This document shows, one piece after another, positions 1 through 64,000 of a stretch of 64,000 nt of DNA. The stretch covers positions 19,829,853 through 19,893,852 of the forward strand of contig NC_088296.1 of assembly GCF_032854445.1 (NCBI RefSeq). The letters run 5' to 3'. Source of the DNA: Liolophura sinensis. Lineage: Eukaryota > Mollusca > Polyplacophora > Chitonida > Chitonidae. How positions within the stretch are numbered: position 1 is the first letter of the stretch; each line of letters opens with the position of its first letter. Position numbers and translations under genes: made by a program. Under the pieces are notes generated by a model. That model was given only the letters and a program-made list of their open reading frames with translations, was not told the origin of the DNA and searched no databases.

Positions 1-76
1 ATGCTGACTGCCTTGGTATAAGAGAAATATTCTCGAGTATGGCGTAAAACACCAATCAATGAAATAAATAAATACA
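1..76 (+). repeat. SINE-A 3' end, cut by the window edge
   Basis: 3' end of the tRNA-derived SINE-A family: GTATAAGAGAAATATTCT, then ggcgtaaaacaccaatc, then (AAAT)n. The 5' part is outside the window. Confidence 0.85.
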
Positions 77-1470
77 TGTAGCTTAGCCTCGAGTTACATC
101 AGATAGAACCGGCTCCCGGTTTCAGTAAATAACAGACCATCAATACATTAGGTCTCTCCAGCAGTTGTATGTTTGGTATTTTATATACCTTGTCTATAAC
201 ATGGAGCCATACTGGATGGATTAGCACAAAAATCTGATTATTATAAACTTTAGCAGTCCGACAACAGACCTATTGCAGTCAGGCAGTAGGAAATGAGATT
301 TGAATAAAAGCGGGTGCCTGATGTGAATAATTTCTCACCAACAGCTAAACCTTATTTTCTAGTCACAAATCAATTATTAGATAGATCGATTTGTATATAC
401 ATATATACATACTTCCAATTTTGCCATCATCGATAATGAGGAGAATATATTCAGGCACTATACATGTATATAATGGTTGACATTATATAAGACAGGGGAT
501 CGTGCAAGATCCCTTTAATTTATGAATTAAGCCAAACACACGTGGCACCACAAGTTAGCACCAAGTCCTGGAACTGTCACAGAGGCACGAATGTCAGACA
601 CAAGGAGACCCAGCCTGCCATCTCGACGCACACGCCGGGCGTTATGACCTTCTGTAACGTCACAGAAGGCGTCTGTCTATTTTGGTAAACAAGGGCTCTT
701 CAAGCTGTCACAGAAACTCAGCACTCGCTAAAACAGGCTATCGAACTCATCGGTAAAGCATATGAAGGTTCAGCTGTCGCGCATACAAATCCAGTTATAT
801 AACGGATATCAGCATGACAGTTCCGTGTATATTATACCATTTCATCAACACCCCGATAACATTGCGTGCAAGCACAATGTGAGGCGTATCAATCCCATGC
901 TGGGCATGCGTACAAGGTTTTATGTGTTACAGGACGATATCACCGCATGGTATTAAAGCTGGCATACTAATTTACATATATATTATTAAATTCTTCAGTT
1001 ACCCAGGGGTGATTTGTTTCCATGTTATATAGGTGTTCAAGGCACTTGGAAATCCACTGGTTACTTCCCATGTTTCATAATAAAGAATATGCTAAAGGCA
1101 TGCACATTGTATGTCGTTTTTTTATCTCTGCCCTCAGAAATCCATTGTTCAGTATACGTGTTCCATAAAGTCTTTCGACGGGTGCCCATGCACTCAGAAG
1201 GCCGTTGTTCAGAACAACTTGCATACAGGCTCAGAGAAATCCATCAGCTAACATGACTGCACTTCATTGTTCACTGCTCAACAGACAAACCATCGACAAT
1301 GCATTCGCCGCGTCAATGCACTACAAAGTTTTTTGGTAGCTTGGCGATGATTCCGAAATCAATGGATCAGTTTACCCGCACTCACACTGACACTAATCAG
1401 TTTGCCTACAATTGTTGACTTATATATCTCACAGACAATTTGCCTACGAACATAAATGCACGACTTTCTT
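77..1470. other. 3' flank of the receptor gene, no gene seen
   Basis: AT-rich non-coding sequence. The open frames (for example 762-956 and 1014-1256) are short, unbiased and without recognisable motifs. No RNA gene or repeat family recognised. Confidence 0.6.
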
Positions 1471-1655
1471 TGTATTTTTTTATTTATTTATTTATTTATT
1501 TATTTGATTGGTGTTTTAGACCGTACTCAAGAATATTTCACTTACACGACGGCGGCCAGCATTATGGTGGGTGGAAACCGGGCAGAGCCCGGGGAAAGCC
1601 ACGACCATCCGCAGGTTGCTGCCAGACATTCTCACGTACGACTCTCTTTGTCCGC
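1471..1655 (-). repeat. SINE-A, 5'-truncated
   Basis: (TTTA)n tail, then ttgattggtgtttta, then the central module ccagcattatggtggg and acgaccatccgcaggttgct, read on the opposite strand. The tRNA-like head is missing. Confidence 0.9.
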
Positions 1656-2100
1656 GTTTATTAGCTCATTGTAATGTTTCTCTCTTTTTCGAAGTGTTGT
1701 ATTAAGGCTTTTATCCAGAATGTGACTGTTCCCTTCATGTAGTATAATATATGATATAGTAACTTAGAATAATGAATACCTCTCTTCGGAATGTAAAAAT
1801 CGTACAAGTTTCCCAAATAAAATTTCTAACTTTTTGCATGAAAATTAATTATGTAATTCCTTTTATATGCAAATTTCAGCGATGTGAAATAATTTGTGGT
1901 TTTAAACAAAAAAAAAACAACTTTTATCCCTTTTGCTTGTTTTTCTGTCGTATCAAGCACAGCAGAAATCATAGTTGAATAGATAATGATACATTTTCAC
2001 CGCCAAAACGAGCTACATTTTCATTGCGCCGAAATATTTTGACTAAGACGGCATCTCTATCACAAGCTATGGACACGCCACCGAATTCCGCCACCGTGTC

Positions 2101-2289
2101 AAGTAATGTCATACCAAGTAATGTCATGCCAAATAATGTCACCCTAAGTCATGGCATGCCAAGTAATGTATTGCCAATTAATGACATGCCAAGTAATGTC
2201 ATGCCAAATAATGTCACCCTAAGTCATGGCATGCCAAGTAATGCATTGCCAATTAATGACATGCCAAGTAATGCCATGCCAAATAATGT
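2101..2289 (+). repeat. 15-bp tandem repeat with 75-bp higher-order period
   Basis: Units such as aagtaatgtcatgcc and aaataatgtcaccct recur every 15 bp; five different units form a 75-bp block repeated about 2.5 times. Since 15 is a multiple of three, it creates an open frame with five-residue repeats (S-N-V-M-P type). I regard that frame as a by-product. Confidence 0.85.
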
Positions 2290-2429
2290 GGTCGTTTGCT
2301 ACCATCAGTTGTGTGTCACATAATATGAACAAACGGTAATACATGGTACTCAGTTGGCATCAGCTTTTGACTAGCATTTAATTCCTGTGTTATTTTGCAA
2401 CGCCTTGTGATATAGTGCCTGTAGATGTC

Positions 2430-3400
2430 TGTGAATGCCTCAGTATCAAGGGTTATAGCCACCATACTCAACCGCATCGAAAGTTATAAACTGCAAACTG
2501 GTCATCATTGCAGTTGAACAGGATGAGCTGTAGAGACTATTGTTCTCCAGTCTTATCACTGACACCGTTGCAAAAAGCCCCATTATCGCAGTGAGCTCAT
2601 TGTACTGTCACTTTCTGTGTCCTTACACAGTGCCACCATGAGGTGCAAACTGCAAATTAGCATCGTACCGGTACTCGGGGGTATATATAAATGACGTGTA
2701 GACAAATATTTCTCTCCAGTGTTTTTCTGGACAATTCCTCAAACCGTACCATATATTGTCTGTCAGTATCACAGTATCAATAGTTATCTAAACAACGTAC
2801 AACGGGACTAAAATGGGCAAACAGCAGCTTCATCATGGTACTAAGGAATCCGTCAGTGTTTCTCTCCAGTGCAATTGTACAATGTACAACTTGTACCAAA
2901 TAAAGCCATTATTACAGGCACGGCGTAGTAATAAGAACCTTGGTGGCACGATACGCAACCGTACTAAACAGTGCAAACTGCAGATTGATCTGGCACGTAT
3001 TGGTACGTATGGGATATAGATCAGCACTTCCTTCAACAGGGGAAAAATTATTATGGAAACCACGCTAAATTGTAGAACACCGCCCGCGAACCGCCAAGCA
3101 TCCATAGCCATTAACACATAACACGATGGCACTGCAAGGTGTGAACTGGACATCACCCTGGTAATGGTATGTATGGCCTGTAGACAAGTATTTCTTCCCC
3201 AGCTGTGTTATCATTGGCACTGAGCGACATAGCGCCAAATCGTCTGTAAATACCTCTGCATCACTTGTTATAGACCCTATACGCAGGGACACTAAAAGGT
3301 GCAAACTGCAGATCGGCATATTAATCAGCATTCTATATTTTCCGTTCACACAACTTTCCGTTCAGACTCATCGAATAGTACCATTGTCACAGTCACAGCA
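2430..3400 (+). repeat. Degenerate ~160-bp tandem array, about six units
   Basis: The motif (a)ggtgcaaactgcagat and variants recurs near 2488, 2643, 2813, 2971, 3138 and 3299, that is every 155-170 bp. Several units are followed by a t(g)tagacaaatatttctctccag-like block. Divergence is high, so this is an old array. It begins about 300 bp beyond the receptor's polyadenylation signal. Confidence 0.7.
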
Positions 3401-3450
3401 TATGACTGCGATTCCCTCAGTACATGTATCACCCGTTGTAAAAAAAAATC

Positions 3451-3606
3451 GTCATACACAGTATTTGGAACATACAGACGTTATACACAGTATTTGGAAC
3501 ATACAGACGTCATACACAGTATTTGGAACATACAGACGTCATGCACAGTCTTTGGAACATGCAGACGCCATACACAGCGTTCGGAACATGGAGACGCCAT
3601 ACACAT
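3451..3606 (+). repeat. 29-bp tandem repeat, ~5.4 copies
   Basis: Unit gtcatacacagtatttgg plus aacatacagac, with the last copies more diverged. Overlapping frames 3299-3649 and 3384-3680 cross it and are not considered genes. Confidence 0.9.
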
Positions 3607-3692
3607 CTGCGCTCATTTCCGGTTTAAGCTATACCCAGATTCAGAATGAGGCTTTAAAGTGCAGAGAACAGACCAGCTAGAACCACAAAGAA

Positions 3693-3698
3693 TTTATT
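3693..3698 (-). promoter_or_regulatory. Candidate polyadenylation signal AATAAA of the receptor gene
   Basis: AATAAA on the minus strand about 82 nt after the stop codon, at the usual position for a short 3'UTR. It is the first canonical signal downstream. Motif-based only; no transcript evidence. Confidence 0.5.
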
Positions 3699-3779
3699 TC
3701 CCTTGTTAAAGCAGGCTTTTGTCAATCATCACCACAGCGTCTTCAGAGACTTTGCGCGATTACCAGGACTGATTCGTTA

Positions 3780-4091
3780 TCAAGAACTGTGGACACCTGA
3801 GTCCAAAGCGCGCTCAAACGAGGACCCCCGCGAAGACTGATCTCCAGATTCCGGCGAAACGCTGTCCGGGTTCCGGGTGCTGTTTCTGTCGTGGAGCACA
3901 CACACAGCCTCCGGATTTCCGGCAGAGGTGGGACGTTTATCAAGGAACACACACTTTCTCCTGGTTTTGGCCTCACCAGTGTCTTGGCCCGGGGAATCCC
4001 CAGGTTTTCCCCTGTTTCCTCCTCGCCACGACGTCGTCATGGTAGCCTGAAACTCGCTACCCCGGTTGTCTCCATCACGCTTGGAGTAGAC
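3780..4091 (-). CDS. Receptor terminal exon: distal C-terminal tail (residues 442-544) and stop
   Basis: Acceptor ccttgccattcag at 4092-4104. 103 codons and TGA at 3780-3782. The tail is low in hydrophobics and rich in Ser, Thr, Arg and Gly, including NSTRNPDSVSPESGDQSSRG, and ends DSGVHSS. Such tails are phosphorylated by GRKs and bind arrestin in the family; specific sites cannot be read. The end does not match the E-T-V-M PDZ ligand of mammalian PTH1R. The exon was chosen because it joins in phase with the helix-8 exon and its frame stays open from the acceptor to the stop. Confidence 0.85.
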   Translation of the reverse strand, partial: VYSKRDGDNRGSEFQATMTTSWRGGNRGKPGDSPGQDTGEAKTRRKCVFLDKRPTSAGNPEAVCVLHDRNSTRNPDSVSPESGDQSSRGSSFERALDSGVHSS

Positions 4092-7000
4092 CTGAATGGC
4101 AAGGAATAAAATCAATACTTGATTATGATTCATTTAATTATTTAACTATTTGAAACATGTACGTATAAGGATTTAACGCCACAGAAATTTACACCTGGAC
4201 GGCGGTCAACTTTAGAGCCTATTGAAACCGGAGTGCATGGGGCAGAGCATTGCCCGCCTGCTGTGTCGAGACAGGAACGTGTACCAGACCCACACATCAC
4301 TAAATTTCTGCATCTATACTTGGTTTTATCACTAAATCTCTACATATATACTTGGTTTTATCACTAAATCTCTACAGGTATACTTGGTTTTATCACTAAA
4401 TCTCTACATGTATACTTGGTTTTATCACTAAATCTCTACATGTATACTTGGTTTTATCACTGAATCACCAAATATATATATATCAAAATGTATGTATGTG
4501 TACTAAATAAAATTAATTAACTAAAAGTAAACCAACAAATGGAGATAATACAATAGAATATAGCAGAAAGCCACATTAAAAAAATGCATTTCACTCCAAA
4601 CTCTTTACCACGTAGTGATAAATGTCAGCTCATACCTGAACTCCCCGGTCTTTCTTGCCACTCAGGATGTGCTTGGTTTCGGTAGATCTCGGCCCGTGAA
4701 GTCGGTGACTTTCCGTCAGCTGTCGCTTGCTCCTCTGCCGCGCCATGAAACGACTCCAACCCCGCCGCACTGCTAATAGAACCTGACAAAAAATAAATGA
4801 ACGAAAGAATAAAAGTGGTTTAATGGCTATACTAATAGTAGTATTTCAGAAGATGTTGGCGGAAGACAAGTAGTCCTTCATGAACGAAAATTAGAGTGTA
4901 CAAACATCCCCCAAACGCCGGCCATTCATTGTCATAACGCGTCGTAATTAATTTGATTTTTGGTTTACGCCGTACTCAAGAATATCTTACTTATGCAACG
5001 GGCGGCCAGCATTATGGTGTGAGGAAACCGAGCACAGCACAGGGGAAACCCACGTCCATCCTCAGGTTTCTGAGAGACCTTCCCACGTACGCGCGCCGTA
5101 ATAGTGGGAAATCCAAAACTTTGGGTTTAAATGACACCTCACTCACCCTCTATCCCATACTGAGCCAGTCCAGTACCTTGGGTTGAAATCATAAACTTTT
5201 TCATTGATTGTTTAACATTTCAAAGAAAACATCGAGAGCTGAATTCCAGCAGCGACCTAAGTGGTCAAGGATCTGAAAGTCACAGTGAGTCAGCGCTTTA
5301 AACAAGTAAGCCGGCGATGTCTGTAAACACCTTTTATTGCGCAATACTTTCTTTCAAAGTGTTTAGAGACCTCGCCGACACAGTCTGTAACCTTTAATTT
5401 CATCACTTGCTGTTTCGATATGCAATCACTGTGGATATGTCTCACCTTTTGTGTAAAATTTTCCTTCCGTCACACAGATCTATAGTGATTGCAAATCGAA
5501 ACAGCAAATAAATTACCATGCTGTGATGAAATTTAAGATTACAGACTGAAAAAAAAGAGTAGACCACTCACCTCTTCATTTAGAAAGCAGAAAAACATAG
5601 AGACAAAGAATCCCTGCAAATAGATAAAGAAAAGACATGGGCAAGTGTTTCGGATCTTGTTTCTATTCCAATATTTTGCAAAAGATCTATTTATAATTAA
5701 ACAATACTGTATAATGTCGAAGGGGAAAACACGGAAAGGCTAAAAAAAATTACGGATTTTGTTGAACTTATTTTGGAAACTAAAGACAATCAGAGCTATG
5801 GATGGTTATTAGCTAAAGACAAGGGCTACGCCTATCAGTAATGCAGTGTGAACTGATGTTGACAAAAATCACTTAGACACCCATGGTCAAGTACTTGACG
5901 AACTTCCTGACGTGGAGCTGCAACCGAACCAGCCATAGTAGGTTTTCCGATAGGGCTCACTAGAGGGTGCCACAAACACTGAAACCTATTTATGCAGAAT
6001 GTCGACGCAGGCCCAAGTCGGATTGATTGGTAACACCAAGGCAAATATATCATCCGTTAAAGTTTTGTATATGTTTAGATTGTAATGCTAATTTTGTTAA
6101 TGAACACGCTCCTTGGGATAGTGACTTTGGATTTTGTTTCACCCGTTGACGGTACGAGCTTTGATTTGCATTTTTCACTGACTACTATCTTCTTACAACA
6201 GATGAGGTTACGATTGTTCCCATAATATTGTCACATAAGGCCACGGCAATGTAAATTGTTGTTTTGCGGAATAATTCGTTTTCGAAAACCATCTAATTAA
6301 TGTGAAATATGGACTATCCCAGCTATTTGTTGTGCTTAAGACACATTTACATGATCGGAGAGCGTTGAATAACTGGAAAATCATTTTAAAAAGCATCAGT
6401 ATTGAACAAAATCAATAGGCGGATTTTCAGTTTTGTTTTTATTCTATTTTTAGGATTTTCGTTAGAGTCAGTTCGCCCATAAAACACAAAATAAATCTGA
6501 TGTGGCCTAGGCGGGAATGAACAATGTACAAAACAGCTTATGTCTGAATTACTTTAGACAGAGATAGTTAAACATGAAGGCTCACCTGGAAGGCATTACT
6601 GAACATCTCGGCGTAGAGTTTAGGCACTACCATGTCCGGACTGTCGGAAATGAAGAGGAATATTGTGAAATGGACGCCGAATAGGAGCATTAGGACCAGC
6701 GTAAACTTTGCCAGCTTCCTGGAACAAAGAAGAAGGGTTGATATTTGTTCGTTTCCCTAGAAGCCGTAAAAAGTTAATTCCTTGTATTTATTTACATATA
6801 TTTGATTGCGGTTATAATGTCATGCTGGTGAATTTTTCGTTTATGCGATGGTGACCGTCGACCTGAAGGATTAAGGAGCGTCGTTGATTGCTTATTGTCA
6901 CCAGCGCTCCATAAACAATGAGAGGGGGAGGAGATCTGCAAATTCCGCGTCCACGGTCGGGTTTGAACCCGCGCCTCGAATGTGGGAGCAATACCAGAAA

Positions 7001-10000
7001 GAAAAGATCCGGTCTCAGCGTTTGCTTGTTTTAATACTTCGTACACAAGTATTCTCTTTTATCCAAACATGCAGAATATGACTCAAGTACACAACTTAAT
7101 GTTAAAGAACGTTTTCAGAATCACGTTTTATCAGCGTTGAGACGGGTTTTATGAAACGTTGAACGGCCAAGTGTGTTGTTCAAACGAACATGGTTTTTTT
7201 TTTGTTTTTGCTTTAATACGTCATTAAAGAACAACCCCCTCCACACCCGGCCCCGCTCACCTCACATGACATCAACCATTTCCACCTCGTGTATGGAAAG
7301 GTGGTTATCGCAAAGCTAAATTTGCTGATTCTCTAAAAGTGTGTTACCTGTATTTTTGATTGACGTGTCGCTCCGCCATTGTTAGCCGTGAGCAAAGCGC
7401 CCGAATGATTATTAAAAATAAAATGAATGTGACCTGTGGAAGACAGAAAAGCACAATTAATACACAACAGTGAGAGTAAGCTCAGTTGTATAATTTGCTT
7501 TGTCAAACGTTTTCTCCAACTGCACAACCCGTCAGCTACATGTACTTTAACGTTCTATTTTAACTTAGTGAAATTTAAATACTGTGAAAGAACAACAAGA
7601 AATTGGCTTGAAAAAAGTCGGTTTTCAACTTCATTACTGGCGAAATACCAGTGAACCAGTGAATTTGAGTCATTTGTATTCAAAGGAATGGGCAAGGGAG
7701 TTATATATTTACTAGTTTTGCCTCAAGTGTTTTTTAATTGTGTTTTATCTATCACACTGACATTTCGCCTGGGCACTGGTAGTCAAGTTTTACTATGCGT
7801 GGCATCGAGAGAAACATACTTCAAAGAATACATGAAAAGGAACGCTAAACTGTGTATTCAGCCAAAGTTTACAAAATACCTTATACCATGCGATACTTAC
7901 AATGACCGAGGCGAATATTGGCCCATTAAATAGCCAATAGAATATTCTCTGTTGATATGTTGTCCAGCAACTGAAATGGAGAAGCAAACTTTCGATGGAG
8001 TACTCGATTTCCACTAAGAATTCCACCAAAAGTTGCTCTTCAGAAGAAAAACAGGTGAAAAACATTATGTGGTGTACTGCTATTTACATTTTTTCTTGAT
8101 ACGTTCTTTTATCTGTCACATTTCATTCGATGGTTGTTTTATTTGTATATTTATTAACTCATTTGGTAATCGACGGCACAATTGCTTACTTCGATTAGTC
8201 CTATAGTTTGATTTAGATTAGATTGTTTTGGTCGGATTTGTTTGGACGAACGTTTACTTACTGTAAATCATCCAGGAAAATCCTTACCAGGATCCAGGGT
8301 ATAAGATAAACCAACGGAAAAGCTGAAAAAAGTGAAAAATAACGTATATGAGCTTCTTGGGCACGTACTCCTTAACTCATACAGAAAGTCGATATATATT
8401 TAGAAGGCACTCTAAGAGAGCAAACTTTCGCCACAGATTATAGTACAAAACCATTTGATAATTTATTTATTTGATTGGTGTTTTGGGCTGTTCTCAAGAC
8501 TGTTTCTCTTATAAGACCATCGGCGGCCACCGTTATGGTGTGAGGAACCTGAACTTTGTCTGGTGTTGTACTGGCCCGCCTATGGTTTGAAAAAGCTAGA
8601 TGTGTGTTGTCCTTGTTTAAAATTTCAAACAATTCTTACATAGCTTCTTTAAAAATAACAAAATATGTTTTTGCTTCAAATCCAACGCACTTATATATTA
8701 TTATGTCATGTTTAATAAACATATAACGTAATATGTAAACAAATGGGAAATAACTGCAAACGTGAAGTAACCACTCCGAAAAAAGAAATGTTTAACATTT
8801 AAACATCTCTTTGCAACAGATAATAAACGTGCCTAATTGTAACATGTTAAACTTAAAATCTTACACGTTTATCCAACAACTGCTAATAAGACCGCTCTAT
8901 AATGTGAGCATTTATAAAATATTTTATGTATTTATAAGATAAATCAATATATTTATGAAACATAAGCGTGTATTTGAAAAAAAAAACACACACACACACA
9001 CACCTTGAACACCGTTCAAAATAGTTTATGATTTTCCTGGAATGTATAAAACAGATCAGATTATAGCATTTTGAAATATTGGAATCATTTTAACGCCCTA
9101 AATAGTATAGGTATGAGTGCGATATTTACAGCAAGGCAATAATTTGTTAAGCACGTTTATTATCTGTTGCAGAGATATGTTTAAATGCTAAACATTTGTT
9201 TTTTCAGTGTAAAAGTAGAAAGACCAGCAGAAATGACGCGACACAATTTTATGTTCAGTTATGAATACAGTTCTTGTGAAGTGAATCTGTGCATAAGAAG
9301 GCAAATCATTAAATACCTGTTTAGGGCTTGACAAAAATTGCCGTGATATTATTGGCGATATTCATTATAAATATGGTTCATACAGCTCACAATACAATTT
9401 AATAACAGCTGACTGCTTTTAACACACTGGAAACAAAAATCCAATAAAATCTGCAGGAAAAAAGTAATACAGTTTTCAATGGCCTTTCTTTTTACAGTGA
9501 TTTCCCTTTAAATCAAACACTCCTTACTCCAGCCAAAAAGGATGTAATATCTGATTCCTCTTCTGTCGGTGGATAAAGTGCGGTGGACGAGATTGGTCAA
9601 ATAGAAACCTTCCACTAGGATCCAAGTGTACACTGTGGCGATACTGTACATCCAGATAGTGATGAACAGCTTGCACTGCCAGTGCTGTGTGACAAAGAAA
9701 CATGCAGAGCGTTACAACAGCATTAGTGCCACCTGCATTGCCAATGCCGTGAAAGAAAGAAACACAGCATTTTACAGTGCTGTACATCGATATCGTTATG
9801 AACAGCTTACACTACCAGCCAGTGCTGTGTGATACACAAACACAACAGTACAACGACATTAGTACAGCTTACACTGCAAGTGTTGTGCAACAAAGAAACA
9901 TAGCATTTTACAGTGCTTTACCTCGATATAGTGACGAAGATCTTACACTACCAGTCAGTGCTGTGTGATACACAAACACAACAGTACAACAAGATAAGTA

Positions 10001-13000
10001 CAGCTTACACTGCCTGTGCTGTGCAACAAAGAAACACAGCATTTTACAGTGCTTTACCTCGATATCGTGATGAAGATCTTACACTACCAGTCAGTGCTGT
10101 GCAACAAAGAAACACAACATTGTTACAGTGCTGAACATCGGTATCGTGATGAATAGTTTACACTATTATCGCTACCTGATAACCAAACACAGCAATCCAA
10201 CAACATCAGTACAGGTCGCACTGCCTGTGTTGTGCAACAAAGAAACACGGCAATACAACAGCATTTTTGCATGTACAGAGCTATACATCGACATGGTGAC
10301 AAATAGCACACAATAGCGTTCTGTGATACATAAACAGAACAGTACAACACAAAATGAACATGAACAACTCCTAAGGGTACTGCCATTGTTGTGGCAAAAA
10401 GAATGCTGGTGTTTCTGTTGGCATTTGGTCTTCCACGTGACTTATGTCATTTTTTTCTCACAGTCACATGCTTTACTGATTTTTCATTGATTGCAAAAAT
10501 GAACGGGGAGAGATTACTTTCTCACAAAAACGGCGTAAAGTAGCTTCTCTTCAAACTACACGTAAACCACGTTGCGCACAGTGTTCTAGGTGTATGCATA
10601 AACTAGTCTTGTGGGAATGTGTTCAAATGTGTGTCACCGCTATTCTTGCTGAAACGTCCGGATCTGAAAATTCCATCAGAGAGCAAAATGGGTTCGTGGT
10701 CCGTCGTCTATGCCACCAGGCCATTTTGTTTGTTGTCACAGAATGTGTTTCTTAGGCGGAGTTACCGCATGCATAGCATGGCAGGAGTTAAACACGCGTG
10801 CGCATGTGACACGCACTTTTGTCAGGTGGACAACATTTAAAAAGCTTCTCCATTAGTGCTTCTCTTTACTGGGATAAATTTACGAAAGCAAGTCACGTGG
10901 AAAACCATATGTTAACAGCGACACGAAATTTTACTATTGCTTCTGTCTATCAACTTTGTCCAGTCATACTTCTACTCACTGTGCCTTCCTCTATAAAGAT
11001 AAGAGCCCCGCTACTGCTATAGGTGATGTCAATAGAGAAACCCAGACCCTTCACAAAGAGATACTCCTTGAGAAAGGTCACGATGGCTTTCAAGGTCAGG
11101 GACATGAAGAGATTGACGTGCAGGCGGTTGATCTTACTGTGGAGCCCCCTAAAAGGAAAGTAAAAACATTTATTTCTTTGAAAGATCGTTTCAGCAATTT
11201 AAAGGAACGAATGGGAAATCTCTTTCACCTAACGTAACAATCTGTGTAGACCATTGTTCATCCCTATCACTGAAATATTCTTCCAGACGGAGTAAAATAC
11301 CAGTCAAATAAATAAACAAATAAATTCCTATCATTGCGATGAATTGTTGCCAAAGCGGTAACATGGTGCTTACAATGAACAATGATCGCCTGAACCGGAA
11401 TCGCAACTCCGAAAAGATACTTCACTGACAGCAAGAATATATTCTTGGTGTTTTACGTCGTACTAAATAATTTTTCACTGACATGAGGACGTTTGATATA
11501 AGAAAATTCGTTTTAGTTAACCCTAAAGGCAAATATAATTAGAGGTATGAGGAATTAGAAGTATGAGAAATTACAAATATCAGTATCAGTCCCTGTTTAA
11601 TGCAGATATTAGGAATCTTTAAAAAAAAAAAACAGGAATATGTATTTATTTATTTATTTGATTGGTGTTTTACGCCGTACTCAAGAATATTTTACTTATA
11701 CCACGGCGGCGAAAATTATGGTGGGAGGAAACCGGACAGAACCCGGGAGAAAACCCACGACCATCCGCAAGTTGCTGTCAGACCCTTCCACGTACAGTCG
11801 GAGAGGAAGCCAGCGTTAGCTGAACTCACAGCGACCGCATTGGTGAGAGGTTCTTGGGTCATTACGCTGCGCTTGCGCGCCGGAATGTGTATGTTTCTCA
11901 CATAAACATTCAACACTATCAAAATTGGACGTAAGCAATATTGGTGGACGGCTCAAATAAACGTCATGTATGACTTAAAGTCCTCTTCATCCCCTGTGGA
12001 CAGCTTACTGGCAGAAAGGCGCCAAGAATATGGAAGGAAAAAAATCTAGATCATTACGCTACACGAGGCCACGCCTACTCTCCGTGATTGGAAGATGAGC
12101 GTTCAAAGCGCCAAGAATATGGAAGGAATAGAATCTAGATCATTACACTACACGAGGCCACGCCCACGCTCCGTGATTGAAAGACAACACAAGTTCTAAC
12201 ACAAGTCCAAATCGCTCTTGGACACAGGTATGGCATATGCAGTTCCATCAACTGTACCACATGGAAGACTTTTAAGGCGTAAAATTCATGTAAGGCGAAA
12301 TTACTGTTTAGGGCGAGACTGATGTTTTATCATTTTGAAGAAAAGTCACTCTTAGGAGGGAACTGTACCCTCTTTTATAAAGTACATTCACGACAGCATT
12401 AGTTAATATGGATTTGCAATAAAGTGGATGCCCGATTAGGAGTAAACTTTATACAAGCAAATAAATATGCGGTATCCGTTACAGATTGCCTAAAAAATAT
12501 TGCTAAGTTGATGAGAAAACTATAATAATGGATGAATTTAATCGGCATAGATTGAATCTGATAAAACCGTGAAAGAGAAAGACTTTAAAATTAGCGGTTC
12601 TCCGGCCGTACGTGGGAAGGTCACAACAGCCTGCCGAAGGTCGTGGGTTTCCCCCGGGCTGTGCCCGGTTTCCTCCCACCATAATGCTGGCCGGCGTCGT
12701 ATAAGTGAAATATTCTTGAGTACGGCGTAAAACGCCAATCAAATAAATAAATAAATAAAATTAGCGGTCGTGATACTTATACCTTTGACCTAAGCATACT
12801 GGGGTAATTTAGGAACCACTACTGATCTGCTTGTTTTCACTGTGAAGTACTGGGTGTCCAACATGTAGGCCTTTGCAGTACATGTAATTTGCTGGAGTGC
12901 ACCACCTCCTTTATTTAATTTCTTTTTATAAATGGTGTTTAACCGCATGTTCAAGAGTTTATCACCTACACAATAGCAGTAACTTGTCTGAGTGGATAAA

Positions 13001-14558
13001 ACGAGAAACCTCCGGATACACCACTAGTCTATTTGCAGTACATGGATTTCACACAAACCGTTTTGATTCTCAAAAATAATGTTAAACACCAATCAAAGAA
13101 ATAACTCCCCCCCCCCACGCAGAAAGTAGACTTATATAACTATATAGATAGCAAAAATCAACGATGTGAATAATTCAATTTACCTGCAGAACAACATGAT
13201 AAGGACAGCTATGAAGAGTGTGGTGAGCGAGATCCCGTACCCGATCTTGTACATCAGTCGGATTTTGGGCATGTGCGTCTGAAACCAGAAGGGATACAGT
13301 AGTTAAAGAGGGTAACGGATATGATACATTGGTTACTGATGGAAAGCAAAAGGGATACGGTGGTTAAAGAGGGAAACGAGAGCAATCCATTGGTCACTGA
13401 CGGAAACCAGAAGGGATACAGTGTTTAAAGAGGGTAGCGAAAGTTACGCATTGATTACTGAGGGAAAACAGAAGGCATACAATGTTTAAAGAGGGTAACG
13501 AAAGTGATGCATTGGTTACTGATGGAAACCAGAAGGGATACAGTGTTTAAAGAGGGTAACGAAAAGTTACGCATTGATTACTGAGGGAAACCAGGAGGGA
13601 TACAGTGTTTAAAGAGGGAAACGAAAGTGATGCATTGATTACTGATGGAAACCAGAAGGGATACAGTGTTTAAAGGGTATAACGAAAGTGATGCATTGGT
13701 TTCTGAGGGAAACCAGGAGGGATACAGTGTTTAAAGAGCTCAGCGAAAGTGATGCATTTGTTACTGAGGGAAACCAGAAGGGATACAGTGTTTAAAGAGC
13801 TCAGCGAAAGTGATGCATTTGTTACTGAGGGAAGCCAGAAGGGATACAGTGTTTAAAGGGTATAACGAAAGTGATGCATTGGTTTCTGAGGGAAACCAGA
13901 AGGGATACAGTGTTTAAAGAGCTCAGCGAAAGTGATGCATTTGTTACTGAGGGAAACCAGAAGGGATACAGTGTTTAAAGAGCTCAGCGAAAGTGATGCA
14001 TGCGTTACTGAGGGAAACCAAAAGGGATACAGCGGTTAAAGAGGGTAATGAGAGGAATGTATTGCTTACTGAGGGAAAAAGGAATATAGTCCTTAAAGAG
14101 GTAAACTGCAGTAAATTACCGTTTTTCCTGGTGTATCTGGAAACCCTTTCAATTAACATCACTGTACTTTATCACCAAATTCGACATACGCCATGATGCT
14201 AAGTGCATGTGTACTGTTGTAAAAGTCCATTAAAATTTACGAAGACATAAAAGGCAGCAGCATAGAGAGTCTCTAAAACGATAAGTGATGACAGTGTAAT
14301 GGTTGGCAGCAACTCAGCACTCCCCTGACAATCTACTCAAGGACTCAAGAGTCTCTCACCAATGCGGTCGCTGTGAGTTCAAGTCCAGCTCATGCTGGCT
14401 TCCCCTCCGGCCGCATGTGTGAAGGTTTGCCACCAACCTGCGGATGGTCGTGGGTTTCCCCAGGGCTCTGCCTGGTTTCCTCCCACCATAATGCTGGCCG
14501 CCGTCGTATATGTGAAATATTCTTGAGTACGGCGTGAAACACCAATGAAATAAATACA

Positions 14559-14589
<31 letters not shown>

Positions 14590-17500
14590 ATCTACTCAAG
14601 GTAAAGCCATAGCTGAGCCATAAGAAACTGGACCCTATGGAAAACCATTATACATTAACAGTGTCAGAGGTATAATATAACGCCTTCGCTTTTAAATCCT
14701 GAATCACTGAGCTCTGTTTAGCGTTAAACACCTTAAAACGACTATAATGTATAAACGAGCAAACAACAATTAATCACTTACGTTAACTTTAGCAGATGGT
14801 AATTATGGTGTGAAACAAGTACTGACTTAGGAAGGAAGGAACAGCTATTTAAAAAAGTGGAGCTCGCTTGTAACGTTCTTGGCGCCTCAACTCTACGGCT
14901 ATATAAATTGAAATGCCAGTAACATGCGGATAGTCGTGAGTTTCCCACGGACTTTGCCCGGTTTCTTCATATCACAATGCTGGCCACCGTCGTATAAGTG
15001 AAATATTACTCAGCACGGCATAAAACATCAATCAAATAAGTAAATACATAAATAAATAACTAAATAAAAATATAAATCGAAATAAGCTGTGTGTTTGTCC
15101 TAAAAACTGCAGTTGCAGAGAATCCAAAAGTGGTTTGGTGAAAGTTATACTGGGCATATGCAATTGTTCTGAAGTCAAACCGAGTTATGTGCATCGAACA
15201 CTAGTCAGAGGTCGGGCGAATAAAGGAATTAGAGAGAGAGAGAAAAAACGCACCGTTCCATCGCCTCTCTTCATTGCATTTGGCGCACAGTTACTGTCGT
15301 CTATAAATATCACCACCATCAAAGTGATAACAACAGAGATACAACTTCAAGCGCAAAGGAAAAGTCCAGCGAGACGAGGCTGGTAAACACATCTTTCATA
15401 TGCTGGACAGAAACTCATTATTTTGCCGTGCACGTTATTAACGAATTTATCACACACGTAAATTTACTCAATGAAAAGTCACTTGTACAATGAAAATAAA
15501 GTTATGTGTCTCTCGGCCTGCAGCAAATTCTGAATATCGGCTGAAAACCTCTCCCAATTGTCTCCCTTAGGAGTCTTCACCAGAAATTGGACTGACCGAG
15601 TTAAATTATTTACATCCCGAAGGCGTACTTTACACTCTACTAATTGATGTCTGTAGGTCTGGTTGTGTACTTATATCGTTCGTGGATAGGGTCCAGGGGA
15701 AAAGATTGATCGTTACCGAGCACACCGCCACAAAGGTATAGCAGGGATGATCCACATGAAGAGTTTGAACTTCATTTATGTACGGAGAAAGTCTTTGGTA
15801 AACAAGTGACGAACTTTCCCCAGTTGTGACCTACAGATATGCACACAATATTGTTGGAGGACAACGTTAGACTATGCAGACGTCCTGACGCGCCTTGCCG
15901 ACCAAGGCGCAAGAAAAAAGGGTGGGGGAATCTCATCTTGTGTAGCTCGTGTGTCATAGCAACCTAGAGCAAGCACCTCGGCACGCTCTCTTGTCAATTT
16001 ACCTGAGTTTTGGTTTTAATTTAACTACTCATGTAACGCTTGAAACTACACGTAAAAACTTATACGACTTAATTAGTATAAGAATTTATACAAATTAAGT
16101 CGTAGAATTAGTTAAAGCAAATGCACTGACAATTCATAAGTACTAACGCGCCAGTTTAAACGCGACTTTAAAAACGCAACAAGCGAAGGAACCACAACAA
16201 TAAAACCTCCCAAAAGGGGAATTTGTCCACTAACCAGTAGGTCCATGGGAATCCCCAGAGGACATCGTGAGTAGTTTGTGAAGGGATGGTCAGAGGAAGG
16301 GCGATGATACCAAGTTCCGTTAGAGAGGCACTCCTTGACAGCAAACTCTGTAATAAACATACATCGAATCATTGGTTCATTGATCGCTAAGAGGCATTAG
16401 GGGAGGGTTCACATCCGACACTGGGAAGATAATTTTTAGATTTCCCTGGTCGTGGGGCACTCGGCAACGATCGAGTGGCCGCTTACTTAGGGTAACGTCC
16501 GCTGCCAAACAATTATCTTCCATCTGAAGGAATATATTGTATTTTAAGCAGTAATCAGCAAAAAATAAATAACTTAATTAATAAAATAAACTAAATAAAA
16601 ATTCTCTTTGCACTCACTTGTATTCTTACTTCTAAACCAAATTTGTTATGGTTTATTAAAACATATATGTATCCTTGACCCCACCACTTGTAGAACGTGT
16701 GTGTCACGTGTGAAAAAGGTCGTCCGATACATGACAGAGGTCGATGGTTTATAACCATAAAACCGACCACCATCGTATTAGTGAAAAATTATTGAGTATG
16801 ACCCTGAAGGGACACAGGATCGGTGCTGATTGACTGACATTGGAGATAGGGTTCCCTGGGTAAAACCCAGAACTCTTTGTCACGCTGGAATAAACGTATC
16901 ATAACTAAAATCAGCTTTGACTAAGCGTAGCCTGGGTTTGCCTATCTCTCACACCAGCCAATCAAAATCGATTCTGTATCCCTTTAAGCAACGTTCAAAT
17001 CAAATCATCTACACGCAGATATCACCAATTTGTGTTTCTTGTTTTATCTCTATAAATGAACAGCTACAGGCTGTTAGAGAATAAGTTGAAAACTGAATCT
17101 AAGCTAAACTACACGTAAGTCTGTCATCAGATGTTTGAGATCTCAGTGCGAATCAACAATGTAAAAAAAGAAGAAGAAGTTTGATTTAGAGTATGTATTG
17201 CGTCAGTTAGGCAATGGCCTTTGTGTAAGAAACAAAACATAATAGACATTTAATGCTTCTAAGAGACGAAGCTAGACATTTCAATTGATCTCGTTCTGGC
17301 CAGGTATGTAAGAAGAAAGTCTATGCCATCATTTAACCACCACAGCGAAACCATATGGATAGAGTTTAACGAAGTCACAGGAGTTAAAATAGAAACACAG
17401 ACAACTTCAGGAAACATGATCTCAAGCGTAGTTTAGAAAATAATCTCTTTTTCGTCTATGAAAAGCCTTTGAAGCAAAAGTTTATTTGAGTTTCAGTGAA

Positions 17501-20500
17501 CATTTAACCATTAAATGTTTGCACATGTCTATAGATGGAAACTTCAAAGGTCACGCCATTTTATAGGGCACAATGAAAGAAATCACTGTTGAAAACTAAA
17601 ATGACATCAGGCCAGATTCTTCCAGAAGAAACTCTGACAGGGAGACAGAAATTATGTGAATAAGACGGCTTTAATGTATAATACTGTTAAAAGAAATATG
17701 TGATATAATCTGTTTTCCTTAAATTTTCAAATTCATTTCTACTTTCATATTTGTTTTTGTTTTTCATATTTAAAAATCTAATATTTCCCATACTAGAATC
17801 TGTTGACGTCAGTTGATTTGTGACAAGGACAGTTGACGACAATGTTTTTTGCTAACAAAAGTATATTTGAGAGATCCCATAAGCATGACTGCTTTCGCAT
17901 TAGTGCAACTGCACTTAAAACCAATAACAATGACGACTTATTAAATTATTATTTGAACAGATAAGCATGTACATGGTGTACACGTACGTGTAGCAACAAA
18001 TAATCTAGTTGATACACGTACGTGTACACGAAATTTTATCCAAACATTAAAACAGTAGATAAACCTGGCCCTGTTATTTAAGCGAAAACTGTTATTTGAG
18101 CACAAGGCAAGACACCATTGAATCAATCAAGACGTTTACTTGAACTGATTTTGGAAAAATTGTTTGGGAAAATACGCATATGAAGCTGAGCTATAAATTA
18201 AAGTACACGCATTATATGCATACCTGCCACGTGGGCTTGATTCTTCATTACAGAGAACGAAACAGAATCTGAGGTCAGAGAGAATCTGGCGGGGTTCGCC
18301 ACATGGAGAATGATATCTTTCCTGGAGATATATCGGTCATTGGTCATTCAGATCAGGAAACATGCCAGCGCCATTCTCAGAAGCTTTAGTCGGTCTTCGA
18401 CATTGCATTGGTTTAATGTGATTGTAAGGTAAATGTTATGACAACACAGCATTTTGAGTATTTCTCGAGCAGTGACGTCTAATAAATTGCAATTAATAGC
18501 ATTACTGCATTTGTTTTCGCCCAATTCTGCTTAAGCCACAGGGCTAGGGGACAGGTATGTATCTATTACTTGTGCATTTACATGAACATTTAGAATAAAA
18601 CCATGGCTGAGGTAAACTGACAAGAGGTCGTATTTCACCGGTTACAAGTGACCATTTGCCAGCTTTCTCACTGTCGTCGCTGCTCTGTTCTGTATGCTGT
18701 GCGTCTATCACACTGCAGTTGCTGCTCTGACCTTACTCTCTATGCTGTACGTCTATCACACTGTGGTCGCTGATCTGGCCTTACTTTTTATTCTGTACGT
18801 CTATGACACTGTCGTCGCTGCTCTAGCCTTACTTTCTATGCTGTAAGTCTATTACACTGTCGTCGCTGATCTGGCCTTACTCTCTATGCTGTACGTCTAT
18901 CACACTGTCGTCGCTGCTCTGGCCTTACTCTCTGCGTTGTACGTCTATCCCACTGTGGTCTCTGCTCTGTTCTTACTCTCTATGCTGTGTGTCTATCACA
19001 CTGTGGTCGCTGCTCTGGCCTTACTCTCTATGCTGTACATCTATCACACTGTGGTCGCTGATCTGGCCTTACTTTCTATGCTGTACGCCTATGACACTGT
19101 CGTCGTTGATCTGGCCTTACTCTCTATGCTGTACGTCTATCACACTGTGGTCGCTGCTCTGGCCTTACTCTCTATGCTGTACGTCTATCACACTGTCGTC
19201 ACCGCTCTGTTCTTACTCTGTATGCTGTACGTCTATCACACTGTCGTCGCTGCTCTGGCCTTACTCTCTGCGTTGTACGTCTATGACACTGTGGTCGCTG
19301 ATCTGGAATTACTCTCTATGCTGTACCTTTTTTGACATTGTCGCCGCTGCTCTGTGCTGTACATCTATGTCACTATCGTCGCTGCTCTGTTCTTACTCTG
19401 TATGCTGTGCTTCTTTAATTATATTCGGTCATAGCGGTCAAAACTTTAAACCAGTGTGGTTGTAGGTCTTGTTTTGTATTTGATCGGTCGACATTTTGCG
19501 GTCATAACAGATTTATCCAAACGCAAATTGTTTCAGTTCTACATAGGTATACTGAGTAATGAACGAAACGGATGGCAAAAACTACAAGACCCGTTTATGG
19601 TAAGCCTTTTATAACACTAGTTCTTGGATTAAAGAAACTATTACACCTGGGGAGGTACATTCCAAACCTTCTCAAAATTCAAATTTGAAATTAGAAAGCT
19701 TGTCAGGGAAAAGCTCACGGTTTACAGGAATAGAAACTGGATAGCTTTGCTCTTTAGAATTTTAAACACATTCCAGAAAGCAAAACAAGCTAAATAAAAG
19801 GCCAAGACAATAAACGAGCGTGCAACTTACCCGCTGTGTTAAAGTTGCTAATATACTCAGGACATGGTTGCCTGGCGACAGTTCCAGATGGCGTCGTCGG
19901 CCAACACATGATGTCATCCCATGTTCCCGGACAGTAGTCTCCCCCTGATTTACAAATAAGCGTTATTCAGAAATTTTCACTGTCCAATACATGAAGTGAA
20001 AAAATAAAATCTTCAAAACCAATGTAAATCATTGAAAATAATTTATAGTGCTTCTCTGCTGCTCTTCACACCGAAAGACAAACTTAAAATTTTAATTTAT
20101 CGTTTTCTGATAGAAATTTTCTTTCACATTTATTTTCATCGAATTACATGGAAGAACTTACAGTTTATTCTGACAGTGCAAAGATCAGTGACGCAACAGC
20201 GATCACTGTTTTTAGCTATGTGCATTTACAGATACACTTGAATTATTTTTGGACAAAACACTTGATTTACAAGTACATGTAGGAAGAAATTTTTTTTTTT
20301 TTTTTTGGATTGTTGTTTTACGCCGTACTCAAGAATATTTCACTTATACGACGGCGGTCAGCATTATGGTGGGTGGAAACCGGGCAGAACCCGGGAGAAA
20401 CCCACGACTATCCGCAGGTTGCTGACAGACCTTCCCACGTACGGCCGGAGAGGAAGCCAGTATAGGCTGGTCTTGAACTCACAGCGACCGCATTGGTGAG

Positions 20501-22059
20501 AGGCTTTTGCGGTCACTACGCTGCGCTAGCGCGCTAACCGACTGAGCCACGGAGGCCCCTGTAGGTAGAAATACAAGTGTATTTGACTTTATTGGATGTT
20601 AATGTTGTCAGCAGCACCAATAATCCCTACCACAGTATCAAATGTTTTAGATACTGACTCCTTTATTTGTTTATTTAACTGTTTAGTTTACCGCTGTAGT
20701 TGGATGGTCTTGAGGATATTGACGCGTGCCAGTCCCTCCATGGGACGTATTTATATCAAAACTGTATTTGCGTCATCAAATTCAAAATATTTCAGGTTAT
20801 TTCAGGTTAAATTACAAGTAAAAAAAAATTAAAATTCTTCTGGAGAATTTTGGTCCTCTTCTTCTCAGGGGCAAGCAAACCGTTCGCTTAAAGCGAAACT
20901 GCCTGAAATTATTATTCTAAAGTAAAAAGAAGCCCAAAGATTCTGCCAATTGGAAAATGCTCAAATAGACATATAGCTGTTCCCAAGAACTGTTCATTTA
21001 TGTTACGTCGGTCTGGATAAAGAGTGGAGGAGGTCGGTGTGCTTAGGATCAAACACTACGCACACCTCCTCACTCATAAAATCGATGCCAAGACATCAAA
21101 AATAAAAAAAGTGTGTACATTACGTCAACGATCTAATTTTCAACGATCTTTTCTTAAATTACATGTATCCTTGCCTTCACAATGACACAATACCCCCAGG
21201 CCCAAATTAAGTAAGACACAGAGCAAAGACCATTGGAATGTAAATTCCAATGAAAACAAAATTCAATTATCTTAAGAAGTTCTTGGATTAAACAAAATGC
21301 AGCTAAATACATGTTATGGAGTTAAGGCGGGCTCTGTGGGCCGGACAGATAATGTTGGATTGCAGTGATGTGAAACCTAGTTTGACGCTTATACTTTAAG
21401 CTTTGGATGACATTAGCTCTGAGCCTCTAATGCCTCCATATAAACAGCAAAAGAAAGCTATTCCAACAAGCTATGTACGGCATATATATATGGTCTTTGA
21501 TTTTTAATACTGGTTTGATATTTCTTTCGCCTTCCCCGTATCACTGAGAACTGTTGTCCTGTATTTGCAGACTTTATATAATAATTTAATGTAAGCGTTG
21601 AATGTTGTTTGGGAAACAGGAACGAGGTAAACTCAAAAAAAGTCGTTTTTTGTGAAATCAAAGTTTAAAACCTAAATATTTTGCGTCGTTTATGGATCAT
21701 GTGACTTTAAATGTGTCGTATTAGATACTACATCATAAATGACTCCAGGTTGCATTGTTTGCATGCAAAAATAAGTACTTGAAGAAATTTTCAGATTTTG
21801 ACTAAAGATAACATCTCAGTGGTTTGTAGAATCGGCTCCAAGTCTTCCGCTTGTTGACCATGAACGTTCATTGTGGCTGTGGTATACGAGAGTGTATTCT
21901 AACACTTAGATTTAGCTACCCACCTTCTACTGGAGGCTCTGCCAGCAGCTGTTTCTCACATCGGTACTGCGCCTCTAACAGCGACCGGTTCTGCAGGACC
22001 TGCGCCTCTTGCCTGTCCATGGCGAGGATGGATGGTATAGGGCTTCTACAAACTGTCGT
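3780..22059 (-). CDS. Family B1 (secretin-type) GPCR, PTH/PTHrP-receptor-like; 13 exons, 5' end not found
   Basis: Plasma-membrane receptor for a peptide hormone, expected to signal through heterotrimeric G proteins. Seen: 13 exons (1,635 nt, 544 residues plus TGA) joined at GT/AG sites whose phases all agree. Ectodomain residues 1-121 carry six family cysteines (C34, C50, C59, C73, C90, C112; family pairing 1-3, 2-5, 4-6), the WD and CWP motifs, and sequons at N24, N93 and N108. TM1 is about 129-152, TM2 162-180, TM3 213-238 with the WILVEG motif, TM4 254-276, TM5 294-318, TM6 335-357, TM7 373-389, then helix 8 and a tail of about 150 residues. CPEYISNFN, YRKL.K.TLVL..LFGVH and FQGFFV...CF.N.EV match PTH receptors best. 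Missing: Met and signal peptide. Alternatives are another B1 subfamily (calcitonin/CGRP, PDF, CRF/DH44); class B1 itself is near certain. Confidence 0.95.
4297..4470 (+). repeat. 32-bp tandem repeat in the last intron, ~5.5 copies
   Basis: Unit tatcactaaatctctacat plus gtatacttggtt. The copies are nearly identical, with only a few substitutions. It lies in the 544-bp intron before the terminal exon; nothing else was recognised in that intron. Confidence 0.9.
4636..4782 (-). CDS. Receptor exon: helix 8 and proximal tail (residues 393-441)
   Basis: 147 nt, acceptor ttttttgtcag, donor GTATGA, phase 0 at both ends. It encodes VLLAVRRGWSRFMARQRSKR, matching the family E-V-x-x-x-x-x-x-W-x-R pattern of helix 8 after N390-E391-E392, followed by a basic, hydrophilic tail. 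Confidence 0.93.
4953..5100 (-). repeat. SINE-A, truncated at both ends
   Basis: Contains tttacgccgtactcaagaat, gcggccagcattatggtg and the acc-ttcccacgtacg module on the reverse strand. It lacks the (TTTA)n tail and the tRNA-like head. Confidence 0.85.
5381..5548. repeat. Fold-back element in the intron before TM7
   Basis: Left arm 5381-5430 (cagtctgtaacctttaattt onward) and right arm 5484-5548 are inverted repeats with few mismatches. The right arm has an extra ~15-bp insert. The loop is about 53 bp. It ends 24 bp from the 42-nt exon, so a hairpin in the pre-mRNA would form just downstream of that exon's donor. Confidence 0.85.
5572..5613 (-). CDS. Receptor exon: 42-nt TM7 micro-exon (residues 379-392)
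   Basis: 42 nt, acceptor tatctatttgcag, donor GTGAGT, phase 0 at both ends. It encodes GFFVSMFFCFLNEE, the core of TM7. A 14-codon TM7 exon is a known conserved feature of B1 receptor genes (CRF1, calcitonin and PTH1 receptors), and its in-frame skipping gives known splice variants. Phe replaces the usual Tyr in the Y-C-F string. Confidence 0.96.
5614..6585. other. Intron, no feature recognised
   Basis: Non-coding AT-rich intron between the TM7 and TM6 exons. No SINE, tandem repeat or plausible extra exon was seen. Confidence 0.7.
6586..6718 (-). CDS. Receptor exon: TM6 and ECL3 (residues 334-378)
   Basis: 133 nt, acceptor ctttgttccag, donor GTGAGC, ending in phase 0. It encodes KLAKFTLVLMLLFGVHFTIF, very close to the family K-L-x-K-S-T-L-V-L-x-P-L-F-G-V-H. 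The Pro of the P-x-x-G helix-kink motif is Leu (L345), while G348 and T340 are retained. ECL3 follows, and the exon closes with YAEMFSNAFQ, leading into TM7. Confidence 0.96.
6719..7347. other. Intron, no feature recognised
   Basis: Between the TM6 and TM5 exons. The short frames on both strands (such as 6792-7046 and 6884-7081) have no family features. The neighbouring intron 7434-7900 is likewise featureless. Confidence 0.7.
7348..7433 (-). CDS. Receptor exon: TM5 and ICL3 (residues 306-334)
   Basis: 86 nt, acceptor cttccacag, donor GTAACA, ending in phase 2. It encodes VTFILFLIIIRALCSRL, the inner half of TM5, then TMAERHVNQKY, joining into YRKLAK of the next exon. The family usually has N-F-x-x-F at the start; Val-Thr replaces the Asn. 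ICL3 is the principal G-protein contact loop in this family. Confidence 0.93.
7901..7970 (-). CDS. Receptor exon: ECL2 and start of TM5 (residues 282-305)
   Basis: 70 nt, acceptor tccatttcag, donor GTAAGT, ending in phase 0. It encodes CWTTYQQRIFYWLFNGPI and FASVI. C283-W284 is the conserved ECL2 pair; C283 should form the disulfide with C213 of TM3. The G-P-I motif opens TM5. Confidence 0.95.
8262..8322 (-). CDS. Receptor exon: TM4 (residues 262-282)
   Basis: 61 nt, acceptor with an A/T-rich tract then cag, donor GTAAGT, ending in phase 2. It encodes FPLVYLIPWILVRIFLDDL. With the previous exon the TM4 core reads G-W-T-F-P; most family members have G-W-G-x-P, so the second Gly is replaced by Thr. 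Confidence 0.95.
8453..8565 (-). repeat. SINE-A, old and truncated
   Basis: tttatttatttgattggtg followed by diverged central sequence (ctgttctcaagactgtttct, ggcggccaccgttatggtg). Only the 3' part remains. Confidence 0.75.
8789..9194. mobile_element. Fold-back (MITE-like) element, ~44-bp inverted arms
   Basis: Left arm 8789-8832 begins tgtttaacatttaaacatct and ends taataaacgtgc. Right arm 9151-9194 is its reverse complement with about four differences. The total span is about 406 bp, in the intron between the TM4 and TM3 exons. No coding capacity and no clear target-site duplication. A (CA)n tract lies inside at about 8988-9003. Confidence 0.75.
9528..9684 (-). CDS. Receptor exon: TM3, ICL2 and start of TM4 (residues 210-262)
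   Basis: 157 nt, acceptor ctttgtcacacag, donor GTAAGG, ending in phase 1. It encodes HWQCKLFITIWMYS, with C213 as the TM3 cysteine that pairs with ECL2, then YTWILVEGFYL, the near-invariant TM3 motif with E234, then the ICL2 segment HRTLSTDRRGIRYY and the start of TM4. WILVEG rather than WLLVEG matches PTH receptors. Degenerate copies of the acceptor and first ~40 nt of this exon are tandemly repeated in the adjoining intron (9685-10340). Confidence 0.95.
9685..10340 (-). repeat. ~137-bp tandem array made of TM3-exon acceptor copies
   Basis: Landmark gctgtacatcgatatcgt recurs with variants at about 9777, 9913, 10050, 10128 and 10278. The units contain diverged copies of the intron end (gtttctttgt, then cacag) and the first ~40 nt of the TM3 exon. 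On the minus strand, acceptor-like cores occur near 9871-9900, 10003-10040 and 10207-10236. The genuine exon end 9640-9684 reads as the first unit of the series. No copy has the complete TM3 exon. Confidence 0.85.
10341..10979. other. Intron remainder, no feature recognised
   Basis: Sequence between the exon-derived array and the donor of the TM2 exon; nothing beyond short unsupported frames. Confidence 0.6.
10980..11148 (-). CDS. Receptor exon: ICL1, TM2 and ECL1 (residues 153-209)
   Basis: 169 nt, acceptor tttccttttag, donor GTGAGT, ending in phase 0. It encodes intracellular loop 1 and TM2 (RLHVNLFMSLTLKAIVTF), then a long extracellular loop 1 of about 30 residues ending IFIEEGT. The usual L-H-C-T-R-N-Y-I-H string is L-H-S-K-I-N-R-L-H here, so the final His is kept but the Arg and Tyr are lost. 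A long ECL1 is typical of PTH receptors. Confidence 0.93.
11270..11325 (+). repeat. SINE-A 3' fragment
   Basis: gaaatattcttccagacgga, then accagtcaaataaataaaca: the degraded last ~55 bp of SINE-A. A second possible fragment, tcttggtgttttacgtcgta, in the opposite orientation, lies at 11441-11480. Confidence 0.6.
11641..11882 (-). repeat. SINE-A, nearly full length
   Basis: (TTTA)n tail, the 3' and central modules, then tgaactcacagcgaccgcat and the start of the tRNA-like head (cattacgctgcgcttgcgcg). The head stops within the A-box side. Confidence 0.92.
12019..12186 (+). repeat. 89-bp direct duplication
   Basis: gcgccaagaatatggaagga recurs at 12019 and 12108, followed by ctagatcattac, acacgaggccacgcc and ctccgtgattg in both copies. 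The two copies are about 90% alike by eye. Confidence 0.85.
12599..12756 (+). repeat. SINE-A, 5'-truncated, with 12-bp target-site duplication
   Basis: Flanked by aaaattagcggt at 12587-12598 and 12757-12768. Starts in the ccggccgtacgtgggaagg module and ends aataaataaataa. The exact duplication shows retroposition by target-primed reverse transcription. Confidence 0.95.
13184..13278 (-). CDS. Receptor exon: stalk and TM1 (residues 122-153)
   Basis: 95 nt, acceptor cttctggtttcag, donor GTAAAT, ending in phase 2. It encodes THMPKIRLMY, then KIGYGISLTTLFIAVLIM, the hydrophobic TM1 with the family G-Y-x-x-S-L signature, then LFC. A 61-bp tandem array begins immediately at the acceptor on the intron side. 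Confidence 0.95.
13279..14092 (-). repeat. 61-bp tandem array abutting the TM1 exon acceptor, ~13 copies
   Basis: Plus-strand unit gaaaccagaagggatacagt, then gtttaaagagggtaacga, then gtgatgcattggttactg. It begins exactly at the acceptor base of the TM1 exon. On the minus strand each unit holds cccttctggtttccctcag, a pyrimidine tract and CAG like the real acceptor cccttctggtttcag. The frame 13993-14196 crosses the array and is not considered a gene. Confidence 0.92.
14343..14588 (+). repeat. SINE-A with 13-bp target-site duplication
   Basis: Flanked by aatctactcaagg at 14330-14342 and 14589-14601. Contains ctctcaccaatgcggtcgct, the B-box region gagttcaagtcc, all central modules and a long (AAAT)n tail. 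It lacks only the first part of the tRNA-like head. Confidence 0.96.
14925..15070 (+). repeat. SINE-A, 5'-truncated and diverged
   Basis: acatgcggatagtcgtgagt, tgctggccaccgtcgtataa and an AAAT-like tail, more diverged than the copy at 14343. Confidence 0.85.
15071..16062. other. Intron, no feature recognised
   Basis: Short frames (15135-15386 plus, 15772-15957 minus) have no recognisable motifs or supporting splice structure. Confidence 0.6.
16063..16104. repeat. 18-bp hairpin
   Basis: tacgacttaattagtata (16063-16080) and tatacaaattaagtcgta (16087-16104) are reverse complements with one mismatch around a 6-nt loop. It lies 131 bp intronward of the ectodomain exon's donor. Confidence 0.8.
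16235..16347 (-). CDS. Receptor exon: distal ectodomain, NGTW and NYS motifs (residues 84-121)
   Basis: 113 nt, acceptor tgtttattacag, donor GTTAGT, ending in phase 0. It encodes FAVKECLSNGTWYHR and TNYSRCPLG, carrying the last two conserved cysteines (C90, C112), the family N-G-T/S-W motif and two N-glycosylation sequons (N93, N108). The end leads straight into the juxtamembrane stalk of TM1. An open frame continues past the donor but has no family features. Confidence 0.93.
16805..16986. mobile_element. Short TIR element (MITE-like), ~182 bp
   Basis: The left end (tgaagggacacaggatcggt onward, ~55 bp) and the right end (reading gcctatctctcacaccagcc to tgtatcccttta) are inverted repeats with moderate divergence. 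There is no coding capacity in the ~70-bp core. A target duplication could not be fixed. A degraded SINE-A-like 3' end (about 16760-16803) adjoins it. Confidence 0.7.
16987..18410. other. Intron, no gene; paired palindromes at 17979-18026
   Basis: AT-rich intron sequence. The only structure seen is the palindrome tacacgtacgtgta at 17979-17992 and again at 18013-18026. Confidence 0.6.
18411..18675 (+). repeat. Element D, most complete forward copy
   Basis: Modules in order: gttatgacaacacagcattt; cagtgacgtctaataaattg; cccaattctgcttaagccac; tgcatttacatgaacattta; aaaccatggctgaggtaaac; tgacaagaggtcgtatttca; then the terminal tcactgtcgtcgctgctctg. The same modules recur in both orientations across the window. 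No coding capacity; class unknown. Confidence 0.85.
18676..19425 (+). repeat. 48-bp minisatellite grown from the end of element D, ~15 copies
   Basis: Unit tatcacactgtcgtcgctgc, then tctggccttactctctatgc, then tgtacgtc. Single-copy element D ends elsewhere carry one such unit. Since 48 is a multiple of three, the array gives long frames (18886-19335, 18989-19465) with 16-residue repeats that have no independent support as genes. Confidence 0.93.
19831..19944 (-). CDS. Receptor exon: ectodomain core with WD and CWP motifs (residues 46-84)
   Basis: 114 nt, acceptor ttgtaaatcag, donor GTAAGT, phase 1 at both ends. It encodes YCPGTWDDIMCWP, then a loop, then PCPEYISNFN. These are the C50, W54/D55, C59-W60-P61 and C73-P74 landmarks of the B1 hormone-receptor domain. 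Human PTH1R has CPDYIYDFN in the same place, which is one reason for the PTHR-like call. Confidence 0.95.
20291..20559 (-). repeat. SINE-A, full length, poly-A type tail
   Basis: Reverse-strand copy of about 269 bp flanked by tgtaggaagaaat (20278-20290) and tgtaggtagaaat (20560-20572), a 13-bp duplication with one difference. The head has a perfect pol III A box (TGGCTCAGTCGG, at 20538-20549) and a B-box-like GAGTTCAAGACC (20469-20480). The tail is a run of about 17 A rather than (AAAT)n. Best reference copy in the window. Confidence 0.96.
20573..21923. other. Intron, no feature recognised
   Basis: AT-rich sequence between the SINE and the N-terminal helix exon. The frames (20596-20832, 21458-21661) show no family features. 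Confidence 0.6.
21924..22059 (-). CDS. Receptor exon: N-terminal ectodomain helix (residues 1-45)
   Basis: Acceptor ttctttgcag and donor GTGGGT flank 136 nt, ending in phase 1. It encodes the amphipathic N-terminal helix of the hormone-binding domain, with the stretch RQEAQVLQNRSLLEAQ followed by YRCEK, where C34 is the first conserved cysteine. PTH receptors have the similar AQAQCEKRL at this place. N24 sits in an N-R-S sequon. C4 lies outside the usual six-cysteine set. The acceptor is phase 0, so an upstream exon with the ATG and signal peptide is expected. Internal Met14 is not a credible start because it would leave no signal peptide. Confidence 0.9.
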
Positions 22060-24354
22060 CTGCAAAGAAAGCCAAGGAATATATAGGACAGATGATGGGA
22101 AAAAATAATTGAATTATTTCATGGTTTTTGGACGCAATATTCAAGATTTCGTCACTTACACGGCAGCGGTGGGAGGTTATTAGGTGAAAGAATCCTGAGT
22201 GTCAGGATAAAACCCCTTACTTTGATAATATGATGATGAGCTTTTCTTCGTTTGACGTACGCCTACAGACATTCATACCACAGTGGTGGGCGAGGAGATG
22301 TCCCCAGCAACACAGCCAGCCTCACGAGCCTTGACAACTGTTTGGTATCATCAAGACTGGATTCTATAAATCCTCCTGCTAAGGCTGATATGTAGAGTAA
22401 TAAGTACCCTAATTCATCAATCCTTTCAAATATGAAAGAGCAACTTTCAGTGCAATTTATGTAGAATTTAAAGTTGATTTTCCGGGCTTCCTGAAAAGCG
22501 TAATTTTATCAGTTACAATAAACACCTTGGGTACGTTAGGTAGCACTGCAACGCGATGTCAGCCCAGTGAAACCCCTAGGCTCGCATTCTGGTGTTCTCA
22601 AAACTGGCAGCGTTTTGGAGGAATTGGATAAGGAAATTTACAACATGTCCGCGGAGAATAGATTTATTAGAAAATGGGATCAATTTGTCAGACCATAAAA
22701 AACACAAAGGTGTAATAAAAGAACGTCGGTACTGGTCAAGGATGAAAGGAGGCGGTGGCAATAGATGTAGTTTTCTGTCAAACGCTCTTATTTCCATCAC
22801 GTATTTGAGCACAGAGCATATGCGAATAATAACATTTTGTGGCACTTATTAACGGAATACAATTCGGCAAGCGATTTTTAGCTGAAGAATTTCTTTGATC
22901 CACACCATGACTGACGACCAAGGCTCGGATGGTTGCTACCTCAAAACGCTCCATTCTGTCTTTCTTTACTGAGACTTCTCCAATAATTAGGTATCTTGTC
23001 CACCAGCTATGGCCTTGTCGACGTTGATTTCAGTGCTAAAAGTGTCACTCAAGGATATTCAGTTTGGTATACAGGTCGCACATTTGAAACTATCCATCAG
23101 TTAAAGTGCTTTCTTTTTAGTCTGTAGGATACGCTAATCGTGGATTTAACCCTCTCAAGGACAGGGAATTTTCAAGATATCTTTGCTTCCATTGTTCTCG
23201 AAGTTTTTCTCTCGTATATACTTACCTCACAACTCGCTAAAAATTTATTCCGGGAAATCCAATTTTTACCAAGTATAAAACTGACCGACGTCGCAAAGGT
23301 GAATAGTTCGTGGATATAGCGTCAAAAAATAAAATTCGAAATATTAACTATACAGTACTCCCTGGGAGCCACTCTCCATCCGAGTTAAATGTGCATATTC
23401 CGGCGCAACAGGCTCAGAAAAAATACGCTGTATTTTACTCCTATCAGTCTACAGTTATGAATCTTTTGAAAAAGTCATACCATATAACTGTTTTCGTAAA
23501 ATTACAGGCTAAAAAGACAAAGAAACAAAGGCAGAAATATGACTTTCATGGCGAAGGTAATAAAAGTTTACCTTAAAAATATTTTCTAAGGATGGATCCT
23601 AAAGTTCATATAAACTCATAAAGCTGTCATAAAACATCATTTGTTGATATGTGTAGCCTGTCTTCCCCCCAAACACATTTCGATAACAAAACAACTTAGC
23701 AGAGACGCAGGATTTCCTCTCAAAAGTTTTCTTGGGCCATTCATTTCTCCACAATGCAATTGCCATTTGTGCGTGTATATGTTGCATTATTAAGCACATT
23801 GCTTGTTCCCTGTTGCTTTAAATTAGTGCCCAGCTCACGTCATGCCCGGGATGTCTCATGACAAAAAAGTCGGTGATCGATTTTACCAATAGATTGTGCC
23901 ATGCCTTTTTTTCCGGCCGCGTGAAGTTGTCAACAGCGTCGTTTGTCAACCGTAATCCCTTTTGGCCGAGGTCTCTGAGTTTCCCGGCTTCTTGCCCTAG
24001 ACGGTGCTAAAGTTTCCGGAACTAAGTCGGTTATGGTGTAAATTATTCATTGCAATTCTGCTTTTAACAACATTATGATTTACGTGAACCGGAAGGTGAC
24101 ATTGATTAGAGATGAGAACAACCTCAATTCGCGTGTAGATAAAGCAGATGTGGAGATATGTCACTCTTATTAAGCAATGTGTGACACAAAGGGTCTGTGT
24201 TTGTAATTCACGATGCGCTGGATGTATTGTTAAATTAATCAATGCTTATAACCAGAAATGATGAAGATGACATCTTCATAAAAACAGATATCATCTTGAT
24301 GCTCGTTGTGAGGCCAGTAATACAGAAGCCTCCAACGTAGAGGGTAAAATCAGA
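22060..24354. other. Upstream of the first recognised exon; no supported exon
   Basis: Minus-strand sequence must reach a phase-0 exon with the receptor's start, but none is convincing here. A perfect donor (GAG then GTAAGTAT) ends an open frame at 23226-23356 in phase 0, but that frame has no ATG and no signal-peptide character. Confidence 0.5.
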
Positions 24355-24520
24355 GCATCGAACTACCACGAGTATTAATCGCGAAATCCGGCTTCTTGTC
24401 AGTTTACGTTTGTCAGTATTTCATTTCGACTGTTCACACGTGTATGCTAAGATAGTAGCAATGCACGATGACTTAAGCTGAATTAGGTTCCCTAGCAATA
24501 AAGCACACGATTAACGCTTT
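24355..24520 (-). repeat. Element D, diverged reverse copy
   Basis: gaaatccggcttcttgtcag, then gatagtagcaatgcac, then gacttaagctgaattaggtt follow the element D order on the reverse strand. Confidence 0.65.
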
Positions 24521-25254
24521 CCACAATGTCAGCATCATGGTAACAAATCACACGTTTGAAAAAACTGTATTCCCATATCTTTTTTGTCAACGAACCAATC
24601 CTACTCTCAAGCGAACGTTGTTCACGTTATTCATTGCAATCGTCTTCAGTTCATCTTTCTTCCCATCTGTTTTTCATGCATCGTTAATCAGATGTTCAAT
24701 TTATTCATGGCTTAATTCCAAGCTTGGGCCCCCAACTATTTTATAAAGTCTTTAATAGATTTTCCTTGGTTTTGCTAGAAGTTTCATCATATCTTCGAAA
24801 TTATTATACCACTAAAATTCGACGATTCCATGATTTGCGGGGGAATTGTAGTGTAAAAGGTGTTAAGTATTCGTACAGACTGTGATTAATGCCCTGTTGT
24901 TTGTTTAAACATAATGGTCTCAAGTCTGTAGTCATCGTGTAATAATAAATAACAAAGCTACACACAAAGCTTGGCTGTCTACCTAGTTTCTAAAACAACC
25001 CAAAAGGAATCTACAGTTTCTCTTGCGATCTGATATCATAAGGTGTGTTAAAAAGGTGACGAAAGGCTTACACATCCACACATACAGTGACTAACTCACA
25101 AATATCTAAGAAATAAATAAATAAATAAATAAATATACTTCGTGCCTTTCAAGACCTTTTTGAACAATGTTTGAATATTTTAAGTGATTCTTGATAACTG
25201 ACGTCTAGCATGTTATAACTGCCATCTTTGAATACTTTACTCACCTAATTCTAT

Positions 25255-25440
25255 TTAAGCCATGGTGATGAGAGAAGGGTGATTTCGCTACCATTTATGC
25301 ATTTACATGAACAATTACAATAAAACCCTGACTGAGGTAAACTGACAAGAGGGCGGATTTCACTGGTTACGTGTGACTTTTTGCCAAATATCACACTGTG
25401 ATCATACTCCGGTTTTACTTTATATGCTGTAGCCGCTTTT
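25255..25440 (+). repeat. Element D, forward copy
   Basis: atgcatttacatgaacaatt, aaaaccctgactgaggtaaa, ctgacaagagggcggatttc and tatcacactgtgatcat are the modules seen. The distal terminal unit is degraded. Confidence 0.85.
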
Positions 25441-26289
25441 GTTTTGACCACGTTATGGTCCACAGCCATAATGGCAAAGTCTTGACCGATATGTCTACAC
25501 ATTGGCACATTTCTACTCACTCTTATTTATTGCACTCTCTCTTGGGGGCTACAAATTGGCATAATACAGACGCCAGTTTTGCTCTGTATGTATTGAATAC
25601 GGCTAACTCATCATCCGAACAACAACATCCTCTACCATTTACAAGCGAATCAAATAGGACTATTAATGAGAAGTCAAATTGGTTTTATTATAGATGTCAT
25701 CTTCCCACAAGCGCTCGACATTAAATGGTACTGGGGCAAAGGAAGTTGGTTTACATACTGGGCGACTGAGCGTTAAGCAAAGAGGTAGCCATTTCTAGTT
25801 GAAGGTCCATCTAATAATGTTTAAATGGGATGAGCACGTTGAGACCATAGATTAACCCGATGTGATGATAGGAGATCTTCGACGGGCATTTCCTCGACCC
25901 TCCCTGGCGCCAAAAATTCTCGGTCGTATGCTGGTCCATAAAGATCGCTCTTACTACACAGAGGATAAAAATCTCCAGGGACAAGTCAAGGAAATCAGTC
26001 TGCCAAACTACATCCCCTTTGTGCCTGTCAACCGCTATTCTGAATTAGGGATATTTGTGCCCGTCCTCGTTAATAACTTCTTGCCACTTGTCCCGAATCA
26101 CTCCGCGATGATAATATAGTCCAGAGGGACATCTCGGTCCAGCAGACAGATGAGGAGGTCAGTGACCAGTAATTATAGTGTAATTGCTCCGGAGGAAGAA
26201 TGGATGAATATGGCTTAAAGCCATCTAGGCAAAACACTGCAGTCATGACGTCGCGATATTCAGAAAAACAACAAAAGATTGGACAGCAT
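25441..26289. other. No feature recognised
   Basis: Two frames (25398-25724, 25862-26119) are open but contain no motif I can name and no supporting splice structure. Confidence 0.5.
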
Positions 26290-26640
26290 GGACAGTAAAA
26301 CCAGAGAAGCGACAACAGTGTTATAGTTCGCAATTATAAATACGTAACCGGTGAAGTTTACCTTGCTAGTTAGTGTTTTGTTCTTTCTGTTAATATACAT
26401 GTACGTGTTGAAAAGACAGCCACCCACACTTCTCCTACACCCACGGCTAAAACTGAATAAAGTAAAAACTCGGTCGTGTTAATTGCAACATATTCAAAGT
26501 CAGGTGTGTGGAACTGTTCACAATATGTTGATTTTCATTAAATTCAATACATACTCAACACTGCGATAAGTAATTTTATATTGCTTTCTCTCAGTATAAA
26601 ATAATGTCTTAACTCAGCAATTAGGGTAAGTATTCATATC
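26290..26640 (-). repeat. Element D, reverse copy, diverged
   Basis: aaaccagagaagcgacaaca, then acgtaaccggtgaagtttac, then gtgttaattgcaacatatt mark the element in reverse. The middle has drifted or carries an insertion. Confidence 0.65.
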
Positions 26641-27286
26641 AATTGCGGCTTCAGCTTCCACTAGAATTTCACATTTTAGGGCAATAATCTAGGAACTAAA
26701 ACTGACTCATCGGTAACCACAGTTCAAGCTCTTCGTGATGCCAACGGTGGACACACTCAACACTGAGTGCTGTGAACTGTGACTACCGACCACTCTATCT
26801 TTGTGATGTGACGATTGAATCTCTAACACATTTCTTCTCCATTTCCGAAAAATTGTGAAGAACAGCGAACTTTGACGAACTTTAAAAAGGCAACGTTTGT
26901 GAAAACTTGCGCCTGATAGCAAAACTCGTTGATATGGATAATAATGTTAATAACAATATTTTCTGTTTTTCTCACATGCATAAATTAAAATAGTCAAGAT
27001 GTTAAGCTGTTAAATCATAATACATTTAATAACGTAAGTAAAAAAAAATGATAGGAAATTAGCTCCAGCGATCAAACGAAAACATTTGCCAAAGGCACAA
27101 AAACCGCGCTGTGATTATTACATGAATATCATATTGGCAGTGATGTTTTTTTTGTTCCCACTCTGATCAAATTGCTTCATTTTTACGTTCAAAGAAAGCA
27201 ACAGCTGTTCTATACAACAAGTTGATTTTTTTCGTCTAAATTCGGGAATAGTTTTGTACATGAAATTCGGTAAAATGAATCTCTGG

Positions 27287-27975
27287 GCCCGCTTGCACAA
27301 AGAGTTTGTAGTTATAATTGATTGTAGACGCTACAAATGAGTTTACAATTGATTGTAAAAATAAGTTGCACCGCTCACACAAAGGAATTCTAAGGCATAT
27401 GATACATTTGTCTCGTACATAAAAGTGGCCTGTGTAAATGCACAATGTACCGATCAGGAGCTTTTCTTTGCCTTCATTTTCAAAAGAGTTCTACATCATA
27501 ATGGGCGCAATGACCCCAGGAGCTTCCCACCAATGGTCGTGAGTTTCCCTCGGGCTCGCACCATAATGCTGGCCAGAGTCGTATAAGAGAAACAGTCTTG
27601 AGTGCGGCGTAAAACACCAATCAAATAAATAAATAAATAAATAAATTAAAAAAATAAATAAAAATAAATAAATACATCATAATTATTCAGTAACTAACAA
27701 TAACATGTGAAGAAATGCTCTAAACATCTTTTTTCAGACTTTGCACATACTTGCAAACCAAATCAAAAAGTACCAAGTAACAGTCCACCCACTGCAAGTA
27801 TTTGTACATAACGTTGTATTTGGGGTGTTCGTAAATATTTACAACAGAGCCGACCCGATTGTAATTTCTGATTGTAAGTTTACTATGGTAGTTCATGATC
27901 CCTTCGTGAAATAGGGTGTGGATCGTAAGCTATGGCTACGATCGAGATCTTAGTGATTTACAATCACCTTAGTCC
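27287..27975 (-). mobile_element. MITE-like repeat copy A, interrupted by a SINE-A
   Basis: Reverse complement of the repeat at 48900-49480: shared stretches include gtttacaattgattgtaaaa, caagtatttgtacataacgt and cccgattgtaatttctgatt. A SINE-A sits inside at 27503-27673. No coding capacity. Ends estimated by eye. Confidence 0.8.
27503..27673 (+). repeat. SINE-A, 5'-truncated, nested, 10-bp target-site duplication
   Basis: Flanked by acatcataat at 27493-27502 and 27674-27683. The uninterrupted equivalent is present in the paralogous repeat (attatgatgt at 49265-49274). The copy starts near the end of the tRNA-like head (gcgcaatga) and has an A-rich (AAAT)n tail. Confidence 0.96.
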
Positions 27976-30717
27976 AACGATCTCTGGCAACCTTTATGTC
28001 GTAATCTAAATGCTATGTTAGACAAAACCGTTGAACATTTGTGTAAGCATAGAAGAGCAATACAAATTTTCCCGCAAGAAATGTTACTCATTTAATGGCC
28101 CAACGAGGGAACATATTGCTTCATATTTCTGTCATGATTACCAGTATATCCACGTATTTCCAGAAATATAGAACCTGTAGCGATTGTTGGTTTGATAAAT
28201 TCCAGAGAAGATGTTGCGGGTGAAATTAAGCAAGGGAAACCTTTTACGCTGTCAAAAAAAAAAAACCTTATGGTATTCAAACCTGTTCAGCGTTTCGGCC
28301 AGTATAAAGAATAATCCGTAATAGATGCTGCTAATGCATTGTCCAAATGACGCGCACCGTTTTTTTTCTCATCAGTTAAGACTGTAAACGATGTGGCGTC
28401 TCGAAGTTAGTCACCCAGGGATATTACACTTTGTGGTGTCGCCACAGAGTTGTAGAAATCAATGGTTATTTTTAGAATTCCTGAATTATCTGCAAAAAGG
28501 CAAAAGGTCCTTTTTTAAATATCCTAGCAGACAGAAAATGTCAAAGCGTGCTTGGAAGGGCAGTTGAATGTAAATCCATCGTGTAGAGACCGACAATCGG
28601 GAGAAATCAGTGGATAGCCCTATACTCAAGGAATAGAATTTAAGCCGTAATTTAAAAATCATTAACGTTCGGCTACTTTTCTTCCTATTGATCATAATAC
28701 CATAGACGGTATTTCAGCGGCGCCATGGCCGATGTTTGGTTTTTTTTTTTTAATTTTAACATGGCGTATATGTCTGATGAAAAACCATTAAACACTGTTG
28801 AGCAAAGCAGTTTGACTTTTTTAAGAACTATTTCAATTTAGTAAATGCGATTGAAACTTTAGATTGTACAGTTGCCTGTTCTGACTACACTGGGGCCGGT
28901 GACGTCACATCCGGTTTTTTGCCACTTAACACATATATGACTAGATTTCTTCACTGTTGAACACTACATTGAACTTTTCCTCCACCAATGTTTACGTCAA
29001 AGTGGAGAATCCGTTGGTAACTTTCCAAATAAAGAAAGAAATAATTTAAGGGACCTAACTTTTCAGTGCAATGCATAATCGCACTACCTTCGTTGTCTAA
29101 AGAATACTCTTAACATCAAATGTGTACCATTGTGTACACATTTTTATGTAGCCCGAGATGTAAGTTGTGTATCACAAGTACACAATTTGGTACACATCAA
29201 ATGTGTAGGTATATAAAGATGATATATGTAAAGTACACATTAATCTTCCTATGCAAAGTTGTTAAACTTAATGTTTGCCTGTGGAACGTACCTTGTGTAC
29301 CTTTTGAACACAATTGCGTTTAGAGACAGCATATTCAGTAGCAGATTAATCTAAATTAGGTAATTTATCAGCTATGTTCTAGTCTATTTGTTCTAGCCTA
29401 GAGATTGTGGTCATATCTCATTTCCAATCAAATCATGTATAAACCGCTTATGAAGTTAATCGACACTTGTTCAATGCTCATTGTTTACGGTGATTTATAT
29501 CTCAATGGTTGCTTGAATTGTTTCTGTCTGTGCACAAACTTCCGGTTCTTTACTCCCAGCGGATGAAGATGAAATCTACCCACAATCAATGCCAAGAGCT
29601 GAGCAATCATTTAGCATCCGGCTCAAAAAGAGAGCTTTGAAAGAATGGTAACTGTACAACCGATTCTTGAAAGTGCAACCTAAGGGGAGATGACTAAAAC
29701 AAACAAAAGCAGACTTTCCGCCGGAAGCCGTGTGAAACGATTGAGAGGCATAAAGCGGAAGTGAGTCTCCTGTGTCCGCAGACAAATCCTGCAACGGCCA
29801 CCTGAAATTCTCCCGAGATCAAACGAAACTTAAACTCTTTGCTTTTACATTGACTGGAGTGGTTTAAATATGGCTAAACCTTGGTCTTAGGAATTTTGTT
29901 GTTTTTGATCTTCATTTCTGACAGGTCATAGTGCACAGTCAACATTGGTCAGTGGTACATTATTATGGCGCTACAGGTTTCAATTTAGAACTCGTTAAGA
30001 CTGATTACCGGAATATCAAATGATTTACTGAGGACAAAAGCATTTTTTTTCATGTGAAAGAGATTGGTTTACCAACTGATCAATGCATTTGAACCGGGGA
30101 AGGTATTCGATAAAATAATAGAAATAATAAGTAGAGACACAAGGGATCCCGAGGGATGCCCGCTACATCTTTTTCTAGGCAGAAACAGAGGTATTGTATC
30201 AAGCAGTCTCATATCTAGAGTCATATCTCACCGTGAATGCACTGCATTGGATATGTCATATTCCATCCTCATTCATTACATTTGTGGATTTCCGGGCTCT
30301 CCCTGACCACGCGACAATAAGCCGTCGACCACGCTCGGGTAACCTTCGTTTAAGACCACTTCTCGTCCAAACAACATGGTAACACGTATAAAAAGTTCGT
30401 CAATAACATATCAAAGGTCGGTGGTTTAACCCGCAAAATCGGGGTTCCTCCATCCCAAAAATACTCACCACCATTGTACAAATCTAACTTTCTTTCTTGC
30501 CAAAATTATGAAACTAATGTATTCTTGCAGCACTGAGGTCGCTGTTTGAAGTTTGAAGTCTGGGGTGTGTGTTAGGTGGCTAGCGAGTAGCTAGCGAGTT
30601 ACCTGCTGTAGGGCGGTGGATTTGTGCCCGGCGCTGGTCATGTACACATAAACCTGACCGCAGTCAAATAAGTGAAAAAAAACAAGAAAATAGGAGAACT
30701 GATAAATGCATTTTGTA
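27976..30717. other. No gene seen; minor inverted repeat at 29115-29205
   Basis: AT-rich sequence. gtacacaatttggtacacat (about 29178-29197) is an imperfect reverse complement of the stretch near 29118-29140. The frame 30064-30306 (80 codons) is the longest here but has no recognisable motif. Confidence 0.5.
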
Positions 30718-30730
30718 ACAAACTAACGAG

Positions 30731-30842
30731 TTCCCCCGGGCTCTGCCCGATTTCCACCCACCATAATGCTGGCCGCCGTCGAATAAGTAAAACATTCTTG
30801 TGTACGGCGTAAAACACCAATCCAATAAATAAATAAATAAGT
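30731..30842 (+). repeat. SINE-A, 5'-truncated, 12-bp target-site duplication
   Basis: Flanked by caaactaacgag at 30719-30730 and 30843-30854. It starts at ttcccccgggctctgccc and ends in (AAAT)n. Confidence 0.95.
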
Positions 30843-30854
30843 CAAACTAACGAG

Positions 30855-32134
30855 ATTTAAAATTCTCTTTATGGACTTCGTGACGCCATTTGAAGGAGAA
30901 TGTACCTTTCTTAGTAGGAGGGTATCAATATATTTGATGTCAGCAGCATTAGAAAGAGAGTTATAGAAGAATGAAAATCTACTTTGAGTGTGTGCGGGTA
31001 TTAGAGCATTGTTGGAAAATGTGAACGTAAAAACATCACTGATTACCACACAATTCCTGGATCACTTGCATATCCATTATTTGTGGATAATGTCGTAAAG
31101 TGCACGACACAGTACGTTGGAAATCATGAAGCATTCGTCTGGATTCTGAACGTGCAGGGAAAAAAAGGTTTACATCATACGCGGTTTCAACGGATAACTG
31201 ACCACAATGAGAACAAATGACATTAGAGTGTATCACTATACAACCAGCTTTGATCGTTGTGATGAAGAAAATCCTAAAGTTGGCTGATAAAATCGACGCT
31301 CAGATTGTACATGTAGGCCCTATGGTTATATTGAGGTGAAGCTGAAATTTGATTGATGAAAGACCAATTGAGGACTTGAAAATGCTTGTCAGACGCTAAA
31401 GAAACAAAAAATCAATACAACGTGTTCGTCTGCTGTCGTCTGGAAAACGGTAACAGGCCTACCTACCCAACAAAGGGGATCAACTTGACTTGTTTAGCCC
31501 CAATTAAGCCCTCAAACCGTTTGCGACTTTTTAGGAAAAGTCGATGGACAATTGCCAAGGTGTATCTCCACCAGGAATGAAATCCAGTGGCCTAATTCAC
31601 CGACATTCAGACATCAGCAAGGGTGGTGATGCCGTTATTTCGCAGTTATCAGTTCCAAAAGACTTCACTAAGTCCATAACGATAATTAATAGAGATATGC
31701 CAAGACAAAAAAGCTAAACCGGATATATCCAAGGTTTCGTGACTAGTTGTTTCCGGTATAGCAATGAAGCGGGAATGAGGACGAGTGGCAGGGAATCTGA
31801 TATGAGAAGCAGAGAAGTGAGAACCTCTGCACATACAAGCCTCTTCATCTTCAGAGAGTTTTTATACTGTCCAGTTTGAGGAAAAAGCGACCAGGTGGAC
31901 CCATGTAAAGAATTCGACAGTTTTGGGGATATCAAAGATGTTCCGCATATCAAACAGTTTTGAAGAAAAAAATTGAAAACATACAAATGCAACTGTGGTT
32001 GTTTCACACAGGAAATGCTTATTATCAGTAGTTTATAGAAAGGCATTTCAGACAAATGCATGAATTCCATTTTTTCTCATAAATCACTTCGCTATGAGGG
32101 TCACACCTGACATGAAGGATGAATAGTTGCACAT
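30855..32134. other. No feature recognised
   Basis: Frames on both strands (31386-31580, 31649-31834, 31714-32070) lack family features. Confidence 0.5.
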
Positions 32135-32147
32135 TCGTTAAAAAGTC

Positions 32148-32500
32148 ACCTGCCATGCACAGTTAGTAGAGCGTCCTCTTCGTGGGCTGTAGATCCAGGA
32201 TCAATCCTGGGTCGAGACACACCTAAGACTTTAAAAGAGGAAATTGTAACTTCGTCGCTTGGCGTTCAGCATGAAGGGGATAGTGCAGCGACTGGTTGAC
32301 CCGTATCAGTATAATGGCTCGGGTGGGGAGGCTTACTTGCCTTCGGTAAGTCGTCTCAGTGAAGCAGCACTAAATAAAAGGGCGGTGGAAATCCGCCCTG
32401 CGCCCAGGAGGCACATTTTACATACACCCTAAGCATTCCTTCGTCGTCATTTGGCTGAAAAATTATTGAGTACGACGTTAAACCCCAAACATTCACTCAC
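32148..32500 (+). repeat. SINE-B, full length, 13-bp target-site duplication
   Basis: Flanked by tcgttaaaaagtc at 32135-32147 and 32501-32513. The tRNA-like head has A-box-like cacagttagtagagcg and B-box-like ggatcaatcctgg. The body has cgcttggcgttcagcatgaa, gtcagtataatggctcgg-type and gtctcagtgaagcagcacta modules. The 3' end is tgagtacgacgttaaacccc then a CACT-rich tail. Confidence 0.95.
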
Positions 32501-32520
32501 TCGTTAAAAAGTCTGAAAAC

Positions 32521-32547
32521 ACCAAAAAAGAAAAAAAAGAAAAAAAA

Positions 32548-32629
<82 letters not shown>
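32521..32629. repeat. A-rich tract followed by a (TA)n microsatellite
   Basis: About 45 bp of nearly pure A, then about 63 bp of TA dinucleotides, directly beside the SINE-B target duplication. Length is likely polymorphic and assembly-sensitive. Confidence 0.95.
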
Positions 32630-32633
<4 letters not shown>

Positions 32634-35186
32634 TCAATTAATTCCCATTAAGAAACTGTCCCAGATAGTTTTATATACAATGTACACATCAACTTACCTC
32701 TAAATATACTTTCGTCCACATTGCAATTAGCTGTGGACAAAGCTCATAAGATCATAAGAGCACGACGTAGGTCATTCGCTTTTGATCAACACGAATACAC
32801 ATTTTGCTCGCTCCCAAGATTAAAATTTGAGGACTACATTTTGGAGATTTTGTCGGTTAAATGTACTTGCAAATTCTCTGATCCCGACAGATAAAGGTGA
32901 ACAAAAGCATAGCCGGTTTGAAGGCGATAATGGACACACAGATACCTTATCGGCATCTGTAGAACTTTCAAATGTATTTTGTTATCGAAATAGGAGTCAC
33001 TTCCCTATTAGAAGAAAACAATGAACGTTCGAGTATAATTTCCAAACTGGGCACCATTATATGTAGTGTACTTATAAGAAATGAACTGATCTATTTCTGG
33101 CTTTATGAGCTTTCTTAAACATATATATATAATCTAAACTCATTTTTGTTACAAGGTCTCAATATCGGGCACAATATCTGCTGATTTTAAGATGTCGAAT
33201 AAGAGTCTGTGGTTCACCACGAGACACGGCAATTCACTGAAGAATTAGTGAGAAAGGAGTATCCCCTATAATTTGCTTCCCGTGTCTTTGGCACGTCGCC
33301 AAAATCCCCTGAGGCTCAGCGAAACTGCGCGTCTAGACACAATTGTGACGTCACAACTCTTTAGCAAAGCGTCTAGGTAAAAGCAATCTGCTGGCAGATC
33401 GAGACCGTCTGGTTGTCAATGGTGAGCTAATGTAAAAGTTATTGGAGAGAACATGAGACTGGCAACACTTCCACGGACCATTTTGTTCCGTTTGACAGGG
33501 CGTCATACATGCTATTACTTTTACCTAAACACAACACACCAATGTCTGGCCGAACGTTGCCATAAACAGCTATGCAAGCAATGAAACCTTCTTGTATACT
33601 CTAATGAAGGCCACTAATAAGGGATGTGCCGATTCTGTCTCCATATAAAAACTAGTTTAAACATACCTCCTGAAGATGCTCTATTCTCCGCGGTAAACTG
33701 TTAAAAACTCCACTCCCAGAATACTTCCGCAATTCGTTCTGATACAAAGCGTACACCCACTGGTTTTTGTCTGTGTCACTCCCACTATGCCATTTATTCT
33801 GGTCACAATGGAGTTATCAGCGTCACTACCATTGTGTCACTTATTTTCGTCTTCTAGTTAGAGAGCATCCTTGTTTCAAACGAGGACAGTGCATGCCTTA
33901 AGGCCTATCCCAGGGCCACCCTAATGTGCCCTTATATCTGATACTCCTCTCCACATTTGATATGTTACCTTGGCAGTTGCACCCTGTAGGAAAGTCTCGC
34001 ACCCTTTTCAGTACGGACACAAGGGATCTTCTGACGATGGCATTCAAACCGTTTATCAAAGATAACAAATGTTACACATTTTAGTGGACAACACACACAT
34101 TCAGTTTGGCACATACACTGGATTACGTTGATTAGTTCTATGACCGCAAATATATTACATGTTAATAAACGACATCCGCAAATTTATTTCATTGGTAGTT
34201 TGGCCTATTTCTGCCAAACTATTTCAACCATTCCCATTTAACCACTAGAATAATCTTTGACGCTGGAACGTCTGTGAATCACTGTGACCCAACCTAACAA
34301 CCCCTTGACCAGTCACTTACAGGGGTTAAGAGAAATTAAGTTAAACTATGAAGACGAAAGGCATGGATGACTGGGGAGTACAGCTGATTACTAACTAGTA
34401 GCCCTAGAGGGCAATGTGTTCCTAATCCACTTTCGGAGGGTCTTAACCCGCAGCCCAATTTGCAAGTTTTGGTACAGCGCCGCAATCAGTTCCTTCTGGA
34501 GAGTCTATAATGAAGTTTGAGTTCATCAACCCCAATCTTGCCAGGCTGTTTATGAACCGATTTTTCTCATTTCGAATCATATACGCGTAAATAAATACAA
34601 GATGTAAGGAGAGTGAAGGTTAGGTGCCAGAATGGGTCATTGCTAATAAGCTTAATTTAGACTTTAATTTATTGTCGCATGACGATTTGTACTGATTAAG
34701 AGTCATCTATCCTTTCCTTTATCCGTTTAATAGGGATACCCCTACGTTCATTTATGATCATTTTGGACAACCTTTGACGTTTTGTTCCAAGGTGATGTCA
34801 TATCACGTTATTGTGTTTATTTCGGGCCTCACTTAACGTTTTGTTTGCTGTTTTAAGAGCGTGGTGAACACAGTGGACGTCAGTGTGTTGAAATCCGCTG
34901 CTAGCTTATTTATAATTTCTTTATATAATTATAAAGGGGACATGCATTTGGGTCCCAATTGTTTATTTCCGATAACATTTGCTATTTTCTTGATATGATG
35001 TTGTTGGATTCTAATTTTGTTTTCTAGAATGCGTTGTTTTTTTTCACTCTAATTTTCACTGTGAACATGATTTTGTAGCGGACTTCAGTTTGTTTTTGAA
35101 ACTTTTTGGTGTTTTGAAATCCGGATATTTGTTATGCCCATGATTCATAGCTTTGCTCGAACATAAGGCGTGTCTGTTTATATCAA
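32630..35186. other. No supported gene; two minus-strand micro-exon candidates
   Basis: 32698-32730 is flanked on the minus strand by tttgtccacag and GTAAGT, is open in phase 0 and contains ATG. About 33668-33698 is flanked by tttttaacag and GTATGT. Neither gives a signal peptide. A 14-bp inverted pair (taggtaaaagcaat / attacttttaccta, ~33372 and ~33517) may mark a degraded fold-back element. Confidence 0.35.
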
Positions 35187-35198
35187 TTTGATGTTTTG

Positions 35199-35371
35199 AT
35201 TTATTGATTTTTTTTATTTATTTGATTGGAATTTTACGCCGTACTCAAGAATATTTCACTATACGATGGCGGATAGCATTATGGTGGGAGGAAACCGGGC
35301 GGAACCCGGGGGAAAACCACGAATATCCGTAGGTTGATGCCGTACCTTCCCACGTCCGACCGGAGAGGAAG
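35199..35371 (-). repeat. SINE-A, 5'-truncated, 12-bp target-site duplication
   Basis: Flanked by tttgatgttttg at 35187-35198 and 35372-35383. It reads from a (TTTA)-type tail through the central modules to gaccggagaggaag. Confidence 0.94.
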
Positions 35372-35754
35372 TTTGATGTTTTGTACTCAGTGTTAGTGTG
35401 TAGACTGGGCTGAAGAATGGATGAGTCGATAAATTACCGGTACTACGGTTTAACGGACGTAAAAAAATAAACAGATGTATTTTGAATTCATTGATACCGT
35501 TTCATCGTTGCATTGGCGCCAAAACAACGTATCCTCTATAAAAGAGTACAGCATGGGGAATAAGACTACAGCAGCGTCAACATTTGATACATCAAGCTGG
35601 AAAAGCATTACACGTAGCCGGTGAAATCCATCCTTTTGATAATCTCAGCTTTTTATTCTGCATGTAAGATTTCATGTGAATGTTACAATAATAGCAAATT
35701 AAAACCCAAGGGACCATAACTTAAAAAGAATTAACTTAAAAGATATAAGTATTG

Positions 35755-35860
35755 ATGATAATTGCGATATTTTAGACGTTATGGAAGACGTCTAGAATAA
35801 CTCAAAATGCTATATTGTCACCACATTTAACATACAAACACATTAAAACAATAAATATCT
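35755..35860 (-). repeat. Element D, partial reverse copy
   Basis: tagacgttatggaagacgtc, then tcaaaatgctatattgtcac, then cacatttaacat: the distal modules only. Confidence 0.6.
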
Positions 35861-36282
35861 CGCATCATTTGTCTGTCAGCAGAATCCCGTTATTCTAAGG
35901 AATGCTATGTAGAAGATTACTGAAGAGTAAACAGATAGGTTCACTAACAGCGCTTTTGAAGAATGGTATGTTCTCATCCCTTGACAATGGGATGTTGATA
36001 TCGAGCCCAGTAATGGGTGTGGGTAAGGGTGTTACAGTCGCCTGGAAATGGTGTCTCTCTTTGCTGCACACCAACTGTGCCAGACGGAGTGCATTATTCA
36101 TCTGAGCCAGTCACATATCCTGCTCTTTTACAATATGGTTCTAGGTTGTTTCCACCTTTTGCAAAAAAAAAAGAAAAAGAGCAAAAAAAAACTTCCAGTG
36201 ATCCCGAAAAGTAAACTTCACTACCTGAATAGTTTTATGTGCTGTCGATCACTAACTGCGCATGCGGATGAGGTCGCTATAA

Positions 36283-36987
36283 ATGGTGGCAGAGGAATCA
36301 CAAGAATACTGTACCCTGCCCGTGGGTGGGATTGTTGAGCTCTGATCCCTAGCCTATCGCGGTCGGGATAACAGTGGCGGGAAAGGCATCACAAGAATAC
36401 TGTATCCTGCCCGTGGGTGGGATTGTTGAGCTTTGATCCCTAGCCTATGGCGGTCGGGATAACAGTGGTGGGAAAGGCATCACAAGAATACTGTACCCTG
36501 CCCGTGGGTGGGATTGTTGAGCTTTGATCCCTAGCCTATCGCGGTCGGGATAACAGTGGTGGGAAAGGCATCACAAGAATACTGTACCCTGCCCGTGGGT
36601 GGGATTGTTGAGCTCTGATCCCCAGCCTATCGCGGTCGGGATAACAGTGGTGGGAAAGGCATCACAAGAATACTGTATCCTGCCCGTGAGTGGGATTGTT
36701 GAGCTCTGATCCCCAGCCTATCGCGGTCGGGATAACAGTGGTGGGAAAGGCATCACAAGAATACTGTATCCTGCCCGTGGGTGGGATAGTTGAGCTCTGA
36801 TCCCTAGCCTATCGCGGTCGGGATAACAGTGGTGGGAAAGGCATCACAAGAATACTGTACGCTGCCCGTGGGTGGGATTGTTGAGCTCTGATACCTAGCC
36901 TATGGCGGTCGGGATAACAGTGGCGGGAAAAGCATCACAAGAATACTGTACGCTGCCCGCGGGTGGGATTGTTGAGCTCTTATCTCT
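36283..36987 (+). repeat. 91-bp minisatellite, ~7.7 near-identical copies
   Basis: Unit: ggcgggaaaggcatcacaag, aatactgtatcctgcccgtg, ggtgggattgttgagctttg, atccctagcctatggcggtc, gggataacagt. Copies differ at only a few positions. GC-rich against an AT-rich background. The first part overlaps the non-coding frame 36048-36338. Confidence 0.96.
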
Positions 36988-37299
36988 AGAGGCTGATTAA
37001 TACGACAAAGCTTTTAGAGACCAACATTTCCTGTCTACAGTGGGATGGGCTCTTATGCTGTCTGCATTGGTTCAGGTTAGGGTTGGATGAACAGATTTCA
37101 GACTAGTACCAGTTTACAATGCCTGTATGGGAGGCTTTGGTGACAATATTAAGCGGTAGGAAGCGCTTCCCTGACCGTTTGCGGAGTTTGATTTTCATGG
37201 AAGACAACTTGTCCTCTACCTATAATTGTACGTTACAACCGTTAAAGTCGGTTAGAACTAAATTTAACGAGTTAGGAAAACAACCATTTCTCGAAACCT

Positions 37300-37400
37300 A
37301 TCTGACAGGAGGCCGGATTTCACCGGCTACGTGTAACCATCCGCTAATAATCACGCTGTAGTCGCTGCTCTGGTCTTACTCTCCATTCTGTAACTCTTAA
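37300..37400 (+). repeat. Element D, terminal modules
   Basis: ctgacaggaggccggatttc, accggctacgtgtaaccatc and gtagtcgctgctctggtctt, with one terminal unit. Confidence 0.8.
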
Positions 37401-37876
37401 ATATGTGGATTCTTCCCACTGTAACACTGACGGCCATAGAACTTTCATCGAAGTTTCATTATGTATTTTCTTTTGAAGAAACGTATATGTCCCGCATTCG
37501 ACGACGGCCCAGTGCCAAAGAACAAGTTCAAAAATAAAACTGACGTGCGATACTTATTTATAATCATCCGCCTAGACAGTAATATTAAAAAGCAAAACAA
37601 TCAAACTTGAGTATAAATCTGACTTTGCGTCAGTTTGACGCTTTTTTGTGTGGCCGGATATTAAGGGGATATAATCCGTCAAACTAACCGCTGTGAAGAA
37701 TGGACAGAAAAGCTTATCGCTCTGGATTAAACCCCGAAAACAAGCTTTGTCTTTTGCGTTTTACATGCTGAGAAGCTGCGAGCCAAGAAAGGGAGATCAG
37801 TACATGTGGAAACACAAAGGTATACTGCAGCGGAATGAATTATCGTCATAAATGGTGAAGACGTGAGGCTCCATGT

Positions 37877-38030
37877 GTTCGTTGGAACGTTGCCAACATT
37901 GGAAGATTGTCTGCATTGGGACATAACCAAACATTTGGAAATTGTCAACACTGGGACATTGCCAACAATTTGACTTTGCTAACATCTCGAAATTGTCAAC
38001 ATTGAGGCCTTGCCAAATTTTGGACATTTC
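37877..38030 (+). repeat. Degenerate short tandem repeat (ttggaaattgtcaacattgg type)
   Basis: Variants of ttg(g/c)aaattgtcaacattgggacattgccaac recur every ~35 bp. The minus-strand frames crossing it (37727-37951, 37797-38072) have a repetitive composition and no independent support. Confidence 0.7.
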
Positions 38031-38089
38031 GCCACTTATCAGCGCTAGCAGCGATGAAATTGTCTTGTACAAGATCCTATTAATATGAT

Positions 38090-38190
38090 GTTACTGTACG
38101 TTTATTGTGATGACAACGCAACATTTTGAGTAAAGTTACAATTGACATCACTGGATTTTCACCTAATTCGGTTTAAGCTGTGGTGTTGGG
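38090..38190 (+). repeat. Element D, 5' modules only
   Basis: gtgatgacaacgcaacattt, ttgacatcactggattttca and cctaattcggtttaagctgt in element D order. Confidence 0.65.
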
Positions 38191-38975
38191 GGGTCTTATA
38201 TGTTTCTAATATATACTCCAAGTTCGTTTTGTTTGTCGAGTGCCTCTCTTTTTCACCAACCATCCAATAACGTTCACAGAGCAATTGGTTTGGTATATGT
38301 AATTATTTAAAACCATTCTGCCTGATTCCCTTAGTTCGACAACCATTAAACTTTGGGCGTTTGTCAAAATCTGATTGCCGCTAAAGATGACGGCACAGAT
38401 TGGAGCTGTAGGTAGCCTACACCGGGTGTCTTTCTCCTATCCCACCCGTCACAAGTGATAAACTAACCGCTAACTCAAAAGTAAGTGGGATTCCATCCGA
38501 GGGGTCAAGAGCCAAACGGCTGACAGGCTAACTCACTGATAACTGAGACACCGATTTCCATGAAGATCGCACTAGCCTTACATGTCGCGTACGGGGATTT
38601 GGAGAAAAGTGGATCGCCGGAGAATCTATAGTTTAGAAGCACGATCAACCCATTAGCCGTCCCCGAGATGATAACCTTATGTTAGAGTACAACAAGCATG
38701 GTTATCCTGTTTTCTCGAATATGTAGTTTCCTTTTGGAAATCTGATTATCATTTTGAAATTTGCTGCGTTTAAGATTAAAATTTTAAACTTTTCTGCACT
38801 AAAATAAACAACAAAATAAGCCAAAAAAGTTACCATTGTTAAATCATTTCCTAATATACTGATGGAAATCACAAGGTTTATGATATCCATCCCATCGTCA
38901 GAGGTGGAGACTGGGAGATGTTTCTCGTCTGTTACAAACCAGAGTCAGGTTGTGCAGCCTTGTCTTTGATTTATT

Positions 38976-39053
38976 TAGCATGAGCTGGACTTGAACTCAA
39001 AGCGACCGCATTGGTGAGATTGGGTCATTACGCTGCACTAGCTGGCTAACCAA
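38976..39053 (-). repeat. SINE-A head fragment
   Basis: gcatgagctggacttgaact, agcgaccgcattggtgagat, then cattacgctgcactagctgg and accaactgagcc. This is the tRNA-like head without the body, so a remnant truncated at the other end. Confidence 0.8.
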
Positions 39054-39189
39054 CTGAGCCCACTTTGTCTTAGATTTTTTTGGTGAACACGTGTTCCCTT
39101 GAAACATGAACATTGATTTAGCGTATGATGAAAAGATTTATTTCCTTTTATATATATGTTATATATGCAGCCTTAAACGATTCCACCTG

Positions 39190-39300
39190 TAACAAAGCTG
39201 TTTTTATGCATTTATATGAACAGTTATAATACAACCCTAACTGAAGTAAATTGACAAGAATGCGGAGTACGTCGTTTCTCCGGGTTTACCCCACATACTC
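39190..39300 (+). repeat. Element D, central modules
   Basis: tgcatttatatgaacagtta, caaccctaactgaagtaaat and tgacaagaatgcgg; the end has diverged. Confidence 0.75.
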
Positions 39301-40224
39301 TAATCATTTGAGTACGTCTTTGGAGTTGAATGCTTCTATGAACAACACTATGATTACACCATGTCTGACGAAAAGTCCACAAACCGCAGTGATTAACCAT
39401 AGCGTTCCAGACACATTAGAATCGAGTGGACAGGAGCGAGCATCAATGCTTGTTTGCCAGACATAAATGTTTCATAACGGTAATGATTGATGTACGTGTG
39501 AGTCTGAGATCTCACGGAAGAGGTAGATAATCCGCAGCAGCGTTTTCATTACTATAGTGACCAAATTAATCCGCATATCATCCAAGTATAAACTGAAGAT
39601 ATCCTTTATCTTACGCCATAGGCCAAATAATTATTTATTTATTTATTTTATTGGTGCTATAGAATGCTTTCACTTTTTTCGATGATAATCAGTTTCATAG
39701 ATATATTAACTATAGCTTTAATAGTATATATGTGGTAAGCTACATGATTTGGTACCATGGTCGGACAAGCGACTGCTTGCTCAAAAAGGAACAAACCTAA
39801 GTTCCAACTTTTCTGCAATTCTTAACCTGAATTGTTGGTGGAACTTGGTTAACAGAAATCGATATCTTGACTTTCTTTCTATTCGCACGTACGTTTCTAC
39901 ACCTACCTAATATAAATCCAGTTTTGCTTACTGCATTTGTAATTCAGATGTACAGTATACAGTAGGTATTTTGAACGTGTTTAACGGGATTCGTGTTTGA
40001 CGTCAGCATGGTTGACGTAAGCGTACTTAACGTGAGCGAGAGGAAGGGCCACGTGACCAAATGATCACTGTACCGACTCGCGCCACAAGTAACATTTTCT
40101 TGTTTGAATGAACTTACCGCTATATGTGCTTTAGCTCTTATTTTTGAAATAAATCTTTGGGAACAGCTATTTTTTTGGCTTTTATCTGCTTTTTATTGGG
40201 TATCATTTTGTAGGAAAGGCTTTG
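39301..40224. other. No gene recognised
   Basis: A possible SINE-A tail remnant at 39630-39660 (tttatttattttattggtgc). Nothing else supported. Confidence 0.5.
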
Positions 40225-40412
40225 ATTTATTAATTTATTTATTTATTGATTGGTTTTATTGGTGGTTTTCGCCGTATTCGATAATATTTAACTTATACGA
40301 CAGCAGCCAGCATTATGGTGGGAGCAAACTGGGCAAACCCCGGGAGAAACCCACCAATATCTAAAGGCTGCTAGCAGACCTTCCCACGTACGACCGGAGA
40401 GGAAGCCAACGT
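40225..40412 (-). repeat. SINE-A, 5'-truncated, diverged
   Basis: (TTTA)n, ttcgccgtattcgataatat, cagccagcattatggtggga, then ttcccacgtacgaccggaga. The target duplication is not clear. Confidence 0.9.
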
Positions 40413-41679
40413 AGGAAGTGCTTTGACGTTGACTGACACAGATGTTTAAATCAGATCACGTAGTAGTCAAAATCTAAGAGAATGTACATACTTGGAAAAG
40501 TGTTATAAAGTCCGTGTGACTGTTATCCATCTGGTACCTTCAGAAACCTGTGTTTGGGAGGCTGTGGATGAAACGTTTATCCATCATGGTCCCTCTAAAC
40601 TGTTAACACTCCTGTCTCACAGATCGGTCAACAAAGGGCTAAGGAGTTCTGAAGTCCTAGATCTACGTAAGTGCGCGAAAGGAATAATTGCAGCGTATGG
40701 ACAGTCACCTTTATGCCGTCGTTAGCACGGAAGTCGGACGACCTATAGACACCACGGACATCGAACTTTGTAGTGTGGAATTTCAATTTGTCGTTGCAGA
40801 AACATTTGAACAAAAATTCTCATTAAGTTGCACTGTTCTTTAAAATGTAGATTTCCATATCATCAGAATTTGGGCTTCAGACAAATAGCACAGTGGAAGA
40901 GATGATTGAATCTATACACTAACACACTCCAATTTGATAACACATATACTACTAATTTTGTTATGTCTTCTTTAGAGGTCAACGCCGTTTGTACAATTTA
41001 TATGTTCAACTATCTGATTTGGTACAAAAAGAGGCTAGGCGTAAACCATGCCCCTGAATAATTTGATTGAAAGTTTTGCAAATATCGTTTTTGAAGAGAT
41101 CACAATGCTGTTTTTTATTTGTTTTCTTATGTGGATTGCTGGCATCATGTTGATTTTTATACTGAAGTATAATGCCGTTAGTGGACTTTATATGTTGTCA
41201 CCAAATCAGGTGTGTCAAAAATTAGCAAAAAAGAATTTCTTGAGGTTTATTATCTGGATATCCAGCTTTATTTGCAGTTCCAATTTCGACTCCTGCAATA
41301 GTATCAACGATAAGACACACAGCATTCACGCTAATATGAGAGGTGGTGATAAAATGTTGCGAAGACGGCCTTAGTGGCTTCCATACTTTTTTCAATAATC
41401 ATACCCCATTTTTCAACAGGCTACAACCCTTTGCCGCGAACATGTCTTGGCCTGTCGAAAACAGCAACCTTTTGGCGCCAGGAGAGAATATTCCTTTGTG
41501 TAAGCTTACTACATGCCGCCGTTGGAATAGACAAACAATGTGACGAATTGTTATTGTGGCTACATAGAAGTCAGGATGTGTGCACGGCTGTCTGCTAACG
41601 TATTTTTCTAAGAGACTATGAATTATATAGGAGCTAGTTTAGGAGCTACATGTAAGAGACAAGAGCGTCGATTGGTATA
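40413..41679. other. No gene recognised
   Basis: The frame 41048-41374 begins with a hydrophobic Phe/Ile/Leu-rich stretch typical of AT-rich random frames. No family motif. Confidence 0.5.
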
Positions 41680-42005
41680 CATGTATGAATGCGTGGGGTT
41701 TAACGTTGTACGTAACTTTTCAATCACATGGCGACGAGGAGGCATTAGATATGTGTACATAGACTGTCTTCTTGTGACAGGACGAGTCCATGCCGCCAAA
41801 GTGTTGGAGTCTCTGAAGTAACACGCCGAAGACACCAGACATGACACTTCACCCAGTCACATCATACTGACACCGAGCCAACCAGTCATGTTTCCTTGCT
41901 CTAAGCTGTCAGTGCTGAGCGCCAAGCGAGGCAGCAGCAAGTACCATTTTAAAAATTTTTGGTATGACCTGACCCAGGCTTGATCCCAGGGTCTCTCGAT
42001 TTCAG
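41680..42005 (-). repeat. SINE-C, related to SINE-B
   Basis: On the reverse strand: ctgaaatcgagagaccctgg (B-box-like gggatcaagcctgg), cctcgcttggcgctcagcac, ggtgtcagtatgatgtgact, ggtgtcttcggcgtgttact and a 3' end acaacgttaaaccccacgca. It shares the tail and the cgcttggcg(c/t)tcagca module with SINE-B. Confidence 0.8.
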
Positions 42006-42204
42006 TGTCGCTTGGTGGTGGATTACTGTTACAACGTACATGTATTTAAATTAAAACGTGTTTTACGACCTTTTGATTGATTTCCTCGGCGTTACTTGCG
42101 CCTGACAAATGATTTCATATAATTAAACCAAAGACTTGGGCTAGCGTAACTTTCATGGCAACGCCATGTGAATGTAATTAAAGACGTACATCACAGAGTG
42201 TAAC

Positions 42205-42480
42205 ACCAGAGAAGCGACGACAGTGTGATAGCTGACAAATGGTCACACGTACCTGGTGATATACGACCTTTGCCAGTTTACCTCAGTCAGGGTTTTATTG
42301 TAACTATTCATGTAAATGGATAAATAGTAGCAATTCACACGCCCACTAGCAACATGGCTTAAGCAGAGTTAGGTAAAAAAAATGCAGTGGTGTTAATTGC
42401 AATATATTACACGCCACTGGCCTAGAATTATTCAAAATGCTGTGTCATCACATTTAACGTCAACACAATAATAAAAAAAA
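42205..42480 (-). repeat. Element D, longest reverse copy
   Basis: accagagaagcgacgacagt, agctgacaaatggtcacacg, ttgccagtttacctcagtca, gggttttattgtaactattc, gcttaagcagagttaggtaa, ggtgttaattgcaatatatt and caaaatgctgtgtcatcaca. The full module order is opposite to 18411-18675. Confidence 0.9.
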
Positions 42481-42689
42481 GAGCTTGACGAAAAGTTGTG
42501 GCATCTTCGTAAATCGGACCTCGGGATGTTGTATGATGCCTTGTTTGCGGATATCAGCAGGCATATACTAGATCAAAAGCTCTCTAATCGGGGGTAACGT
42601 TTTTCACGCCTTTTAGATTGTGAGATCTGTTATTTGTGCAAAGTGAACTGCTGGGTAGATTATCTGAAACAATCGTCTTATGGCATATC

Positions 42690-43300
42690 TCAAGCTACAT
42701 CGCCTTAGGAGACAAAAGGAAAACACCAGACAATGGGTTAGGATATACGACGTATTTCCAGGAATATCGCCTTAAGAGGAAAAAGGAAAAGCCCAGACAA
42801 TGGAACATGATATATCACTTAACTCTAGGAATATCGCCTCAAGAGACAAAAGGAAAATACCCGACAATGGGCTATGATATATCACGTAAGTCTAGGAACA
42901 TATCGCCTCAAGAAACAAAACGAAAACAACTGGCAATGGGTTACGATATATCAGGTAACTCTCGGAATATCTCCTCAAGAGACAAAAGGATTTTTTTTTT
43001 TTTTTTTGATTGGTGTTTTACGCCGTACTCAAGAATATTTCACTTATACGACGGCGGCCAGCATTATGGTGGGTGGAAACCGGACAAAGCCTGGGGGAAA
43101 CTCACGAACATCCGCAGGTTGCTGACAGACCGAGACAAAAGGAAAAGACCAGACAATGGGCTAGGATACATCAGGTAACTCCAGGGATATCATCCGAAGG
43201 GACAAAATGAGAAAAGAAATGACAATGGGCTATTGTATATCACGTAAATCCAGGAAAATCGCTGCAAGAGACAAAAGGAAGCGACCAAACAAGACCAGAC
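42690..43300 (+). repeat. 69-bp tandem array, ~6 units, split by a SINE-A
   Basis: Unit atatcgcctcaagagacaaa, aggaaaatacccgacaatgg, gctatgatatatcacgtaag, tctaggaac. 69 is a multiple of three, so the frame 42636-43178 runs through the array and the SINE; it is not taken as a gene. Confidence 0.92.
42991..43131 (-). repeat. SINE-A with poly-A tail inserted in the 69-bp array
   Basis: Flanked by gagacaaaagga at 42979-42990 and 43132-43143, which is the local array sequence duplicated. The tail is ~16 A. 5'-truncated at gcaggttgctgacagacc. Confidence 0.95.
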
Positions 43301-44564
43301 CAGATGGGTTTCGGCATGTAGCTCCGTGGAAATATACCAGTGGAAATATGGGAATCACGCTGTGAATGATCGAATGTACTTCGGTGACACAAAGAGCTTG
43401 ATGGATCTCGTGTTGTTTACGCTGTTGAAGGCCATTTGTCTTCATATATGGTACAGTTTGTATGTAAAATATTGGGGAGTTTTAAATATTCTGTTTTTCT
43501 CAAATCTTTACAACTATGTCATTGTGTAATTGAGAACGCCTTGCGCGTTGCGTCAAACAGTAGGTATATGTAAATAAATAACTAAATATATAAATAAATA
43601 TTTAAAGCAAGCCTTAAATGTTGTCAATAAATCCTTTTGTCAAAAATTAAAAAAAGGATTTCTTGAGGTTAGCTATCTATATGTCTGTCATATATCTGTC
43701 ACTTTTTAAGAACTGATGGCATGTTAAGTCAAGAACACATGCATAAAATGCTCTTTATGTTTTATACATTTTCTTGTAAATTTCTGGCTTGCTCTTTGGC
43801 TGTTGAGTACATTGACCTCGTTTGAGCGATTGAAGAAGCTTCTTTGTCAGGACCTTTCCATTTGACAGCTACCAGGATGACAGATTAGGAGACTCTCCCC
43901 TTAGGTCTCTGTGTCCTGGATTTCTCCAGACTATTTCATCGATACTGAAGGAGGTTATCGGGTAGGTTCAGAGACAAAAAGTACAGGCCATCAAAGAGAT
44001 TGATACATTGCTGAGTTCAAGCAGATTGTGTTTGTCATCGGCTGTCAGCATTGTCTACAATCCAAACCATCATCAATTATCCGGGTAACAAGTTACCCGT
44101 ATAACAAGCACAGCTAGGCTGTTAGCATAGGACAGACCTTTTGGCTAACCATTCCTATGGTCTTCTCTAAGTTCAGATATTGTTGCATCAACACTGAAGA
44201 AACACATTTTTGTACATTGTTGCCCACACTTTGTACAGCTAGCAACCTTTATTTGTAATTGGGTACAGAGATATCACTGGACTAGATGTCGTGGGCTGGA
44301 AACAATCGGCTTATTATTCTTTCACTTTCAAGCAGCTTACTATACATCCATTCCTATTATTTTATATTGTTGATGTGATTGTTTTACAAATAAGAAAAAT
44401 ATAGCTCGAGCATTCGCAGACTAATTTCCAATCGCTCTTCCATAAAGACACTAAAACCGGAATGGAAATAAGTACAGAGATATCCTGTCAAGAAACAGGT
44501 TTTCTCCCAGGAAAGCCCATGACTATAAATACTGTGTCTTAATCATTTATGCACGTTCCCATCA
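43301..44564. other. No feature recognised
   Basis: Only short unsupported frames (43230-43445 minus, 43326-43529 plus). Confidence 0.5.
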
Positions 44565-44708
44565 CGTACGTCGGAAGGTCTACCAGCAACCTACAGATGG
44601 TCGTTAATTTCCGCCGGACTCTGTCTGGTTTCCTCCCACCATAACGCTGGCCGCCGTCGTATAAGTGAAATATTCTTGAGTACGGCGTAAAACACAATTC
44701 AAACAAAC
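44565..44708 (+). repeat. SINE-A, 5'-truncated
   Basis: cacgtacgtcggaaggtcta, ggtttcctcccaccataacg, gccgtcgtataagtgaaata and a short AAAC-type tail. Confidence 0.92.
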
Positions 44709-45567
44709 AAATCACGGAAAACAACTGATTGTAGAAGTGTGATTACATACATCTCCCTATTTACTGGAAGGATTTTCAAGAACACCAAATCGCATGCTGC
44801 ATACAACACGTAAGTGAAGAGAGAGCACAGGAAGAAACATTTCTTCTCTGAAGTTAAATTACATTTCGATGGATGAGAAACAAATATTATACAATCTCGG
44901 AAAAACGATTTTAGCAGATAATACAGTTAAATTTCACAGCAGCAAAGAGAAGAAGGTGAAACAAAACAACGTAAAAAATTTAAACGAACATCAGTTCGTT
45001 CGATTTACAGCACGAAGCAGTTGTGTTTGCTTGTTAGTTTATGGACAACTTCAATTCCAAGCAGATTCCTTAGACAAACTGTTGATGGTATTTCTATGTC
45101 GTTTAGTTCAAGAAGCAATCAGTGCGCATGTGTTGATTCATGTTAGTCATGTTTCTCTTCCACTCATCTTTGCATGATTCCGTCTTATTTTCGTACTTTA
45201 TACATTTACTTAGATCTACATCCAAATGGTTTGCCAATGCTGGTTTATACATTTTGGATAATCATAACAGAGCCAGCCATCGTCCGGTTGACGTCTGGCG
45301 CAGACGTCAGAGAACATACGAGGGAAACAGAGAAAACTTTTTGCGGATGAAACGCACGAGATTGCCTGGTTAACATGGGATATTACTTTGGGAACGTAAC
45401 GTTGTTTTGCTTCAGCTTGTTCTTGTCGAAACGATGGCAGAGAGGAATGTCAACTCCAATCGTTCATACATTCCAGATTAAATCATGTTATCGGTTGATG
45501 AAATATTTTCTCCACAGCGCTATCATAAGAACTGAATCAACGCCAAGAGAAAAATTGACGGTGGGTG
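44709..45567. other. No gene recognised
   Basis: The frame 44869-45177 (102 codons) is lysine/asparagine-rich at its start and hydrophobic at its end, without a known motif, start context or splice support. Confidence 0.45.
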
Positions 45568-45578
45568 TGTGGTGAATT

Positions 45579-45775
45579 TCATTGGTGTTTTACGCCGTAT
45601 TCAAGAATATTTCACTTATTTCACGGTGGCCACCATTATGGTGGGAGGAAACCGACAGAGCCCTGGGGAAACCCACGACCATCCGCAGGTTGCTGTCAGA
45701 CCGTCCCACTGACGGCCGGCGGGGAAGCCAGCATGAGCTGGACTTGAACTCACAGCGACCGCATTGGTGAGAGGA
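45579..45775 (-). repeat. SINE-A with 11-bp target-site duplication
   Basis: Flanked by tgtggtgaatt at 45568-45578 and 45776-45786. Carries the unusual string tatttcacggtggccaccat, shared only with the copy at 46967-47180. 5' end at ctcaccaatgcggtcgct. Confidence 0.95.
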
Positions 45776-46045
45776 TGTGGTGAATTGTAATCTGGCTAAA
45801 ACCTATGGGATTTGTACACATTCGTTTTTCACATTTTTTCATATTTTGGGGAGTTGAGTTTCCCCCGCAGTAATCACGAACATTTTATTTGAACGGCGAT
45901 CAGTTTTTATGGCTGAAGAAGTTTGGAATGCCTCAAAAGTTTTATTCAAATAAAATAAATTGGAGATCCTTGCATTAGCGATAGATTCTCAAGTACATGC
46001 CTTTGTAATACATTTAGTGGCGACGTTTGCTATGATGATGACAGA

Positions 46046-46725
46046 TTAGACACTTTACGCCAAAGTGCTACCGTCACCGAAGTATAATACCGAAGACACC
46101 AGAAATGACATCCCATATGGTCACATTGCCCATATACTGACACCTGGCCAACCAGCCCTATCCAGGACAATTTAATTCCCATGTAAGACCCTGTAAAACG
46201 GAATCAATCAGTATTCCATGCACCGGCCTACAGATATTCTGAAGCACAATCTACTAATATTATCCACCAAGGCTATAATAATGACAGAGTAGAGACTAAT
46301 AACTGTCCATTCTGGTCTATTCAATATATATGGCCAGGCAGGGTGGAATTATCTTGTCATCGGCAGTACAAAGAGGAAATCAACACAATAGAGTTAGTCA
46401 AGATATATGGGAGTGCAGACAAGGGTGAAGTCAGTGAAGGCCCGAACATTAAAGTCAGCAATGTCCGCTTACGCCTTATTCTATGTGAGAAGAATCTATA
46501 AAACTGGCCTTCCAATAAAGCTTTCGTCTATTAAAATATTCCCAAGTCAACAAGCTTCGTAAAACTCACTTTTTTGAACAAGACAATGCCAGAATGTATC
46601 CATTTAAGGGACACAACGACACATCCAGGCGTGAAACCAATAAAAAATATAATCGAGTCTAAGAAGAAAACAATTACTGAAGTTCCTGCAGGCATTTGGA
46701 ATCCATAGATTTTACAACAGTGGGA
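46046..46725. repeat. Two-copy 0.7-kb repeat, copy 1
   Basis: Collinear with 51120-51800: gccaaagtgct, gaagtataataccgaagaca, ccaaccagccctatccagga, tactaatattatccaccaag, aactgtccattctggtctat, aagggacacaacgac and gaagaaaacaatt are shared. The first ~110 bp resemble the SINE-C body; the rest is unrelated to the SINEs. Confidence 0.85.
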
Positions 46726-46966
46726 GATTTTTTTTTTTTTTTTTTTTGCCTTTTACGAGCCTTGAGAATTCTGGACAAGCAGACAAATAATGTAGCAAAA
46801 AAAAAACCAGTAAACACATCACTGAAGGAATCATTTTTTTCCGCGGCAATACCCTTAGATTTAAAACTTCATGGAAGTATCAATCTTGCTTGACATATAT
46901 GGACTAAAAAACTGTTTAGGCTTAAATAGGTGAATTGCTGAATAAAGTCTGTGCGGTTGTTGCACA

Positions 46967-47200
46967 GACTCTCGGCGAGGCACGGCGCAGTGACTTACGA
47001 GCCTCTCACTAGTGCGGTCGCTGTGAGTTCAGGACCAGCTTATGCTGGCTTTCTCTCCGGGCTGTCAGCAGCCTGCGGACTGTCGTGGGTTTCCCCTCTA
47101 TCGGTTTCCTTCCACCATAATGGTGGCCACCGTGAAATACGTGAAATATTCTTGAATACGGCGTAAAACACCAATCAAATAAATTCACCACACACCCACC
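46967..47200 (+). repeat. SINE-A, with possible transduced 3' flank
   Basis: Head fragment gcacggcgcagtgacttacg, gtgcggtcgctgtgagttca, body, and caccaatcaaataaattcac. It continues with caccacacacccacc, the same sequence found beside the copy at 45579. Confidence 0.9.
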
Positions 47201-47326
47201 TTCAACCTGCGCATGGTTGTGAGTTTCACCAGGCACTGCCCGGTTTCCTCCCACCATAATGATGCAGGGCACTGTTGTTTAAGACAAATATTAATACAAA
47301 TAAATAAATAAATAAATAAATAAATA
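47201..47326 (+). repeat. SINE-A fragment, diverged
   Basis: ttcaacctgcgcatggttgt, ctgcccggtttcctcccacc, ataatgatgcagg, then (AAAT)n. It directly follows the previous copy. Confidence 0.85.
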
Positions 47327-47937
47327 GTTTCAGAGAAAGGGGTAACAAAGATATGCATCATTTGCGCCGTAGTGGATTAACGTAACCAACTGGTTCAGAT
47401 GGTTTCGCAAAAATTGACTTAAGGACCTTGGCTTGGCGTAACTTCCATGGGAACATGGCAAAGTCTTTGTTCAACGGGCTCTAGGACATGGCAGATAACG
47501 CGCCCCAAGTTATTACAGACAAAGGAACCTGAGGTTATTACATCTAGGTTGAGCTGACATTAAAATATCACAATGTAGGGTTTCTTAAGGTGGGAGATCA
47601 CCGAAGGTTTGAATCTAGCTTTTCTCGATTCTTGTATGATGTCAGAATGTGAGGCGTGCAAAACAGTCGGTTAAGTAGATTATGTGAAATATCTAAGAAG
47701 TATCGCGGTATTTCGTAACTCAGTGAATATTATCAGCTGAAATAAAAAGTATTGGGCAGACAAGTTTGTATGCTATACGTGCAAAAGGCCTTTAGTAACT
47801 GTTAAGAGATTAATTACCCAGCATTTTCTGGTTTACTATATGCATAAAATTGACCGTCATTATGTAAATGAAACTTCTTGAGTACAACGCCAAGGAGCAA
47901 TGAATTAAATCAGTCATCACCCGATTCTATCAACCGG
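47327..47937. other. No feature recognised
   Basis: No gene, tandem repeat or known SINE seen. Confidence 0.5.
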
Positions 47938-48222
47938 CAGCACAGTTGGTAGAGCGTCCGCTTTGGGAGCGGTAGATCCAGGATCAATCCTGGATCGTGT
48001 CACACCTAAGACCTTAAAAGAGAAACTTGTAACTTCTCGCTTGGCGTTCAGCATGAAGGGGATAGTGCAACGACCCATGTCAGTATAATGGCTCGGGCGG
48101 GGCAGTTTACTTGCCTTTGGTAAGGCGTCTCAGTGAAGCAGCACTAGACAAGGGCAGTGGAAATCCGTCTTGCAACAAGGAGGCACATTACATGCACTCT
48201 ATGGATTCCTTCGTTGTTATAC
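47938..48222 (+). repeat. SINE-B, lacking the 3' tail
   Basis: Clean head: cagcacagttggtagagcgt (A box) and agatccaggatcaatcctgg (B box). The body runs to tggattccttcgttgttata and then stops before the GTTAAACCCC tail. Confidence 0.94.
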
Positions 48223-48899
48223 CCAAGCACTCTTTTCCATTTGTCTGGTAATGGAATAAACTGACCTCGTTTTTGAGGAGAAAAGGCCTTCTTTATCTTC
48301 ACCTTTTCGTATGACAGTTGGTGACTAATCTGTCCTTAAGTTTCTTGAGTTCTTAATTTCTCCACATTGCATCATGATGGAAGCAGTACCGGTTAATGCA
48401 AGAGACAAAAAGTAGTTGGCCTCGAAGAGAACTATGGATGATATAGTTCAATGGCGGCTGAGTTCAAGCAGATTGTCTTTGCCAATGGCTGCCAGCATTG
48501 CCTATGAATTTAAACCATCATCAGTTATTCGGTAACAAGGGGAGGGGGGCGCCTATTTTGGAGTAAACCCCAGAGGCGTTTTATAATACCTTATGGCAAG
48601 TCATTTTTATGACATTCTTTAAGCTCAGCTACTGATAGATCAGCAGTGATGAAACACTTTTTATGTATGATTTACCACATTCTCTTATAACGATCAACCC
48701 TTTTTTTGTCGTTGGTTAAGCACAAATCCATTCTCTAGGTGCCGTGTGAGGCAAATAAGCAATGTCCTCGATCTAATTAGATACGTGATATCGATTGCTC
48801 GGACTCATGCATTTTCTCCTCAGCTCTAATTCCAAAACTAGATCACCACAAAGCGAAAAGCTGATGCTTGTGGAAAATTATGTCTGTATGAGAAGAACA

Positions 48900-49480
48900 A
48901 GGTTGGCATGCGCAAAGGAATCGTAAGCCTGAGTTGATTGCGAATCGTTAAGTTCTCAACCGTAGCCTTAGTTTGCAACCGACACGCTCTTGCTCGAAGG
49001 AATTGTAAGCTACAAAGGAGCACGACGTTAAACCCCAAGTACTCACTCACTCACTGTAAGCTACAATAGTTGAAACTTACAATCAGGAATTACAATCGGG
49101 TCAAACCTCGGGTTGTAAAAATTTACAATCACTCCAAAATTAACGTTAAGTACAAATACTTGCCTCAGACTGCTCGTTACTACTTTTCGACTCGGTTTGC
49201 AAAGATGTGCAAAATAATTGTCTCAAAAAGATGTTACAAAATTTTTTACTCATGCTGATGAATTATTATGATGTAGAACTCTTTTATAAATGAAGGCAAT
49301 AAAGGCTATTTACCAGTACATTGTCCATTTACACAGATCACCTTTTTGTACGAGTCAAATTTGGCCTACGATTGCGCTTGTAACTTCAACAATCGCTGTG
49401 CAATTCCTTTGTGCATGCGGCGGAACTTATTTTTACAAGCAATTGTAAACTCTGTTGTAGTGTGTACAACCGAGTGTACC
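48900..49480 (+). mobile_element. MITE-like repeat copy B, with a 40-bp SINE-B scrap inside
   Basis: Opposite orientation to copy A at 27287-27975. It keeps the uninterrupted site attatgatgt (49265-49274) where copy A has a SINE-A. It has its own insertion at 49016-49055. The frames 49346-49624 and 49411-49641 fall in and beyond it and are not supported. Confidence 0.82.
49016..49055 (+). repeat. 40-bp SINE-B 3' fragment with 11-bp target-site duplication
   Basis: cacgacgttaaaccccaagt then actcactcactcact, flanked by gtaagctacaa at 49005-49015 and 49056-49066. An extremely 5'-truncated insertion. Confidence 0.93.
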
Positions 49481-51034
49481 CACAATCTCTGTATAACCTA
49501 CCCGTTATACATTTATTTATTGATGTGTTTACGTTTTCAGGGGTTTTATGTACAGCGGCTACCTTCAAGGGTAGAGGGACCGGAGTACGTGAGGAAAAAC
49601 CGTCAGTTTATGGCCACAATCTAACGAACTTTCATATGTGACACACAGAATTTTAAGACTGGAAACGTATTATAAATGTGTAATATTGTTGGTGGGCAAG
49701 TAATTTTTAATGAACTTCAATCACGTGAGACAGCCTACGCGGCCGATTAGAGCATGTCGGCCATTTTTTACCACCAAGATGCGGAGAGCACTTAATAATT
49801 TTGCGATGAAAGATGGCGAAAGAGGCGTCTTAACCACTTCAATGTGAATGAAACGTAAAGTTAAAGGGCCTGGTACGGTGAGGTGGAGAATCGGCACCAC
49901 AGAGGTACGTTACGAAGGTGCAAATTTAAAAATCCCAGCACAAAACTGTAATTTCGGAATCAGAAGTATAAAACCTGGTCGAAACATTCAGAAAAGTTAT
50001 AATGCCAGAAAATGATGGTTGCTAAGTAATAACCGTCGAAAAATACACTCTCAATCAAGAACAACAATTTTTTTGCACTAATATGGCACTGTGTTTTTAA
50101 TTTACAGCATGAAGATCAACGTTAACCAGAAGAATATCTTTACTGAAACCTTCATATTTATATTTCAAGGTGCTGTCAGAGTTTCGTTTTGGTTAACTAT
50201 TGTCTTCATATGTAAACTTTATGATGTGATGAAGTTTGTCATATTTTCGCAAGTTTAAACTTTGTATTTCTGCCGTGGTACATCAGGAGTCCTGCACAGT
50301 GCAGTGGTCCAACGAAGTCGGTGAGGAGAAAAGGTGCATATCGAGGAAGAGCTCATATCTTCGTGGCTCTTATTTTTCTTCTTTGGAAACATACTTTTGT
50401 GTGAAGACACAGGCCCTCTTGCATTAAATAAATGTTATCACGAATTAGAACGGATAATTCTGTTGTATTACGTAACATTTGGGTACTACAGCGAATCCTG
50501 ATTAAGAGCAAATGTAGTCCTCTAGATAGCATTAGCATTAATATGTTATGCGTAGTGAAGTATTAGGCTGAAAGTTACATTTGTTATATATTTATTTAAT
50601 TGACTGGTGCATAACTGCGCGCTAAAAAAAATTTCAGAAAGTTACATTTGTAGTGCAGTGATTTTTATAACTCTACCTTGTCAAATGCAAACACAAAAAT
50701 ATTTCAGTGTCACTAGAGCCGGATACAGTTTTTCGATTTTATGACCTGTACACTGCTTCAGTGCATGTTTGGAGATTTATAAGCCGCATGCTACCCATAT
50801 AACACAAAAAGATGAGTAAAAAAGAACTGAAAAATAGAAGTAACCTTACGAGTGTGTCAGCAGGTGTCACTCACAGATATAGTCGGTTTCGCTGCTAGAG
50901 GTTCGCAGTTTCAGGGGCCGATTCCCCGCCTTATCATACCAGGTACGTTCCTTTGGCATCGACAAATGAATGTGAAGACTGAATAGCTGGTTATACGCCA
51001 GTACAATTTGTATGTATACCTCTGTAAATATACT
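49481..51034. other. No gene supported; one plus-strand micro-exon-like site
   Basis: 50913-50940 lies between gcagtttcag and GTACGT on the plus strand, but 28 nt is too little to identify. Frame 50236-50427 has no motif. Confidence 0.4.
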
Positions 51035-51800
51035 TGGGGTTTTATGCCTTTCTTAACAATTTTTCATATGTCAGTAGGACGAGTCAGTAGGTGTGTGTAT
51101 ATATAATATATCTTCCTTTGGCAGAGCTAGTCCATGCGGCCAAAGTGCTGCCGTCACCGAAGTATAATACCGAAGACACCAGAAATGACATCCCAGACAG
51201 TCACATTACACATGTACTGACACCTTGCCAACCAGCCCTATCCAGGACAATTTCCTTCCCATGCTAGACCCTGTAAAACGGAATCAATCGGTATTCCATG
51301 CACCGGCCTACAGATATTCTAGAGTACAATCTACTAATATTATCCACCAAGGCTATAATAATGACAGAGTAGAGACTAATAACTGTCCATTCTGGTCTAT
51401 TCAATATATATGACCAGGCAGGGTGGAATTATCTTGTCATCGTCAATACAAAGAGAAAATCAACACAAAGGGGATTGGTGACGATATATGCGCCTGAGGA
51501 CAAGGTTCAAGTCGCTGAGGGTTCGTACATTGGTGTCAGTAATGTCCACTTATGCCTAGCAGTTTTCTCGCCTAGAGACACCCATAAATCAAGCTTGTAA
51601 TAAACCTATCGTCTGATAAAGCGTCCATGAGTCAACAAGTCTCATTAAATTCCCTTTTCCTGAACCAGTCAATGGCTCAATGGCTCAATGTCACAACTTA
51701 AGGGACACGTTGACAATGGCCAGACGTAAAACCAATAAAGAATATAACAGGGTTTAAGAAGAAAACAATTCCTGAATTTGTAAAGGCTTTCCATGGTTTT
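51035..51800. repeat. Two-copy 0.7-kb repeat, copy 2, with SINE-C-like start
   Basis: Begins with a SINE-C/B-type tail on the reverse strand (cttggggttttatgcctttc, then ttaacaatttttcatatg), then ccaaagtgctgccgtcaccg and the long module shared with 46046-46725, ending aagaagaaaacaattcctga. Confidence 0.85.
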
Positions 51801-52032
51801 TACACCAGTGCACATTTATGCCTGGCGTCTATTGAGAAACACAAAGTAAAATCAAATAAAGATATAACTGAAAAAAATTGTTGCTTCCAATAGAATTTTC
51901 TTGGCCTAATGACATGTGGGCAAAGTATACTGATGATATTTTATGATGTAATCATAACAAGTGTATAACCGAAAACCATTACCATTGACAGACGATGAAT
52001 TTGTATGATTGGTATTCATTTTACCCTTTGTT

Positions 52033-52275
52033 TATTTATTTATTTATTTATTTGATTGGTGTGTTACGCCGTACTCAAGAATATTTCACTTATACGGCGG
52101 CGGCGAGCATTGTGGTGGGAGGAAACCGAGCACAGCCTGGGGGAGACCCATGACAATCCGTAGGTTGCTGACAGACCTTCCCGCGTACGGCCGAAAAGGA
52201 AGCCAGCATGAACTCACAGCCACTGCATTGGTGAGATGCTCCTGGATCAATACGCTGCGCTAGCGCGCTAACCAA
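52033..52275 (-). repeat. SINE-A, nearly full length
   Basis: (TTTA)n tail, tgattggtgtgttacgccgt, gagcattgtggtgggaggaa and ctgcgctagcgcgctaacca of the head. A short duplication cctttgtt flanks it (52025-52032, 52276-52283). Confidence 0.93.
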
Positions 52276-52283
52276 CCTTTGTT

Positions 52284-53039
52284 GTTTTTAGATGCAATAG
52301 GTAGTAATATTGCCTTTTATAGAAGTCGTCAAAGTTAACTTGTGGGTTAGTTTAGGGAAGTCTGAACAGGACATTGTTTCAACTCATAGCTCATAGAAAA
52401 AAACTGAAAAAATATGGTCGAAGGCCTAACAGTACCAGTGTAAGAAGATATTCGGTAAATGTCATCACCAGTAAGGTACTATATGTAAAGATGTCCATGT
52501 GGGACATTGATATAGCACAATCCGAACATCTGCACACCTCCCATCAACCGAATGAATAACATAGATTAATACTCACTGTCCCTAATCCATCGTCTGGAAC
52601 GCAACGATTTTAGATGTCAAAGTAAACTCCCAGCAATCTCCTTAACCGTTATATGTAAATCAGACCACTCTGCAGAATAGAAAACAAAGTATTCTAAACA
52701 CTAGGTGATGTGTGCTTTTAAGGCGCTCTCACAATCTCATTCACGTACAGATATAGTTTTCGCTGTATTTGATCCACCCTTATCCGGTTAAGGGCCCAAC
52801 GAATGAGGGCAGTGATTTCCTCTAACAAGAAACCTTACCAGGCCTCCGTGTAAAGAGTAATTAGACTTAATTAATTGTTATTATTATTATTATTATTATT
52901 AATACTCTTATGTGATTCCGTCGAAAAATGTTCATTTAGTGTACAGACAAGTCCTAATATATTACAATGAACAATCAGTGTACAACTCAGTTCGGCTTAG
53001 TCCATAGCGTTGGGGGGAGGGGGGTGTAATTTGCACTGT
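52284..53039. other. No gene; (TTA)n microsatellite at ~52878-52903
   Basis: Short trinucleotide repeat ttattattattattattatt and a G-rich run ggggggaggggggt near 53012. Nothing else supported. Confidence 0.6.
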
Positions 53040-53180
53040 TTAGGCACTTACAGTGAACAGAATAAAACCCTAACTAGAGTAAATTGACAAGAAGCCGTAT
53101 TTCATCGTTTACTTGTGGCCATTTGCAAGCTATCCCACTGTCGTCGCTGCTCTGGTTTTTATCTCTATTCTGTTCGTGGT
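53040..53180 (+). repeat. Element D, central and terminal modules
   Basis: aaaaccctaactagagtaaa, ttgacaagaagccgtatttc, atcccactgtcgtcgctgct and ctctggtttttatctctatt. Confidence 0.85.
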
Positions 53181-53334
53181 AATTATATAAAAAACAATAT
53201 CTCAGCTCAGTCCTAAATCCAAATACGTAAGAATTTCTATCTGTCAAGTAAACATTAACTGACCAAAGAGTCAGATATACATATATCACCGGATCAAGGT
53301 TTAGCGTATACGTTCAAAGATGGTAACAACTGGT

Positions 53335-53450
53335 ATTTATTTATTTATTTAGTGTTTTACTAGATCTAGTGCCATACTGGGTCTCTCTAGGAGACCAGGA
53401 GTATTTCATTTATACGAAGGCGGCCAGCGTTATGATGGAAGGAAACCGCG
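53335..53450 (-). repeat. SINE-A, degraded, with an internal insertion
   Basis: (TTTA)n, tagtgttttac, then ~38 bp of foreign sequence, then gtatttcatttatacgaagg and cggccagcgttatgatgga. Confidence 0.75.
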
Positions 53451-56424
53451 AAAAAATGGTAATGGAATTGCGTGGAATGTATTCCACTTTGTCCAGATTG
53501 CCTCCTGCATCGTTGGCCCTCTAGACCTGTGGAAACACCCATGGGGAATACTATTACTGGACCGATGCTTTTGTAGGGTTTTAGGAAATGCTTTTTGCAT
53601 TTTTAAAATCTGTACCGTGCGTAATTTTAATAGCTACAGGAAGCTTAAAGGAACTAGACATCATGTGGTTAGAATCCTTTTTTTTAAATAAAAGACAAAT
53701 GTTAAATTTTTTAAAACGGTTTTAGATGTTTTGTTTCGGATTTTTAAATTTTTACTGAGCGAAAGATTAACCGGTTCAACACATCGGTTTGCGCACGCAA
53801 TCATCATGGGGAGAAGACTTTCTGCCGGTGAACATGCCATCCCCTATACTCTCACCCACAAAATAAATTAATAGGCCATAAATGTGTTTTCCCGTATGAG
53901 CACTTTACTGTCCGTATCGTACACATTTTCGTATTACGCAAGCATGAAAACCTGTCTGTTAATCATAAATGATCCTTGGCATACCTTATCTCCATAAACT
54001 GGAGGCCTTCAACTGTCAATTACATTAGCTAATTGAAACTGGTGGCTGAAAACCTTTATAGAAGGTACTGTGAGACCATGAACATCAGTTTTAATCTTAA
54101 TAAGAGCACACATTAAAAACAGGCAGTCATACATGCTGTGAAATCGCCCACTTGGATAGCGGGGATGAAAAATTGTTTCATTGTTAAGTATACGCGCCAC
54201 TGCCTTTGCCACATGCAGAGCTTTAATTTCTCAAGGCTTCAACAATCCTTACGAGGTTTTAATGATGAGTGGATTAGGTATTATATCGGGAGTGCCTTTG
54301 GTATGTCCACTTTGGCGTTTACCTCGACGTAATTAGGAATTGCACAAGTTCTGCTATTTGACCCCTGAGGCCGGAATAACTACACTCTAAGCGTTTGAAA
54401 CGGATTCCACAAAGTCAATTCAAAGATCCACGATATCAAACGAAGTAAAATACAAAGTATTAATTACATTTAAATCATCAATTAAGTCTCAACTGACCTT
54501 GAGGACTCAGCCTTAGATTAGCGCAATAGAGATTGATGTGAACAAACTTTCTTTTCCACCTTCCTAATATATCCGCTTGCCATCAGGAAGTGTTGCTCAC
54601 ATCGGAAGAATTAAAGTGTGACAAATTGGATTAGTGTCCTTGGTTGACTATGAAACCAAGGGTTTTCTGTTTTTCCCTTATGGCCTAGAACATAAAGGAG
54701 AAGAAAATGATGACGTCCGGGATCATGGCTGATTTTAAGAATAGTATCGTTTTCATTAAATTCTACCAGACAATGCACTTTTATGTAAAGCCTGGAATTG
54801 GATTTACTGATTTATTTTATTAATTTATTTATTTAAAGATTGACTGTAATATTTTTAGGTTTATTGTTTAAATAAAAATCCTTATAATTTAAATTTAAGG
54901 AATTAAAGGATGTTATCTAATGTATTACTCTCATTCCAAACCGTGAGAAATGTTAGTGGATTGTGTACCATTACTACGCAACGTCACGTGCACATCGAGT
55001 CAAATGACGAGACAAAGTTTATATCTGCGGGTCGTTTCAAACAAAATTGTAAAAACATTCTTCTAAAAACATTTAGATGTTGATTTCCGAGCAAGAGAAT
55101 TTTGAGTTGCGCGCAGAAGATGCTGATGGCGTTGAATTTATTTCACGAGACACATTTTCTAGGCGACAAGGCGTTTAAGCTATTCTTAACGGACTACTGC
55201 CGCTGTTGTTGTTGCACGCCAATGATATGCAAGAGGTGACTTCGTCAAACCTATTGCAAAACAACGTGCATACATAACATAGAGATGATATCTCAGCATT
55301 TCGAACATACTGGTTATCCAAGAACAACAGCGTGTATTTTAAACATCAGTTGGAAAGTGACTTTGATCAAACTGGGTTGTTTTGGCGAGCACACGCATGC
55401 ACACGTTGACCCAGTAGGTCTGCGTGTTCATGATCAAGCTCATACTGAGGTAGGCACTACAGTTTAAACAGTCTTAATTCATCCTAGAATTTGTACTGAT
55501 GCTCCTGTTTATAAGTAATATAGACGAAAGCGGATATATTTATAGTATTAGAAAAAAGTAATCCTTCATGGGCTTGGCTTCATTTTTTTCGGTTTATTGG
55601 AGTATAAACGCAAAAATTTGACCAATCGGAAAAAGCCGTACAAGCATAAATTCGGGGAAAATTAAATTATTTAAGGTTTACCAGAATATTTTAACGTGTA
55701 CGAGGGCCATCGGTTTTATTTGTGAAAAAACTGCATTCAGAAACATAGCATTAGGGGAGAGATTCTTATCTCTCTTACGTACAACTTCTTTTTATTCAAG
55801 GACAACGTATGTTCAGCGAATGTCACGTAAGGTTACACTTGAGGGAATCCTGAACCATTTATTACTACCAAGATCTGTGGAACAATGGAAGCAGTGAAAT
55901 TTCCTTAATGAGACTCCTACCCAAGAATGGCATAGATGTTTCCAACCTATCAATTGTCACAAAGCCGGGAGCCAGTCCTTTCTGTATGCAATATTGTACC
56001 ACCAACAAACGCATTTGTGAAAGTTGGTAGTTTATTTATCCATTAGATCGCTGCGTTGAATATATGACCAGTTGGATTCAAAGCGCAACTGAGATACACA
56101 TTTGATTATCCACAGCTTTTATACTAGCATGGTACGCGATTTGAATACTAATGTCACCTAGAACATACCCTGCGCCTTGCCAACATCACTGAACAGTGTT
56201 GACTGTTCCTCTTTGCATGATTCCGTCCTAATATCGTACTTTATATACTTTCTTAGTTCTTTGGTAGTTTGTAATAAACGTCGTTTGGGCAATTGGTTTT
56301 GCGATTATTGACTTGAAACGTCCATTTTGGTTGACGGCCTGTATACGAATGTCTGTTTCGACGCATAGATTAAATATGTCTCCCATAGGAGCTGTTTGTG
56401 GCAGTGTACAAAACACTACAGTAT
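53451..56424. other. No feature recognised
   Basis: About 3 kb without a recognisable exon, SINE or tandem repeat. Frames 54009-54212, 54138-54332 and 55285-55467 have no motifs. Confidence 0.5.
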
Positions 56425-56610
56425 AGAGAGATAAACCAGAGCAGTGACGACACTGTGACATTTGGTGAATTATCAGACGTATTACTGGTGAAATCAGGCT
56501 TCTGGTCCGTACACCTGAGTCAGGGTTTTCTTTTGAGTGTTCGTGGACATCCTTAAATAATACATCTTTAAGCCATGGTGCTATTACACAATTCAGGGCT
56601 CAAGCAGAAT
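56425..56610 (-). repeat. Element D, reverse copy
   Basis: aaaccagagcagtgacgaca, actggtgaaatcaggcttct, acctgagtcagggttttctt and caagcagaattga, in reverse order. Confidence 0.85.
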
Positions 56611-56799
56611 TGATGGATCCACCGCATCCGATGTCCCACCACCCCTTCTCGTTACAACCTTACGTTTAATTCCGTTCCCGGCGAAAGCAATTGACGTCAC
56701 AGAAAAACTGAACATTTGTAACCAGTGTGTGGAACATCCTGTTTCCAACAATATTGGCTATGATTTGTACATTAAGTGTTCTGGAATGAACTTCGGAAA

Positions 56800-57000
56800 G
56801 GTCAACGTGTGACCATAAGCCAGCTATCCCAGTCGTCGCTACTCTTGTTTTACTCTCTATGCAGTACGTCTTTAGTTATATTATGAAAAAATGCAAAGAT
56901 GTTAGTTGCAATACATTAGATATCACTGATCTGTAATGCGTCAAAACTCATCACATTTAAAATACAGTTGCGCCAAAACATTGCAAAGGGAGTCAGGCTT
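56800..57000 (+). repeat. Element D, partial forward copy
   Basis: aggtcaacgtgtgaccataa, gctatcccagtcgtcgctac and tttactctctatgcagtacg, followed by the gttagttgcaatacattaga region. Confidence 0.75.
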
Positions 57001-58980
57001 TGGTGAAGGAGGAGGAGGGATGGGGAGGGTGGGGGCTGGGGAGTGCTGGGCTAATACTCGCTGTTCCGGAGGCGTGTATTAAACCACCATCTCGTGAGAT
57101 ATAGCGACTGAATGGCAAACAGTTTATCCATTCGACCAAGGCCCGCCCCTAACCAGTGAACTGAAGCTGTAGAGTTACGACTGTTATTAATTGTTTCATT
57201 GCTGTAAGCTTTGGAATTGGCAGGAGGATAGGGTAACCGTGTTGGCACGGCGCCCGATTAGCTGTATGGAATAGCCCCAAGGCTCTCGATGGTACTGGAA
57301 GCCGTGAACGTACCGCAGAAACGCGAGTTTATCTCTCGCCTTCATGGAATCACAGATACAGTCAATTAACCGAATAAAGGATTCCAGTGCACCATAGGAC
57401 AATAGGCTTCTCTTACATGGTGGACGGAGTTTGATAGCAGTATATAAACTCAAAACACCATTCACGGATCAAAACACTTAGATCGAACGAAGAAAATCAT
57501 TCATGGGTTTAATGTGACTGATATTGACAGAGTAACGTTTGTTTTATGACAATATATAAAACGATATGTTCTCATGAAACTTTAGATATCTTAGACATTT
57601 TCTGTACATATTTGCACAGATTTGCCGAGATGAGCAAAATTGTGGGTACTTTTCCAGTGTAACGGATAAGCCTGGACGCTGACTGGAAAACCAGTCATGG
57701 ATTTTAAGTGGTTAATGTGGATAGAGGAACGTCTCCTATTTAAAGGACGATATATTGTTATGGCACAGTGGATATCTGAGACGTTCTCTGCAGGCTCAAT
57801 TGGAATAGTAACATAAGAAAAGTAGTGGTTGCTCATTTAGTTTCCCCAATAACCCTGAACGCTGGCTGCATGTGCGTTTAGACTAGGAGCCCTACACAAA
57901 AGTCAATCCGAATTGTCTAAAAAATATCGCTTGCAGGATCGATTCTCTGTTTCACAGCTCACATTGCAAACGTCACCTGACACCTACTAGTCTGCCAGAC
58001 ACATGTACCAAAACAAGTTTTTTTTTCAACGCCTGATGTTAAAGTTTTCTTAGAAGAAAACTGAATCCGCGGCTAGCTTGAGAGGCATGTATGCGCCTGT
58101 TATGACGTGCCACGGTTACGAATTCATATTTGTCAAATCGGGTATCTCTAACAATGGATAATCCCATCCTTTCAAATAGAGTTCAATCACTACTGCACAT
58201 TATTTGAATATCTTTTCACACCAGGAATGAGGCCACATTATAAGCCTTGCTTATGGAGGACCATTGTGTCAAATGGCATGTTTGATGGGTTGTCTCTTCA
58301 TGCTTATCTGTGCAAAATGAGATGGTTCAAGGTTGAAACATTGAGCTGTTTTAGCAGTTATTTAGCAGGCACAAATATTCATAATATTTTTCACTTTTGC
58401 CCACAACACTTTTATATCATTAAACCTTTGATTGTTGGGAATCTTAACGGATACTCTGATAATAAAATCCGCGGCAACACCAAGTTTAAATGAAGGACTC
58501 AAACCGAAATTGAAGAGGACTCCAGCTCTACCTGTAAAGTATGACCTAGTTAATATTCGTCACCACAGGTAGATCCCATATTGCCAAATTTAAGCGCTAT
58601 ATTTGATTTAAATAATTTTTAATTGCCTAGGTTCAACGCTAAACAGAAATGATCACAAAAATTCAACAGCTCATAAACGTGACATGCTAAAAAACTGTTG
58701 AAATTCAGTCTTCAGTGATCGCTTATGTGAAGACCGTCTTTGTGAAATATGTCTTTCATTGATTTTCTACCCGAGATGTTACATAGTCACTGTTCTGTTT
58801 ATTTAAAGATTGTACTCAAAGGCTACATGAAAAGTTACTATAGAAAATGAACAGTATGATTTTAATCAAAATGAAGAAAGAAAAAAAAATATTTTCAGGG
58901 TCTATTTTATATTTCTTAATAACCCCTCTATTCTTTGTATATTTACTGTCAATGGCCTAAAAATATTCGGAAATGACGTC
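57001..58980. other. No gene supported; G-rich run at 57017-57041
   Basis: Minus-strand frames 57196-57465 and 57591-57836 and plus frame 58227-58493 are 80-90 codons with unremarkable composition and no motif I can name. The G-rich run is described in the findings. Confidence 0.45.
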
Positions 58981-59175
58981 ATCTATGAACAAGTTGGGAT
59001 CGTTGGACTAGCGTATTGGGGCTCTCTCCCCAACAAAGTTGTTTTGACAGCTTTCAGTGTTGACGTCACCATACTTAATATCCGGACTGACCGGTGGGGC
59101 CTTAGGCTAAATGTACTGTAATGTAATCTTTTATTCCCCAAAAAGAAAGCTGAGAAACATTTTTGCACTTTCATA

Positions 59176-59365
59176 AGTCCCAATGTGGTCGCTGAGTTCA
59201 AGTCCAACCCATGTTGGCTTCCTCTCCGCCCGTATGTGGGAAGGTCTGTCGGCAACCTGCTGAGGGTTTCCCTCTGCCCTGTTTCCACCCACCATAATGC
59301 TGGCCGCCGTGGTATAAGTAAAATATTCTTGAGTACGGTGTAAAACACCAATCAAATAAATAAAT
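59176..59365 (+). repeat. SINE-A, 9-bp target-site duplication
   Basis: Flanked by actttcata at 59167-59175 and 59366-59374. It includes gagttcaagtccaaccca (B-box region) and a short AAAT tail. The minus frames 58983-59351 and 59131-59385 cross it. Confidence 0.94.
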
Positions 59366-59899
59366 ACTTTCATATGATAGGCCACATCATATAATCCGTA
59401 TTAAGAAATACATGTAAAAACCAAGTATGTTATGTTCTTTGAGCCTGCTGTGAATGCCGGCAACCATATTTTATGTTTGTTCTCGCGTAGCGCGATAAAC
59501 TTAACTGATTACGTTTTTGGTGTTAAATATCATTTAATTTGAAATTTGCAATAAATCTTTAAGGGTTAGTTAGTCAATTGTAAGTCAGATTTTCACTTTG
59601 TTTTTTTTTCATTTTTAGAACAATTTATCTGTCAGGTCACGTGAATTTGAATTTGAAAATTTATTGGGATTGTGTTCAAGAACAAAACATCCTCCAAATA
59701 TGTTCCGAGAGGGTAAAGCAACGCAGTTGCGGCCAGTAAGTTCTCAGGAAAAAACCCCACCTCTGTTTCGAAATTCAGCGATTGGATAAAACTTTAACTC
59801 AGATAAACTAACAAAAATCCATATTTTACCAGTTACGTGCGACCAAATTCTAGAGCGGTGACGCCACATAAACTGACACTCTAACCAAAACAGCCATGC

Positions 59900-60040
59900 T
59901 AGTATTAGCGGTTTGAACTTAAGTTTGCCACTTATAACTAAGCATAAAGCCTTAATTGAGGTATTGACAAGAGGCCAGACTCCACTAGTTAAGTATAATA
60001 CCATCATCGCTGCTTTAGTTTTACTCTCCATACTGTTTCG
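59900..60040 (+). repeat. Element D, diverged forward copy
   Basis: gccttaattgaggtattgac, aagaggccagactccactag and catcgctgctttagttttac. Confidence 0.75.
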
Positions 60041-60392
60041 TGATGTCATCGACCAGGTTTCTGTGATGTCCAACCCGGTTACCAAGGCTCATGGTGACTC
60101 TATCACTTAATGTATTACTTCCTGCCCAAGGCAAGGTTTCTACTTCTGTATCTGTGTATACCGGACAATATGAACAGAAATGATCAATTAGGCTTAACAT
60201 AGATAAGAGGATAACGGTAATGGCGGTGATGCTATTACTGATAGATGTGTACCTGGGGGTCATAGGTAAACCTTACGACGTAAGCTGAGGTGAATAGAAA
60301 TGTGATGGTAGTCAGTGATAAAATGCCCGAAGAATATCGGAATTTGTAGATGCGTGATGAGTTGAATAGTGGAATGTAAACTTATGAACCAA

Positions 60393-60734
60393 TGGTAGAG
60401 CGTCCGCTTCGGGACCGGTAGATCCAGGATCAATCCTTGATCGAGTCACACCTAAGACTTTAAAAGAGGAAGTTGTAACTTCCTCGCTTGGCGTTCGGCA
60501 TGAAGGGGATAGTGCAACGACTGGTTGACCCGTATCAGTATAATGGCTCGGGCGGGCGGCTTACTTGCTTTCGGTAAGTCGTCTCAGTGAAGCAGCACTA
60601 AATAAAAGAGCGATGGAAATCCGTCCTGCAACAAGGAGGCACATTACACGCACATGCACCCTAATGATTCCTTCATCGTCATATGACTGAAAAATTGTTG
60701 AGTACGACTTTAAACCGCAAGCACTCACTCACTC
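60393..60734 (+). repeat. SINE-B, 13-bp target-site duplication
   Basis: Flanked by acttatgaaccaa at 60380-60392 and 60735-60747. The head starts inside the A box (tggtagagcgtccgcttcgg). Complete body and 3' tail. Confidence 0.96.
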
Positions 60735-60854
60735 ACTTATGAACCAAAGCCTTTAGCTAGTTGTTCGTACTTGTGAATATAGCAATATGTATTAGTGTTC
60801 ATGTTCATAAGTACAACCATATTGTTTTTTTGTTAAATATATACGCGTATAGCG

Positions 60855-61310
60855 GTTTCGTCACCGCTCTGGTTTTACTGTCTGTTCTGTAAGTCTTATA
60901 TTACATGGTATTCTTGCATAAAGCAGGATTTTGATGATTGACAAAACACCGGCGAGGCCTGCATTATTTTAATGTGTTTGTGTATTAAATTTAATGACAA
61001 CACACCGATTTGAATATTTCCAGACCAGTGACGTCTAATATTTTATCTGAGTGGTGTTTTACGGCGTACTCAAGAATATTTCATTTGTACACAACGGCTA
61101 CCAACATAATAGTGGGAAGAAACCTGATGTTTAATTAGTTAGTTTGTTTTACCTAATTCTGCTTTATGTCATTGTTCCATGGCCCCATGGAATAAAACCT
61201 TAACTCAGGTACGCTGACAAGCGGCCGAGCTTCACCGCTAGTAGTTGTGATCATTTGCCAACGATCACACTGTCTTCACTGCTCTTGCTTTTTCCCCTCC
61301 AAACTGGAGT
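60855..61310 (+). repeat. Element D pair, the second interrupted by an old SINE-A
   Basis: Terminal modules at 60855-60900 (gcggtttcgtcaccgctctg), then the start of another copy (tgacaacacaccgatttgaa, cagtgacgtctaatatttt). A reverse SINE-A remnant follows at 61036-61125 (tggtgttttacggcgtactc). The element then resumes: cctaattctgctttatgtca, aaaccttaactcaggtacgc, ctgacaagcggccgagcttc. Confidence 0.8.
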
Positions 61311-61754
61311 CATTTTTATTGTACAGATATGTTTCAAACAACATGATGCCATTATCGGGTATGTACGTTTAACTTTAAATAAAAGGTACGAAAATACGCT
61401 TTGGCCATCTTGTTGCATCTGTTTGTTATGATAGAATGTCAGTTCTCATCATTAGTCTTCAAAACTTGCACTCATCTCACAGCTTAAAGGGGGACATCAT
61501 TTTGACAAAAACACAGCGGATATCAATCATGACTGGAGCTGTTGTGCGGTGGAAATGAGATGAGACCTGAGTCCTGAGTAAAAGATAAAATGCGCCTTAT
61601 GTCTCGTGAATGAAAGGACATAAAATGTATACAAACAGTTGTGTCTTACAAAATTTGTTAACTAACTTTGATGAAAGAGACATTTATATGTTGAACAATA
61701 GATATTTTCCAAACATCTTTTCATAAAAGGCTTTCTTTTTCTGCCCTACGCCTG
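61311..61754. other. No feature recognised
   Basis: Nothing supported beyond short frames. Confidence 0.5.
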
Positions 61755-61850
61755 CTGTACTAGGTTTCCGCTCACCACAAGGCTGGCATCCCTCGTATAC
61801 GTGTATTATTCTTGAGTAAGGCGTAAAACACAAATCAAATAAATAAATTT
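61755..61850 (+). repeat. SINE-A 3' end, degraded
   Basis: tgctgtactaggtttccgct, attattcttgagtaaggcgt, acacaaatcaaataaataaa. Confidence 0.75.
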
Positions 61851-63004
61851 GTCTCATACATTGCACGTGCAAGTGATACAACAGTGTTGTAAATTTTCAA
61901 CATTCCACGCGTTATATAATGACCCAAACTTTTGATTGGTTACCTGAACTTTCATTCACAAATTTATCCAATGAGAAAGTACTACTGCACTCCGGACGAC
62001 TTCTACGGTTCTTTGACGTGGGAAAAAAAACCCAGACTAGCGATCACTTACTACACCATGAGAGCACTTTCATGGTACCAAATGGCTTTTTGGATACTTG
62101 ATAGATGTTAAATTTGTTTACATGAATATGGAAAATAGCAAAGGTTGGTGAAAGGAAAGGAAGCTCTCGACGCTCTACAAAATCAATGTACTCACAAACA
62201 GAAGTTCACCCGTCAACGATAGTGTCAGGTTTTCATGAAATTACAACAAAGAGTTGTCTCGTGTGTATGAACTGGTCTGCAACTGGTGCACCTAAAGATT
62301 ATTCTTAGATCTAGTCTATTCCATTTACCACATCGAACGCGATAACTGGACTAACTATGACCCTTCGATTCAACATCACGTCTACCATCACGCGGAAAGT
62401 CCAGAACGGAAGCAAAATCAATTCCTTTGATACACCGTAGACTCTGTTTCTTGCATTCATCAAGTTCCAATATCATGGGAAAATCACAAAATAAATTTTG
62501 AAGTGAATTGTTCGCGTTAAAAGCCTGAATATTTCGTTCATATGATTTTCCCAATCACCGCTTCTCGCACTGTGTGAGTCATCGCATGGCGTGTCAGACA
62601 TCTGACCACGACTTAAACCACAATTTTAGTCATATGTTTCTATAAATGGGAAGTTACAAATGCTGATATTTTCGAAAAAAATGAAACTCGTCATCTTATC
62701 GTACACTACTGTACGATAAAGACTGGGGACGAATGAAACTTACACCACTCCTTTAATAAAATTGATATAATGGGTCACTCATTGTATGTCCCCTGTAAAT
62801 AAAATCTTTTTTCTGCGATGTTGCTTTTAAGTGGTGTTTTATAATAATTGCATGTTAAGGAATTGTGAATTTTTCAGGAAGGTAAGATATTTCTAATCCT
62901 CTTTCAGAATTGGTGGGAGACACATGAAGAATGGTGACAGCAATAGCGAAATGATAAATTCAGTTCCAAAGCCGAATGTCTTTAACAGGCTAATGTCTTT
63001 ATGC
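61851..63004. other. No feature recognised
   Basis: Frames 61919-62101 and 62351-62554 have no recognisable motif. Confidence 0.5.
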
Positions 63005-63335
63005 CGAGTGAGTGAGTGACTGCTTAGGGTTTAACGTCGTACTTAACAATTTTTCAGTCATATGACGACGAAGTAATCCTTAGAGCACATGTAATGTACC
63101 TCCTTGTTGCAGGACGGATATCCACCGCTCTTTTATCTAGTTCTGCTTCACTGAGACGCCTTACTGAAGGCAAATAAGCCGCCCTGCATGAGCCATTATA
63201 CTGATACGGGTCAAAGCAGTCGTTGCACTATCCACCAAGTGAGGAAGTTAAAGGTCTTAGGTGTGACTCGACACAGAACTGATCTTGGATCTTCCGCTCC
63301 CAAAGTGGACCAACTGTGCTATTGGGGCCGGGTTT
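63005..63335 (-). repeat. SINE-B, reverse orientation
   Basis: gagtgagtgactgcttaggg (tail), ttaacgtcgtacttaacaat, ttctgcttcactgagacgcc, gagccattatactgatacgg, and the head with aagtggaccaactgtgctat. The frame 63188-63454 crosses it. Confidence 0.92.
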
Positions 63336-64000
63336 TTTGCCAATTGAAAGTCAAGTACTTTACTATGCAGGGTACAAGAACAAGAAATGAAAATAAACCA
63401 TATCTGCACTCTATACTGAGTATCGGAAAAAACCTAGTTGCTGCACTAGCTTAACAGCCACGTTTTTTTGGTGAACATGTTTCGAAAGTCTAAGGGATCA
63501 AGAGCAAAAGTTTCTGGCAACAAAAACTCAACACTCACCTGTTGGAGCAAAGGAATTAGCACAGGTACTCCTCGATCGAATAAATCACATAGTTTTGCAC
63601 AGGTAAGAAAACTTCCACTGTCTTCTTAAAAAAATAGGCCAGCTTCAATGTCCTACGGTATTGACACAAGCTCTCATTAAAGACAAAGACTCAGAGCGTA
63701 AAGCTAATACCATTCCCACCCCAATCGCACAAATAAGACAAACCAGCTGCTTCTCGTGTAGCAGTTAAGCGAAGGCGCTTTCAAACGCTTCCTTCTTCTG
63801 CCTAGTTATAGAGCTAAGCCCGATACGACATCCTAACCCTTTTAGATTTCGTTAGAAAACTGACCATTGTCGAGGCAATCCTACTTATTATCTCCCCTGA
63901 ATTTATCGAGCGGCAGTTTACCCGGTGATTTGGAGAGATACTCATACGCTAAAGCAATTAGCCGGCAAGTTTATAAATCGACCGTAAACGACGGGAACAG
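63336..64000. other. Window end; candidate minus-strand 5' exon end at 63539
   Basis: A strong donor (CCAACAG then GTGAGTG) closes a phase-0 open frame of about 28 codons at 63539-63622 that ends GVPVLIPLLQQ. It has no ATG and no family motif. It could be part of the receptor's 5' end or unrelated. Confidence 0.25.

Follow-up and report, generated by a model that had tools for sequence, protein, structure and literature searches.

A divergent class B1 receptor gene of Liolophura sinensis, probably of the protostome Cluster B kind

The class B receptor gene carried by the 64,000-nucleotide stretch of Liolophura sinensis DNA analyzed here (the window) had been described, in a preliminary description, as a member of the PTH/PTHrP receptor branch, with consequences for the age of PTH-type signalling outside vertebrates. 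The question raised by the locus is whether its product is a PTH receptor in the vertebrate sense or a member of a broader group. Such a group was named Cluster B in arthropods and nematodes by Cardoso et al. (2014; PMC3961327), who present it as comprising homologues of the glucagon, PTH and secretin receptor group and who reclassified insect “PTHR-like” receptors into it. Among lophotrochozoan class B1 receptors, Cluster B is reported to be the richest in genes, with four types in molluscs and with members in annelids and brachiopods too (Cardoso et al. 2020; PMC7200681).

A splice model read from the window gave a receptor gene of 13 exons running on the minus strand from 22059 to 3780. All 12 introns are of the GT/AG type with compatible phases, and the reading frame of 545 codons, stop included, yields 544 residues with no stop before the TGA at 3782-3780. 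A spliced profile aligner was applied to 19 kb of genomic DNA, minus strand, with a profile built from eight human class B1 receptors and lacking the receptor gene. This profile returned exons 2-12 at 298.1 bits, and the junctions agreed with the splice model except for the start of exon 2 (19966), the start of exon 6 (9675) and a local end in exon 12. On five control stretches of 19 kb from the window, the same profile scored 20.8-28.4 bits; these were the plus strand of the gene stretch and, for two more stretches, the plus and minus strands. A ten-human profile, also lacking the receptor gene, scored 309.5 bits; its alignment ran from LLEAQYRC in exon 1 into exon 12, covering the first 36 nt of the latter, and every junction matched the splice model. 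The exons and the support for each are given below, where “paralogues” refers to five genes on contig C11 of the same genome that are described later.

21924..22059, minus strand: exon 1 (136 nt), first ectodomain Cys (LLEAQYRCEKQ); splice model, 58 of the 136 nt recovered by the ten-human profile; the only Met within the exon is at 22020; no signal peptide.
19831..19944, minus strand: exon 2 (114 nt), ectodomain (DYCPGTWDDIMCWP...PCPEYI); splice model, Pfam and ten-human profile; start at 19966 according to the eight-human profile.
16235..16347, minus strand: exon 3 (113 nt), ectodomain (EFAVKECLSNGTW...NYSRC); splice model, Pfam and both human profiles.
13184..13278, minus strand: exon 4 (95 nt), TM1; splice model and both human profiles; 95 nt in four of five paralogues.
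10980..11148, minus strand: exon 5 (169 nt), ICL1, TM2 and ECL1 (SKINRLHVNLF); splice model and both human profiles; 169 nt in three of five paralogues.
9528..9684, minus strand: exon 6 (157 nt), TM3 (WILVEGFYL) and ICL2; splice model and ten-human profile; start at 9675 according to the eight-human profile; 157 nt in four of five paralogues (148 for one of them in a later model).
8262..8322, minus strand: exon 7 (61 nt), TM4; splice model and both human profiles; 61 nt in four of five paralogues and 62 nt in the frame-broken fifth.
7901..7970, minus strand: exon 8 (70 nt), Cys-Trp of ECL2 and start of TM5; splice model and both human profiles; 70 nt in four of five paralogues and 69 nt in the frame-broken fifth.
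7348..7433, minus strand: exon 9 (86 nt), TM5 and ICL3; splice model and both human profiles.
6586..6718, minus strand: exon 10 (133 nt), TM6 (KLAKFTLVLMLLFGVH), ECL3 and start of TM7; splice model and both human profiles.
5572..5613, minus strand: exon 11 (42 nt), TM7 (GFFVSMFFCFLNEE); splice model and both human profiles; 42 nt in three of five paralogues.
4636..4782, minus strand: exon 12 (147 nt), helix 8 and tail; splice model, first 36 nt recovered by both human profiles.
3780..4091, minus strand: exon 13 (312 nt), C-terminal tail and TGA stop; splice model, the frame being open and the acceptor good.

The human-receptor profiles gave no homology support for exon 13, nor for exon 12 past its first 36 nt. 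The 13 in-phase, stop-free exons of the preliminary description were borne out by the splice model and its introns; the end coordinates were exact, the strand being minus, and the product had the length given. Where four exons of 70 nt or shorter had been counted, three were found (61, 70 and 42 nt). The TM3 motif WILVEG was present, in exon 6, and the last motif, in TM7, was off by one residue (FQGFFVSMFFCFLNEEV).

The 544-residue reading begins with a Thr inside exon 1 and includes neither a start Met nor a signal peptide; counted from the first Met, the product would have 531 residues. As exon 1 has a strong acceptor and lacks a signal peptide, at least one 5′ exon is missing from the model. 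A crude scan of the 42 kb upstream of the gene in the window (22.06-64 kb) revealed no convincing signal-peptide exon. Eight ATG candidates passed the crude filter, and four of these had a phase-0 donor, two being nested readings of one exon and another resembling the dispersed repeat described below. Beyond this missing 5′ exon, nothing favors the notion that the gene was put together by chance from exon-like stretches or is a pseudogene, which is extremely improbable given that the spliced alignments to the human profiles argue against it for exons 1-12, that 298 bits were obtained against the far lower scores of the five control stretches, and that the 61- and 70-nt exon sizes recur in four of five paralogues.

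Several repeats were observed in and around the gene. A 61-bp minisatellite of 13.1 copies (13281-14078) abuts the acceptor of exon 4; on the minus strand its units carry a repeated pyrimidine-rich TTCTGGTTTCCCTCAG-like stretch, and it looks like the intron's own 3′ splice-site region multiplied. Intron 2 contains a 48-bp minisatellite of 13.9 copies (18689-19354), which underlies a plus-strand open frame of 212 amino acids (18827-19465) that looks spurious. The core of a dispersed repeat (GTTTTACGCCGTACTCAAGAATATTTCAC...), SINE-like by its look, was found in five copies within 3 mismatches, where none is expected by chance (12672-12733, 14479-14540, 20315-20376, 43015-43076 and 44632-44693), three of them in introns of the receptor gene. 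Outside the gene, a 91-bp tandem repeat of 7.8 copies with 95% match occupies 36284-36989, and a weak Rfam tRNA match (30 bits against a gathering score of 29) at 47939-47993 was not found by ARAGORN.

Pfam searches of the predicted protein matched HRM at 71 bits and 7tm_2 at 184 bits, confirming the earlier assignment to the class B GPCRs. The ectodomain contains six Cys residues in the splice model, and the TM3-ECL2 Cys pair is kept together with H2.50, E3.50, T6.42, G6.50, H6.52 and Q7.49. By its sequence, the gene is a class B1 peptide-hormone GPCR. When compared with solved structures, the protein scored highest with PTH2R (244 bits) and PTH1R (up to 243 bits), followed by the glucagon receptor and GLP2R (217 bits each), the secretin receptor (208 bits) and the calcitonin receptor (193 bits). 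Identity to human receptors was 35.0% for PTH2R, 34.5% for PTH1R, 32.3% for GLP2R, 30.6% for SCTR and 28.2% for CALCR. In the ectodomain, identity was 41% to PTH1R, 40% to PTH2R, 39% to CRHR1, 37% to CALCR and 25% to the secretin receptor, i.e. 40-41% for the PTHRs versus 25-39% for the other eight human receptors.

The gene is not alone in its genome (609 Mb in 632 contigs, the window lying on contig C2). A search with the predicted protein gave 37 exon matches, of which 12 were the gene itself, 24 lay on C11 and one lay on C6 (E 0.0015). Spliced models resolved five further genes of this kind, all on C11, near 9.60, 12.59, 12.81, 20.21 and 24.01 Mb. Over the TM part these are 43-49% identical to the receptor gene, versus 35-36% for the human PTHRs, and, as the feature list records from models that are partial, they repeat several of its exon sizes. 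The gene therefore appears to be one of at least six in this animal, six being a lower bound. A Pfam search of the genome gave 87 exon matches, part of whose loci were read; since the receptor gene itself is absent from these 87, such counts are lower bounds.

The 9.60-Mb paralogue (C11:9.59-9.62 Mb) is 48% identical to the receptor gene over 343 columns. It contains two TM6-like exons, near C11 9,617,641 and 9,620,961, of which the first resembles a partial decoy; the exon may have been duplicated or may be an alternative one. In the 12.59-Mb paralogue (L009; C11:12.585-12.595 Mb) the frame is apparently broken in exon 8 and there is no usual donor after exon 6, and this copy seems to be a pseudogene or an assembly error. 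C11 also holds CRHR- and CALCR-like genes and one that we take to be PDFR-like, so that C11 holds every other class B1 gene among the loci read, Cluster B or otherwise, and C2 the receptor gene. A possible exception is found at C6:75,481,250-75,510,921, where a 7tm_2 match (E 8.3e-7, one internal stop) lies ∼30 kb from, and on the same strand as, the ectodomain match to the predicted protein mentioned above; this is perhaps one further class B1 gene.

In a tree with eight human receptors only, the receptor gene fell on the PTH, glucagon and secretin receptor side (90/91), with values of 50/23 for its place within that side. Five further trees included the paralogues, four of them built from the TM part with 20-21 rows and one from the full length. 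Human was the only deuterostome and the invertebrate rows came from the chiton's own genome, which makes these trees a limited test. L009 was included in the first tree and left out of the other four because of its apparently broken frame and the lack of a usual donor after exon 6; rows CAL_5.46 and CAL_2.89 were likewise confined to the first tree. The profile for the first tree included the receptor gene and the profiles for the other four did not. In the earlier spliced models, from which the TM identities come, and where it enters the first three trees, the 9.60-Mb gene ends with the apparent decoy TM6 exon; where it enters the last two, the second TM6-like exon takes its place. Loci L001-L008 were compared by tblastn only, and L020 (19 bits) and L021-L028 (36-69 bits) entered no tree.

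In all five trees, the receptor gene and the C11 paralogues formed one clade (99/99, 100/99, 100/99, 100/98 and 100/99), within which the receptor gene had the longest end branch each time. Its partner was the 9.60-Mb paralogue in each of the four trees where that gene is present (98/94, 97/95, 99/97 and 100/97). The clade and the human PTH, glucagon and secretin receptors were together separated from the CALCR-, CRHR- and PDFR-like rows at 98-100/97-99, which is the position expected of Cluster B. The human PTH, glucagon and secretin receptors formed one group, and the paralogue clade stood beside it (88/85, 89/89, 87/89, 94/93 and 97/95), and the receptor gene did not group with PTH1R/PTH2R against the glucagon and secretin receptors. 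Approximately unbiased (AU) tests rejected placement of the receptor gene alone with PTH1R/PTH2R five times out of five (p 4.2e-6, 4.8e-4, 4.2e-3, 4.6e-5 and 1.2e-5). Placement of the whole clade with the PTHRs was not firmly rejected (p 0.174, 0.139, 0.162, 0.071 and 0.048, the last being the full-length test). The same holds for union of Cluster B with the glucagon receptors (p 0.070 and 0.117 in two tests), and union with the secretin receptors was rejected in two tests (p 0.019 and 0.028).

The gene does not look like a newly found PTH receptor; its placement alone with PTH1R/PTH2R was rejected throughout (p ≤0.0042). On the earlier reading, the gene would be a true orthologue of vertebrate PTH1R/PTH2R, all of the protostome group having arisen from the PTHR line once that line had separated from the glucagon and secretin receptors. 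The best solved-structure scores, the top human identity of 35% and the ectodomain identities all point to the PTHRs, and the clade placed with the PTHRs stays above p 0.05 in four of five AU tests. This orthology is nonetheless unlikely, as the best trees unite the PTH, glucagon and secretin receptors without the clade, the full-length AU test falls just below 0.05, and the receptor gene by itself is excluded from the PTHRs in every test. The earlier placement in the PTHR branch accordingly held in part: the gene lies on the same large side of the tree as the PTHRs, away from the CALCR, CRHR and PDFR-like families, and a place for it inside the vertebrate PTHR branch itself is not supported, its clade standing in the best trees beside all three human groups. 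On present evidence the gene appears to be as much kin to the glucagon and secretin receptors as to the PTH receptors. The PTH/PTHrP-receptor description is therefore probably too narrow, Cluster B being the most likely assignment. We consider it quite likely that the gene is an intact class B1 GPCR and a divergent member of protostome Cluster B (GPS-type, iPTHR); as the comparison covered human and own-genome sequences, the assignment to Cluster B derives from tree topology, not from grouping with published sequences.

The divergence of the gene extends to its core residues. Residue numbers (2.46, 3.43, 5.50 and so on) and the roles attached to them are our presumed assignments. Residues changed in the gene are R2.46 (to I), R2.60 (to K), N3.43 (to V), H3.55 (to T), N5.50 (to T), K5.64 (to R) and P6.47 (to L). 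Of these, R2.46, N3.43 and N5.50 are kept by all ten human receptors; position 2.60 differs in GCGR and CALCR, and position 7.49 differs in GLP2R. With several core residues of the ten human receptors replaced, the product may not be activated in the classical way. When columns constant in the 14 other rows were counted, the receptor gene departed at one of 29 (N5.50), as compared with 1/29 for its sister, 5/33 for CALCR, 3/31 for CRHR1, 2/30 each for PTH2R and GLP2R, 1/29 for GLP1R and 0/28 for each of the other eight rows. Leaving out the receptor gene and its sister together gave 34 columns constant in the 13 others, at six of which one or both depart; both depart at three, PTH1R positions 217, 219 (R2.46) and 295 (N3.43). 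The corresponding counts for other pairs were 11/39 for CRHR1 and CALCR, 3/31 for GLP1R and GLP2R, 2/30 for PTH1R and PTH2R, and 0/28 twice. The receptor gene and its sister are hence unusual at particular core positions, though they are not the most deviant pair.

Such changes might indicate a gene that is intact and losing its core activation residues, either drifting out of use or serving as a decoy receptor with weak or altered signalling. The changed R2.46, N3.43, N5.50 and P6.47, the longest end branch in the clade in every tree and the single departure at N5.50 from an otherwise constant set would fit this. It is quite improbable, however, because 12 introns and 544 codons are intact, the sister has the same losses of R2.46 and N3.43, and human CALCR and CRHR1 deviate from more of the constant columns. 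Human PTH2R likewise lacks P6.47, and F in place of Y7.57 is common to all five Cluster B rows, so neither of these two changes is a sign of decay. Within the preferred Cluster B assignment, one tentative and rather doubtful possibility is that the receptor gene and its sister form an intact sub-branch that has lost part of the otherwise constant class B1 core: both lack R2.46 and N3.43, and the receptor gene also lacks N5.50 and P6.47. The animal would then have a class B1 receptor whose activation switch is remodelled or whose coupling to G proteins has changed.

In class B1 receptors, the peptide binds first the ectodomain and then the TM core, upon which TM6 opens and mainly Gs is activated. 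The gene structure, domains, disulfide cysteines and clade with own-genome paralogues described above were observed directly for this gene, and by analogy with its family the ligand would be a PXXXamide/QSGamide (iPTH) type peptide, amidated at its C terminus, that docks on the Cys-rich ectodomain. The N terminus of the peptide would then enter the TM bundle, and TM6 would open to activate a G protein, probably Gs, with cAMP as the expected signal. Since the receptor gene and its 9.60-Mb sister form a diverged sub-branch with altered core residues, their coupling or ligand preference may differ from those of the other paralogues.

PXXXamide/QSGamide (iPTH) peptides are the likely ligands of Cluster B receptors. 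The peptide iPTH of Tribolium, formerly PXXXamide, is reported to activate two iPTHRs with EC50 values of 63 and 413 nM (Xie et al. 2020; PMC7224569). A 2021 survey of nemerteans, brachiopods and phoronids (PMC8557429) treats iPTHRs and Cluster B as equivalent and suggests QSGamide as the ligand in lophotrochozoans, describing the pairing as unconfirmed by assay at that date; a limited literature search found no assay of QSGamide/PXXXamide on a lophotrochozoan receptor. In the oyster, which has known PXXXamide/QSamide precursors, a PTHR orthologue is said to be specific to the female gonad (PMC8398477), and in Lymnaea two Cluster B receptors are reported to be expressed in the central nervous system and not in the heart (PMC11551080). 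Searches of the chiton genome with PF01279 (PTH, E ≤1) and PF02323 (ELH, E ≤0.001) gave no match; control genomes were equally without a match, so this is no sign of absence.

With Cluster B already in print, the question of how old PTH-type signalling is has this receptor group as published evidence, and the antiquity of the receptor lineage is not a new claim. With the present gene, a group connecting protostome peptide systems with the signalling of vertebrate PTH, glucagon and secretin gains a member resolved to its exons. The gene also suggests that “PTH receptor outside vertebrates” is better expressed as a common relative of three vertebrate receptor groups. At least six paralogues in one genome, with one pair carrying unusual core residues, provide a useful set for matching PXXXamide/QSGamide peptides to receptors.

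Compared with the Cluster B/GPS-type receptors as described in print (PMC3961327 and PMC7200681), the gene shares class B1 identity, a branch beside the vertebrate PTH, glucagon and secretin receptors and the occurrence of several copies per lophotrochozoan genome, but it has a long branch and lacks several core residues. Human PTH1R and PTH2R are nearest to it by solved-structure score, at 34.5-35.0% identity, and PTH2R shares the loss of P6.47, whereas the chiton gene has F at Y7.57 and SKIN in ICL1 where PTH1R/PTH2R have CTRN. Its sister at 9.60 Mb shares with it the absence of R2.46 and N3.43 and an E at position 464 (NEEV), but keeps N5.50, P6.47 and H3.55 and has M at H6.52. The Tribolium iPTHR with its iPTH/PXXXamide ligand was presented as PTHR-type in the original report (PMC7224569) and as Cluster B by others, and the same class of ligand is predicted for the chiton receptor.
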